Position numbers and translations under genes: made by a program
Assembly (NCBI GenBank): GCA_947561395.2
Contig: OX387183.1
Location: forward strand, 42,576,901-42,640,900
DNA length: 64,000 bases
Direction: 5' to 3'
Origin: Buxus sempervirens
Taxonomy: Eukaryota > Streptophyta > Magnoliopsida > Buxales > Buxaceae
The notes under the pieces: generated by a model
Seen by the model: the letters and a program-made list of their open reading frames with translations, nothing else
Told to the model about the DNA's origin: nothing
Database searches by the model: none
Part shown: one piece after another, positions 1-64,000 of the stretch
Position numbering within the stretch: the stretch's first letter is position 1
How the letters are laid out: every line of letters begins with the position of its first letter

Positions 1-250
1 TATCCGGCATTAAATGTTGGATACACTACATGTCCTTTGTATCCGGCATTTTATGTCGGATACACTGAACCTCCTTTGTATCCGACATAACATGTCGGAT
101 ACAAACACAATCATTTCAAAAAATTAATGCCGCCGCGAAATTGTCGGGGAATCGGCGCGAATCTCGCCGAGCAAATCTTTGTATCCGACATTTGAGTCCG
201 GATATGAAGAGGAGCAAGTGTATCCGGCATATTTGGTCGGATACAAATCG
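1..250. repeat. Cluster of short perfect palindromes (TATCCGRCAT/ATGTCGGATA)
   Basis: At least four inverted repeats lie in 250 bp. The clearest has GTATCCGACAT at 78-88 and ATGTCGGATAC at 92-102, 11-bp arms with a 3-nt loop. Similar units sit around 1-24, 39-64 and 222-246. By alignment with G's LTR the cluster occupies the region just upstream of the TATA box, where G has a GCCCACCTT/AAGGTGGGC palindrome. Confidence 0.75.
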
Positions 251-732
251 AAAAATTACGGATTTGCCCCTCTACTTGACCGATTCGACACTTTTTGATA
301 TCTACAGATTGCCCCCTGCGAATTTTTTCTTTAAACCCTGGGATATTTTGCATGTTTGGATATTTATGGATTGCCCCTCAAGATATTTTCTTGCGCCACT
401 CGCCACGTGTGCGGCTTTTTGCCACGTGTGCAGTTTCCGGTTTTTCTGCTCGGAAACTTCGACGGCTCATATCTCCTTCATCCGGACTCCGATTTGAGCA
501 AACTCAGTTGCGTTGGACTCATATCGGAGCCCTCTATCCAATGATATAGAGCTAAGCACCTGGCACGGGGTTAAAAAAAGTCAACTTTTGGATCATCCCC
601 AAGTTTGACCGGCCCACAGATCCTTCATCCGGACTCCGATTCCAGCAAACTCAGTTGCGTTGGACTCGTGTCGGGATTCTCTATCCATTGAAATAAAGCA
701 AGGTGGTCAATTATCACTTGATCAAAAGGTAA
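1..732 (-). mobile_element. Truncated Tat-type LTR fragment, sense on minus strand
   Basis: The stretch at about 330-730 matches, in order, the 5' part of the LTR of element G (50190-51020). Shared blocks are the cliff of CCACGTGTGCAG-like words, the Tat upstream module with CAACTCAGTTGCGTTGG, and the TTCATCCGGACTCCGATT motif in two copies. After CACTTGATCAAAAGGT at about 720-732 the match stops, so the expected LTR terminus (complement of TGTAAGCACC) is missing and the fragment is truncated. The left side runs out of the window. It contains no coding region. Its relation to the neighbouring Tat leader (element Z) is unknown. Confidence 0.6.
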
Positions 733-2089
733 ACACAAGGTAACAAGGTAACAAGGTAATTCCATTGTTTATTTTAGAATTGCCTTCATGCTTTGAAAGT
801 TAAATTCATGGTGTCCATATGTTGGGATTTTATTTTCCCAAGGAATTGTTGTATCCTAGGATTGGTGTAGCCCATAGGAAGAGTTTTAACTCTTCTTAGA
901 TGTCATTCTACCCAAGTCTTCACAGGAGGCAACCTAATGTCCAAAATCCATGCATATGGTGTCCAATTTCAGAGGGAGTACATGCCCTCTCTTGTGTGAA
1001 TGCTACTAACCCTCTTTTTGCAGAAAAATTGAAAGGAAAAGAACATCAAGGAGGTGCTGGTACAGAAGGCAGCATTTGTAATTAGCCTAGGAATTTTATT
1101 TTCCTTTGAAAGCCCATGAAGGCAAAGTTGTAATTTTGGTTTAAGCCCTCGAAGGCAAATTTGTATTTTAAGTCTTTCCTTCATATGCTTTTCTCTCTGT
1201 TGAAGGCATGAGAAGTCTCATGTACATATTTGTTGTACATACTATTATCAATTTCATAAAGTTCATTGGTTCACATGCGTTTTTTTAGTAACACTTTAAA
1301 TGTCAAATGTCCAATTTGGGGACAGTTCAGAAGCCACCCAATGGTGAACAAGGAGTTTGGATAAGTAATCAAACTAATAAAGTCAATTGGAAAAAAAAAT
1401 TGAAAATCTGTTCCGCGTCTAGAACCGCTTTGTGTTTGCAGTTTCAAGCACTTTTAACTTTGGCCGCAGAGTATGTGCGGTTGAAGCCAAACCGCTCTGA
1501 GTATGTGGTTTTAGACTCAAAATATGTTCCAGCCATTCTTAACAAGCAAATTTGGTTTCTATTAATCTATGAATGATGTAAACAGATAACCAAGAGTTCT
1601 ATAAGGGTAAATGGCATTCAAATCTTTCCAAATTAATCCAAATCAAAAGGCGAAGCTCATATTAGGCAATTTTCACCTAATTTGAACATCTAACCCAACT
1701 TAAAGGGAGTAAATGGTTGAAAGAGAATTGGTTCAAATCAACCAACCTAATCATACTCCAATCTTAAGAATTGAGCTTGGAAACAACAATAAGCTTTCAA
1801 GACATGTTTTAAGCTTAGGCTTTGAAGTATAATTCAATTTAAGGATAAAGGAAAGGAAGCTCAATCCACTTCTAAAAAGGGGCAAATTCCAACCAAAAAT
1901 CAATAAGAAGTCTTTAATCATAAAGTGTTCAAACTTTTAAGATTTCTCTCAAAGAGCAATTTGATGTGCAAATCATAGGTCACTTGGAAACCATGGAATT
2001 CCAAGCAATTAACCATTCAAAAATCAAATAAAAATTTAAAATCATCTTCTTAAAAGCAACTTGAGTTTCTTTTTAACTCAAACACTTTG
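733..2089 (+). other. Degraded, mostly unclassified sequence; part resembles Tat leader
   Basis: No gene is supported here. A short tandem of ACAAGGTA-type words follows the LTR fragment at 731-760. At about 1100-1165 the words GAAGGCAAAGTTGTAA and CCCTCGAAGGCAAATTTGTA match the leader of element F near 32395 (CCCTCGAAGGCAAGTTGTAA) and of G on the minus strand near 59530. This suggests that roughly 1080 onward is untranslated leader of Tat element Z. The short reading frames at 900-1085 and 1307-1576 have no recognisable similarity and I do not call them genes. Confidence 0.4.
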
Positions 2090-2647
2090 AAGAAGGTTCA
2101 AAAATATCTTAGGCCTCTGAAAGCCTTCGAATTTCAGATTTTAAGCACCATAGGCCCATGGAAGTCTGAGTAATTCCATACCCTTTTGTTAGGCATCTGA
2201 AAGCCTTGGAATTTCAAAAACTCAATTCATAGGACAGCTGAAGGCCTTCAAAAACTTTAGATTTCATAGGCTGCCAGTAGTCTTTGAAATTCAAATCTTC
2301 ATAAGCCTTAGGGAAGCTTGAGTAATTCCCTAACTTCATAGGCCTTCTAAAGCCTTAATTTAGAAACTCATAGGACTGCTGGAAGCCTAAAATTTCAGAA
2401 ATTTCCAAAACCTCATAGGCCTTCTCAGGCCTTAATTTAGAAACTCATAGGATCTCTGAAAGCCTGAAATTTCAGAATTTTATCTTCATAAGCCCTTGGA
2501 AGCTTGAGTAATTCCAATCCGTGATTTGTCTAAAAGCTTTTATTTTAGACATTTTATATTTTGCGGGACATGTTGAAAGCCCTAGAATATTCCAACAATC
2601 TCTTTGGTCGGTTTTTTCGTACCAACCAATTTATAAGCCCTTGGAAG
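2090..2647. repeat. Degenerate hairpin-repeat array in Tat leader of Z
   Basis: About ten units of roughly 45-60 bp have the pattern AGGC-CTCTGAAA-GCCT or AAGC-CCTTGGA-AGCTT, followed by A/T-rich words such as AATTTCAG or GAGTAATTCC. The left arm AGGC goes with GCCT and AAGC goes with GCTT, so the arms vary together. The array continues after solo LTR Y at about 5020-5110. It occupies the same place (before gag) as the arrays of element F at 34264-34690 and 35300-35716. Confidence 0.6.
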
Positions 2648-5014
2648 TGTAAAACCCCGAATTTTCCTTAAATGATAAATTAAATTAGTAAATAATATTA
2701 TTGAGAGTTAGGATTGATGGAAATATTTTATTATTGTAGGGGATGATCAATTTAGCGGAGATCCAGAATTAGACGCAGATCTGACCGTCCGATCATGAGA
2801 TATTGAGGTATGCATTCTAATTGGGCAGAGTGTATAGGAGAGTTTGCATGGGAGATACATGGGATCAGGAAGTATATATAGGTATAAAATAACCTAAACC
2901 ATATACCTTGTATTGTCGCTCGTATTATTCAGCCGCAAGCGACGAACCTTTGAGCGACCGAGAAGAGAAGAAGAAGAAGAAGGGAAGAAGACCAGGATTT
3001 ACCTTGCTCTGAGTGTTGCTTTGCAGATATAGAGAGATTGGAGGGTTGCTGTTCAGAAGAGAAGAAGAGGAACGCACGTATAAGAGGTAGGTGACATCGT
3101 TTTGTTTTCAGAAATTGGATTTTCCTTTGTTTAATCGCAAACGCATGTTTCTAGTATATGTAATGGTGTATTTAGTTAGATAAGCATGTTATAAATACAT
3201 TAGAATGAGTTTAGACGAGAAAAATCATGATTTAGAACTGTTTCTGCTCGATTTTGTATGACCGCCGACCTCGACTGTACTCAGCGCTCATCGGCGCTCC
3301 TAGGCGCTAGTTATAAAAATTGAGGACGCTGGAGACCGCAGGACGATGGACCGTAGGCGCTCGAAAATGAACTACCGCTGACTAGGGACTGCCCGGGGCG
3401 ATCCTGAGCAATCCCAGGCGCTCTAAGCAGAAATTTCAGGTTTTCATAATTTCGAACCTAATTCAACTCTAAACTATTTTTAGACAATTTTAATGATTAA
3501 TTAAGGTATTTTAAGACCAAAATAAACTATTTAATTCTCTGTTTTACAGAAAAATAAATTAGAGAGATATTTAGGACATTAGTTGCCAAGTTTTAAAGGT
3601 AATTGAGAAATGTGATTTTGGGAAAAACCTTACTACCATTTGATTATCAAAACACCTCTAAATGGCATTATAAATCAGAAGATATTATAAAGAGAATCAA
3701 GAATTCAGATGACCGAATATTGAAATAAATGTACAGATATAACCATTATATGCCGCTAGGCACCAACCCTTATAGAAATATGAGACTTTAGGGAATTTTG
3801 GAGTCTAGTGGGCATAGCTGGTTATGGATCCATAGTCGTGGCTAGATAGCTGAGGGATATGTCATTTGGGTTGAGTTACTCCTATATGCGACGCGCTTCA
3901 TTTGAAAGTTAGTTTGTCTGGGAAGGTCCTATGTCTGGAGGGACACCCCGGTGAGCCGCTGGTGATTCCCTGTACATGTGGATAAGCGACCATCTCCATG
4001 TATTGATTCTGTTTCTGCATGCTGGTGGTACATGCCAACTCTGATGGGTACGTATGCAATAAGTCGGTGACTACGGCTCTTGTCTAAGCTGCGCTGCATG
4101 GGACTTGAGTATCATTAGTAGCATTGCTCCTAAGTCGCACGGTGGTATAGCAATTGGTTGAAATCATCTCAAAAGGTTTATCTATCTTTGTGAGTCCTAC
4201 AATGACACTGAAATCACAACACTCGGTATTATTATTGTACACATGCGGGAAGCATGTGATTGAGATATTGGTCGGATGTGACTGCTTAGTACATCCTGGC
4301 AATGTGTGGATTATGTTACTGTTTTGGCTATTGTATTCTTATATTAAAACTTGCTGAAATTCATTTCTAGAACTGTTTATCAAACTGTTTTGTGTTCATG
4401 AATGGTATAAATGATTATACGAGCCTGATTAGTCGATGTTGCTTAATTGTGCATGAACTGTTACTTTACATATATTAACTGTTTAGTCATGCATGTGTTA
4501 CCTACTGAGATATTCGTATCTCACCCTACTTTTATTCCATTATTTCAGCTGATACGCGAGAGGGGGATCTCTTAGACTTCCAGGGAGAGATAGCTGAGTA
4601 TTTACCGGAGGATTACTATTATCCAGATCTTGTTTGAGGTGGATTAATGTTATAGACTTAGCACTTTTGATTAGATTATTATTATTTATTTGGATTTGAT
4701 GTATTAGAGAGATGAGAGAGAGATAGTAACCAGTTTATTTTACTAGATTTTGATATTACTGACTGATGGTCAAGCTTTATGTTTAGTTGAGGATTTTGAA
4801 CTACACTTCCGCACATACTTGTTTCCGCAACTTTGATAGTATAATAAAGTCGAATGGATTTTGATTCTTTGGTCTGGTAAGTTATTGATGTTGTATTTGA
4901 TATGGGCCAGTAACACCTCGGATTTGGTTGTTGAACTAAATTCGGGTTGTTACAGTAGCGAACCGGGTTCGGGTCGGGTGCCGGTTTGCACTGACCCGGG
5001 TTCGGGGCGTTACA
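2648..5014 (+). mobile_element. Solo LTR Y (Tekay-like), 2367 bp, TSD GGAAG
   Basis: It starts TGTAAAACCCCGAATTTTCC and ends GGTTCGGGGCGTTACA. It is flanked by a perfect 5-bp direct repeat GGAAG (2643-2647 and 5015-5019). No internal retroviral coding sequence is present, so this is a solo LTR left by LTR-LTR recombination. Candidate TATA boxes are TATATATA (2873-2880) and TATAAAAT (2883-2890). It sits inside the leader array of element Z; host sequence resumes with CTTGTGTAATTCC. Family assignment rests on termini and the internal hairpin shared with the LTRs of A and E. Confidence 0.88.
4506..4523 (+). repeat. Conserved LTR hairpin TGAGATA-TTCG-TATCTCA
   Basis: A perfect 7-bp stem closes a TTCG tetraloop. 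The same stem with a different loop occurs in LTR A (13072-13089, TTTT) and LTR E (28474-28491, GTTG), and with one mismatch in C (21548-21565). It follows GCATGTGTTACCTAC and precedes a pyrimidine-rich tract ending in TTTCAG. Confidence 0.8.
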
Positions 5015-5370
5015 GGAAGCTTGTGTAATTCCAATTCATGATTTGTCTAAAGGCTTTCACTTTAGGCACATCATTTTTGTGGGACATGTTGGAAGCCCTA
5101 GAATATTCCAACAAATCTTTTGATTGGTCTTTTTCATATCAATCATCTCCATTCAAGAATGTTATCTTAACCAAATCTAAAAAAAATAAAGTCAAAAATA
5201 TATAATAAATGTTCCAAACTCATGTTCACTTAGCTTGCATGCATGCATTCATAAGTGTGTGAATATGATTTAAAGGGATACTGATATTGCTTTTTTCTCT
5301 TTTTTCAAGGTCTTTGGCTCCTACTGCAATCTTTGCTCCCAGGTGCTCTCAGAGACTGAAATCTGCAATC
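5015..5370 (+). other. Tat leader of Z continued
   Basis: After the duplicated target GGAAG the leader array of Z resumes (AATTCATGATTTGTCTAAAG parallels the sequence at 2517-2537 before the insertion). It runs through A/T-rich DNA to the gag start. No separate gene is seen. Confidence 0.5.
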
Positions 5371-5838
5371 ATGAACCCAACTGAGAACCAGTCAACTGTC
5401 TCTGCTCAGGATTTCGCTCAGTTGTAGGAGCAAGTGGCTGGGCTTGCCAAACTGCTAGAAAACTTGCTATCTACTCAAGCACAGCAAGCTCAGGCTTAGG
5501 CTCACCAAGCCTCTTCATCCCATAATGCACCTCCACCTCAGACCAACATTCTACCACCACAAACCAATATCCTACCTTAACCCGAATTCCAAACCACTCC
5601 TGAACCAGCTCTGATAAGGGAGGAGGAATTTGAATCTGAGAAGGAAAAGGAGAAAGAAAGAATGAGGGAGGGAATAGAAAACAAATTCATGAGTAAGTTG
5701 GAGTCACTACAGCAAGAACTAAGGGAAGTGAGAGGGGTGAGCTCATTGGGAGGAACGAGCTTTGATGATTTATGCCTTTATCTCGGTATATATCTACCAC
5801 CCAAGTTCAAGTGCCCGGATTTCAAGAAATACGATGGT
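5371..5838 (+). pseudogene. gag: Tat-type gag, N-terminal fragment with nonsense codons
   Basis: The frame starts at ATG 5371 (MNPTENQS). It holds a Gln-rich N-terminus, a charged coiled-coil-like Glu/Lys stretch at about 5620-5730 and the capsid motif PPKFKCPDFKKYDG at its end, which corresponds to PPKFKCPDLHQFDG in element F's gag. Three in-frame stops interrupt it (TAG, TAG and TAA, at about 5425, 5497 and 5578). All are consistent with C-to-T change in Gln codons. The frame is then cut at 5839 by LTR W, TSD candidate ATGGT (5834-5838). This is the Gag polyprotein of a non-functional copy. Confidence 0.75.
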
Positions 5839-6511
5839 TGTAAGACCCCGAATTTTCACATAATAAATAAATAAATGTATAAATAAAAGAAAATATGAGT
5901 TAAGTTATAATTAAAATAAAAAGTGAAGATTTAAAGGGCAAGTAATTCAAATGAGTAATAAGTTGTAAATGAAGAAGGACTTTTAAGTAAATTAGGGTAA
6001 AAGGGTATTTTGGTAATTTTAAAAAAGGGTAATTTATAAATAAATCATTAAATAAAAATTAGGATTAGAAAATAGAAGAAAATAATTTATTTAGGCAAGT
6101 TAGAAATTAAAAAGAAGTAATAAGAGCCTAAAAGAGGAAAAAGGGTAATTAGGAAATTTCGAGTCTTAATTGGGAGAAAAAGTAACCAATTTGGGTTTTA
6201 GGTGATATTTAGGGTTTAAGTAATTATTATGCACGAAATTAGGTTGCAAGGAGGAGTTTAAATAATAAGAGATTTGATTAGTATTGTTTTGGTAGAAAAA
6301 TAGAAAGTGGAGAAAAAGTAGGAATTAATTAGAATGAGTTAGACTTTAACTAGACTACCATAGGGTTGGATTAGCCCAATTAAAAGAGCCTATTAGGGTT
6401 GGTTTAGGATTCTTATAGCTTAGTATAAATAGTAGAAGAAGGGTTTAAAAGAGAGAATTTTCGTGGGTTAGATAATGAGAGAAAAGACGAGGAAGAAGAG
6501 AAGAAGAAGGT
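5839..6511 (+). mobile_element. LTR W, first piece (Tekay-like LTR start)
   Basis: It starts TGTAAGACCCCGAATTTTCAC, close to the starts of LTRs Y and E, and interrupts the gag of Z. A TATA box TATAAATA is at 6424-6431. The LTR is A/T-rich with no coding sequence. It is interrupted at 6512 by solo LTR X and resumes at 9588. Its 3' end is not in the window because element A is inserted at 10542. Confidence 0.72.
6424..6431 (+). promoter_or_regulatory. TATA box of LTR W
   Basis: TATAAATA lies about 590 bp inside the LTR and is followed about 50 bp later by purine-rich sequence (AGAAAAGACGAGGAAGAAG). It is the likely RNA polymerase II core promoter of this LTR, by position and motif only. Confidence 0.5.
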
Positions 6512-7569
6512 TGTGCGCACCTGATTTCGGTCGCACGACGAGGCGCATGCAAAATGATGCGTGCCTCGGGATTTGTTTGGAGTCGCCACTGCCTGATGGG
6601 GTGCAGGCAGACACCTGGGTGCCTAAGTTCTTCTATTAAGGCTTGGTCTGCGGCTTGAGATTCTAAGCAAGTTCTTGGTTACGGTCTGGGGAAGTCCGTA
6701 GACACCCCGGTCCGCCCTGTCAAAAGACGGGTCCCATGGTTTTCTTGGTTTGAGTCAACTTTGGTCTTTCACTCACCTGATTCCTATTCCAGCATTCAAT
6801 TTGGTTAAGTCTGGCGGGACCGCCAAAGCGGTGTGGGTCCCTTTACTTGATTTTATCTTTTTAGTTAAAGATGAGATGAGTCTGATTGGGCAGGCCCCGT
6901 TGGAAGGCCCGTGGATTCCTTGGTGGGCTTGGTTGAGCCCACGTGCCCCTGGTGGGCCTCAGTCTAGCCTGAGAGGCCCTTTGGGCTTTGGTTCAATGAA
7001 TTGATTTTATTTTTAAATTCAAGTTTGATTGTTTAAGTGGATTTTCATGCTAAAGTGGGCCGGGATTGCTTTGGGGGCCCTTGAGTGGGCCACACAATTG
7101 GTTGCCAAGTGATTTTGAGATTATCTTGATTAACTGTGCCAAAATGGGCCAGGTTTTGGGCTTGGGGCCCTTTACCTAGGCTTGGGCTTGAAAGCCCAAG
7201 GCTTCTTGAGTTAGGGTTTTGGAAACCCTAACCTTGTTTTGCTCAATGGGCTTAGTGGGCCCGACAGGCCTTGCCTTTAGTCTCGGCCAAACCACAACAT
7301 AATTTAAGCATGCATGCCCCGAATTTTGCTTTGGTGAGCCTCAATGGGTTTGGCCCACTCAATCAATTTAATTGCCTTTATTTAACAAAAAGTAAGTTTT
7401 ATCGGGCTTGGTGGGCCCCCTTGGAAGGCCCACTGGAAATCAATTTGGACCGGGTCGGTCCATGGCCCATCTTGGGTTTCCGGGTGACCCGGAAACCCTT
7501 CTGGTTCATCCGGGTTGATCAAACAAACCAAAAAATTAGCACAATATCACAAAATTAGCAAAAATGCAG

Positions 7570-7725
7570 TCTGGCAGTGTAGCCGGCCTGAGATGTCGGC
7601 TACTTAATGAAACATATGTAGCCGGCCTGAGATGCCGGCTATACATAAAGACCAGTGTATCCGGCATCCCTAGCCAGTTACAAACAGGGCCTTGTTGATC
7701 CGACCTAAGTTGTCGGATCAACACA
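7570..7725. repeat. Palindrome cluster in solo LTR X
   Basis: Successive inverted repeats have related but different arms: GTAGCCG with CGGCTAC, GTAGCCGGC with GCCGGCTA, and TTGATCCGAC with GTCGGATCAA. Loops are 6-12 nt. The position in the LTR corresponds to the GCGCTCACC/GGTGAGCGC palindromes of LTR G at 48845-49110. Confidence 0.75.
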
Positions 7726-8980
7726 TAGAATGGGTTTTTTCGGATTTTTGCTATGGGATTGGGTTTATGGGTCTCTTGGGATGTTCTAGCATTTGGGTGG
7801 GCCCTTGTGTGGGCCCATAGTGGTACAGAGAAAAGGGGAAGCCACCACTTTTGTCTTCTTTGGTGGTTTTTTCCAACAAGGAAAAGGAGAGGGGAGGCAT
7901 GGGATGCTGCCTCCCTTCACATGAACCACATGCTATAGTCCCACAGGGGCTGCTTGGCCCCTGTTCTAGTCCTTGATCCGAGTAGAACAGCAAGCACAAT
8001 GGTTACCCAAGAATACAAATAACAACACTTAAACATGCCAAAATTCAAAAGAGATGGTCATGCACATTCTTCCTACCAAGCATGAGGGCTTGGTGGTTAG
8101 GAAGCATGCTTGACAGCATGCTACTGCTGGGGACTTGAGGCACTCGAATGACTTAAAATATTAGGTAGCAAAGGGGCTGGAGGAACATGCATATTGGCAC
8201 AAAACAGTAAGTACATGGGACAACAAATCATGCTCACATGCACATGGAAGCAGTAAAGAATAAGAGATTAAAGGAACATGCCAATACTTGAAAACAAGAA
8301 GACAACATCCAGGGGTACGACCAGCAAGAGCACACTCGTGAGAAGTTGTGAGGAAGTAAGGGAAGAGCAGAAAAAGGAATCTAATTTAGAAGGGAAATGG
8401 GGGGTTACTTGGGGGTACATTGGATTTCCATGCAAGAGGGAACACACCCCCCCTAAAAATAATTAGGAATACCCAAAGTAGCGACTATCATAACCCCAAA
8501 AGTGTAAATGAAGCTCTCTCATCTTCCCCCCATGGAACCATGCAAACCCCACCTCTTACCTTGGAGGTTCCCGCGAAATATAAATGAAGGGAAAATAGAT
8601 GAGAACTGAACCGATGGGCAGATGCATGCTATGGAAACATCAAGCACTCTAAATACTTAAAAATAACTCCATTTTTATATATGGTTAAGGAAACTTAACA
8701 AGAATCCATACCTTGGGGTTTCAGACCCTTCTTGTGGTGTGTTCACCCTTTCTTGAAGCTTGAACACTGCTGGAGCAGCTCCCTCCTACCACCAACAGCA
8801 AGCTTCTCTTGGTTGGTTGGGTGAAGAATGAAGAAAAAGAGGGGGGAAGAGAGAGAGCTCAAGGTGATGCTTCAAGGGTTTGGGGAGAGAGGTTAGAGCT
8901 CTTGGAGAAGAAGAAATGGTGGGAGACAAATTGTGCTCCACTAAAATGTGCTCAACCCCTAATGCATCCCACCCCCTCCC

Positions 8981-8988
8981 TTTTTATA
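8981..8988 (-). promoter_or_regulatory. TATA box of solo LTR X
   Basis: The minus strand reads TATAAAAA followed by GGGAGGGGG. It lies about 595 bp from the LTR start at 9582. Confidence 0.5.
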
Positions 8989-9587
8989 GGAGAGGTTGCT
9001 TAAGGGTTAAGAAAGACCAATTTTTAAATATTTTATCAAAAGTGACTTTTTTATTGTTATTTCTTACTTGTGACTTATTACTTTTGCTTAATGGTTAAGA
9101 AAGACTCTTTTATTAATATTTTTTACTTAGGGGTTAAGAAAGACTCTTTTTGTTTACTTAAGGGTTAAGCAAGGGGGACATCCACGTGGCGCAGTTTGCC
9201 ACGTGGACAGTTTATTTTTTACCAAGGATTGCCCATAACTCTCTTATTTGATCTCCGATTCTGGCAAACTCAGTTGCGTTGGAACTGGGTCGACATCCTC
9301 TATCTACTGAGCTAGAGTTTAGCAACAAATTTGGGGTTTAGCAGAAATTCAACTTTCGGCTCCCCCTCAAGTTTGACCTCCCGCAGAACCTTCATCTGGA
9401 CTCCGATTCCAGCAAACTCAGTTGCGTTGGAACCATGTCGGGATTCTCTATCTACTGAGATAAAGCAAGGTGGCCAAATATCACTTGATCAAAAAGTCAA
9501 ATTTTTGTCCCCTCGAGGTTTGACTTTCTGCCAGGGTTTTCATTTTCAGCACTTCCAGGGGTGCAAAAATAAGGTGCTTACAAAGGT

Positions 9588-10541
9588 TGCTGGAGATGTC
9601 CGACCAGTCTCCATAAAATCGCGATCAGGGAAACTCCAGACGGCGGATCGACTTCAAATTTGGAGGTTTTGTTCATGACTTATGGATCTACAATGTGAAC
9701 AGTGGAGATTTGAATTGAAGAACTCTAGGTTGGTGCGGTTAGGACTAGAAGTTGGGTCCAGAATTAGAAACTCTAAAAAGGAAGAAGGATTTAGTGCATG
9801 AGGCAAGTAGTCCTTGAAAACTGGAGGAATTGCATGGTTTTGTTTTCTGTGATTTATTATGGTTTAGTTTGATTAGCCGGAAAGGATTTTACATGGAATC
9901 GTATGGTTTATATTTTAGAGTTTTGTGTTCTTGAAGGATTTGCTAAAGTATAGAAGAAACCTTGATTTGATCATGTAGATTATCATAGGTTGGTAAATAA
10001 TTGGTACAAATTAATCTAGGAGGTAGTAGATGTGATTTATAGCATTAGAGAATTGGTTTAGAGCAATTAAACACAAAGCAAAAGCATAAAAATCCGAAAT
10101 TGGTAAATCTGGAAAATTTAAGCTGAAATTTGTACGAGCGCCTAGGACCGCCTAGCCTGCTGAGGTAGGCGTTCTATACAGAATTTAAGGAATTTTGGGA
10201 TTTTTGTAATACGATTAAATACCTAGTAATTTTTCTAGTAAGATAATCATTCTATCAACTTTATAAGGACTTAATTGAGGTATAGAAATTTATAAAATTA
10301 TATTTTGAAAATAACCAAGTATTTGGAAGTTCTAAGGATAGGTTAGAGTATGAAAAGGGCTAACTTAAAGGTAACCACAATAGGAATAATACTAGCTTGT
10401 ATTTATGGATTAAAAAAAATTACCTTCTAAAACTATAATTTAGGTTTAAGGAATGTGCCGGAAAGTATAAATACAGAGAATTGAAATAAATGCTATCTTC
10501 GGTACTAATATGGAAACTTGGAATTACAAAAAGGGGATTAA
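9588..10541 (+). mobile_element. LTR W, second piece
   Basis: W continues directly after the duplicated target AAGGT of solo LTR X. At 10136-10175 it has the GCGCCTAGG/CCTAGC/GTAGGCG words that Tekay-like LTRs of this window carry downstream of their TATA box (compare 3275-3310 and 26390-26440). It ends at 10541 where element A is inserted; ATTAA (10537-10541) is the target copy. No gene is seen. Confidence 0.65.
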
Positions 10542-12441
10542 TGTAGAACCCCAGTTTTAGATTAAGGTTATTGTGGGAATTACCTAATAATTTTAAATAT
10601 ATTTTGTTGGTGGAAATTCAGGAAATCGAAGTCAAGGTTAGGTATGGAATTTCACAAATCTGAGTTTCGAAGATTAATTTAAGGTGATCAAGCTAAGTTC
10701 GGTTTTAATAAAGTTGTATAAGTGACTTAATTGATACTAAGTGGATCGGCTGTTTAATGTGAATTGGTGAAGATGAGATCAGGGGATCAAGGCTAATGAA
10801 GTGGATATGTAGGTAGAGCTGTGGGTGAACACACAACATATCATGAATTAGAGGGGGCGCCAACGTCCACTATAAGTAGCTGCGAATTTGGGAAACCTGG
10901 GTTTCGCTCAAACTTTGGTCGAAGAGGAAATTGGCTGCTGGTGTATAAGCCGCCTGGGAAGAAGAGAGAGCAAGGTGGGTTGGAACACTTGGAGCCGTCT
11001 GGAGGTTAATTCAAAAGGAAGAAATTCTCCTGTCGAAATTGCTGAAGCTGGAGGTTGCTGAGATTTGTCCATCTTGACTGTGCGATCAGGAGAGATCAGG
11101 TAAGAAGTGTAGCTAAATGAACTGTGAGCAAATGGTTAGGGAGATTTAGGTTTTGTCCAGATCTAATTGGATCTGGAACAATGTTGTCTGCAGGAATTGG
11201 GATCGAAAAAGCAATCGTCCATTGAAGTGATTTTTGGGAGCTACTGCCGTGCGAGATCTGAAGAGGATTACAAGTGATCGATCGTGAGGTTCTTCGTATC
11301 CGGTGAGTAGCACTCTGTTTTATTCGAATTTTTAGCATATGGATGTGATTTTGAGCCTGAGTTGCAGTTGTGTGAGTTTATTCATCTGTTCATGAACTGT
11401 TAATGAAGTTCGAATGATTTTCCGATGATTTTTGTTGGATTGATTCCAATTAGGGTTAATCAGTATGTCAGGAGGTATAGGAGGGGATTAGGGTTGAGTT
11501 TGGCCATGCATTTGGGTTCAGACAGGTCGGAAAGCACCAAACAAAGTGTACCACAATTGCCGAGTTGAGATTTGGGTTGGCGCTAAGCGCGGTCAACTTG
11601 GCGTTGACGTCGGTGGACCTGACGCCAACCTCTGGCGGTGAGTGCCAGGTGTGTTCTTCACAACAAAGTGCGGCTAATGGTGTAGGCACTCTGGAACTGG
11701 TTTGAGCCTCATGAAACCTATCCTATGAGTTGAGTTAAGTAGGTGGAAGGTTATGGATGGGGCGGTAAGCTCCGAAATGTTTATAAACAAATTAGGAAGT
11801 ATAAATTCTATAAATAAGAGAAAACTTCTGGGAAACATTAGTTGCTAAGGATTTCCTCCAGCACCTTCTTGCTAACCTATTTGACCAATTCATGTGAAAC
11901 TGAAAAAGCTTGTCTAAACATCCCAAGCCTAATCTTAAAAAATCTAAGGGAAGAATATTGATGTGAAATGAAGACTTTTGGGAATATAATTGCAGTTATA
12001 TGTGGGAAGGTCAAAACTATTAGAGGAAGGGTTATTTGTTGAAATCAGCAACTATAGGAGGGGTGATTACTTCTGTAAAATTCAAACTTCGTGATTGGAG
12101 CTTAAAACTCTATTTCCAGCCAACCAAAGTGGTGACTTCCATTTCTGAGTTAGGTGATGGGTTAGGAGTTCTACACCTCCAAATTAGAGTTCGAAACAAT
12201 ACAATGAGTGGGAAAGAACAGTAGGAAGTAAATTTTCTGCATTGCTGAGTTAGTAAGGTTTCATCTGGGTTTTCGTTTACTGGTTTGCTATCGAAATACC
12301 GAATCATTCAACTCTTTACTATTCAGAATTGTTACTTTTGGTTTGATTAAGTTTAGAAAACTTTATGAGTAGATTTTTAAAATGAGTATTCCATAGACTT
12401 TTGCATTATTTGTTGTTGGATTAAAGTTTATGGAGCCCCAT

Positions 12442-12490
12442 GGTGGGGGGGGGGGGGGGTGGTGGGGGGGGGGGGGGGGGGTGGGGGGTG
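12442..12490 (+). repeat. Poly-G tract
   Basis: About 49 bases are almost pure G, broken only by three or four T residues. It could form G-quadruplexes. Homopolymers of this length are also error-prone in assembly, so the exact length is doubtful. Confidence 0.8.
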
Positions 12491-12718
12491 TATTGGTCCG
12501 GGTGACCCATGATAACAGCAACTATATCTGATGACTGATGAATAGCTTTCTTTTATGTTGGAGATTCAAGTTATTTTATCAGTTATGGTAAAATTGTAGA
12601 TTTTGAAATTACTATTGGTTTAGCTTTTCCTGGATCCATGTCTAAGCTTAGTAATGAAATGTTTTTGCTTTATTGGGGTAATGGCATGGCCTTGTGTGTT
12701 GCCACGACCAGTGTAGAG

Positions 12719-12841
12719 CAGCCAGATACCCTGAGTAGGCCTGGCTGTCAATGCCGATACCCGGAGTAGGCCGGCATTGGATGACGATACCCTGAGTAGG
12801 CCGTCATTTTAGAGTTCTGATACCCTTGGTAGGCCGAAGCT
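12719..12841 (+). repeat. Four-unit hairpin array with constant loop, LTR A
   Basis: Four successive hairpins share the loop ATACCCTGAGTAGGC but have different stems. CAGCCAG (12719-12725) pairs with CTGGCTG (12741-12747). AATGCCG (12750-12756) pairs with CGGCATT (12772-12778). ATGACG (12781-12786) pairs with CGTCAT (12802-12807). AGTTCTG (12113 plus 700, that is 12813-12819) pairs with CGAAGCT (12835-12841) with wobbles and one mismatch. Loops differ by only one to three bases. Confidence 0.85.
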
Positions 12842-13071
12842 GTGTACATGGAGGTGTGGATGTCGCCTTGGCATGTCGATTAACCAATTCAAGTAGGATT
12901 CATAACATTGACCATATCATGATTGTTCTTATTACTGTTGGGCACTGTTTATCTGTATTATCGAGGTTAAATGATTTCGGATTGATATTGTATTCCTTGG
13001 ATTATTCGAGACCGTTATTAATCGTGGCATATTTAGTACTAATATTATTTCTGCATGCATGTGATACTCGC

Positions 13072-13089
13072 TGAGATATTTTTATCTCA
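13072..13089 (+). repeat. Conserved LTR hairpin TGAGATA-TTTT-TATCTCA
   Basis: A 7-bp perfect stem with a TTTT loop, about 355 bp before the LTR end. It is followed by a pyrimidine tract and TTTCAG at 13110-13115. It is equivalent to the hairpins at 4506 and 28474. Confidence 0.8.
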
Positions 13090-13446
13090 CTCCTTTGTTT
13101 TGGTTTTGTTTCAGATACTCGTGGTGAGGCGACGACTGGGGTATATCCTTCCGGCTTATATAGGGAGGAGGATTATTTCTACATTCCATAGACTAGTAGC
13201 TTTATTCTTTGATTGTCATATTGATTGGATTGATTTGGGAAATGTAATAATTGATACCAGGATTATGGTTTGATGGCACTTAAACAAATATTTTACCATG
13301 TTTCCTAATAGATAGCTATTGCACTCTAATTTGAAATACTCATATGGTTAAACCAGCATTCATATGTGTCATTGGGCCCATACATAACACTCCGTGAGAC
13401 ATGTTATAGCTTTATTGAACAACACGAATCCGGGGCGTTACAGAGA

Positions 13447-13458
13447 TGGTATCAGAGT
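13447..13458 (+). promoter_or_regulatory. Primer-binding site of element A (tRNA-iMet type)
   Basis: TGGTATCAGAGT starts four bases after the LTR end TTACA. It matches the standard plant initiator-Met primer site TGGTATCAGAGC with one change in its last base. It primes minus-strand DNA synthesis. Confidence 0.85.
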
Positions 13459-13591
13459 GTGCTAGAATTAGGAATTCCTAAGTAATAAGACTTTAGGAAA
13501 ACTTTTGGGGTTCTGTGTGCACAATAGATAGCACCATAAGGTTAGGAAGAGAGTTCCTATTTAACATGGTGTTGCATTTTTGCAGATTGAT

Positions 13592-14618
13592 ATGGCGGGT
13601 AGAGGCAGGAGAGCAAAGACTGCCGATATTCCAAAGGAGGAGGCACCTCACCAGGAGCAGCCATATGAGCAACCACAGGAGGTTCCACCTCCCATAAGGG
13701 ATATTTGGGCTGCTGTTGGCTCACTCACTCATCTCCTTGCTATGGAGAGGGAGGAGCGTATGAGTTAGTCGAGAGATCGACATGGTCCAGGGGCTGCAGT
13801 TAAGCAGCGGAGGGATGGTGATGAGTTATCCTTAAGGGACATAGATCAATTCAGGAGGCTGACTACCCCACCTTTTTGTGGAAAGCCTAATCCCATGGAG
13901 GCCGAGAGTTGGGTGGCCTGAGTGGAGAGGATGTTTGACACTCTGGCTTGTTCCGAGGATCAGAAGGTGAGCTTGGCCACTTTTACTTTGGAGGGAGAGG
14001 CCCAGCATTGGTGGCAGTCTCTGAAGAGGCGGGCTACAGATGGAGTTCCTATGACCTGGGAGAGATTCAGGCAAGCATTTTATGAGCAGTATTTCGCGGT
14101 AAAGGTGAGACTATAGAAAGAGAGGGAGTTCATGGATATATCTCAGGGGACACAGATCGTCGCACATTACGAGGCATGGTACACCGTACTTTCTAGATTT
14201 GCTCCCCACATTGTACATGATGAGCAAAGGTAGACTCAAGACTTTGAGGGAGGACTGAGATCAAATATTAGGCGTATGGTATCGGTATTGATGTGTATCG
14301 ATTATGCTGATTTGGTGAGTAGATCCCTTAGAGCAGAGAGAGAGAGATCCGTGACTCGGGGTCAGAGCAGAGCAGGGGAGAGTACAGTCCGGGTCTGTAG
14401 AGCAGCGGAGAGTCCCGGATATGGACAAGAGGCAGAGGATTGATGCTGGAGGAGGTGGGTATTCAGGAGCTCAGCAGGATAGGAGGATCTCAGGCAGATG
14501 TTTTAAATGCGGCCGGTTCCACATACCCGGTCCTTGTGTAGCACCGCCGGGTGCATGTTTCAGATGTGGCCAGCACAGTCACCGAGTGGTGGAGTGCCTA
14601 CATATGACCACATATTAG
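13592..14618 (+). pseudogene. gag: Gag of element A (capsid and two zinc knuckles), broken
   Basis: ATG 13592 begins MAGRGRRAKT, and that frame is open to a TAG at 13766. The same frame continues with a TGA at 13919, the capsid segment at 13922-14116 (motifs FTLEGEAQHWW and WERFRQAFYEQYF) and a TAG at 14114. By 14421 the coding frame has shifted by one register. There it encodes two zinc knuckles, CFKCGRFHIPGPC and CFRCGQHSHRVVEC (the second canonical CX2CX4HX4C), and ends at TAG 14616. Gag normally forms the virus-like particle and packages RNA. Several stops fit C-to-T change in Gln codons. It is a clear pseudogene. Confidence 0.85.
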
Positions 14619-14819
14619 CTGTTGAAGACGGTTAATACCGCACCTATGGAGACATGGTCTACAGATTTTTCTAGACCTGAGTTTCCTAGAACTACACCAG
14701 CATTACCAGTCGTACAAAGGCCTCAGGGCCAAGGTAGAGGGGGGTTATAGAGTAGACCAGCACCACCACTGAGAGAGCAGGCACCACCTCCTCGCCTACA
14801 GCAGACGAGGGTATACGCT

Positions 14820-15660
14820 ATGGCGGCTCAGGAGGATGAGCCAGAGGGGGAGTTCACTGAGGATGCTCGTGAGGAGGAGACAGTTGCCCCGCAGCTTGTT
14901 GGAGGTACTCTTTTTATATACGGTAGATCAGCTATATTCTTGTTTGATTCTGGTGCTTCTAGATCTTTTATTACTCCAGATTGTGAACATCGTATTGGTC
15001 TGATCCCTGCCACACTTGAGTCTGAGTTGCTTGCACAGACACCATTGGAGCAGACCACCAAAGTGTAGACTATGTTTAGAGATTGCATGATCAAACTGGG
15101 TTTTCTAGAATTGCCAGGAGATTTAGTTGAGTTGAGATTTGGGGAGTTCGATGTGATATTAGGCATCGATTGGTTGTTTAGACACCATGTGAGCATGGAT
15201 TGCCACAGGGGTACCATCATGGTGTGTCAGCGAGATCAGCCTATGCACTGTTTCCGTTGTGAGGGGTTGAGTATACGGATTAGTTTAGTAGCTTCCATTG
15301 AGGCTGAGGAGGCAGTGTCTGAGGCACCTGGTCTCTCTAGTGTGTCGGTGGCATTTGAGTTTGATGATGTATTTCCTGAGGATTTGCCAGGATTACCACC
15401 ACCCAGAGAGGTCCGTCTTAGTATACGACTTTTACCTGCCACTGCACTTGTTTCCAATCCTCCTTATAGTATGTCACAACCTGAGTATCAAGAGATGAAA
15501 AAGTAGTTAGATGAGTCATCTGAGAAGGGTTTTATTAGACCCAGTGTGTCACCATGTGGTGCACCGGTCCTGTTTATCCAGAAGAAGGACAAGACGATGC
15601 GAATGTGCATAGATTATCGCCAGTTGAACCAAGTCACAATTAAGAATAATATATCCACTA
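14820..15660 (+). pseudogene. pol: Protease and N-terminal reverse transcriptase of element A, broken
   Basis: A retropepsin active site reads LFDSGASRSFI at about 14941-14973 and the flap-proximal motif is VILGIDWL at about 15151. The linker to reverse transcriptase contains DVFPEDLPGLPP near 15368. Stops occur at 15066-15068 and 15504-15506; the latter replaces a conserved Gln. The frame continues through [11 protein letters not shown] and MCIDYRQLN to about 15650, where a one-base shift moves the coding sequence into the frame used from 15676. The conserved Trp before GAPVL is Cys here. Confidence 0.82.
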
Positions 15661-17577
15661 CCCTGAATTGATGACTTGTTTGACCAGCTAAGGGGTGCAT
15701 CATGGTTTTCTAAGATCAACCTGAGATCGGGATACCATCAGCTTAGAGTGGCACCTGAAGATGTAAAGAAGACAGCTTTCCGCATACGGTATGGGCACTA
15801 CGAGTTTCTTGTCATGCCTTTTGGGCTGACTAATGCCCCAGCTGTCTTCATGAACCTGATGAATCGGATATTCCATACTCATTTGGACAGCTTTGTCGTT
15901 GTGTTTATTGATGATATTCTAGTGTATTCTCGGAGTAGAGAAGACCATATCCAGCACCTCAGGACTGTACTTCAGACCTTGAGAGAGCACTGGTTGTATG
16001 GAAAATTCAGCAAGTGCTAGTTCTGGTTGAGAGAAGTGAGTTTTCTGGGGCATGTGATTTCTGGAGAGGGGATAGTAGTGGATCCAGCTAAGGTTCAGGC
16101 TGTTACAGATTGGCCTCGACCTACTACTGTGTCAGAGATCCGTAGCTTTCTGGGGATGGCTGGTTATTACAGGAGATTCATAGAGAACTTTTCTAGAGTG
16201 GCAGCACCTCTATCTAATCTCATTAAGAAGGCGGTGAAATTTGAATGGAACGACAAATGCGAGACTAGTTTCCAGGAGGTGAAGTGTAAATTGTCTACAA
16301 CTCCAGTATTGATTGTTCCTTCAGTGAGTAAGGGATTTTCTATTTATTGTGATGCTTCCAGAGTGGGATTGGGCTATGTTTTGATGCAACAGAGGCGAGT
16401 AGTGGCATATGCTTCGAGGTTGCTACGTCTTCATGAGAGAAATTATCCTACCCATGATCTGGAGTTGGCAGCGATTGTGTTTGCACTTAAGCTATGGCGG
16501 CACTATTTAATGGGAGTACAATTTGAGATATTTTCAGATCATAAGAGTTTGAGGTATATATTTTCCCAGCGAGAGCTAAATATGAGACAAAGGAGATGGA
16601 TGGATCTATTGAAAGACTACGATTTCACCTTGAACTACCACCGTGGCAAGGCTAATGTGGTGGCAGATGCTTTGAGCCGCAAGGGTGTTTCTCAGGAGGA
16701 GGTTGCCACACTAGTTACTTTCATGGCTAGCCAGTGCAGTCTAGTTGATACAGTAGTAGACTGGCCAGGGGAGTTTAACACACATGGTCATGGCTTAATT
16801 TTGGCACGAGTTCAGGCAGAGCCTGAGTTGATTCAGCGTATCCGTGATAGTCAGTTGGCAGATCTAGATTTGATACGCATCAGGGAGTTCATGGATAAGG
16901 GTGATGAGGCCGCTAAGGATTTTGAGACTAGGGATGGATTGGTGAGATTCAGAGGTCGGATTTGTGTTCTGGATGATAAGGAGATTAGGGGGTTGATACT
17001 CGATGAGAGTCACAGATCCAGATATGCAGTTCATCCGGGTGGTACAAAGAAGTACAAGAACTTGAAGGTAGTATACTGGTGGTCAGGCATGAAGAAAGAT
17101 ATTTCAGAGTTTGTGGCTAAATGTCGTACATTCCAGCAAGTGAAAGCAGAGCGTCGGAGACCTCTGGGCTTGATGCGGCCTTTGCCTATTCCCGAGTTGA
17201 AATGGAAACACATTACCATGGAGTTCGTATCAGGGTTGCCACCTACAGCTAAGAGGCAGGATGCTCTATGGGTGATTGTTGATAGGTTGATGAAATCAGC
17301 TCATTTCTTGCCGTTTCATACTACTCAGACTTTTGCTTCATTGTTTGAGTTATATACTCGTGAGATAGTCATATTGCATGGAGTTCCAGTGTCGATTATA
17401 TCTGACCGGGATTCCCGATTCACATCTCAGTTTTGGAGGAGTTTCCAGGAAGCCATGGGTACCAAGTTAAGTTTTAGCACCAGCTTCCATCCGCAAACCG
17501 ACGGTCAGTCTGAGAGGACTATTCAGACCTTGGAGGATATGTTGAGATGTTGTGTTATTGATTGGGGTGGCAATTGA
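15661..17577 (+). pseudogene. pol: Reverse transcriptase, RNase H and integrase of element A, damaged
   Basis: 15676-16017 holds the palm motifs [17 protein letters not shown] and FIDD (15904-15915, the YVDD equivalent). A TAG at 16018 replaces the usual Gln. From 16027 the frame is open for 516 codons: connection ([12 protein letters not shown]), RNase H ([16 protein letters not shown]) and integrase. Integrase has second Asp 17404 and Glu 17512 at D35E spacing. The first catalytic residue, normally Asp in an ITMDF-type motif, is Glu (GAG 17221). The second Cys of the HHCC finger is Phe (TTC 17131). Such changes should abolish integration. The frame ends with TGA at 17575. Confidence 0.87.
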
Positions 17578-18264
17578 AGTAAGTATTTACATTTGGTGGA
17601 ATTTGCCTACAACAATAGCTACCAAGCTAGCATACAGATGGCACCCTATGAAGCACTATATGGCAGGATTTTTAGATCCCCCATGTGTTGGGTGGAGGTC
17701 GGTGAGAAACAATATTTTGGGCCCAAGATTATTCAGGATAGCATGGATAAGGTGAAGTTGATCAGACAATGATTATTGACCATGCAGAGCCGTCAGAAGA
17801 GTTATGCAGATACTCGGCAGCGCGAGTTGAAATTCAAGGTTGGAGATCATGTGTTTTTGAAGATATCACCTTCCAAGGGCATTATGAGATTTGGGAAGAA
17901 AGGGAAACTATCTCCCTGATTTATCGGTCCATTTGAGATCGTGAAAGAGATTAATCCAGTGGCTTATAAGCTAGCTTTACCAGATCACTTGGTAGGAGTA
18001 CACGATGTATTCCATATTTCCATGTTATGATAGTATATCCCGGATCCTAGCCATGTGATAGATCCAGAGCCTCTGGTGATTCGGGAAGATTTGACATACG
18101 AAGAAAGGCCGATTCAGATTTTGGATCGTCATGAGAAAATCCTTCGCACCAAGGTGATTCCCTTGGTGAAAGTATTATGGCAAAACCATTCCACTGAAGA
18201 AGCCACTTGGGAAAGTGAAGAGGAGATGAAGAATAAGTACCCAGAGTTGTTCGTCCCATCATGA
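17578..18264 (+). pseudogene. pol: Integrase C-terminus and chromodomain of element A, broken
   Basis: The continuation in shifted or stopped frames includes KFKVGDHVFLKISP near 17835, FIGPFEI near 17921 and FHISML near 18013. Three stops lie close together there (about 17918 and 18027-18032). The last open piece, 18055-18261, has a chromodomain-like end (KVLWQNHSTEEATWE, EMKNKYPELF), typical of Tekay/Del chromoviruses, where it guides integration to heterochromatin. It is followed by TTCGAGGACGAAATTT and the polypurine tract. Confidence 0.82.
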
Positions 18265-18294
18265 GGTAAATTTCGAGGACGAAATTTATTTGTA

Positions 18295-18304
18295 GGGGGG
18301 AGAA
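18295..18304 (+). promoter_or_regulatory. Polypurine tract of element A
   Basis: GGGGGGAGAA lies immediately before the 3' LTR start TGTAAAACCCC at 18305. It primes plus-strand DNA synthesis. Confidence 0.85.
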
Positions 18305-18579
18305 TGTAAAACCCCTATTTTAGATTAAGCTTATTGGGGGAATTACCTAATAATTTTAAATATATTTTGATGATGGAAATTCAGGAAATCGAAGTCAAGG
18401 GTAGATATGGAATTTCACAAATCTGAGTTTCGAAGGTTAATTTAAGGTGAGCAAGCAAAGTTCAGTCTTAATAAAGTTATATTAGTGATTTAATTGATAC
18501 TAAGTGGATGGGCTGTTTAATTTGAACTGGTGAAGATGAGATCAGGGGATCAAGGCTAATGAAGTGGATATGTAGGTAG
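18305..18579 (+). repeat. 3' LTR of element A, first 275 bp
   Basis: It matches the start of the 5' LTR (10542-10816) closely and stops exactly at GGTAG where LTR B begins. Confidence 0.88.
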
Positions 18580-19151
18580 TGTCAACACCCAATTTTTGCA
18601 CCATAGAATTGCCTAAGAAGCATATCTTAAACTGGCATATATGTGGGCACGTAAATCGATGTTTATAGTGGACCTATATTTTTGAAATAACGAGCCCATA
18701 ATAAAGAGAATTCTGAGCAGATTCCGATGCACCAAACCGTGCTCAAATCGGATCTCAAATGGCTAAGTTATGAATAAAAGAAATAAAGGGCAGTTTGGGG
18801 ATTTTTCTAAAACCGAAATTGGATGCCACATGGTAGCCACATGTACGCCATGGTGGCTGCCATGTAACCAATGATAAATTAAAAATTTTGGGGTTCTTTT
18901 AGTAAATAAGTAAGTTTCCTAATGGGGTTTGTTATGCAAATAAATAAAAATTTTAATAACAAAATTAATAAAAGTTTTGAAATTTAAAAGAAAATTTAAA
19001 AAAATATAAACAAAGAGAAATGAGTTGGACGAATTGGTGCAACTCATATTCCATTAAGATATTGAGGCTAAGCTTAAAAAAAGATATAAGCCTAAAAAAT
19101 ATGGGACAAAATAGACTTTGACCAAACCTAAATAAATGATAGTGGTTAAGA

Positions 19152-19330
19152 GAGGAGTTAGGAGTTTAGGTGTTTAAGAGAGGAAGAGAAGAAGTTAAGG
19201 AAAGGAGAGGTTTAAGAGAGGAAGAGGAGGAGTTAGGAGTTTAGGTGTTTAAGAGGAGAAGTTAAGGAAAAGAGAGGTTTAAGAGAGGAAGAGGAGGAGT
19301 TAGGAGTTTAGGTGTTTAAGAGGAGAAGTT
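19152..19330 (+). repeat. Purine-rich tandem repeat in LTR B
   Basis: About two and a half units of roughly 70 bp contain GAGTTAGGAGTTTAGGTGTT and AGAGAGGTTTAAGAGAGGAA. It lies just upstream of the TATA box at 19357. Confidence 0.8.
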
Positions 19331-19356
19331 ATGAAGTTGAAAGAGTGGGAATTCTC

Positions 19357-19364
19357 TATAAAAA
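19357..19364 (+). promoter_or_regulatory. TATA box of LTR B
   Basis: TATAAAAA lies about 780 bp into the LTR, right after the purine-rich repeats. Confidence 0.55.
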
Positions 19365-19559
19365 GGATAGAAGTTGGGAGCAAAAAGAGTGGGGGATCTA
19401 AAGAAGAGAGTTCTTAAGAAAAAGCAAAGAGGGAAGTGAGAAAAAGAGGTAGAAGGAGGTTGTGCAATAAAAGGAGGGAACATCTGGAGTTGAGCACATC
19501 AGTTTCCGGGAAATCGACTCCATACCAGGTTTTTTCACTATTTTGTTTATTGATTCTTT

Positions 19560-20080
19560 AATCAAAAATTTTTTTATGTTGTTATATTGTAAAATGAAAA
19601 TAATACAAAACATGTCACTGTTATGGTCGAATCTGAATTTTTTAGTGTTGTTCATTTGACAAATGAAAGTATACAAAGCATGTCTCTTATTCGGTCGAAT
19701 CTGTTGAACGAATTGATATGTGGGTTGAATTTTGAGAATATGATAAAGTAGGGTGCCTAATTTGTTATTCTGAAAAGTTAAAGGATTTAAAAAGAACTTA
19801 TTTTATTCCATGTTTTAGTCCTTCTTTAAAACCTTTTTAATAACTCTAGCTTTCATTTGTTATTTCTTTAATTTTTTTTTCTTAATTTCCTTTTAGACAA
19901 TATGCTTAACTAACATGCTTAATTTTTCCTAATTTCTTAATTATTTTTAGATAATATGCTTAATTAACATACTTAATTATAACAATCAGATTTTTTATTC
20001 TTTTCTTAATTTTTTTAGATAATATGCCTAACTAACATATTTATTTATTTTTCTTAATTATTTTTTAGATCATATGCTTA
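19560..20080 (+). repeat. Two A/T-rich tandem repeats in LTR B
   Basis: Near 19560-19700 a roughly 75-bp unit (ending ATGTC, TTAT, GGTCGAATCTG) occurs twice. Near 19870-20080 a roughly 60-bp unit with AGATAATATGCTTAACTAACAT and TTCTTAATT occurs about four times with variation. Confidence 0.65.
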
Positions 20081-20750
20081 AACATTTGTCACTTTTATAA
20101 CACCTCTCCTTGCCTCCAAATCCTTGAAAAAAAGAGTAAAAAAAATATGGAAAATAAAGTGTAATTTTCAATGACCAAATATGATTGAGTTTTTTTTACC
20201 CATGCTTTGTGTAAATAAATTATCATAAGAAAAAAAAGGAAAAAACATAAGAAAACAATTAAAAAAATAAAAGATTAGATGATGTGGCAAGGTTAAATAA
20301 AAAATAATAATAATAATAAATAATTTTTTTTGAAATAACCAAGTACATTGCCCCATGTTGAAATATTTGATTTAGATTTCTTTATTTTGGATTTTTTATA
20401 TATGTATTATATTTTGTATAGGATGTAGCATAGCAATCTCCATTCCTCCAATGTTTGTACACATGTGATCATAAAAAAATAAAAAAATATATATATAAAA
20501 GATAAAAGATAAAAAAAAATTAAATAATAGTAAATCAGCCCAAATATTATCCAACTAATTTAAGGGAACCCGCTTCGGTTGGGCAACCCAGGGTTTTCAA
20601 GGACTTTCCTGGGTTGTAATCGGGGCACTTATTCGGAATCACTGGTGCAGACCGAAAATCAACAAGGTGTCTACCTGCACCATTTCAGGTAGTGGTGACT
20701 CCATAAAACATGTAACACCTTTTTTTAGCGCGCCCGAGGTGCGCACAGCT

Positions 20751-20768
20751 TGGCGACTCCGCTGGGGA
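20751..20768 (+). promoter_or_regulatory. Primer-binding site of element B (tRNA-Arg type)
   Basis: TGGCGACTCCGCTGGGGA starts three bases after the LTR end. It is complementary, as I recall it, to the 3' end of plant tRNA-Arg(ACG), and is the usual site in Ogre/Tat elements. Confidence 0.8.
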
Positions 20769-21320
20769 CCGAACCTATAATCTCTGGTTTGATCAAACAT
20801 GGAATCACTGGGGGCTGACCCAACCTGGTTTGATTAGTTGGATTATAACGGGCTTATTCTTTGCACATGCACTCACACTGTCTTTGTACATATGCACACA
20901 CTTGCACAAATTGGTCAAGGAAGATTTCTCGCCTTAGTAAGTGTTGAATATACGCAAAAACATATTATGGTGAGTTCTGTCATAAAGGACGAGATAATTG
21001 CCTAAGGAAATTGGATTTTAAGCGAGACCACTGTGACCCCTCCAATTACCTTGGAACTTTCCCGGAACATCGTTTTGTGTACCAATTCATCACTTTACTA
21101 TATGAGGCAGTGAAATTTCCTTCCCATACACACATGTGCACTCACGCACACTGTGGTTTGTTTACATGCTTTGATATAAATTGCGTGGGGTGACACGTGC
21201 GAGGGAGCCCACGTGGGTGATCCGATTGAATGATATGGCATTTCTTCTTTACCAAAACCTAGATCTCTCTAGCAGCCACCCTTCTTTATCGTATAAACAA
21301 ATTTTGGGATGGTATTAGCC

Positions 21321-21646
21321 TGTAACGCCCCAGATCCGAGTTACGTAGTTAAACCGTAACACGTCTCCAGAGGTTAGCATGTAACACAGGACCGCAATAT
21401 CAGAGTGAAGGAAAAGCATGAATATAATACTAACTATAAAAACAAAGTGTGCTAAGGTAATCCCAAATGAATAAACTCACATGCCAAGTAATTACCCACA
21501 AGTATCGCTCTCCAAGAGTATCTGAAAACAAAACAAAAACAACTGAATGACATACGAATATCTCAGCGAGCAGCACATGCATGCACAAATACATTTTTCC
21601 AAGTTGTAAAACATGGATCTGATAATACACAAGTAATGATGGCAGT
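21321..21646 (-). mobile_element. LTR C, piece 1 (3' end of an inverted LTR of A's family)
   Basis: The plus strand starts TGTAACGCCCC, the complement of the LTR terminus GGGGCGTTACA, inserted in B's leader. The minus-strand reading parallels LTR A 13115-13442, including TTTCAGATACTC and the TGAGATA hairpin at 21548-21565 with one stem mismatch. It is interrupted after GCAGT (21642-21646) by solo LTR D. Confidence 0.82.
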
Positions 21647-21764
21647 TGTAAGCACTTCATTTTTGCGCTCCGGCAAGCTAGAAATGCAAAACCCGGCTAA
21701 AATGTCAAACGCTGAGAGGTGAAAATTTTACCTTTTAATCTGATAAAATTTGGCCACCTTGCTT

Positions 21765-22400
21765 TATCTCATTGGATAGAGAATCTCGACACGGTTCCAA
21801 CGCAACTGAGTTCGCAGGAATCGGGGTCCGGATGAAGGTTCTGCGGGCGGTCAAACTTAAGGAAAAGCCAAGAGTTGACTTTTCCTCGAATTCTGTGCCA
21901 AGTACGTAGCTTTATACCATTGGATAGAGAATCTCGACACGATTCCAACGCAACTGAGTTCGCAGGAATCGGGGTCCGGATGAAGGTTCTGCGGGCGGTC
22001 AAACTTGGGCGAAGCCAAAAGTTGACTTTTTTGCTAAAATCCGATCCAGATATCTTGCTCTATATCATTGGATAGAGAATCTCGACACGGTTCCAACGCA
22101 ACTGAGTTTGCAGGAATCGGGGTCCGGATGAAGGTTCTGCGGGCGGTCAAACCTGAGCAGAGCCAAAAGTTGACTTTCTGCTAAAATCCGATCCAGAGGC
22201 CTACCCCTAGGTCATTGGATAGAGAATCTCGACACGGTTCCAACGCAACTGAGTTTGCAGGAATCAGGGTCCGGATGAAGGTTCTGCGGGCAGTCAAACC
22301 TGAGCAGAGCCAAAAGTTGACTTTCTGCTAAAATCCGATCCAGAGGCCTACCCCTAGGTCATGGGATGGAGGGCTCCGATACGATTCTAATGAAACTAAG
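21765..22400 (+). repeat. Tat upstream module, four to five tandem copies in LTR D
   Basis: A unit of about 130-150 bp contains TTGGATAGAGAATCTCGACA, TTCCAACGCAACTGAGTT, GAATCGGGGTCCGGATGAAG and CAAAAGTTGACTTT. Copies begin near 21772, 21922, 22069 and 22212, with a diverged one near 22360. The same unit is tandem in LTR G and occurs in one or two copies in LTRs F, X, B and the fragment at 1-732. Confidence 0.85.
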
Positions 22401-22739
22401 TTTGCCCAGATCGGAGTCCGGATGAAGAAAATATGAGCTGATGAAGTTTCCGAGCAGGAAAATCGGCAATCGGCGCACGTGGCAAAAAGCTGCACACGTG
22501 GCGAGTTGCGCAGGAAAATATCTCGGGGATCAAATCCGTAAATATCCAAATATACGAAATATCCCAGGGACTAAATTTGTAAAAATCCGGGAATATCGGA
22601 TTGAATTGAAAATTACCAGGGACTAAATCTCAATTTCCCGATTTTTTTAGACAAACGAGCGGCCGCATTTAATGATTTCTCATCATGCGGTCGCTCGAGC
22701 CAAGGTGGCAAGCAAGTGGGCGCCCCTTGTTTTTTTCCC

Positions 22740-22747
22740 TTATATAA
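22740..22747 (+). promoter_or_regulatory. TATA box of solo LTR D
   Basis: TTATATAA is followed by GCCGCCCGAC. It is identical in position to the boxes of LTR G on the minus strand (49978 and 62990). Confidence 0.55.
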
Positions 22748-23754
22748 GCCGCCCGACTTTTCGCGCAGAGCGTTGGAAGATTTTTCGAAAAAAAGCTAAG
22801 GGTTCGGACATTTTTTTCTACATTTTTGAGGGTGCGAAGGGTTTTTGGTTTGTTCTCTTCTTCCCTTACCCGAAGCCCCCCTCTCTTCATCCCTGCTTAC
22901 CCCCCAAAAAAAAGCCCCAAGAGGCTCACCCTTCTTTGGTTCTTCTCCATTTCCACCCAAGCAAGTGGAAGCTTGCTACTGTTGGTGTGGTGAAGTGGAG
23001 GATCCCGCTGCTGTCCGGTTTCGAGGAGGCTCCCACATTCGGCTCCAGTACTCAAGAACCACCAGGTGAGGATCCCTGTTACTTTGGGTTACACATATAT
23101 GAATATGCGATGTTCTTTTGTAAGCCGGTCTTATTCAGTGGTATGAAACCACTGCCATGAAAGCTTGCTATGTTTTTTCTTTCTTTTCACTTCCATCCGA
23201 TGAAGACCGCCAAGTAAGGAAGAGGAAGATGCATGTTTTGCTCGCGTCGAAAAGGGAGCATGTTCCCCAAGTTCCCTTCATCTAATGTACCCCTGTAAAC
23301 CCCCCTCCTCCTTCCCTTCTCTCCGAAAGTCTGCATGCATGCACAGAGCTTAGGGACATGTGTAGGTGAAAAGAAATTAGGTTTCCATGTTGCATAGGCA
23401 ATCTCTGTTTATTAGTGTTTTGTTCCTCTTGTTGTTTTATTGCTTGCTATATTTGCTAACATGCCCCCCAACCCCCTGCCGTATGCTGCTTGCTCCTTGT
23501 GGTGTCCCTGTAAGCATGCTCTCATCACCCCATTAACTATCTGTAGTTAGGCCTGTGTTGTTTTGTGATAATCGGGCTTGGTTTTCCTTTTTTCAAGAGA
23601 TATGGAGTGGTGTTTTTAAGTAGTTAGATTAAATCCAAAATTAGTTGGGAGGTGTTCTGGGCATGTTAGGAGGCTAGTGGAACAGTTACAGACCGAAAAA
23701 AATTGGCCAGAGATGGAGATCTCAAAATAACAGAGAGTTAAAAATCACAGTGGG

Positions 23755-24012
23755 TCGCCGCCCACTTGGCGCTCACTTAGGAAGTAGGCGCCCCTTTTAT
23801 CTCACTACCGCCGAGCTAGCGCCCACTTGGCGCTCAGCTCGCGCCTAGCTCGCGCCCACTTAAAACCATGCACAAATTCTGGCGCCCATCTCGCGCTCAC
23901 CTCCCGCCCAGCTCGCGCTCACTTAGTATCGATTGAGCGCTAGGTCAAAATTTTGCCAAATTCTGGCGCCCATCTGGCGTTCACCTGGCACTCACTTCAG
24001 GAAGTGAGCGCC
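23755..24012 (+). repeat. GCGCCCA/GCGCTCA word array in LTR D
   Basis: Dense imperfect repeats of GCGCCCACTTGGCGCTCACTT and variants form overlapping inverted repeats. It is equivalent to 48845-49110 and 61810-62120 in the LTRs of G. Confidence 0.75.
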
Positions 24013-25284
24013 TACCCTAAAACAGGCCGAATTGTTATATTTTTGAAAAATTCCAAAAATACCCTTTACCGTACCGCGGGGGGCAAAGCCCCCTGCACCC
24101 CCCACCCCCTTTGTTCGCTGCATGTCCAACTCATACCTTGGTACGGGAAGGTACCCCACCCCATGGGCTCCGCTTCGCTCCGCCCACAGGGCCCCCGGGT
24201 ACCTCCCCTTGGATCCAGCACAATGAGCCAGTTTTTTTTTCTGACAGAGTGTCCATCTTGTGTTTTTTCTGTGATTATTGCTAGATGTGAATGCCATTTC
24301 CAAACCAAACCAGATAAACCAATAGGGTTTCTGGGTCACCCCGGAAACCCAATGTGGGACTTGGACTCCCGGTCCAACTTGACTTCTAGTGGGCCTTCCA
24401 ACGGGGCCCACCCAGCCCAATAAACACCAAAGCATGCCATTAAATAACTTAAGTAAAATGAACAATTTGAACCGGGCGGGCCAAACCCAATGTGGCCCAC
24501 CCGAGCCTTGTTATGAAATTGATGTATGAAATGCGTGGTTTGGCCGAGACCAAGGGCACGGGCCTACCGGGCCCGCCAAAGCCCACCAACCGAACCAAGG
24601 AAGGGTGCAAACCCTAACTTCTGGTAACTTGGGCTTACAAGCCCAGATTTGGACTACGGGCCCCAAGCCCAGTGTCCAACTCATTTTGGCAAAATTAAAA
24701 AGATAAATCCAATAAAACTACTCGGCCACCAGGTGGGCCCACCTAAGGGGCCCACAAACCAGTCTGGCCCACTTGTGCATGAAAAACACTTAATCTTCAA
24801 ATCTGAACTTAAAGTAAAATCAATTGAACTAACCAAAGCCCAAAGGACCTCTCAGGCTAGACTGAGGTCCACAAGGGTACACGGGCTTGACTAAGCCCAC
24901 CAAGGATACCGTTGGCCTTCCAACAGGGCCCACCCAACCAGACCCAGATCACCTAATTAAACAAGATAAAAGCAATTAAAGCGACCCACACCACTCAGGT
25001 GGTCCCGCCAGACTTAACCAAACTGCATATCGGATTAGGAATCGGGTGAGACCAATGGAAGCTGACTCAAACCAGGGAACCCACGGGACCCGTCATCCGA
25101 TGGGGCGGACTAGGGTGTCTATGGACTTCCCCAGACCGCAACCGAGAACAGACTTAGAATCTCAAAGCCGCAGACCAAAAGCCCTAATAGACAAGATTAG
25201 GCACCCAGGTGTCCGCCTGCACCCCATCAGGCGGTGGCGACTCCGAATTCCCACGTGCCGCGTTTCCCACGCGCGCACAGCAGT

Positions 25285-25379
25285 AACACGATTAATTCGA
25301 CTAATCTCACAGTAATTCATCAGACAAAAGGATATAGCTAATGAAAAACCAATATGTAATTAAATCTGAGTATAGTTGT
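25285..25379 (-). mobile_element. LTR C, piece 2
   Basis: This 95-bp spacer lies between the TSD of solo LTR D and the start of solo LTR E. It ends in the target GTTGT (25375-25379). It is the next inward segment of LTR C; assignment comes from the matched TSDs on both sides and the total length agreement with LTR A. Confidence 0.75.
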
Positions 25380-27381
25380 TGTAAAACCCCGAATTTTTAC
25401 TAAATAAATAAATAAAAATTTAATACGAATATTTGGAGTGTCAATGAATTTGTCAAAATAAATTGGGGATTTAATATAAAGGAATGATTTGCGGTACTTA
25501 TAATTCATTCGGGATGTATAACGGACTAATAATGACAAAGAGAATAAACTTGGAAATTTTGGAAGAAATTGAATGGGTAGATGTGAAAATATTGAGAGAA
25601 GGGTATTTCGGTCAATTCACATTAATTATCGGTAAAATAATTAAATACATTAATTAAAATTTGTTATTAGACTTGAGAAATACTAATAGATTTAAATTGG
25701 GGTTTAGATTGTCTATTAACAATGATATTTAAGCTTAGTAATTGGAATAATGGCGTATTGGTAGTTATACTTGATTTGAAACCTGAAGTTGAGGAGAGGA
25801 GAATTTTGTTGAAGGATATTAATTATAATTATAGATAATCACACTGATAGAGGAGATCCGGAGTTTGACGCAGATCTGACCGTTGGATCGTGAGATATCA
25901 AGGAAAGAGTGGATTAACGATCCTTATTAAGTCTAATGGATGGGTACGTATGGAACCTGACCTTAGGGAGATGCGTGGGATCAGGGAAGAATAAAATAGG
26001 GTTTAATGTTTTTAGTTTCATTCGTAGGGTTTCTTGGGCATTGAAGTTGGGGTTGCGGCGGAAGAGAAGAAGAACGAGAGAGAGAAAGGGAGACCGAGAA
26101 GAAGGAGGAAGAGGCATATCTCTGGTTTCTCATCGTTCCTGGAACGTCTCTTGCCTGCGATGAGAAGAGGAAGTCTCTGGTTGGAAGAAGAAAGGATTTG
26201 AGCGGACGGAGGTAGGTGGCACTCCGTTTTAACGATTATTTTGTGTTTATGAGATTATTCGATTCGATTGCATGATCTTCTATGTTGTAAATATGTGTAT
26301 ATTGGTTGATATTAGTTTATATGAATTTTAGAAGCGATTAGAACACAAAAATTTGATGTTTAGAAACTCGGTTCGTCGTTTTGGTTAGAGCGCCGAGCTC
26401 GCCTGCGCTCGGCGATCCTCAGCGGTCCTCGGCGCTAGTGTAAAATTTAAGACCGCCGGACATCGCTTGAAGACGGACCGCGGGCGACCTATTTTGTACT
26501 ACCGCTGACCTTTGACCGCCTAGGAGATCCTGAGCGATCCTAGGCGCTCTAGCAAAAAAATTCAATTTTGACAGTTTTTCATTCCCTTTTCTTCACCAAC
26601 CCTTTCCCAGACAACCCAAGCCTCTCGTATAGCACCCTTATTACATAAAAGACATTTAAGTAAATGTCCTGTGTATTTATTGCTCCATTTACTTAAGTCT
26701 TTACATGTAAATAAGGTTTTACCCCCCATTTGGAACCAATAAAAATACTTCCAAGGTCTTATTCCCAGCCAATAAAAAGTCAACTTTCCAGTTCATGCCT
26801 AAATCCCGGTTTTTATAAAAATGCCCGGTTTGGGTTTAATACCCAGATGAGTGATTCAGGAGCCCATAAAATTGTAGGAGATGTGTTTACCCTTCAATAG
26901 ACTACAACCAAAATTTGAGCCCGAAACTCCTGGTAGATTTGTCTAGAAAAATTAAATACCAAAAAGTCAGCGTTTTTAACCAGACTTAGAATATTTTGAG
27001 GTCTGAAACTTTTTATTTCAGAATCGATTGATTTTTGGTATGGTGACCTTATTAGGGATCCTAAGACTATTCCACTCATCCAAAATGTATTTTGAGAACT
27101 TTACGACATTCTTAGTCCCAAATCATTATAAAAAAAGTTATTTGGATTTCCACCACTTGTAACACTTCTCTAAGATTATTCTTAAGGTGTCTTTAAAGGC
27201 CAATTATACTAAAAGGTTCATCTTAGATATTTAACCACTTGAGTCTTCCATTATTAAGATAATCCCATAATCAATATGAGTACACACTAATGAACTGGTT
27301 ATGGAGCAAGACTTTGGATTACCGATTGAACATGGAAGAACTATGATTATAAAAAATATTGGAATGTGAATGATTGAACAA

Positions 27382-27742
27382 TGGCTTGGTGGCCAGCTTT
27401 ATACATAACCTGCTTGGTGGCAGAGATGTACTGTATATTACCTGCTTGGTGGCAGAGATTATTACCCGCTTGGTGGCGGAGACCCTAACCCGCTTGGTGG
27501 CGGAGACCCTAACCCGCTTGGTGGCGGAGATACCCGCTTGGTGGCAGAGACCCAACCTGCTTGGTGGCAGAGATAACCCGCTTGGTGGCGGAGATACCCG
27601 CTTGGTGGCGGAGACCCAACCTGCTTGGTGGCAGAGATAACCCGCTTGGTGGCGGAGATACCCGCTTGGTGGCGGAGACCCAACCTGCTTGGTGGCAGAG
27701 ATAACCCGCTTGGTGGCGGAGATACCCGCTTGGTGGCGGAGA
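27382..27742 (+). repeat. 16-unit hairpin minisatellite in LTR E
   Basis: Each unit is a 4-bp stem closed by the constant loop TTGGTG, followed by a short spacer (GAGATA, GAGACCCAA and similar). Arms occur as TGGC/GCCA (unit 1), CTGC/GCAG and CCGC/GCGG. By hand count 15 of 16 units are perfectly paired; the unit at about 27533-27547 pairs CCGC with GCAG. Spacing is 18-25 bp. Confidence 0.9.
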
Positions 27743-27746
27743 CATT

Positions 27747-28075
27747 ACCTCCTGCGGGAGAGATTCATTACCTCCTGTGGGGTAGATGTATTTCCGATGG
27801 ATTGCATCCTACAGGAGAGATACCTCATGTGGGGGAGATGTGATTATGCGTGATTGCATCCCACATGGAGGATGGGTGTGTGAGTTACCACTGGAAGGTG
27901 AGGAAGCTATCTCCTACGATAGAGGTAGATGCTAGGTGTTCACATCCTGCGGTAGAGTTATGCTGTCTCCTGCAGGGGGTACCTGTAGTCTTAGAGATGT
28001 GCATTCTCCTGCGGAGTTTGTGTGGATACTAGGTGTTTACATCCTGTGGTAGAGATAGGCTACTACCCGAAGGTT
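27747..28075 (+). repeat. Second, looser hairpin repeat in LTR E
   Basis: Words of the type ACCTCCTGCGGGAGAGAT, CATCCTACAGGAGAGAT and CATCCTGCGGTAGAG follow one another at 25-45 bp intervals. Several form CTCC/GGAG or CCT/AGG stems. It is less regular than the preceding array. Confidence 0.6.
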
Positions 28076-28473
28076 GGCTTTTATTACTGATATGATGATT
28101 GATTCTCAGGTTGATGGATGGTTATTTAAAAGGAAATATTGAAATGTCATAATTGAACAGAACTGTTATGATTTATGTGAACTGTTAAAATGGAATATTA
28201 TGGAATCATGAATAAATGTGGAACTGCTCTTAAGAAGACACTACAGAAAATAAACCAGAAACCATGGGAATGTGAAATATAATACCTTGTCCTTTAAATT
28301 GAAATGAAACACACATGATTAACTTCGTTTAATTCGGGCACTGATTAAATGTTTGTTTTATCGTGATTATTCGTTTATCTCACTGACTGTGATTACTCGA
28401 TTATTTTACCGATCATGAAACCACTGTTATTTTCTATATGTATAAACTGTTTCCTCATGCATGTGTTACCTAC

Positions 28474-28491
28474 TGAGATAGTTGTATCTCA
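28474..28491 (+). repeat. Conserved LTR hairpin TGAGATA-GTTG-TATCTCA
   Basis: A 7-bp perfect stem with a GTTG loop, preceded by CATGCATGTGTTACCTAC exactly as in LTR Y. Confidence 0.8.
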
Positions 28492-28870
28492 CCCCTACTT
28501 CATATTCTACTTTTCAGGTTATCTTGGAGAGGACGCCACGGGTTAGACAGATAGTGGGTTAAAGTCTAGAAATTCCATATGAAAAGAGTAGGGTGATTTT
28601 ATATAGCTGTATTTATTTTATTGGAATCGTAATAGATGATTTTGTAGGATATTAAGAGTTAGTTAAATTTGTAGTTGCCTTTCATTTGATTAGTTAATGT
28701 AATCGGATGACTCAGCTTCTAGTAAATGATTTAAGCTTCCTAGTACTCTGATAAATCTTAGTTCTTTATTTCCTTATATTTGAACTGACTGTAATGTACC
28801 ACAAGTTAATGCCTTGATCCGAATCAAAATGAAAAAAAAAAGTGACCCGGATTCGGGGCGTTACAGTTGT

Positions 28871-28983
28871 CAACTAATCCGATTAATCATGAAATCCAAT
28901 ATCATCATAAACCACGTATCGAGGAAACCTAATTTTCACAACAATCCAATAATATATCTCGTGCCAAATAAATCAAAACCCAA
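28871..28983 (-). mobile_element. LTR C, piece 3
   Basis: 113 bp between the TSD of solo LTR E and the start of element F, ending in the target CCCAA (28979-28983). It is an inward segment of inverted LTR C. Confidence 0.75.
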
Positions 28984-29570
28984 TGTTAGCACCTGATTTT
29001 TGCACCCCTAAAATGGCAAAAATGAAAAGTCAAACTTTTAGTCAAACCCTAAGGGGGTCAAAAATTGACTTTTTGATTCAAGTAAATTTGGCCATCAAAC
29101 TTCATCTCATTGAAAAAAGCGTTTCGACACGATTCCAACGCAACTGAATTTGCTGGAATCAGAGTCCAGATGAGAAAGATATGAACTGGTCAAACTTTTG
29201 AAGGGGCAAAAGTTGACTTTTTGCTCGACCCCAATTCAACTGCCAAATTTGATCCCAATGGATAGGTGATTCTGAGCCGGTTCCAACGACACTAAGTTTG
29301 CTGAAATCGGACACCGGATGAAGAAGTTATGAGCAGTTGAAGTTTCAGAAAAACTGCCCATGTGGCAAAAAAGGCAGTAAAAATGGAATAAACCAATAAA
29401 ATAAATAAGATAAATGTGTTTAATAATATTTTAATAAAGAGAATCTCGCTTTTTAATAAAATAATCGAAAAATAGAATAAGAATCTTGCAAAAAACCAAA
29501 TTGAATAAAGATTTGAAATCCAAACATTTTAAAAACGTGCTGGACCGTATTCTCATTACGGGTAGGGCAT

Positions 29571-29757
29571 GCCCGTATTTGAAATACGGGCAAGATTCCG
29601 GAAGAAAACACGCGTCACCGTACGGCGGGACACGCGTCCCATACGGCTGATTCGCGAGATTTGCAAATGTGCGTTTTTCGCCTGTATTTGAATTACGGGC
29701 AAGGCACGCCCGTATTTGAAGTACAGGCAAGGCACGCCCGTACTTCAAATACGGGCA
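29571..29757 (+). repeat. Palindromes directly upstream of the TATA box, LTR F
   Basis: GCCCGTATTT (29571-29580) and AAATACGGGC (29582-29591) form a 10-bp-arm palindrome. Three more units of the GCCCGTATTTGAAGTACGGGC type lie at about 29680-29757, with one orientation reversed (GTACTTCAAATAC). The last ends 14 bp before TATAAATA. The copy in the 3' LTR is at 45891-46077. Confidence 0.85.
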
Positions 29758-29770
29758 CGAAAATTTTGCC

Positions 29771-29778
29771 TATAAATA
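29771..29778 (+). promoter_or_regulatory. TATA box of F's 5' LTR
   Basis: TATAAATA follows the palindrome cluster and is followed by GAGAGGCCACCCCCC. The 3' LTR has the same box at 46091-46098. Confidence 0.65.
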
Positions 29779-31381
29779 GAGAGGCCACCCCCCTCATTTC
29801 AACAAGCCCTCTCCTCTGGCCTTCCCCCTTTCCCTCTTGGTGCACTCCACGGCCAAGCCCTGCCCAACCACCACCACCCTTAACCCAAACTTATTTTAAT
29901 CCCCAAATTACCCCTACATTTCTAAACTACCCCAAAACCATGCCCAAATTCTCTTCAGTTTGGTCTTAAACCCATCCACCTTAACCAAGCTCTTCCTTTT
30001 TCATCCTAACAAAATTTGGAGGACGCGGAAGCGCTGCCGGAATCGTCCGAGAACCACTACATCATCAAGTCAAGGAAATAACATTTTGGTAACCTTTTCA
30101 ACATCTTCCTTTTTCAATATAAATACATGTGAATTATTTTTTTTACTGTGTTACTAACTCAGTTGCTGTTTTGAGTAACATGAGGAGATGATAATAAAGA
30201 GTGTGTCATTATAAAAAAGAGAGGAAGAAAGTGTCTAAAGGACACTTTAATGAACAAATTTAATGATCCACTTTATTCTTTAATATGACCTGAAGATGCA
30301 TGAATCTTTGTAAAATCTCCTCCCCTCTCTTGAATGAGGATTTCGGATTGGTTGAACAAATAAAGAAGGAGAAAAAGCACAAGAACCAAAGAAGATGAGA
30401 AGAGAAGAAAAGTGGCTTTATAAGCCCAATGAAGGAAATGTGGAGCCTGGAAGGAAAGCAGAAGCCCGGTGGAGGTTACCAGAAGACCCAGAAAAGCCAC
30501 GGAACTGATCCAGATCGAAATCGGCAGCAAATATGCAAACTAAATCGCGTCCGTAAACTCAGGCCGGTCCAACCTGAACCGTGTTTGATTCACAGACAGG
30601 AGAGACCGTAGTCAATTCACGGACAGGTTGGACCGTAGAGAAAAAACGGGCAAATGCAAAAATGATGTAAAAGTGTAATTTCTTGGTTCGGTTGGACCTG
30701 ATCCGGTCTAAACCATTCCCTTAAACCACTTGGGCTATCTTAAGCCCATTTTTGGACTTTGGGCCTAGATAGGCCCATCAAGATCCCTTTGTCCCACTTG
30801 TGGTGCCCACTTTTGACTGGTCCATACCAGGCTTGTTTTCAATAAACAGGCCCAAGACCACTTGACTCTTGGCGAATGGGCCAAATCCAAGCCCACTAAG
30901 CCCATGGAATATGTAAATAAATAAGATAACCAAATGGGTTACCCAATAACCCAACTGGGCCCAAAGCCCAACCATGGCAACCCACGGGTCTTCCAACAGG
31001 ACCCTGATCTGACCCACTCCACTTAAGTCAATAAGAAGATAAAATCAAATAAAAAGGGACCCACACCTCCAAAGGGCCCCACCAGACCCAATAAACAGCA
31101 TGCTGGTTTAGGAAGGGTGAAATTGACTCATAAACCAGGGAGACCCGAGGGACCCGTCAAACCGATAGGGCGGACCGGGGTGTCTTTAGGACTTCCCCGG
31201 ATCGTAACCGAGGACTTAGCTAGAACTCTAAAAATCTACAGACCAGACTTAGACCTAGATAGGGCAACACCGTGTCTGCCTGCACCTCTCAGGCAGTGGC
31301 GACTCCGAATGTCCCGAGGCACGCACGAAAGGTGCGCCCGGTGTGCGATCTAGGATCCAGGATTTTTAGGTGCGCACAGCT

Positions 31382-31399
31382 TGGCGACTCTGCTGGGGA
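31382..31399 (+). promoter_or_regulatory. Primer-binding site of element F (tRNA-Arg type)
   Basis: TGGCGACTCTGCTGGGGA starts three bases after the LTR. It differs by one base from the site of element B. Confidence 0.85.
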
Positions 31400-32687
31400 T
31401 GCCCTCAACCTAGTCGGACCCTGGTTATCAAATGAGTCAACTAGGTGGATATAAGAAGATTTAGGAAGTACTTCTTGTCCAACCTTAGTGGTTTATGGAA
31501 CTTATGTAATTACATGATATTGGGGGATCCTGTCACAAGGACGAGATAATTGCCTAAGGAAAGTGGAATTTAAGCGGTCCCCTGTGACCCTCCACTTACC
31601 TGGGGATCCACCCAGACATGGTATTGCATACTGTTCCGTATTCTCACTATAAAAGTGACATTAAGGAACCCTTAATCAGCCCATTATCCGAGAATCACCC
31701 GAATAGACACAGCACTTGACCCCATTGCACATACAAGCACTTCACTACACCGTGAATGAATTTTTTAACTGCGTGGGGTGACATGCATGAGGGAGTCTGC
31801 ATGAATGATCTGAACTGAATGCTGTCTAAATATCTGAATGCTCTTCTTAACCAAAACCTAGATCTCTCTAGCAGCCACCCTTCTTCAATCGAGAAACTTT
31901 CTTTTGGGATGGTATTAGCCCTACACTCCCGTGGCTTGCCGGGGAAAGCAGGGTAAACCCATCTCCCCAAGTTTCTAGATTCTTCAAGCACCATTGGTTT
32001 CTTGCCATGGTACGCGAAGGGTCTAGTACTTGGCTCAGACCCTTGAAGGCAAATGCCTTGGGCTGGGTATCCTTCCCCACCTATTACTTCTGATAAACCC
32101 TGATGTGAGCATGAACATGAATGAACAAATAAGGGTAAAATCAATATGGGGCATTAACCCCCGCCTGTGTCGGTCTTAACCCTAATTTAAGGAAATTAAC
32201 TCGATTTAATCCATGCATTCAAGTCGGTCTTGGTCAGTCGAAAGCCGGCCAGATCAGACAGAAATGGGTCAGAGGCAGAAAAACCCTAGAGGTAGGATTT
32301 CATCCCACCTGCCGAATGGCAAACTTGTAACCTCCTTTTGGGTTTTCAACAACCCTAAAGGTGATTCTCTTTTCAGATTTATTTTTGTAAATTTCGCCCT
32401 CGAAGGCAAGTTGTAAATATTATTTTCAGTCCGACACTAGGGGCAGATGAAAGAACAGATGAAAGAGCAGATGAAAGAACAGATAAAAGAAAAGGCCGGC
32501 TAAGACCTGAATATGTTTTCCAAACATAAAGACCCCATAACTTGAGTGCTTGGATTTGATTCTTGATTGCATGAACTGCTTAGACATTGAGTTAATTTTT
32601 TGCATATCTTGTTGCATGCCTTAGACTAATTTAGAGTTTTTGGTGGAAAACCCTGAATTGACTTGGAATTTCAATCGGATAGTCGGC
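31400..32687 (+). other. Untranslated leader of element F
   Basis: It is collinear with the leader of B (20769-21320) and with G on the minus strand (59400-60720): GACGAGATAATTGCC, TGCGTGGGGTGACA, CTAGATCTCTCTAGCAGCC, GGGATGGTATTAGCCC and CCCTCGAAGGCAAGTTGTAA. At 32445-32485 AGATGAAAGAACAG occurs as a short tandem. I see no gene. The conservation of these blocks among three families suggests packaging or splicing signals, which is inference. Confidence 0.7.
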
Positions 32688-34121
32688 ATGGCATCTTCAT
32701 CCGCGACTGAGAGAGTTCGCTTCCCCAGGATAGAGAAGTGTGCCTTTGATACACCTTGGATCCGTTCTTGGACAAGGCAATTACAAGGAGATGAGCAAAT
32801 TCATTGGGAACAGAAATACCACATGGGACAAACTCTGTCCCTATTAAATGTGCCCATTAATTGGGACATGATTCAAGCAGCCCTGCTTTTCTGGGATCCC
32901 CAATTTTCCCTTTTCAGATTCAGGACTAACGAGTTGACCCCTACAATTGAGGAATTTGAGTTATTCCTCCGATTTCGTGACCATGGAGAACCAGCTAGGC
33001 CAAGTCTCAAAGATAGCTACAAGAATGAAGCTTGTACTTTCTTTGGCCTACCAAGAGGAGAATTCCAGACATTAGGAGGTGACCAAGCATTCACGCGGGT
33101 TTCTAAAACCTTCCTTGCTGAAAAGATAAGGGACAAGAAGCAGGAAAGATCCCGTGTTTGGTGGGACACCTTCACCCTCGTGGTTCTGTCACAGCTCTTC
33201 TTTCCTACTGGGGGAGACACCATTAATTTGGCCCTCATGGAAATTGTAGACCAACTCCAAGTGAAATTCCGAATTGCACCACTGATCCTTGCTCAGCTAT
33301 ATCATGCCTTGACCATGACCAAGAACGGAGCTAGGAGGTTTCAGGGATGCACTCCTCTCCTACACATTTGGCTCCAAGATCACCTGATGGTTGCTGAACC
33401 TATCAGCCCATGTTATGGGTACGTCCGTGACAATGTCACATTGATGGCCCAAAGAGAGATTAGACCAGACTTACCCTCCAGAGAGGACTGGTTTGACCAC
33501 TTTCTCCAACTGAAAGGAGAAACGGATATAAGATGGGGAGGCACATTTGACTAAACATATACTCCCGTCATAGCTTTCAGGAAAAGACATTGCCTAGCCT
33601 TGATAGGCTTAACCCATGCCATGCCATACTATCCGGTTTGAATTCTGAGACAGTTTGGGAAGTCTCAGGGAATACCGATCAAGGATAAGGCGGAAGGATT
33701 AACTGGCCCACTTACATGGGAATTGAACAAAAAATTGATGAAGGAATGGCAACACGTGCATATACTCCAAGAGGACATTTTCACTGCATCCAATGTTCGT
33801 AATTACGAACAATGGATTGCTCGAGAAACTGACCTAGACAGCCCACCTCCTCTCCATATCGTCACCTCTGACGATATCCCAGTTCCGCCCCCTGACACAT
33901 ACAGGGATAGGGTGGCCTAACTGCGGGAATCTCATTCTCGGATCCACCGTGCATACGTGGATTCCGAGCGTAAAAACAAGCAGGCCAATGAGGCCCTTCA
34001 ACAGTAGCTTGACACCATGCGCAGACGCGCAAAAGAGGACCGACGTCTGCGGAATAAACTTCTGCGTGTCTTGAAAAGGCAAGACGTGTCCTCTCATTAT
34101 GATGATGGCCAACCTAGCTAG
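32688..34121 (+). pseudogene. ORF1 of Tat element F, upstream of gag, with four nonsense codons
   Basis: The frame begins at ATG 32688 (MASSSATERVRFP) and is open for 288 codons to TAA 33552. The same frame then continues, without any shift, through TGA 33639, TAA 33918 and TAG 34005 to a final TAG at 34119, about 477 codons in all. The N-terminal two-thirds is globular and Trp/Phe-rich (WDPQFSLFRFR near residue 80). It resembles, from memory, the plant-mobile-domain-like region found before gag in Ogre/Tat elements. The C-terminus is highly charged and probably helical. Its role is unknown. All four stops fit C-to-T changes in Gln or Arg codons. Confidence 0.78.
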
Positions 34122-34263
34122 ACTCTGGGTTTGTTTGTTTCTTTAATCACGTAATTGCTTGTTCTGAATTTTGGCATTGTACTTCCTTTTCCATGAATTG
34201 TTTTGTGTTAGATTTAATAAAGTCAAATAATCTGACACCAATCCATCAACTTCAGAGCTTTCA

Positions 34264-34690
34264 GGCGATCTGAGTAAAGAACTCGCCAAAATTTTTAAAA
34301 TCTTTAAACCTATGGGTTCTGAATAAAGAACACCCAATTCCTACCCAATTTTCAAATCTTCAGAAATTAACAATTTCAAATTTAAGCAAAGGGTTCTGAA
34401 TAAAGAACACCCAATTCAAAATTTTCAGGCGATCTGAGTAAAGAACTCGCCAAATTGTTTGAATCTTTAAACTAAAGGGTTCCAAATAAAGAACACCCCA
34501 TTTTCTTTACCAACTCTAAAACTTTCAGGAAATCTGAATAAAGAACTTGCCAAAAAGAATCTTTAAAATCCAGGGGTTCTGAGTAAAGAACACCCCATCC
34601 TTATCAACTCTCAAACTTTCAAGTGTCAAGCTTAAGTCTTAAGACCCCCGGGTTCTGAATAAAGAACACGCAATCCCTTGAGCTCAGATC
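34264..34690 (+). repeat. Hairpin array 1 in leader of F (constant TCTGARTAAAGAAC loop)
   Basis: About eight units share the 14-nt core TCTGARTAAAGAAC. It is flanked either by GGCGA and TCGCC (34264-34268 with 34283-34287; again at 34428-34451) or by GGGT and ACCC (34314-34317 with 34332-34335 and several more). One unit near 34528 has GGAAA with TTGCC, in which one pair changed on both sides and one became a mismatch. The last unit near 34655 pairs GGGT with ACGC imperfectly. Confidence 0.85.
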
Positions 34691-34729
34691 ACACCCGTCT
34701 GATTTAAAAAGATCACACGGTCAGCCTAT

Positions 34730-35240
34730 GGGGCACTGATGCCACTGGTGTTTAAACCAGAAAATTGGCAGAGGATCGTCCTGGCATAGCATACCCCGTT
34801 GTGTGGCACCAAGGTCAAACAACAAAGCTAACGACTAAGGTACGCTCGGGTATCCCTAGCCGAATTTTAGGGCACTGAAGCCACTGGTAATTAAACTAGA
34901 AAATTGGCAGAGGATCGTCCTGGCATAGCATACCCCGTTGTATGGCACCAAGGTCAAGCAATTAAGCTAACGACTAAGGTACGCTTGTGTATCCCTAGCC
35001 GAACTCTTAGGGCACTGAAGCCACTGGTGCTTAAACCAGAAAATTGGTGGAAGATCGTCCTGGCATAGCCTTCCCCGTTGTGAGGAGTCAAAGTCAATGG
35101 TAATTAAACCAACGACTAGCTAAGACACGCCCGGGAACTACTAGCCAAAGTTAGGTGCTAAAACCATCAGAGATTAAACTGAAGATTGGTTGAGGTACAC
35201 CTGGATGTTGCTGTTTAGCTCATCCCCTGCGGAGACTTAA
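34730..35240 (+). repeat. Tandem repeat of about 135-140 bp in leader of F
   Basis: Three units carry GGGCACTGA, GCCACTGGT, AAATTGGCAGAGGATCGTCC, TGGCATAGC and ACCCCGTTGT, ending with TATCCCTAGCCGAA. A fourth, diverged, starts near 35150. CTGGT/ACCAG arms surround TTTAA-type loops. Confidence 0.8.
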
Positions 35241-35299
35241 CATGGTCCAACCTCGTGATACTGAGCTCAAACCAACCTTCTAAACCGGGTTCTCTTTCC

Positions 35300-35716
35300 C
35301 AACCGCTTGGTTAAAACAGATCAGCTTAGGGTTCCCTTTCCCAGCCGTTTGGCTAAAACAGATCAGTCTAAACCGGGTTCTCTTTCCCAACCGCTTGGTT
35401 AAAACAGATCAGTCTAAACCGGGTTCTCTCCCCCAGCCGTTTGGCTAAAACAGATCAGTCTAAACCGGGTTCTCTTTCCCAACCGCTTGGTTAAAACAGA
35501 TCAGCTTAGGGTTCCCTTTCCCAGCCGTTTGGCTAAAACAGACCAGTCTAAATCAGGTTCTCTCCCCCAGCCGTTTGGCTAAAACAGATCAGTCTAAATC
35601 GGGTTCTCTTTCCCAACCATTCGGTTAAAACAGATCAATTTAGGGTCCTCTCCCCCAGCCGTTTGGCTAAAACAGATCAGTCTAAACCGGGTTCTCTTTC
35701 CCAACCGTTCGGTTAA
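35300..35716 (+). repeat. Hairpin array 2 in leader of F, ten units of about 43 bp
   Basis: Unit: GGGTTCTCTTTCCC, a short hairpin, then TAAAACAGATCAGTCTAAACC. The hairpin is AACC-NNNN-GGTT in five units and AGCC-NNNN-GGCT in the other five. By hand count every left arm has its matching right arm; loops are GCTT, GTTT, ATTC or GTTC. The array ends about 160 bp before the gag start codon. Confidence 0.9.
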
Positions 35717-35883
35717 AATAGATCAAGCTTAAGAGTCCCTATCATTTTCAAAACAATCCAAATGAATTAATCATGTATTATGCCTTTAAAGTAAGTTGCA
35801 CTAATATCCACTAGTTGCCCTTCCCAGGTACCAAAATTGCTTCTCGAAGCCCTTACTTGTTAAGATCCAGGAGCAGACTTGAG

Positions 35884-37227
35884 ATGGAACAGACATCGTC
35901 AGGACAGGACCAGGCAGAGTCCAGTCAGACACAGACAGTGGCTGATTTACAACAGAGGATTGATAGCATGGGTACCATCATTCAGGAATTAATGATAGAA
36001 TTAAGAGAACTGAGAATGGCTCCCCCCGCTACACCAGTGACTCTGCAGCAGCCGATTGCTCCACCACAGGCAGAAGCTCCGCCGACATACCCGGTATATC
36101 CAGCTCCATTAGTACCACCGCCCCCTCCACAGGCAGTGCCTCTTCCTCAGGTTATTGCACCTGCCCAACTGGGGCAAGAAGAGGAAGATTGGTATAGAAC
36201 ACAGCAGGCCCAGTTTGATGAAAAGATGGTAGCTACTAAGTCAGAGGTAGATGCTTTGCGTGAAGAGCTGAAAAGCCTACGACCCAGTGCGGTCCCCATG
36301 GAGGCTACTTTAGACAGCCTCTGCTTCTTCTCTGATGTTCAACTTCCACCAAAATTCAAGTGCCCTGACTTGCATCAGTTTGACGGCACCGGGTGCCCAT
36401 TAAACCACCTCAGGTCATACTCTGGAGATATGTGTCAATATGCTAAAAATGAAAAAATTATGATACAGTTCTTTCAGAGGTCGCTGACAGGGGCAGCATA
36501 CACTTGGTTTTTGAGTCTGGACAAAACCAAGATCAAGACTTGGAATGATTTGGCCGCAGCATTCATTCAGCAGTACCGTTTGAATAGTCAGATTGTGCAA
36601 ACTAGGGCAGAGCTGCAAAGGCTGACGAAGAAAAATCAGGAATCTGTACGAGAGTATGCCAAGAGATGGAAAGAATTGGCGACCCTAGTCCAACCCCCAC
36701 TACTTGAACAGGAGATGACCTCCTTGTTCATTGCATCACTTGGACAACCATTCTTTTCCTTGCTACTGGGGCAAAGTACTTCCAATTTTAATGACTTGAT
36801 TTTGATGGCAGACAGAATTGAAGATGCGGTTAGGGCTGGAAAGATAGATGGCAGTGACCAAGGCCCTACACAGAGAAGGGCTGCGACAGGACAAAGTGGC
36901 AGAAGTCAGGGGCAAGAGCCTAGAAGGCAGGAAACTCAGGCTGTTAATTATGTACAGCCAACACAGCCTTACTATATCTCTCAAAGGCCTGAAGGCCAGG
37001 GGCAACCCATGAGAAGAACCAGAGAAGAGGCAGAGGCAAGAATGAAGAGGGTTTTTACCCCGCTACCTTATGCACCTGCAGAACTATTGGCTACACTTCT
37101 GAAGAAGGGGTACCTTCAAATCAAGCCTCCTAACCACAGAATGATCAACTCACGAAGTTATAATACAGCAGAGAGATGCGAGTATCATTCTGGAGCTCCC
37201 GGGCATTCAACAAATTGATGCTAGGAC
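35884..37227 (+). pseudogene. gag: Gag of Tat element F (capsid, CHHC knuckle), nonsense at C-terminus
   Basis: I start at ATG 35884 (MEQTSSGQDQ); the frame is open further upstream without an ATG. Regions: Gln-rich coiled-coil N-terminus, Pro-rich linker (about residues 65-115), capsid with PPKFKCPDLHQFDGTG and FFQRSLTGAAYTWF, then RVFTPLPYAPAELL and a knuckle CEYHSGAPGHSTN. The knuckle type is CX2HX5HX4C and its last part falls on TGA 37216 and TAG 37222. These replace an Arg and a Trp that are conserved in the matching protein of element G. The frame runs straight on into protease. It forms the particle core and binds genomic RNA. Confidence 0.88.
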
Positions 37228-38901
37228 TTGAGGCATGACATACAGGATCTGATAGACAGTAAGAAGATCTCTGTAGATCCCCCAGCACCAGCAGCACCTA
37301 CTCCTCCTACTGGTATAGCCACTAACCCCCTCCCAGACCACTCTAAGGCTTCTGGCAGCGGAACAGTACACCAGATCATCAGTGATCAAGACAGTGAACT
37401 ACAGGTTGACCCGTCCCTGCTAATTGGACGACCGAGGCAAATTGTCAAGATTCATCTCCAAGAAGGGACAATCTATCAACAGATACATGTCATTAATGAA
37501 GAGGAGGAGGAAGAAACCTTCATGGGGTTCCCTCTGGTGCATTTCAACTTTCCCGAACCAGAGCCTTTCTATCCTCCACCTGTCCCAAACTCACCCCCAC
37601 TAAACATCTTCGACATGATGAACCCATTCAATGAGCCTGTGGACTTCCTACTGGAACAACCCACCCTTAACTTACAACAACTTCACCTTGACCCAACCTA
37701 CTCCGCGGTACCTCCACCTTACCAATTCTTACCCATGTACCATGATTCTACCATCACTTCCACAGAAAGAGAAGTCGATCGGATCACCCGTTCTGGTCGA
37801 TATATCAACCCTAACTCTCTACCTGCACCAGAGGGAGAGACTAGTGAAGAAAGAACAAGGAAAGAAAAATGGAAGGATGTGGCCGCTGAAATGCCACAGA
37901 CCCATAAGAAGAAAGGGAAGGCCCCAGAAGAAGAGATTGAAAAACTCCACTATAGTGCCTTCACTCCGGAGTATGATCTAGTGCAGCAGTTGAATAAGAC
38001 ACCAGCCCAGATATCCATTATGCGTCTCTTGTTGGACTCAGACAAACATAAAGACGTACTCATGAAAATACTGGGTGATACTCATGTGCCTGATGATATC
38101 AGCCCTGAGCAGCTAGAGACAGTAATGTCTATAATTGCTACACCAGAAGCAATCTCTTTTTCCTCAGCAGACTTGCCCCCTGAAGGTCACAATCACACAG
38201 AGCCTCTGTTTATCACAGTAAGGTGCTCCGACTTGATGGTGAGACGGGTCATGATCGATAACGGGTCAGCTTTAAATATCTGCCCAGTCAGGACCTTCCA
38301 CAGTCTGCAGCTGAACGCTGATTTAATCAAGCCTAGCTCCAACAATGTCCGCGGGTTTGACAATGCCAAGAAGGATTCCCTGGGGGAAGTTAATCTGGAA
38401 GTTATAATTGCTGAGAGGGCCTTCTTCATTACCTTTGAGTTGATGGACATCAATGCCTCCTTTAATTTGCTGATTGGAAGACCTTGGTTACATCAAGCAG
38501 GGACAGTCCCGTCCACCCTACATCGAATGATCCGATTTATTTCGGGAAATCAATTGATCACAGTGCATGCAGAAAATCACAGAGAATTTGAACAAGGAGG
38601 GGTACCTGTGATTGATTATGAGCTGCATACTTCCCTGAAATTCCAAGCCATTGAAATGGTGCAGATAAACAGCATTCCTACTCCTCTGCAATCAGACTTG
38701 TCCCGCAGAAGGAAAAGGAAGAACATGTTCGGTGCTGCTAAATGCGCCGACTGGGGCCTCCGAGTAGGAGAAGGTTTAGGCAAATACAAGCAAGGCATCA
38801 AGTCTGCAATCCAGCCATATGACAAATTTGTGGGCTTTGGATTGGGGTTTGTTCCTGAACCTGAAGACTATGTCAGGCTATTCGGCAGGAAAGCTGAATG
38901 A
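37228..38901 (+). pseudogene. pol: Gag-pol linker and aspartic protease of element F
   Basis: In the same frame as gag and open for 557 codons. It has a long Pro-rich linker and ERTRKEKWKDVAAEMPQ near 37850. The retropepsin active site reads MIDNGSALNI (Asp codon 38257), and LLIGRPWLHQAG lies near 38469. DNGS rather than DTG/DSG is, as far as I recall, usual in Tat proteases. A G-patch-like stretch (CADWGLRVGEGLGKYKQGIK) follows at about 38740-38800. TGA 38899 stops it; the frame continues after the stop. It cleaves the Gag-Pol polyprotein. Confidence 0.82.
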
Positions 38902-40923
38902 AAGAGGGCACGAGCAGAAGGAAGAGACCCACACTGGCCCATCTGTGTACATGGCCAATTATACCATCACTTTACCAATATGGAGAGGGAAGCTGCACAG
39001 GCCATTCAGAACATAGTCCTCCAGGGATGGGGCGATGAGTTCAATGATCCAGCGAAGCAAGCGGAAGCTAATTATCTGCAAAGGTTATGGGACGAACCTC
39101 CCTTGCCCCAGGAGACAGTTACAGAAGAGAACTCAGAGGCTCTGAGTGGGATGATGGAAGAACTATCTGCTTTGTTCTCTTGGCAGTCAGTTGACACCGA
39201 AAAACCAGCTATCCCAGAAGAAGCATTTGCCTATCCATCAGATGATGTCGGGGCACCGCCAACTGAGGCTGAAGAAGAAGAGCCAGTTCAGTACATCTCC
39301 ATGATGGAAAGCCAGGATAGTTCAGGAAAACCCACTCTAAGGCAAAGGTCTCCCTCACCTCCTATCTGCATTATACACCCAAGTACAAGGGATGGTCTGG
39401 GTCAGATGTTCCAGAATATGCCCCAAGTACTAGGACTGCCCACTGAGCTGGCTTATCACGAGACTTATGGTAACTGGGCCCCTGACGAACATTCTTCCAG
39501 CAGGAGGGATGAATCATCAGGAAAATCTGTTACCAAGGCATTGCCTAAGGTGGAACCACCCAACGAAGTCACTGTTCGGGTATCAGGGACTATCATCCGC
39601 CGCGGGGTATGGATTAGTGTATCATCAGAAGATTCAAGTCAGAATCAACCAAATAAGGGCACAGCTGATGACCCCATCTACATCTCCTCTGACAGCAGCA
39701 TCAGCATGATACAGACTGGGAAGGTGAATGTGGTGACCGCTGTAACCAAAGACAAGCACGCATTGCAGAACTGGAGTTCGACGCCACTTGCCACTCGCAA
39801 AGTTGAACTACCACAGGGAGTTTCTTCCACTTCTGAAATTTCCCCTGTAGATATTGCTGCACTTTTTAATAAATGCGTGAAGTCTTTTGATTATTTTTCT
39901 GCTTCTGTGAATAATTCTGCGAGTAAGCAAACTCAAAATCGCAACCTTAATATCAATCTCGACGCACACCCGAAAAATTCGGAGCACGAGATAGATAATC
40001 AGGCTGCCAAAATCAAACAAAAACAAAAAGAACAAAAAGAAATCCAAAGTGTCGAGCAGGAATCAAGTAACGACACTTACTCATCACAACCCGATGATTC
40101 AGAAATTATCCCCAGTGATCCTTATGAACTTGAGGATAATGATGAATCATGGGAGACCCCACCTGAAATCCAATTTGCCTTGGACAGGCATGAAAAAGGT
40201 CTCCAGGCTAACATTGAGGAAACTGAACCTATCAACATAGGTGACACAGCACATCCAAGGATTCGTCAAGTTGGTAAAAAGCTGACATTATTACGGAAAA
40301 TACAGATAACTGATTTTCTGAAAACCTACACAGATGTGTTTGCATGGTCATATGAGGATATGCCTGGGTTGGACACGGATTTAGTTGTGCACCGGTTACC
40401 TATAAAGTCTGAGGCCACACCAGTGAAGCAAAAACTCAGACGCATGAAACCAGAATGGGCCCTAAAGATCAAGGAAGAAGTTGCCAAGCAGTTAAAAGCT
40501 GGGTTCTTGAAAGTTACAGATTACCCAGAATGGTTAGCAAACATTGTGCCAGTCCCCAAGAAAGATGGAAGGGTCAGGATGTGTGTTGACTACAGGGATC
40601 TGAACAAGGCAAGCCCAAAGGATGACTTCCCATTGCCACACATTGATATACTGGTTGATAATACCGCAACTCATTCCATGTTCTCCTTTATGGATGGATT
40701 CTCCGGGTATAATCAGATACGAATGGTACCTGAAGACATGGAGAAGACTTCCTTCATCACGCATTGGGGCACATACTGCTACAAAGTAATGCCATTTGGG
40801 TTGAAAAATGCAGGCGCCACATACCAGCGGGCAATGACTTTGCTATTCCACGACCTGATACACAAGGAAATGGAAGTATACGTGGATGATATGATTGCAA
40901 AGTAAAAAGAAGAGGAAAATCAT
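38902..40923 (+). pseudogene. pol: Linker and reverse transcriptase of element F
   Basis: Same frame. A long acidic, Ser-rich, low-conservation linker (about 39000-40250) precedes the polymerase. Polymerase motifs are WLANIVPVPKKDGRVRMCVD, FMDGFSGYNQI, MPFGLKNAGATYQ and VYVDDMIAK (YVDD 40879-40890), all intact. TAA 40903 falls two codons after DDMIAK. It copies element RNA into DNA in the cytoplasmic particle. The catalytic Asp pair is present, so loss of function comes only from the nonsense codons. Confidence 0.88.
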
Positions 40924-41769
40924 TTGGTGAACCTTGGAAAGGTGTTTGACAGGCTCAGGGAATGCAAGCTCAGGCTGAACCCGAATAAGTGTGTATTCGG
41001 AGTTACTTCAGGGAAGCTACTCGGATTCATCGTTGGAAAACGAGGAATTGAGGTCGACCCAGTCAAAGTAAAGGCAATTCTGGAGATGCCTCCCCCATCC
41101 ACAGAGAAAGAAATAAGAGGTTTCCTTGGCAGATTACAGTACATCAGCCGGTTCATAGCACAGATGATTCCCGTGTGCAAACCAATATTCAAATTGCTAA
41201 AGAAGGATAACCCAGTGGTCTGGAATGAGGATTGTCAAGAGGCATTTGACAAGATCAAGGCATATCTGATGAGTCCGCCAACTTTGGTCCCACCAGTACC
41301 AGGATGACCCTTGATCATGTACTTGTCAGTCACGGAGACAGCGGCCGGATGCGTCCTAGGGCAACATGACGATACAGGAAGAAAGGAACAAGCAATTTAT
41401 TATCTAAGCAAGAAATTTACCAATTATGAAGTAAGATACACATTGCTTGAGAAGACCTGTGGCGCATTGGTATGGGCAGCTCAAAAGCTCCGGCACTATC
41501 TCCTCAGTCATACTGTCTTTTTGATTTTAGATACAGATCCCCTGAAGTACATTTTTGAAAAGCCAATCTCCACTGGAAGGATAGCCAAGTGGCAGGTTAT
41601 CTTATCTCAGTATGACATTGTTTACATCACGAGAAAGGCAATAAAAGGACAAGCAGTAGCAGATCACCTGGCGGAACACCCTGTGCCTGACTATCAGCCT
41701 CTTATCACCGGATCGCCGGATGATGAAATAATGTGTGCCGAGTCAGCAGAAGAGGAAACAGGATGGTAG
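40924..41769 (+). pseudogene. pol: Reverse transcriptase thumb and first, degenerate RNase H of element F
   Basis: The connection motif FLGRLQYISRFIA (near 41119) precedes TGA 41305. RNase H-like motifs YYLSKKFTNYEVRYTLLEK, LRHYLL and AVADHLAEHP follow. The first catalytic position, Asp in YCDAS-type motifs of element A, reads SVTETAAG here, so this RNase H probably lacks activity. That fits known Tat elements, where a second RNase H takes over. The segment ends with TAG 41767, in a position consistent with a former Gln codon. Confidence 0.83.
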
Positions 41770-43494
41770 ATGTTCTTTGATGGGGCCGTCAACATCAATG
41801 GGAAAGGGATTGGAGCAATAATCATTTCCCCAGAGGGAGTCCATCATCCAATAGTAGCAAAACTCTTGTTCGATTGCACTAACAACATGGCAGAATACGA
41901 AGCATGTGTGTTAGGCTTGCGAGCTGCAATTGAAATGAACATCCAAGAGTTAAAAGTTTATGGTGATTCCTGTCTAATCATCTACCAAGTAATGGGAGAT
42001 TGGCGGACTAAGGACCCAAAATTGGTGCCATATCAGGAACTGATTAAGGAATTGGAAGGACAGTTCAAAAATGTGACATTTGATTATATGCCACGAGACA
42101 GGAATCAATTTGCAGATGCCCTGGCAACACTGGCATCTATGGCAACCATCACTGGGGACACTTGGGTACAACCATTGGAGATAGAAGTGCGGCATTCTCC
42201 TGTCTACTGTTTTAATGTTGAAAGAAGCACACCAAAAGGGGAACCCTGGTATGCAGACATAATGAGGTACCAGAGAAACAGGACTTTGCCAGAAAATGCC
42301 ACAGCATCTGAAAGGCGCACGATTCAGAAACTGGCAGGACAGTTCTTCCTCAGTGTAGACAAGCTATACAAAAAGTCCTATAATGATTCACTGCTGCTAT
42401 GTGTAACAGAAGAAGAGGCACAACAGCTGGTTGATGAAGTCCATGGGGGACAATGTGGCGCACATATGAACGGACATATGCTAGCAAGGAAAATCTTGAG
42501 AATGGGTTATTACTGGTTAACTATGGAACATGATTGCCACATCCATGTAAGGAAATGCCAGTTATGCCAAGTTTATGCTGACAACATTCATGCACCGCCC
42601 AACACCTTGTACTCAATGACTTCTCCTTGGCCCTTCGCCATCTGGGGAATTGATATGATTGGAGAGATCCATCCGAAGGCATCAAATGGGCACCGATTCA
42701 TCTTGGTTGCAATAGACTATTTTACCAAGTGGGTAGAGGCCGTGTCCTTTACAGAGGTCAAAGGGTCTCAGGTGCTGAAATTCATCAGAAACAACATTGT
42801 TTGTCGCTATGGTGTGCCTGAAGCACTTATCACAGACAATGCCAAGAATTTGAATAACAAGGACATGGACAAGATGTGTGGCGAATTGAAAATTAGACAT
42901 CTAAATTCCACAGCATACAGACCCAAGATGAATGGGGCGGTAGAGGCTGCCAACAAAAATCTGAAGAAGATATTGGAAAAGATGGTAATCACTTACAGAG
43001 ACTGGCATGAGAAGTTGCCATATGCTTTGCATGCATACCGAACCTCAATCAGGGTCTCAACCGGGGCAACTCCTTTCTCTCTTGTATATGGAATGGAGGC
43101 AGTCCTTCCCATAGAAGTGCAGATCCCTTCGCTCAGAATCCTGAAGGAAGCAGAGGTTGATGACATTGAATGGGAAGAATCAAGGTTTGACCAGTTGCAG
43201 TTGCTTGATGAAAAAAGAATCAAAGCTTTGTGCCATGGACAGCTCTATCAGCAGAGAGCAGCTCGGACTTATAACAAGAAAGTAATACCACGACACTTCA
43301 AGGTGGGCAACATTGTTATGAAAAAGATATTCCCCCACCAAGAAGACAATAAAGGGAAATTCAAGCCAAACTATGAAGGACCTTTCATAGTACACAAAGT
43401 TCTGTCCAGAGGAGCACTAATCCTACAAGAGATGGACGGGACTATTCTTCCCGAGCTAATAAATGCAGATGCAGTCAAACTGTATTATCCTTGA
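41770..43494 (+). CDS. pol: Second (archaeal-type) RNase H and D35E integrase of element F, intact 574-codon segment
   Basis: The N-terminus is a complete RNase H: FFDGA (Asp 41779), NMAEYEA, VYGDS and FADALATL supply the D-E-D-D set. Tat elements are known to carry such an acquired RNase H. Integrase follows: zinc finger HGGQCGAH and CQLC, catalytic Asp in WGIDMIG (42652), Asp in ITDN (42835) and Glu in GAVEAAN (42943), with exact D35E spacing. The C-terminal part has FKPNYEGPFIV, and there is no chromodomain. All catalytic residues are present. The piece is downstream of six nonsense codons, so it would be made only if upstream stops were bypassed; I list it as CDS for its intactness. Confidence 0.85.
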   Translation: MFFDGAVNINGKGIGAIIISPEGVHHPIVAKLLFDCTNNMAEYEACVLGLRAAIEMNIQELKVYGDSCLIIYQVMGDWRTKDPKLVPYQELIKELEGQFKNVTFDYMPRDRNQFADALATLASMATITGDTWVQPLEIEVRHSPVYCFNVERSTPKGEPWYADIMRYQRNRTLPENATASERRTIQKLAGQFFLSVDKLYKKSYNDSLLLCVTEEEAQQLVDEVHGGQCGAHMNGHMLARKILRMGYYWLTMEHDCHIHVRKCQLCQVYADNIHAPPNTLYSMTSPWPFAIWGIDMIGEIHPKASNGHRFILVAIDYFTKWVEAVSFTEVKGSQVLKFIRNNIVCRYGVPEALITDNAKNLNNKDMDKMCGELKIRHLNSTAYRPKMNGAVEAANKNLKKILEKMVITYRDWHEKLPYALHAYRTSIRVSTGATPFSLVYGMEAVLPIEVQIPSLRILKEAEVDDIEWEESRFDQLQLLDEKRIKALCHGQLYQQRAARTYNKKVIPRHFKVGNIVMKKIFPHQEDNKGKFKPNYEGPFIVHKVLSRGALILQEMDGTILPELINADAVKLYYP

Positions 43495-45303
43495 GATCGT
43501 TCCAATTGGAAAATGAGGAGAGGCCATCTTTGACTCTCCCCCAAACCTGTAAATCCTTTCAAGCACCCCAAAAAGTTCTCCCCTAGTTAGATACTTTTGG
43601 GCTTGAAAATTTCTTTTCAAACCTAGTACAGGTGTTCCTTCGCATCAAAATGGGCATTCCTGGCCCTAACTCAAAAAAAAAAAAAAGCAATTGCGAAGAA
43701 AATCAAGAAAAAGTAGAAAAGAAAAGCAAGTACAAAGTAATATGGGGAAAACATGAACCCCACACCAAAGAAATAAGCCAGGATGTAAGCCCCAACAATA
43801 AAAGGAGCACTGTGCAAACCCATAAAATCACAGCCTTCTTGGGCCACTTATCTTTCTTTCAAAACCCCGGCCTAGCCAACATTTCGTCCTATCTTGAAGA
43901 CCTCTCGGATCCCAAAGTGAATGATCTTGAGCAAAACAGTCAAATCTGCGTTTTCTGGCAATGACGGAATTGGATTCTCCCTGAAAGGACCAGACATGGT
44001 GAAAACCCAAAAAGGGCGCTATGTGCAAAAAGGGTCAGTCGTGGTCAAAAAAAAAAAAAAAAGAGCTAGTCATGCCATGATTAGAGATGGAAATGCAGCA
44101 AAAAACATAAATAGGATGGACAGTGCACTAAACAGGGACAACCAAGTGATCTGAAGGGCTCAGACTGGCAGACTATGTTTGAGTCAGCGCTCCAAGGGCC
44201 TATGATGACAAGGCTAAAAATACCAAGCACTCTAATCTAGGTCCAACCTAAGGATTGAATTTTGTGATAATTGCAGGCACAAACACACACTACCACATCC
44301 GTGTTTTTCCGTAATTATTCTGCTTAACTATTCTTGGAATTTCCCCAGCTGTGCTGCTAACCCGTGAAGAAGGGTTCATAACCTTAATCAATGGCCATTT
44401 TTGATTGTGATAAATCAAAGGCTTAGAATAAACTAACCCTGCATATCCTCAATAGAGAAGAACAAGCACTGACATTTTGTCCCTTGTCCAGGTTCAAAGA
44501 AGGAAGAAAGATACAAGGTGAAAATGAGAAGGATACTTTGATCCTTCATTTCCCAGCATAGGCTTCTTCCCTTTCATCCCCAGCAGAGTTCAGAATAAAG
44601 AAGATCGTCAAGATCCTCAGACCCTCCAACAAAACTTCAAGAGCAAAGAGGGACATCACAATTATCCCCAGAGAGTTGTCTTGACAGATCATACTCTCAC
44701 CAAATCCCCAGTGGATACTCATAAGTGGGAAGAGAAGCTCTAATACCTCAACAAGAGAAAAAACCTGGCAAGGAGAAGCAACAAGGAAAAGCGATAATGG
44801 GCCAATTCGCCCCTTTTTGTAAATTTTGATTCTCACTTTTGTAAATAGCATAGGCTAGAATAGGTGTGTGATCTCCAAGATGATGGACAGCAGCGCGAAA
44901 GCTTCCTCCCGTTCTCCCACCTGCAATCCCAAAACCCATACCTTGGCCTATCTCTCTAAAAGAAAAAAAACTGAAGTCACTAAAAGCGTTAAACAGAACA
45001 AACAGAAAAGAACATTGTTAAGTGCCTTGCATCAACGCCAAAATAGGCTGATGAGCTCAGATTTAATCCTATCTTTCTTTTTCAAAGACAGAAAACTAAG
45101 GAACAGCCCTATTCAAACCCGAAAGAGGGTATAGGGATTCCAAAATCAGGAAGTGATACCAGACATCTGACACTTCCCTTTCATTAAAAAATTCAGTGAT
45201 TGAGCTCGTCGACCCTGTCGACAGAAATGCAAGGTGCAAAAATAAGGTTCTTTTTCTTCTTTGCCGTTCATCCCCTAAGGTGACTCCAGCAAAGAGGGGC
45301 AGC
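43495..45303 (+). other. 3' untranslated region of element F with polypurine tract
   Basis: No coding similarity is seen; short frames such as 43632-43964 have no recognisable domain. Homopolymer A runs lie at 43673-43686 and 44046-44060. The last 60 bp are conserved with element G: CTTTGC (45259-45264) and GCAAAG (45289-45294) form a stem. The polypurine tract AAAGAGGGGCAGC (45291-45303) abuts the 3' LTR. Confidence 0.7.
45259..45303 (+). promoter_or_regulatory. Polypurine tract inside a conserved hairpin, element F
   Basis: CTTTGC and GCAAAG pair across CGTTCATCC...GTGACTCCA, placing the start of the polypurine tract AAAGAGGGGCAGC in the 3' arm. Element G has the same arrangement with an 8-bp stem. 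Confidence 0.7.
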
Positions 45304-47698
45304 TGTTAGCACCTGATTTTTGCACCCCTAAAATGGCAAAAATGAACAGTCAAACTTTTAGTCAAACCCTGAGGGGGTCAAAAATTGACTTTTTGATTCA
45401 AGTAAATTTGGCCATCAAACTTCATCTCATTGAAAAAAGCGTTTCGACACGATTCCAACGCAACTGAATTTGCTGGAATCAGAGTCCAGATGAGAAAGAT
45501 ATGAACTGGTCAAACTTTTGAAGGGGCAAAAGTTGACTTTTTGCTCAACCCCAATTCAACTGCCAAATTAGATCCCAATGGATAGGTGATTCTGAGCCGG
45601 TTCCAACGACACTAAGTTTGCTGAAATCGGACACTGGATGAAGAAGTTATGAGCAGTTGAAGTTTCAGAAAAACTGCCTATGTGGCAAAAAAGGCAGTAA
45701 AAATGGAATAAACCAATAAAATAAATAAGATAAATGTGTTTAATAATATTTTAATAAAGAGAATCTCGCTTTTTAATAAAATAATCGAAAAATCGAATAA
45801 GAATCTTGCAAAAAACCAAATTGAATAAAGATTTGAAATCCAAACATTTTAAAAACGTGCTGGACCGTATTCTCATTACGGGCAGGGCATGCCCGTATTT
45901 GAAATACGGGCAAGATTCCGGAAGAAAACACGCGTCACCGTACGGCGGGACACGCGTCCCATACGGCTGATTCGCGAGATTTGCAAATGTGCGTTTTTCG
46001 CCCGTATTTGAATTACGGGCAAGGCACGCTCGTATTTGAAGTACGGGTAAGGCACGCCCGTACTTCAAATACGGGCACGAAAATTTTGCCTATAAATAGA
46101 GAGGCCACCCCCCTCATTTCAACAAGCCCTCTCCTCTGGCCTTCCCCCTTTCCCTCCTGGTGCAGTCCACGGCCAAGCCCTGCCCAACCACCACCACCCT
46201 TAACCCAAACTTATTTTAATCCCCAAATTACCCCTACATTTCTAAACTACCCCAAAACCATGCCCAAATTCTCTTCAGTTTGGTCTTAAACCCATCCACC
46301 TTAACCAAGCTCTTCCTCTTTCATCCTAACAAAATTTGGAGGACACGGAAGCGCTGCCGGAATCGTCCGAGAACCACTACATCATCAAGTCAAAGAAATA
46401 ACATTTTGGTAACCTTTTCAACATCTTCCTTTTTCAATATAAATACATGTGAATTATTTTTTTTACTGTGTTACTAACTCAGTTGCTGTTTTGAGTAACA
46501 TGAGGAGATGATAATAAAGAGTGGGTCATTATAAAAAAGAGAGGAAGAAAGTGTCTAAAGGACACTTTAATGAACAAATTTAATGATCCACTTTATTCTT
46601 TAATATGACCTGAAGATGCATGAATCTTTGTAAAATCTCCTCCCCTCTCTTGAATGAGGATTTCGGATTGGTTGAACAAATAAAGAAGGAGAAAAAGCAC
46701 AAGAACCAAAGAAGATGAGAAGAGAAGAAAAGTGGCTTTATAAGCCCAATGAAGGAAATGTGGAACCTGGAAGGAAAGCAGAAGCCCGGTGGAGGTTACC
46801 AGAAGACCCAGAAAAGCCACGGAACTGATCCAGATCGAAATCGGCAGCAAATATGCAAACTAAATCGCGTCCGTAAACTCAGGCCGGTCCAACCTGAACC
46901 GTGTTTGATTCACGGACAGGAGAGACCGTAGTCAATTCACGGACAGGTTGGACCGTAGAGAAAAAACGGGCAAATGCAAAAATGATGTAAAAGTGTAATT
47001 TCTTGGTTCGGTTGGACCTGATCCGGTCTAAACCATTCCCTTAAACCACTTGGGCTATTTTAAGCCCATTTTTGGACTTTGGGCCTAGATAGGCCCATCA
47101 AGATCCCTTTGGCCCACTTGTGGGGCCCACTTTTGACTGGTCCATACCAGGCTTGTTTTTAATAAACAGGCCCAAGACCACTTGACTCTTGGCGAATGGG
47201 CCAAATCCAAGCCCACTAAGCCCATGGAATATGTAAATAAATAAGATAACCAAATGGGTTACCCAATAACCCAACTGGGCCCAAAGCCCAACCATGGCAA
47301 CCCACGGGTCTTCCAACAGGACCCTGATCCGACCCACTCCACTTAAGTCAATAAGAAGATAAAATCAAATAAAAAGGGACCCACACCTCCAAAGGGCCCC
47401 ACCAGACCCAATAAACAGCATGCTGGTTTAGGAAGGGTGAAATTGACTCATAAACCAGGGAGACCCGAGGGACCCGTCAAACCGACAGGGCGGACCGGGG
47501 TGTCTTTAGGACTTCCCCGGATCGTAACCGAGGACTTAGCTAGAACTCTAAAAAGCTGCAGACCAGACTTATACCCGGATAGGGCAACACCGTGTCTGCC
47601 TGCACCTCTCAGGCAGTGGCGACTCCGAATGTCCCGAGGCACGCACGAAAGGTGCGCCCGGTGTGCGATCTAGGATCCAGGATTTTTAGGTGCGCACA
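45304..47698 (+). repeat. 3' LTR of element F
   Basis: Same length (2395 bp) as the 5' LTR, about 31 mismatches, no indels. A cluster of five differences lies within about 30 bp near 47554-47578. It is followed by TSD CCCAA (47699-47703). Confidence 0.95.
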
Positions 47699-47703
47699 CC
47701 CAA

Positions 47704-47771
47704 CATTGGTCAATGTCATGTAGTTGTTTAGATTGGTTAATCAACATGCCAGAGCGACATCCACACCTCCA
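47704..47771 (-). mobile_element. LTR C, piece 4
   Basis: The minus strand reads TGGAGGTGTGGATGTCG, then CTGGCATGTTGATTAACC and ACATTGACC. This matches LTR A at 12849-12915 almost word for word and fixes C as a member of A's LTR family. CTCCA (47767-47771) is the probable target copy of element G. Confidence 0.88.
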
Positions 47772-48844
47772 TGTGCGAGCGTGGGAAACGCGGCACGGGA
47801 AATCGGAGTCGCCACCGCCTGATGGGGTGCAGGCGGACACCTGGGTGCCTAATCTTGCCTATTAGGGCTTTTTGGTCTGCGGCTTAAGATTCTAAGTCTG
47901 TTCTCGGTTGTGGTTCGGGGAAGTCCGTAGACACCCCGGTCCACCCCGTCGGATAACGGGTCCCGTGGGTTCCCTGGTTTGAGTCAGCTTACATTGGTCT
48001 CACCTGATTCCTAATCCGATATGCAATTTGGTTAAGTCTGGCGGGACCACCTGAGTGGTGTGGGTCCCTTTAGTTGCTTTTATCTTGATTACTTAGGTGA
48101 CCTGAGTCTGATTGGGTGGGCCCCGTTGGGAGGCCCACGGTATCCTTGGTGGGCTTAGTCAAGCCCGTGTGCCCTTGTGGGCCTTGGCTTATCCTAGGAG
48201 GCCCTTTGGGCTTTGGTTGGTGCATTGATTTTACTTTAGATTCAGATTTGAAGGTTAAGTGTTTTTTTATGCACAAGTGGGCCGGACTGGTTTGTGGGCC
48301 CCTTAGGTGGGCCCATATGGTGGCCAAGTATTTTTTTTTATTGAACTTATCTTTTTAATTTCGCCAAAGTGATTCGGACATTGGGCTTGGGGCCCGCGGT
48401 CCAAATCTGGGCTTGTAAGCCCAAGTTACCAGGAATTAGGGTTTGCACCCTTCCTTGGTTCGGTTGGTGGGCTTTGGCGGGCCCGGTAGGCCCTTGCCCT
48501 TGGTCTCGGCCAAACCACGCAATTCATGCATCAATTTCACATAACAAGGCTCGGGTGGGCCGCATTGGGTTTGGCCCCCCGGTTCAAATTGTTCATTTTA
48601 CTTAAGTTATTTAATGGCATGCTTTGGTGTTTATTGGGCTGGGTGGGCCCCGTTGGAAGGCCCACTGGAAGTCAAGTTGGACCGGCGTCCAAGTCCCACA
48701 TTGGGTTTCCGGGTGACCCAGAAACCCTATTGGTTTATTCGGTTCGGTTCAGAAATGGCATTCACGTCTAGCAATAATTACAGAAAAAAAACACAAGATG
48801 GACACTTGTCAGAAAAAAACTGGCTCATTGTGCTGTTTTGGACC

Positions 48845-49115
48845 TGGCGCTCACCTCCTGAGGTGAGCGCCAGGTGGGCGCCAGATGGGCGCCAGAATCC
48901 GGGCGAAATTTTGACCTGGCGCTCACCCGATACCAGGTGAGCGCGAGCTGGGCGGGAGGTGAGCGCGAGATGGGCGGGAGGTGAGCGCGAGATGGGCGCG
49001 GGAATTTCGCTTGGTTTTAGGTGGGCGCGAGCTGAGCGCCAGGTGGGCGCCAGCTCGGCGGGAAATGAAGTGAAAGGGGCGCCCACCTCCTAGGTGAGCG
49101 CCAGGTGGGCGGCAG
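48845..49115. repeat. GCGCTCACC/GGTGAGCGC palindrome array, LTR G
   Basis: TGGCGCTCACCT and AGGTGAGCGCCA flank a few bases at 48845-48873. A roughly 22-bp unit (GATGGGCGGGAGGTGAGCGCGA) is then repeated. The matching array in the 5' LTR (61810-62120) has one more unit, so copy number changed after or during insertion. Confidence 0.82.
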
Positions 49116-49977
49116 CTCACTGCGATTTTCAACTCTCTGTTTTTTTGAGATCTCCACCTCTGGCCGAATTTTTTAGGTCTGTAACTGTTCCACTAGCCTC
49201 CTAACATGCCCAGAACACCTCCCAACTAATTTTGGATTTAATCTAAACACATTTTATTTCAAGTTTTGAAAACCAAGAAAACTCACAGTACAGACATGCA
49301 TTCAAAATACTTCACGAATAATATGCCCAGGACACTTCCCCAGGCTTCGACCACTCCCAGAGGGCACTTAAACTCGTATTGAAATTAACCTAAGCTAACA
49401 TATCGCAAACCGAACCTCAAAATCACACATCAACAAATTAACAATGAAGGGACAAGGGGGTTTATAATGGGGTACACGAGATGAAATGACCACGGGGAAC
49501 ATGCTCCCCTTCGAATCACACAAGTAGTATTAGTAAACAAGATGGTAGAATGTAAAACATCATGACATTCTATGCTCGAAATGAACTTATATTCAAAAAA
49601 AAAGAATGGTCGGGAACATTACCTGGGTGTCGGAACACCCTTCTGAAGTGAGCAGGTAGGCTCCCCCTTTTGAAGCTCAAGCAGTGGCTGGACTCTCCTC
49701 CTTTAGGCTCACCCGGCAAGCTCCTCCTTCTCCTTTGGGTTTGATGAGGAAGAAGAGGAAGAGAGGAATGGGGAAGAAAGGTCCGAGAAAGGTGGGGGAA
49801 GAAGTGTCTGGTTTGTTCTTTGGGGAAGATGGTGGTCAAGACCACCTATGCCCGACGAAGAAGGAGCTCAAAATCTCCAAAAGAAGCTCCCAACCCGAAA
49901 ACAGCCAACCAAAAAAATCCAGCCTCTTAGCTTTTTTTCGAAATCTTCCCACCTCCTGCGCGAGAAGTCGCGCGGCT

Positions 49978-49985
49978 TATATAAG
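49978..49985 (-). promoter_or_regulatory. TATA box of G's 3' LTR
   Basis: TTATATAA lies about 1125 bp from the LTR start, with the GCCCACCTT palindrome just upstream in the sense direction. The copy in the 5' LTR is at 62990-62997. Confidence 0.55.
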
Positions 49986-51110
49986 CCAGAAAAAAAAAGG
50001 TGCCGCCCACCTTGGCGCCCAGCTCAAGGTGGGCGCATGCTCGCTCGCCACGTCCGCGCGAGCGGCATAATGATGAAAATCATTTAATGCCGCCGCTCGC
50101 AGGACGTAAAAATCTGAAAAATTCAGATTTAGTCCCTGGCAATTTTTGATTTAATCCGATATTCTCGGATTTTCACGGATTTAGTCCCTGGGATATTTCG
50201 TATGTTTGGATATTTACTGATTTGATCCCCGAGATATTTTCCTGCGCAACTCGCCACGTGTGCAGCTTTTTGCCACGTGCGCAGATTGCCGGTTTTGCTG
50301 CTTGGAAATTTCATCAGCTCATATTTTCTTCATCCGGACTCCGATCTAGGCAAACTTAGTTTCATTAGAATCGTATCGGAGCCCTCCATCCCATGACCTA
50401 GGGGTAGGCCTCCGGATCGGATTTTAGCAGAAAGTCAACTTTTGGCTCTGCTCAAGTTTGACCGCCCGCAGAACCTTCATCCGGACCCCGATTCCTGCAA
50501 ACTCAGTTGCGTTGGAACCGTGTCGAGATTATCTATCCAATGACCTAGGGGTAGGCCTCTGGATCGGATTTTAGCAGAAAGTCAACTTTTGGCTCTGCTC
50601 AAGTTTGACCGCCCGCAGAACCTTCATCCGGACCCCGATTCCTGCAAACTCAGTTGCGTTGGAATCGTGTCGAGATTCTCTATCCAATGACCTAGGGGTA
50701 GGTCTCTGGATCGGATTTTAGTAGAAAGTCAACTTTTGGCTCTGCTCAGGTTTGACCGCCCGCAGAACCTTCATCCGGACCCCGATTCCTGCAAACTCAG
50801 TTGCGTTGGAACCGTGTCGAGATTCTCTATCCAATGGTATAAAGCTAGGTACTTGGCACGGAATTCGAGGAAAAGTCAACTCTTGGCTTTTCCTTAAGTT
50901 TGACCACCCGCAGAACCTTCATCCGGACTCCGATTCCTGCAAACTCAGTTGCGTTGGAACCGTGTCGAGATTCTCTATCCAATGGCATAAAGCGAGGTGG
51001 CCAAATTTCACTTGATCAAAAAGTCAACTTTTCACCCCTTAGGGTTTGACTTTCTGTCCAGGGTTTGCATTTTTGGTTTTTCTGGGAGCGCAAAAAATGA
51101 GGTGCTTACA

Positions 51111-51154
51111 GCTGCCCCTCTTTGCCGGAGTCACCTTGCGGATGAACGGCAAAG
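51111..51154 (-). promoter_or_regulatory. Polypurine tract in hairpin, element G
   Basis: On the minus strand AAAGAGGGGCAGC lies immediately before the LTR start. CTTTGCCG (51120-51127, plus) pairs with CGGCAAAG (51147-51154), an 8-bp stem that includes the first tract bases. Confidence 0.75.
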
Positions 51155-51880
51155 AGAAAAAGAATCTCGTTTTTGCGCCTGGCATTTCTGTCAACATGGT
51201 CGACGAGCTTAGTCCTTTAAAGTTTTCATTTTGAAAGGGAAGCGGCCAAATCATGTGGCGCCACTTCCTGGCTTCAAAGTTTCCTTACCCTTTTCTTTTT
51301 GGGTTTTTGTAGGGCAACTCTTCAGCATTTTAGTTTAAGTTTGAAAGAGATTAGATTGGACTTGAGCTCGCCAACCTGTTTCGGCGTTGATGCCAGACAC
51401 TTGACAATATTCTTTTCTTCTTGTTTGTTCCATTAAAGCTTTTAGGTGACTTCAGACTTCTGATCCATTTTGTGTCTTTTACTTGAAGCTTGCTTGCATT
51501 TTTCTGTTTTTTTTATTTTTTATTTTTTTTTATTATTATTATTTTTTATTTTTTTTATTTTTAGGATTTGATGGCCAAGGGTTGGGTTGGGATGTGGACC
51601 GAATGGAGAAAGGAGGAAGGAAGAGTGGAGGAGGAGCTGCTGTTGGTGAGGAGGTGCTTCCAGCGCTGTCCAGTGCCTCAAGGGAGCCCACACACCTGCT
51701 CTACTCTATTTACAAAAGTGTGAAATCAAAATTACAAAAGGGGCCATCTTGCCCGATGATATCTTCAGTTATGCTCATTCTTCTTCATGTCTTGTCATTC
51801 CTATCATTTCCAAGAATGGGAACAACTTGTTCAACTTTCTGGAGACACTTTGCTCTGGGGACGCTTGGTCCTTCAACATT
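51155..51880 (-). other. 3' region of element G before the minisatellite
   Basis: It includes a T-rich low-complexity stretch on the plus strand (about 51500-51562). I see no gene; the plus-strand frames here have no recognisable domain. Confidence 0.5.
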
Positions 51881-51889
51881 GGGAGATGC

Positions 51890-53930
51890 TCTGCTCCATT
51901 AGGGATTTCAGAGATGGGAGGTGCTTTGCTCCTTTAGTTTTGGGGAGACACCTTGCTCTTTAGTTACTTCAAACGTGGGAGTCACCTTGCTCCTTGGGGA
52001 CACATTTCCGTGTCATTCAAAGTGGTGGGAGACGCCTTGCTCCTTAGGGACACATTTCCGTATCGTTCAAATGGTAGGAGGCACCTTACTTCAGGGACGC
52101 CTTGCCCTTTCAGTCTTGAGAGACGCCTTGCTCTCTGTGGTTGGGAGACACCTTGCTCCATTAGTTTTGGAGTCGCCTTGCTCCAGGGACGCCTTGCCCT
52201 TTTAGTCTTGAGAGACGCCTTGCTCTCTGTGGTTGGGAGACACCTTGCTCCATTAGTTTCGGAGTCGCCTTGCTCCAGGGACGCCTTGCCCTTTTAGTCT
52301 TGAGAGACGCCTTGCTCTCTGTGGTTGGGAGACACCTTGCTCCATTAGTTTTGGAGTCGCCTTGCTCCAGGGACGCCTTGCCCTTTTAGTCTTGAGAGAC
52401 GTCTTGCTCTCTGTGGTTGGGAGACACCTTGCTCCATTAGTTTCGGAGTCGCCTTGCTCCAGGGACGCCTTGCCCTTTTAGTCTTGAGAGACGCCTTGCT
52501 CTCTGTGGTTGGGAGACACCTTGCTCCATTAGTTTTGGAGTCACCTTGCTCCAGGGACGCCTTGCCCTTTTAGTCTTGAGAGATGTCTTGCTCTTTGTGG
52601 TTGGGAGACACCTTACTCCATTAGTTTCGGAGTCGCCTTGCTCCAGGGACGCCTTGCCCTTTTAGTCTTGAGAGACGCCTTGCTTTCTGTGGTTGGGAGA
52701 CACCTTGCTCCATTAGTTTCGGAGTCGCCTTGCTCCAGGGACGCCTTGCCTTTTTAGTCTTGAGAGACGCCTTGCTCTCTGTGGTTGGGAGACACCTTGC
52801 TCCATTAGTTTGGGAGATGCCTTGCTCCAGGGACGCCTTGCCCTTTCAGTCTTGAGAGACGCCTTGCTCTCGGTGGTCGGGAGACACCTTGCTCCATTAG
52901 TTTGGGAGACGCCTTGCTCCATTAGTTTGGGAGACGCCTTGCTCCTTCTGTTTTTAATTCTTGGAGGCGCCTTGCTCCATTCTGTGTTCAATTTTTTGGG
53001 AGACGCCTTGCTCCATTAGGGTTGAGAGACACCTTGCTCCTTCTGTCTTCAATTCTTGGAGGCTCCTTGCTCCATTCTATCTTAAAATTTTGGAGGCTTC
53101 TTGCTCCATTAAGGTTAGGAGACGCCTTACTCCTTCTGTCTTCAATTCTTGGAGGCTCCTTGCTCCGTTCTGTCTTCAAATTCAATTTTTTGGGAGACGC
53201 CTTGCTCCTTAATTTTTCAATTCCTGGAGGCTTCTCGCTCCATTCTGTCTTCAAATTTTGGAGGCTTCTTGCTCCATTAAGGTTGGGAGACGCCTTACTC
53301 CTTCTGTCTTCAATTCTTGGAGGCTCCTTGCTCCGTTCTGTCTTCAAATTCAATTTTTTGGGAGACGCCTTGCTCCTTAATTTTTCAATTCCTGGAGGCT
53401 CCTCGCTCCATTCTGTCTTCAAATTTTGGAGGCTTCTTGCTCCATTAAGGTTGGGAGACGCCTTACTCCTTCTGTCTTCAATTCTTGGAGGCTCCTTGCT
53501 CCGTTCTGTCTTCAAATTTTGAAGCCTTCTTGCTCCATTAAGGTTGGGAGACGCCTTACTCCTTCTGTCTTCAATTCTTGGAGGCTCCTTGCTCCGTTCT
53601 GTCTTCAAATTCTTGGAGGCTCTTTGCTCCGTTCTGTCTTCAAATTCAATTTTTTTGGAGACGCCTTGCTCCTTAATTTTTCATTTCCTGGAGGCTCCTT
53701 GCTCCATTCTGTCTTCAAATTCAATTTTTTGGGAGACTCCTTGCTCCTTAATTTTCTAATTCCTGGAGGCTCCTTGCTCCATTCTGTCTTCAAATTTTGT
53801 TTTTTGGGAGACGCCTTGCTCCTTAATTTTTCAATTCTCGGAGGCTCCTCGCTCCATTTTGTCTTCAAATTTTGGAGGCTTCTTGCCCCATTTTGTCTTT
53901 GTCCATTACTTATTCTGACTTGGTAATTTC
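51890..53930. repeat. Hairpin minisatellite of element G, 2 kb
   Basis: From 52094 a 92-bp higher-order unit repeats nine times (starts at 52094, 52186, 52278, 52370, 52462, 52554, 52646, 52738 and 52830). Each has four subunits around the octamer ACGCCTTG: GGG/CCC, GAGAG/CTCTC, GGAG/CTCC and GGAG/CTCC arms. From about 52890 to 53930 a second form (GGAGGCTCCTTGCTCC, TTCTGTCTTCAAATT) with GGAG/CTCC arms takes over. Long frames stay open on both strands (206 codons minus at 52988-53608, 166 codons plus), which reflects repeat composition. Ogre/Tat elements are known to have variable tandem repeats in this 3' position. Confidence 0.9.
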
Positions 53931-56071
53931 TTTTTCTTTCTTGATTGCATTCAAAGTTGCCTTTACCAATTGCTGACTCATTCGCCAGTGGCTTTGGCTT
54001 CACAAACTTGGTCAACCAGTATGTGAATATACTGTGATGACTCTTTCTGCGTCCCCTATGTGAGAATACATGGTGACGATTCTTTTCTCCATCCGACATG
54101 TGAGATCCGATGTGATGCTTTCTTCTGTCTATTTCAGGCTTTGGTTGGTACTTGGAAAAATTCATTTAGAATTCAGTCAATTGGAATTTATTTATCAAAA
54201 TTACATGAAAGCTCAAGCAATTTTTTCTTTGATTAAAATCTCTTGGGAATTCCTCAAGTGTTTGGATTTTTCCCTCTCAGGCGGGCCCATTGTCAAAGCC
54301 AGTAATCTTTGGGTCAGTTACCTGACACTCTCATTTAGACTTAGGAAGTTATGCATCCCGGCACTTCCTGTAAGGGTCTCAACATTTTTTTGCCTTCAAA
54401 TAGCATGCCCCATGTAGGGACGAAGGGGATTGTTTTGGTTCAGGAGGTTTCTTTGGCACTGCCCCGCCCTGGCTTTTCCTTAACCCCTCTCTTTTTTCTT
54501 TTTCCCACCCTTGGTTAGGGGCTGTGGAATGTTTTTCTGATTGGCTCCCTCATTCGGGTTAGGTGCCTTGCCCCAGTCCGAGGGCCCTGTCAATTTCCAC
54601 AGGTAATGATCCAATGATCAGAGAGGACTTGTTAATAGGACGAAATGTAGCCTTTGGTTCCAGTGTTTAGAAATGAAGGATAAACAGGCTCAAACCTTAT
54701 ATAGCTTCACTCTATGGGTAACCATTATGTCTAGCCAAAGTTCTTTTCTATCTTTTTTGTTTTTTTGTTTTTTTTTTTGGTTCTGTCATTGCCAATTTGT
54801 CCAAGATTAAGTGTTACATTCTCTGTAATCAGAAAGGGCTTCACAGTAGGACGAAATGTAGGCTGGGTTCAAGGGTCCAGAAGAAGTGATATGAAGGCTC
54901 AAAATTGATGAATGGGGTAAGAGCCATGTCCTGTCCACCTTTTTTTGTTAGGGCCTGCTTCACCTTTGTTCCTGCAACTTTACACCCAACTTTGATTAGC
55001 TTCTTCTCCTTTTTCCATCTTTGTTCTTTTCTTTCTTTCCCTTCTTTCTTGGGTCTTTTGCCCCAATTCTTGATTCTTGCTCTTGGGGTTTGCCCCGACT
55101 TTTGTTTTTTTTTTCTTTTCTTTTCTTTCGAGGGATTGCCCCAGTCCTTTCTTTGAATTCTTGCTTTCTGGGGTTCTCCCCATTCCTCCTTTCTGTCCCC
55201 TTTGTTCTTAGGGTGCTTTTCGCTTTGCCCTATCTTCATCTTTATCCTTTTGTGTCTCCAATTACACGAAGCTTCATGCCCCAGTTTGAAGACAAGACAT
55301 GGTAGGGTTAATGAAGGAATTGTTAGGCTCAAAGTGTTTTGCTAGGGTTTCATCTTGTGTCAAATGATTTTTGGAGAAGATCAAGGATGGCCTTCCATCC
55401 TTTCACAGAGAATGTAACACTTAATTATTTTTGCTCGATTAACTAGTTCAAGAACCATTTTCTTCTTTGTTCATTTTGTTTTTTCTTCTTTTTTTCTTTT
55501 GCTTTTTGACTTTACCCCAGTTTGGGGTGGCTAGACATAACGTGGGTTAGAAATGAGACGATCAGGCTCAACACGTTTAACTAGCGGGATTTATTTGAAG
55601 TATCTTAGCCGAAAAATGGCCTCTCATCATTTCATCGAGATCATTGATCCTGGATCCTGTTAGTGACCTTCGACTGGTATGGGGCACCTTTCCCTTTCTT
55701 TTCTTTTTTTCTCTTTTTTCTCATATCACAACTTGCCCCTTGTGTTTGGCATGGAGGGGTTCAAATGTGGTGCTGCCGGGGGATCTTTAGGCCATGTCGA
55801 GACCCGTACAGTTTGTGCTGTTTGGCACATTTCATCTGTCCAATTTGATTGTTCAGGTTTGTCCCAAAATTACGGTCATGCCTTGGTGTGGTCCAACACT
55901 TCAATGATTTCCCAAAAGATTTTATAGGCTTGCAAAAAGAAACATGTTATCAAGTTCAGAATTTAAAATGAAAAGAAAGCATAAACAAAACAGAACATTA
56001 AGCTATGCAAAAAGGGTGGCCAATGTAATTGGCGTTCTTGGAATTTAGTTGCATGCCACGGAAGGGAGCCT
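53931..56071 (-). other. Pyrimidine-rich 3' region of element G
   Basis: The plus strand is rich in T/C with repeated words GGGTTTGCCCC, GGGATTGCCCC and GGGGTTCTCCCC at 54500-55600; these again form GGG(G)/CCC(C) hairpins. The Lys-rich minus frame 54841-55332 is low-complexity and is not supported as a gene. No pol similarity is seen. Confidence 0.5.
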
Positions 56072-56833
56072 TTAAGTGATTTCCTTGTCATCATCTTCTC
56101 CTTCTTGCGGGAAGATGGCTGGTTCGGATATCTGAATCTGCGCTAACATGTCTGAGATGTCTCGTCCTTCGATGGACCTTGGCTCCTCAAGAAGTTCCTT
56201 CAAGAATCCTTGATCAATCAGATCTTGAATGTTGTGCCGCAGATCCCAACACCGGCTTGTGTGGTGCCCTGGAGCACAAGAATGGTACTCGCACCGTTTT
56301 GCGGCGTTGTAGCTTCTGGCATAAGCCAACCGAGGGTTCGGGGGCTTAACCTGCACATACCCCTCTTTCAACAGCGTCGGTAGTAACTCTGCCGGTGTAT
56401 ATGGTAGTGGGGTAAAAACCCTCCTTATTCTAGCCTCCATTTCTTCTTTTGTTCTCCTTGGGGGACCCTCTGAATGATCCATCATTCTGTCATGCTGCCC
56501 TTTGCCACAGTAGATAGTCGGCTTCTTCGGGGGTTGGGGAACATCTGCTACGACGGCTTTACCTTTCTTCCTTCGCCTTCGACCATCTGCTATGGTTAGT
56601 GGATGGCTCACTTCTTGTCTGCTCAGGGGTATCTTTCCCTTCATGCTTTTGATCTCTTCTTCAAGGACCTTCACTCGGGAACGCAGCTCAAAATTTTCTT
56701 CTCCTAACGCTTCCAAGCATTTGTTCATTGTTTCTTCCTTGATTGTTATTGTCCGTAGTAGGCTCTGTAGGGAGGCCACTATGCTGGTTATTTGCTGGGC
56801 TGCATCCTGATTTGCCCCGGAGGTATGGTCCAT
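56072..56833 (-). CDS. Second gag-like ORF of element G: coiled coil plus CHHC knuckle, no capsid
   Basis: An intact 253-codon frame from ATG at 56833 (MDHTSGANQDAAQ). Residues about 20-70 form a probable coiled coil (EALGEENFELRSRVKVLEEE). A basic patch RRRRKKGK lies near residue 85, and residues about 125-215 match the C-terminal part of Tat Gag: RVFTPLPYTPAELLPTLL, then CEYHSCAPGHHTSRC (CX2HX5HX4C) and WDLRHNIQDLID. The capsid domain is absent. It is closer to element F's Gag C-terminus (RRT.EE.EAR, SYNA) than to G's own Gag. It may be an RNA-binding or dimerising Gag paralogue; the function is unknown. It lies 141 bp after the end of gag. Confidence 0.78.
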   Translation of the reverse strand: MDHTSGANQDAAQQITSIVASLQSLLRTITIKEETMNKCLEALGEENFELRSRVKVLEEEIKSMKGKIPLSRQEVSHPLTIADGRRRRKKGKAVVADVPQPPKKPTIYCGKGQHDRMMDHSEGPPRRTKEEMEARIRRVFTPLPYTPAELLPTLLKEGYVQVKPPNPRLAYARSYNAAKRCEYHSCAPGHHTSRCWDLRHNIQDLIDQGFLKELLEEPRSIEGRDISDMLAQIQISEPAIFPQEGEDDDKEIT

Positions 56834-56974
56834 GCTAATTGTTGAATGGAGTTCCTGGCAGTAGAAACAAACATTAGAAGCCAGGATACATGATATGAAA
56901 TGCCTGATGATGCTGATGATTTCAATTAATTTTTCTTTTTTTTTTTTTTTTTTGGTTTCTTTTCTGGTTTTCTC

Positions 56975-58381
56975 TTAATTCGATGGAGGATCAATTTTGA
57001 GTTCCCCAGCTTCCAGGAGATCTTGGACTGCATGACGAAGGCCCCAACATCCATCAGTATCATGGCCTTGTATGCTCATGTGGTACTCGCAGCTCTTGCT
57101 TGGATTATAGCCCTTCATTTTTTATGCCTTAGGATTCGGCGTTGCCAGTTGCAGGTGTCCTTCTCTCAGGAGTGTTGGTAACAACTCAGCCAGCGTGTAC
57201 GGAAGCGGAGTGAACTCCCGGTTCTTTCTTTCCTCTTTGGTGAGAGGCCCCCTGAGGCGAGACAGAGCATTGTTGTTGGAGTGGAAGCTCACGCTTTTTG
57301 AGGAAGGGATGTGAAACGGCGCAGAAGGCTGTACACGATTGACTGCGCTTGCGTCGTCATCGTTCTCTTGCCTTATGCCACTTGAGATTGTTCCATGCAA
57401 CAAACTCGTCATGGGGCCTCCGAGCTTCTTCATTTTAATTTCATCTTCAATTCTTTCTGCTGCCATGATTAGGTCAGTGAAGCTTGTAGTGCACTGTCCC
57501 AATAGCATTGTAAAGTATGGTTGCCCCAAAGAGGATATGAACAGGGGAGTCCACTCTTGTTCGAGAAGAGGGGGTTGCACCACGTTTGCCAGTTCCATCC
57601 ACCTCTTAGCATAGTCCCTCACAGATTTGCAGTTTCTCTTTGACAGTCTCTGCAGTTCGGTCCTGGTCCGAACCACTTGGCTATTTAAGTGGTACCGCTG
57701 AATGAACACGGCGGCGAGGTCATTCCATGCCTTAACCTTCTGCTTATCCAGACTTAAGAACCAAGCGTATGCTGCCCCAGTTAGAGATCTTTGGAAGATT
57801 TGAACCATAATCTTCTCGTCCTTCGCATATTGGCACATGTCGCCAACATAGGATTGCAAGTGGTTCAATGGGCAGCCTGTGCCGTCGAACTGGTGTAGTT
57901 CAGGGCATCTGAACTTGGCTGGGAACTGGATATCTGAGAAGAAGCAAAGACTTTCTACCGTAGCCTCGTTCCGAACAGTGCTTGGTTGAAGCTGCTTCAC
58001 AAGGTCCTCACGTATGGCGGCCATCTGTGCCCTGCTATCTTCCTTTATTGCTGCCAGCTGCAGCATGTGATCCTCTTTGATTGCTGCCAATCCTTCCTCC
58101 AGGTGGGCTTCCCGTGCCCTATTCCAGTCTAGCTCTTCCTGTCTCAGTTGGATAGGCACAAACGGCTCTTGCTGTGGAGGAGGGATAGGAACTGGAGCGT
58201 CTTGTGGCGGCGGGTGCCCTACCCTGGGTGTTGGCTGAGGTGGTTGCCCCGGTGGGATTTCTGGCATTCGAATCCCTGTGGAATGTATCATGGCCGCTTG
58301 TGGGCCTGGATCCGTTACGGCCGGTTGTTCTTCGGCCCTTTGCTGTGATGATGATGGAATTGGGGCCTCGGCGGGATTCAT
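56975..58381 (-). CDS. gag: Gag of element G (capsid; stop before zinc knuckle)
   Basis: ATG at 58381 (MNPAEAPIPSSSQQ) opens 419 codons to TAA (plus 57122-57124). Pro/Gln-rich N-terminus, a KEDHMLQLAAIKEDSRAQ coiled-coil repeat, capsid with FPAKFRCPELHQFDGTG and IFQRSLTGAAYAWF, then REFTPLPYTLAELLPTLL. After the stop the same frame continues for about 48 codons with a knuckle CEYHMSIQGHDTDGC and LRHAVQDLLEAGEL to TAA at 56975. The knuckle is therefore cut off by one nonsense codon, or the capsid-only form is what is made. Size and order match F's Gag. The nucleic-acid-binding tail may be supplied by the second ORF. Confidence 0.85.
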
Positions 58382-60720
58382 TCCAGTCCTCCCTCATTGT
58401 GAAGGCCAAGCTACGAATGGTGCTCTAAATGTGAGTTATCTAAACTGTACCTGATTAAGAGAAATTTTGATCAGTTCCTTCCTTAATTATGAATGAAGTG
58501 TCGTGTGTGACGAGATCATTACACTGAATGGTGCTTTTGTGCCGTGCTTGGCGGAAACAAATACGATGCGGCTCATGCATAGAAACCACGACTTGACGAA
58601 ACAATATTGTGAAGAAAGTGTGACAGTGCACTGGTTGATCGGAGAACCCCTAGGGTGTGAATTTTAAACCTTGTAATATGGTCTTTCAGGGATCTGAAGC
58701 TCTAGAGACCCCGCCATATCTGGCAGTTTTCAAAAATCGTGCAACATGTGCTTTATGCGTGGAAATCCTTGAAAAAAAAGTTGCGAGGACTAAACCTCAA
58801 ACTTCATGCCTTGATCAACAGCGATCGTAAAATCCTTTAAAATCATGCAACGGCAAATGAATTATAAAGATCAGAAAATGCATTTTGGACAGCCCACATC
58901 ATGCCGTAACTGGCATGGAGAATTTCTGCCAAAGATGGGTGATTTGATTTACGTCTATATGGATGGCACAATATAACCAGTAATGATGGCTTATTGTGCA
59001 TCGCGAGAGACGATGTTGATGTCACGAAAGACAATTCAATGTAGGCCCGGAGGCCGTTTTATTGTGTGCTTTGAAAAAGCAGCATTGATGTGCGCCCCGA
59101 AAGGCGGCTTGATGTACGCTCGAAGGCGATTTAATGTACGCCCGAAGGCGATTTAATGTACGCCTGAAGGCGATTTGATGTACGCCCAGAGGCGACTTTG
59201 GTTTAGGAAATTCTTTTGTGTACTTTTGAAAGTGGTTTGGCCAAAAACATTTGTGCAAATGATCTCGAAGTGCGTGCACTTAATGTATATATGTGCATGT
59301 ACATAAGCAAAATGAACTCAAATCCTATTACCGTCTAGCAAATCTATGTTATTAAACAACCCTAAAAAACACCCAAAAGTGTGTGTCAGTCCTAAAAAAT
59401 GGTTGGTGCCTATCAAGGCACGACTCCTAGACATACTTGTGTAAGGAAGCACGTCCAAGTCCTGACTGGTCTTTCTGTCTTTCATCTGTTCTTTCATCTG
59501 CTTTTGGCGTCGTACCACAGCAAAAATTACAACTTGCCATCGAGGGCGAAGGTTTACAAGATATTTATAAAAACTTCAAAGAATTCATCCTTAAGGCTGT
59601 TGGGAGCCAAAAGGGAGGATACAAATTGCTTTCCAAGCGGGTAGGCTAAAAATTCCTAGATCTAGGGTTTAGTGCCCATGTTCTGATCTCGCATGCTTTC
59701 GTCTGTTTGTCTGATCTGGCCGGCTTTCATCTGCTCTAAAAGACCAATCTGTACTTAAAGTGCTCCCAGCGGACTCTAATGGGTCAAGACCCATAGCATA
59801 CAGGACTCCATGCATGGATCTGGGGTGGTTCCCCTGATCATGGTTAGGTGAGTTTCCTAAGCTAGGGCCGAGGTAGCCCAGCATCTAGGGTTTACTCCAT
59901 TTGATGCAAAAAGCGGGGGTTGCTGCCCCTGATGGACTCTGAATTTTATTCCAATTTTATTCATCATTCACATCCTACTCACCCTCTCATGCTCAACGCA
60001 AGGTTCATTCAGAAACGTTAGGTGGGGAAGGATACCCTGCCCGAGACATAAGCCTACAAGGGTCTAGACCAGTACTGGATCCTCGCGTGCCACGGCAAGA
60101 AACCAGTGGTGCTAATGGACTCCAGCAAACTGGGGGGATGGGTTTACCCTGCTTTCCCCGGCAAGCCACGGGAGCGTAGGTGCTAATACCATCCCAAAGA
60201 TCAGTTCATAGGAATCAGAAGGGTAGGCTGCTAGAGAGGTCTAGGTTTGGTAAAGAAGTAGCAATGTCCGATTTCACTCATCTACCAAGGGTCGGATCAT
60301 TCACGCAGCCTCCCTCGTGCGTGTCACCCCACGCAGTTTATCTCACAAGAACGGAAATAAAAACCCATCCACGGTGTGGTGGTGTGCCCATGTGTGCAGT
60401 TGGGCCGCGTGCTGTGTCTACACAGGTGAGTTTTGTCTAGATTTTGTTGGTAAAGGGATTGTTACTGTCTCGTATAGTAAGGTGCAGAATTAGCACGCAA
60501 TACGAGGTTCCGGGAGAGTCCCCAGGTAAGTGGGGGTCACAAGGGACCGCTTAAATCCCACTTGCCTTAGGCAATTAACGCGTCCTTTTGACAGGACTCC
60601 CCAGAACGCGTAATTACGCGTATTCTGTATCTTACTAAACGAGGTAGTAAGAAGCCCTAAACATCAACTAAATCTCTCTTTATGCTGACTAATCTAACCA
60701 GGGTCCTACTGGGCTGGACT
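58382..60720 (-). other. Leader of element G
   Basis: In inverse order it has the leader blocks of F: CTTGCCATCGAGGGCGAAGG near 59533, CATCTGTTCTTTCATCTG near 59482, GGGGAAGGATACCCTGCCC, GGCAAGCCACGGGAGCGTAG, ACCAAACCTAGACCTCTCTAG-type and GTGTCACCCCACGCAG near 60320. It holds no ORF1 equivalent, unlike F. The hairpin array at 58999-59233 is listed separately. Confidence 0.7.
58999..59233 (-). repeat. Ten-unit hairpin array with changing stems in leader of G
   Basis: Coordinates on the plus strand. Stems: CATCG/CGATG (58999-59015), TGTC/GACA (59020-59033), GGCC/GGCC (59044-59055), GCTTT/AAAGC (59068-59080), CGCC/GGCG (59093-59106), CGCT/GGCG with one wobble (59117-59128), CGCC/GGCG (59139-59150, 59161-59172, 59183-59194) and ACTT/AAGT (59222-59233). 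Loops are mostly CGAA, TGAA or CGAAA-like. Spacers read TTGATGT or TTAATGTA, and the regular part has a 22-bp period. Confidence 0.88.
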
Positions 60721-60740
60721 TGTCCCCAGTGGAGTCGCCA
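60721..60740 (-). promoter_or_regulatory. Primer-binding site of element G (tRNA-Arg type)
   Basis: The minus strand reads TGGCGACTCCACTGGGGACA, three bases after the LTR end at 60744. One base differs from the site of element B. Confidence 0.83.
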
Positions 60741-60743
60741 AGC

Positions 60744-63700
60744 TGTGCGAGCGTGGGAAACGCGGCACGGGAAATCGGAGTCGCCACCGCCTGATGGGGT
60801 GCAGGCGGACACCTGGGTGCCTAATCTTGCCTATTAGGGCTTTTTGGTCTGCGGCTTGAGATTCTAAGTCTGTTCTCGGTTGTGGTTCGGGGAAGTCCGT
60901 AGACACCCCGGTCCACCCCGTCGGATGACGGGTCCCGTGGGTTCCCTGGTTTGAGTCAGCTTACATTGGTCTCACCTGATTCCTAATCCGATATGCAATT
61001 TGGTTAAGTCTGGCGGGACCACCTGAGTGGTGTGGGTCCCTTTAGTTGCTTTTATCTTGATTACTTAGGTGACCTGAGTCTGATTGGGTGGGCCCCGTTG
61101 GGAGGCCCACGGTATCCTTGGTGGGCTTAGTCAAGCCCGTGTGCCCTTGTGGGCCTTGGCCTATCCTAGGAGGCCCTTTGGGCTTTGGTTGGTGCATTGA
61201 TTTTACTTTAGATTCAGATTTGAAGGTTAAGTGTTTTTTTATGCACAAGTGGGCCGGACTGGTTTGTGGGCCCCTTAGGTGGGCCCATATGGTGGCCAAG
61301 TATTTTTTTTTATTGAACTTATCTTTTTAATTTCGCCAAAGTGATTCGGACATTGGGCTTGGGGCCCGCGGTCCAAATCTGGGCTTGTAAGCCCAAGTTA
61401 CCAGGAATTAGGGTTTGCACCCTTCCTTGGTTTGGTTGGTGGGCTTTGGCGGGCCCGGTAGGCCCTTGCCCTTGGTCTCGGCCAAACCACGCAATTCATG
61501 CATCAATTTCACATAACAAGGCTCGGGTGGGCCGCATTGGGTTTGGCCCGCCCGGTTCAAATTGTTCATTTTACTTAAGTTATTTAATGGCATGCTTTGG
61601 TGTTTATTGGGCTGGGTGGGCCCCGTTGGAAGGCCCACTGGAAGTCAAGTTGGACCGGGGTCCAAGTCCCACATTGGGTTTCCAGGTGACCCAGAAACCC
61701 TATTGGTTTATTCGGTTCGGTTCGGAAATGGCATTCACGTCTAGCAATAATTACAGAAAAAAAACACAAGATGGACACTTGTCAGAAAAAAACTGGCTCA
61801 TTGTGCTGTTTTGGACATGGCACTCACCTTCTGAGGTGAGCGCCAGGTGGGCGCCAGATGGGCGCCAGAATCCGGGCGAAATTTTGACCTGGCGCTCACC
61901 CGATACCAGGTGAGCGCGAGCTGGGCGGGAGGTGAGCGCGAGATGGGCGGGAGGTGAGCGCGAGATGGGCGGGAGGTGAGCGTGAGATGGGCGCGGGAAT
62001 TTCGCTTGGTTTTAGGTGGGCGCGAGCTGAGCGCCAGGTGGGCGCCAGCTCGGCGGGAAATGAAGTGAAAGGGGCGCCCACCTCCTAGGTGAGCGCCAGG
62101 TGGGCGGCAGCTCACTGCGATTTTCAACTCTCTGTTTTTTTGAGATCTCCACCTCTGGCCGAATTTTTTAGGTCTGTAACTGTTCCACTAGCCTCCCAAC
62201 ATGCCCAGAACACCTTCCAACTAATTTTGGATTTAATCTAAACACATTTTATTTCAAGTTTTGAAAACCCAGAAAACTCACAGTACAGACATGCATTCAA
62301 AATAATTCACGAATAATATGCCCAGGACACTTCCCCGGGCTTTGACCACTCCCAGAGGGCACTTAAACTCGTATTGAAATTAACCTAAGCTAACATATCG
62401 CAAACCGAACCTCAAAATCACACATCAACAAATTAACAGTGAAGGGACAAGGGGGTTTATAATGGGGTACACGAGATGAAATGACCACGGGGAACATGCT
62501 CCCCTTCGAATCACACAAGTAGTATTAGTAAACAAGATGGTAGAATGTAAAACATCATGACATGCTATGCTCGAAATGAACTTATATTCAAAAAAAAAGA
62601 ATGGTCGGGAACATTACCTGGGTGTCGGAACACCCTTCTGAAGTGAGCAGGTAGGCTCCCCCTTTTGAAGCTCAAGCAGCGGCTGGACTCTCCTCCTTTA
62701 GGCTCACCCGGCAAGCTCCTCCTTCTCCTTTGGGTTTGATGAGGAAGAAGAGGAAGAGAGGAATGGGGAAGAAAGGTCCGAGAAAGGTGGGGGAAGAAGT
62801 GTCTGGTTTGTTCTTTGGGGAAGATGGTGGTCAAGGGGAAGATGGTGGTCAAGACCACCTATGCCCGACGAAGAAGGAGCTCAAAATCTCCAAAAGAAGC
62901 TCCCAACCCGAAAACAGCCAACCAAAAAAATCCAGCCTCTTAGCTTTTTTTCGAAATCTTCCCACCTCCTGCGCGAGAAGTCGCGCGGCTTATATAAGCC
63001 AGAAAAAAAAAGGTGCCGCCCACCTTGGCGCCCAGCTCAAGGTGGGCGCATGCTCGCTCGCCACGTCCGCGCGAGCGGCATAATGATGAAAATCATTTAA
63101 TGCCGCCGCTCGCAGGACGTAAAAATCTGAAAAATTCAGATTTAGTCCCTGGCAATTTTTGATTTAATCCGATATTCTCGGATTTTCACGGATTTAGTCC
63201 CTGGGATATTTCGTATGTTTGGATATTTACTGATTTGATCCCCGAGATATTTTCCTACGCAACTCGCCACGTGTGCAGCTTTTTGCCACATGCGCAGATT
63301 GCCGGTTTTGCTGCTTGGAAATTTCATCAGCTCATATTTTCTTCATCCGGACTCCGATCTGGGCAAACTTAGTTTCATTAGAATCGTATCGGAGCCCTCC
63401 ATCCCATGACCTAGGGGTAGGCCTCCGGATCGGATTTTAGCAGAAAGTCAACTTTTGGCTCTGCTCAAGTTTGACTGCCCGCAGAACCTTCATCCGGACC
63501 CCGATTCCTGCAAACTCAGTTGCGTTGGAACCGTGTCGAGATTCTTTATCCAATGACCTAGGGGTAGGCCTCTGGATCGGATTTTAGCAGAAAGTCAACT
63601 TTTGGCTCTGCTCAAGTTTGACCGCCCGCAGAACCTTCATCCGGACCCCGATTCCTGCAAACTCAGTTGCGTTGGAATCGTGTCGAGATTCTCTATCCAA

Positions 63701-64000
63701 TGACCTAGGGGTAGGTCTCTGGATCGGATTTTAGTAGAAAGTCAACTTTTGGCTCTGCTCAGGTTTGACCACCCGCAGAACCTTCATCCGGACCCCGATT
63801 CCTACAAACTCAGTTGCGTTGGAACCTTGTCGAGATTCTCTATCCAATGGTATAAAGCTAGGTACTTGGCACGGAATTCGAGGAAAAGTCAACTCTTGGC
63901 TTTTCCTTAAGTTTGACCGCCCGCAGAACGTTCATCCGGACTCCGATTCCTGCAAACTCAGTTGCGTTGGAACCGTGTCGAGATTCTCTATCCAATGGCA
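60744..64000 (-). repeat. 5' LTR of element G (incomplete at window edge)
   Basis: It matches 47772-51110 closely. Two length differences are visible: an extra roughly 22-bp palindrome unit near 61960-61990 and an 18-bp duplication (GGGGAAGATGGTGGTCAA) near 62830. TTATATAA is at 62990-62997 and upstream-module copies run from about 63330 to the edge. Its sense-strand start lies about 120 bp beyond the window. Confidence 0.9.

Follow-up and report, generated by a model that had tools for sequence, protein, structure and literature searches.

The window analysed here, a stretch of 64,000 nucleotides from Buxus sempervirens (contig OX387183.1, positions 42,576,901 to 42,640,900 of the forward strand), looks like plant DNA rich in LTR retrotransposons, among which self-comparison and Pfam matches delineate element F on the plus strand and element G on the minus strand. 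The LTRs of F (28984-31378 and 45304-47698, plus strand) are 98.7% identical to each other. Between them lie, on the same strand, gag (35815-37218) and Pfam matches to RVT_1, the reverse transcriptase (within 38980-40905), RT_RNaseH (within 41311-41769) and RVT_3/RNase_H, then Integrase_H2C2 and rve (within 41770-43494), a second RNase H (aRH) being present between RH and integrase. An extra ORF with a Pfam match to DUF7745/plant mobile domain is found upstream of gag (32640-33554, plus strand), and large non-coding regions with tandem repeats are present in both F and G. Passages of PMC6317226 characterize the Tat lineage of Ty3/gypsy elements (Ogre/Retand type) by aRH, large non-coding regions that often contain tandem repeats, and an extra ORF. 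By its aRH, extra ORF and repeat arrays, F is a Tat/Ogre-like element.

Element G is delimited by self-comparison, with a 5' LTR that is cut by the window end (60744-64000, minus strand) and a 3' LTR, the aligned part of which spans 47772-50987 (minus strand); the pair is 97.8% identical, with 30 mismatches in 3257 aligned columns. A gag ORF of 419 aa matching PF03732 (57122-58381, minus strand) is preceded by a 5' leader of 2362 nt (58382-60743, minus strand), which contains 45 ATG. The pol ORFs of F gave zero matches when compared against G, and the aRH was thus not found in the latter. Given that the Gag proteins of G and F share 55% identity over 349 aa and that their leaders and LTR ends are 68.5% identical, G is described here only as a gag-only LTR retrotransposon, a relative of the Tat/Ogre-like F. 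The LTRs of both elements end in GCACA and are directly followed by a similar TTGGCGACTC stretch, the expected place of a putative primer site. A pattern search of the three sense frames of 58400-53901 (G) and 35801-41000 (F) found no CCHC zinc knuckle near either gag; Gag, if it is the ligand of an RNA, would therefore bind by other means. Two protein searches, one of which scored only the 8000 best candidates, recovered five relatives of Gag, all from plants and all distant (28-31%; two from Tetracentron, two from Coffea and one from Tasmannia). Searches of viral contigs with the F pol ORFs and the Gag alignment, and of genome contigs with the Gag alignment, returned nothing apart from a single short 30% match (L001), DNA patterns of the array described below had no match in viral contigs, and the whole window yielded 0 Rfam matches at gathering score.

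The leader of G contains ten adjacent hairpins, U1 to U10 (58999-59233, minus strand), which are at the position given in the sequence-only reading that had singled them out. Their assignment to the leader also holds, the array being located about 1.5 kb after the LTR, which ends at 60744, and 0.6-0.85 kb before the ATG of gag (58381-57122). Because G reads on the minus strand, this is the sense strand of the array, and the loop, initially described as CGAA-like, is UNCG-like in the sense RNA; in the sense leader of G, neither CGAA nor CGGA forms the loop of a hairpin with perfect arms of 4 bases. The array opens with U1 (ACTT-tcaa-AAGT, 59222-59233), the weakest unit (-0.1 kcal/mol), which is separated by 39 nt from U2 (CGCC-tctg-GGCG, 59183-59194), and continues with U3 (CGCC-ttca-GGCG, 59161-59172), U4 (CGCC-ttcg-GGCG, 59139-59150), the loop of which is, in sense orientation, a C(UUCG)G tetraloop, and U5 (CGCC-ttcg-AGCG, 59117-59128), in which the closing C.A is the sole unpaired cell of 40. 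U6 can be read as CGCC-tttcgg-GGCG or as CGCCT-ttcg-GGGCG (59093-59106) and is followed by U7 (GCTTT-ttc-AAAGC, 59068-59080), U8 (GGCC-tccg-GGCC, 59044-59055), with a tetraloop of the UNCG type, U9 (TGTC-tttcgt-GACA, 59020-59033) and U10 (CATCG-tctctcg-CGATG, 58999-59015). The claim of at least six unrelated stems is borne out in that there are six stem types with a mutual identity of about 0.27, although CGCC/GGCG, mismatched in U5, recurs in five of the ten units (U2-U6), each of the other five types being present in one unit. Similarly, the notion of a shared loop and spacer holds for the first loop base, which is U in 10/10 units and is the sole invariant loop base, but only in part for the rest of the loop, which is variable, and for the spacer, which is degenerate (about YACAYYAA). 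UNCG occurs within the loop of five of the ten units (U4, U5, U6, U8 and U9). The paired stretches end at 4-6 bp, without extension into the spacer, and two of the 45 ATG of the leader fall within the array. By eye and unscored, GCACAATA/TATTGTGC pairs over 18 nt directly after U10 (58966-58999, minus strand), and CATTT-gcac-AAATG and AAGTG-cacg-CACTT are seen just before U1 (59248-59281, minus strand). Given these flanking pairs, the hairpin-rich part may extend beyond U1-U10.

In register, 39 of the 40 stem cells of the ten units are paired, with 12 pair types represented; when the 3' arm is slid by 1-3 bases, 11-18 cells are paired, with 7-9 types. Swapping the 3' arms among the ten units reduces the number of contiguous pairs from the observed 39.0 to 17.1±4.3 (P=0.0001). 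Whereas the arm-swap test used loops chosen by eye, a per-unit shuffle repeats it without fixed loops: the summed fold energy is -49.7 versus -17.2±4.7, with a minimum of -35.2 in 2000 shuffles. The excess is smaller for units with a stem of at least 4, which number nine out of ten versus a shuffle mean of 4.2, nine being reached in 4 of the 2000 shuffles. The array also withstands the comparison with shuffled sequence of the same composition that the sequence-only reading had proposed: its 236 nt contain eight strict hairpins versus 1.02±0.87, with a maximum of four in 300 shuffles. This density (8 per 236 nt) is the highest in the window, tied with that of an array at 27.4-27.7 kb. In a sliding local-fold scan of the sense strand, the windows covering the array have z scores of -4.2 and -3.1; many other windows, several of them in LTRs, have z below -3, down to -7.4. 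Across the whole window, a Y-UNCG-R tetraloop is matched 14 times versus 12.4 expected, which is no excess; four of these 14 matches are sense-strand ones within the array.

The constancy of the different parts of the unit was compared by pairwise identity. Among all ten units, identity is 0.47 and 0.44 for the two arms, 0.50 and 0.45 for the spacers, 0.73 for the first two loop bases and 0.40 for the last two. With one unit per stem type (n=6), the corresponding values are 0.27 and 0.27, which is about random, for the arms, 0.40 and 0.36 for the spacers, 0.70 for the first two loop bases and 0.35 for the last two. The start of the loop is clearly constant, whereas the spacer barely exceeds the stems in constancy.

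When the unit types of a tandem array differ from one another at multiple positions, their columns are linked in a way that may resemble base pairing. We therefore ran a linkage control, in which linked column pairs were counted according to Watson-Crick pairing and to three non-pairing rules, each set of identical rows counting once and only the first and the last loop base of the G leader array being retained. The G leader array has 3 Watson-Crick column pairs versus 0, 0 and 0, which, together with the 39/40 paired cells and the outcome of the arm swap (P=0.0001), sustains the claim that both arms change together. The corresponding counts are 4 versus 2, 2 and 4 in F1, 3 versus 1, 0 and 4 in F2, 6 versus 1, 4 and 4 in F3, 3 versus 1, 2 and 2 in the G 3' array, 0 versus 0, 0 and 0 in the 27 kb array, and 0-6 versus 0-7 in three 147-bp control arrays with only 3-4 units each. 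The G leader array is the only one that stands out, consistent with its earlier designation as the strongest case in the window; it is the one robust case, the similar look of the other arrays being suggestive only. The arm swap gives P values of 0.00005 to 0.008 for the G 3' array (75 units), the 27 kb array (15 units, after exclusion of a 16th, which has no left arm, at its edge), F1 (8 units), F2 (7 units) and F3 (9 units, the search pattern having missed an AACC-attc-GGTT unit at 35615), and is uninformative (P=1) for F3b, the second F3 hairpin (10 units). We considered these arrays as independent replicates and rejected the idea, because linked unit types alone yield similar counts.

Each of the other arrays has features of its own. 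In the G 3' region (51830-53900, minus strand), a CAAGGCGT-like loop is enclosed by GGAG/CTCC, GAGAG/CTCTC or AGGG/CCCT stems in about 75 units; the arms match within unit types, but no better than linkage between types can explain. The strict scan finds 6 hairpins there versus 13.9 in shuffles, which is no test of this array, since the scan covers loops of 3-7 bases and the array loop has 8. At 27403-27742 (plus strand), CCGC-ttggtg-GCGG and CTGC-ttggtg-GCAG hairpins form an array; over the 20 bases compared, its two main unit types are distinguished by the two positions that pair with each other and by an A/T difference beyond the stem. The leader of F harbours three more hairpin-bearing repeat arrays (34250-35725, plus strand), with stems GGCGA/TCGCC and GGGT/ACCC, CTGGT/ACCAG, and AACC/GGTT and AGCC/GGCT, respectively.

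Strict hairpins are in excess in the leader of F (49 versus 26.7 in shuffles, tandem arrays included) and in that of G outside the array (26 versus 12.5), with little excess in the gag-pol region of F (57 versus 48.3) and at 10-20 kb (52 versus 47.4). The excess is not confined to leaders, as it is also found in the F LTR (1.75-fold), the G LTR (1.59), the F 3' region (1.66), at 25.3-28.9 kb (1.73) and in G gag (1.56). Self-comparison of the window reported no match of the G leader array to F. In the leader and U5 stretch common to the two elements, 10 of the 33 G hairpins are intact in F versus 1.9 in column shuffles (0/200 reach this number), including 3 with two-sided change versus 0.40 (1/200), and, reciprocally, 9 of the 21 F hairpins are intact in G versus 1.9 (0/200), including 2 with two-sided change versus 0.34 (9/200); column shuffling ignores the clustering of conserved columns in this comparison. 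For instance, GGGTC-ttccaacag-GACCC in F corresponds to GGGCC-tcccaacgg-GGCCC in G, and GGCT-cccaac-AGCC in G to GGTT-ttcaac-AACC in F. Other measures for the G hairpins in F are ordinary, such as the paired fraction (0.72 versus 0.67, reached in 45/200 shuffles), or unremarkable, such as the two-sided share of changes (0.16 versus 0.09, 22/200), and broken pairs are more numerous than in shuffles (40 versus 20.6).

The F LTR also contains hairpins. At 29680-29756, with a copy near 46000-46077, three long GCCCGTA...TACGGGC hairpins are located just upstream of a TATAAATA box; the loops of neighbouring units are inverted (TTTGAAG/CTTCAAA), and the arms show single changes between the two LTR copies. 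Loop-inversion events, by template switch or by inversion, seem to happen in elements of the F/G type. Downstream of the first TATA-like box of the F LTR (30736-30971, plus strand), inverted repeats of TGGGCY, a putative TCP site II motif, form dense hairpins.

Of the two explanations that the sequence-only reading had offered for the G leader array, a structured RNA and template switching, we prefer the former. We assign a probability of about 0.42 to an RNA array kept for its pairing, most likely a multivalent Gag-binding or packaging signal in the leader of a gag-only element. Under this scenario, a unit of spacer plus stem-loop, about 22 nt long, would have been duplicated in tandem to give the array, and the stems would have drifted with their pairing kept, as if the folded RNA mattered and the stem letters did not. 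Provided that this stretch is transcribed and folds in the cell, the shape so maintained would be a loop that starts with U and often is UNCG, presented every 22 nt or so on a stem of 4-6 bp. Position and analogy suggest that the repeated loops could function as a multivalent binding platform, likely for G's own Gag in RNA selection and packaging; this would suit G, which, devoid of pol, would depend on particles served by a partner, possibly F, for its RNA. Selection for shape is favoured by the near-random identity of the six stems (0.27) next to a first loop base that is the same in all ten units, by the pairing of 39 of the 40 cells across six stems and by the arm-swap (P=0.0001) and linkage (3 versus 0, 0 and 0) results. 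The constant orientation of the loops, the hairpin excess in both leaders and the hairpins preserved between F and G, with the reservations given above, point the same way. The one unpaired cell is near the decay permitted since insertion, as gauged from the 30 differences in 3257 columns of the G LTRs. In the minimum-energy fold of the entire array, several units are joined, which, if anything, speaks against this reading, as do the last two loop bases being less constant than the arms (0.40), the hairpin excess outside leaders, the failure of the pattern search to find a zinc knuckle and the lack of a reported match of the array to F.

The most serious competitor is repair by template switching during reverse transcription or DNA replication, whereby one arm is copied from the other and no RNA function is needed; we consider it a real, if rather doubtful, possibility and place selection for RNA shape ahead of it, although not by much. 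According to passages of PMC8794818, template switching can make perfect stems and compensatory changes with retention of the loop. Among the F LTR hairpins at 29680-29756, the loops of the second and third units are exact reverse complements of each other, the expected trace of such an event, whereas no loop inversion is found among the ten units of the G leader array. Repair is also consistent with the spacers being hardly more constant than the arms over the ten units, which shifts some weight, slightly, away from selection, and with the energies of the single hairpins, which sum to -49.7 kcal/mol on the sense strand and -52.1 kcal/mol on the antisense strand, with no preference for the former. 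A better sense-strand score of the whole-region fold (z -4.23 versus -1.10) was set aside as support, because the single hairpins show no such bias. Furthermore, half-changed stem pairs in the arrays tested by arm swap comprise 11 A.C versus 4 G.U on the sense strand (stem positions 1-4, or 1-3 in F3b; the sense of the 27-kb array is assumed), a lack of G.U bias that agrees with repair and counts against RNA selection, which should tolerate G.U. By contrast, repair leaves the invariance of the first loop base unexplained and does not account for the end of pairing after 4-6 bp, short of the spacer. In the same passages of PMC8794818, UNCG loops are described as stable in RNA only and as not enriched among one-step (instantaneous) compensatory changes, which slightly favours maintenance of the UNCG-type units at the RNA level.

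Two further explanations appear less plausible. A structured leader could assist translation, its hairpins helping ribosomes to bypass the 2.4-kb leader by shunting or internal entry, with no role in packaging. The length of the leader with its 45 ATG before gag and the hairpin excess throughout the F and G leaders are in line with such a role; however, only two ATG lie inside the array, and the leader could be removed by splicing, so that we regard this possibility as distinctly improbable. Slightly more improbable still is an ordinary tandem repeat with linked unit types, in which a few accidentally pairing variants were multiplied and then picked out by eye. Linked types are nearly sufficient for the other arrays of the window (F1, F2, F3, G 3' and 27 kb) in the linkage control but fail for the G leader array, where the counts are 3 versus 0, 0 and 0, every one of the six stem types except CGCC/GGCG is represented by a single unit and 39/40 cells are paired. 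As a broader extension of the preferred reading, the fast-turning tandem arrays of Tat-type elements could represent a modular, multivalent RNA platform, in which a protein reads the loop and the stems drift freely, and which would serve as a packaging tag for gag-only members. We consider this generalization unlikely; if true, hypervariable tandem repeats would be hairpin arrays selected for shape, through which gag-only members compete for particles.

Macas and colleagues reportedly described, in 2009, the hypervariable 3' UTR of Tat/Ogre retrotransposons and the tandem repeats within it. Passages of PMC7004042 document Tat 3' UTR tandem repeats, also in copies without pol, and excerpts of PMC6317226 note non-coding regions with tandem repeats in Tat-type elements. 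Like the G leader array, these 3' UTR repeats, as far as the excerpts describe them, are fast-changing tandem arrays in non-coding parts, including those of non-autonomous, pol-less copies, whereas the G array precedes gag and consists of hairpin units with matching arms. Words starting with hairpin or palindrom are absent from the main texts of PMC7004042 and PMC6317226, and searches of one open-access library, which covers few subscription papers, returned no title or abstract on arrays of hairpins with coordinated stem changes in the leaders of Tat elements. This fits the earlier statement that nothing like the array has been described for Tat elements.

Outside the Tat lineage, parallels are found among packaging signals. 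Excerpts of PMC7599994 describe packaging hairpins ahead of gag in retroviral leaders, such as that with the GGAG tetraloop in HIV-1 Psi, the replacement of which had little effect on packaging, and a title in its reference list mentions a GACG hairpin pair in relatives of murine leukaemia virus. As portrayed there, retroviral packaging hairpins resemble the G array in being short stem-loops with a common loop in the leader before gag; however, retroviral leaders contain few hairpins, whereas the G array, known from sequence alone, comprises ten in tandem, in an element without a zinc knuckle detectable by pattern. Compared with a retroviral-type signal, its loop is partly shared, the first base being common to 10/10 units and UNCG to 5/10. 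Similarly, passages of PMC3662417 depict the packaging signals of MS2 and STNV as many stem-loops with a common loop motif, although these are genome-wide and tied to symmetric coat-protein shells, in contrast to the tight tandem arrangement in the leader of G. A further parallel is the barley BARE2 RNA, which is packaged in BARE1 particles, conserved dimerization/packaging signals being mentioned in the same passages (PMC3735527). BARE1/BARE2 and the putative G/F pair have in common a non-autonomous plant LTR element served by a relative; as depicted in those passages, BARE2 is without Gag, whereas G has Gag and is without pol, and a hairpin array was not seen in the passages on BARE1/BARE2 (PMC3735527). 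With regard to repair, the template-switch hairpins presented in passages of PMC8794818 share with the G array compensatory changes, some of several bases, and a retained loop, but they are from RNA genes (rRNA, microRNA) along reconstructed histories, whereas the G array offers tandem units within one molecule.

Pairing of units despite unrelated stems amounts to a covariation test within a molecule, and the question of selected RNA versus repaired DNA can be answered from other copies of the G family. If selection is the case, the array would provide a handle on the mobilization of gag-only elements. To our knowledge, little is known about the choice of RNA for packaging by plant LTR retrotransposons. 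Likewise, little is known about packaged RNA outside BARE, according to passages of PMC3735527, and passages of PMC7004042 reflect the usual view of the repeat arrays of these elements, in which they arise as by-products of replication and act as seeds of satellite DNA. Elsewhere in the window, long hairpins are present at 1-240 and 7575-7665 (TATCCGGCAT...ATGTCGGATA and GTAGCCGGC...GCCGGCTAC), which adjoin or sit in stretches resembling the G LTR.
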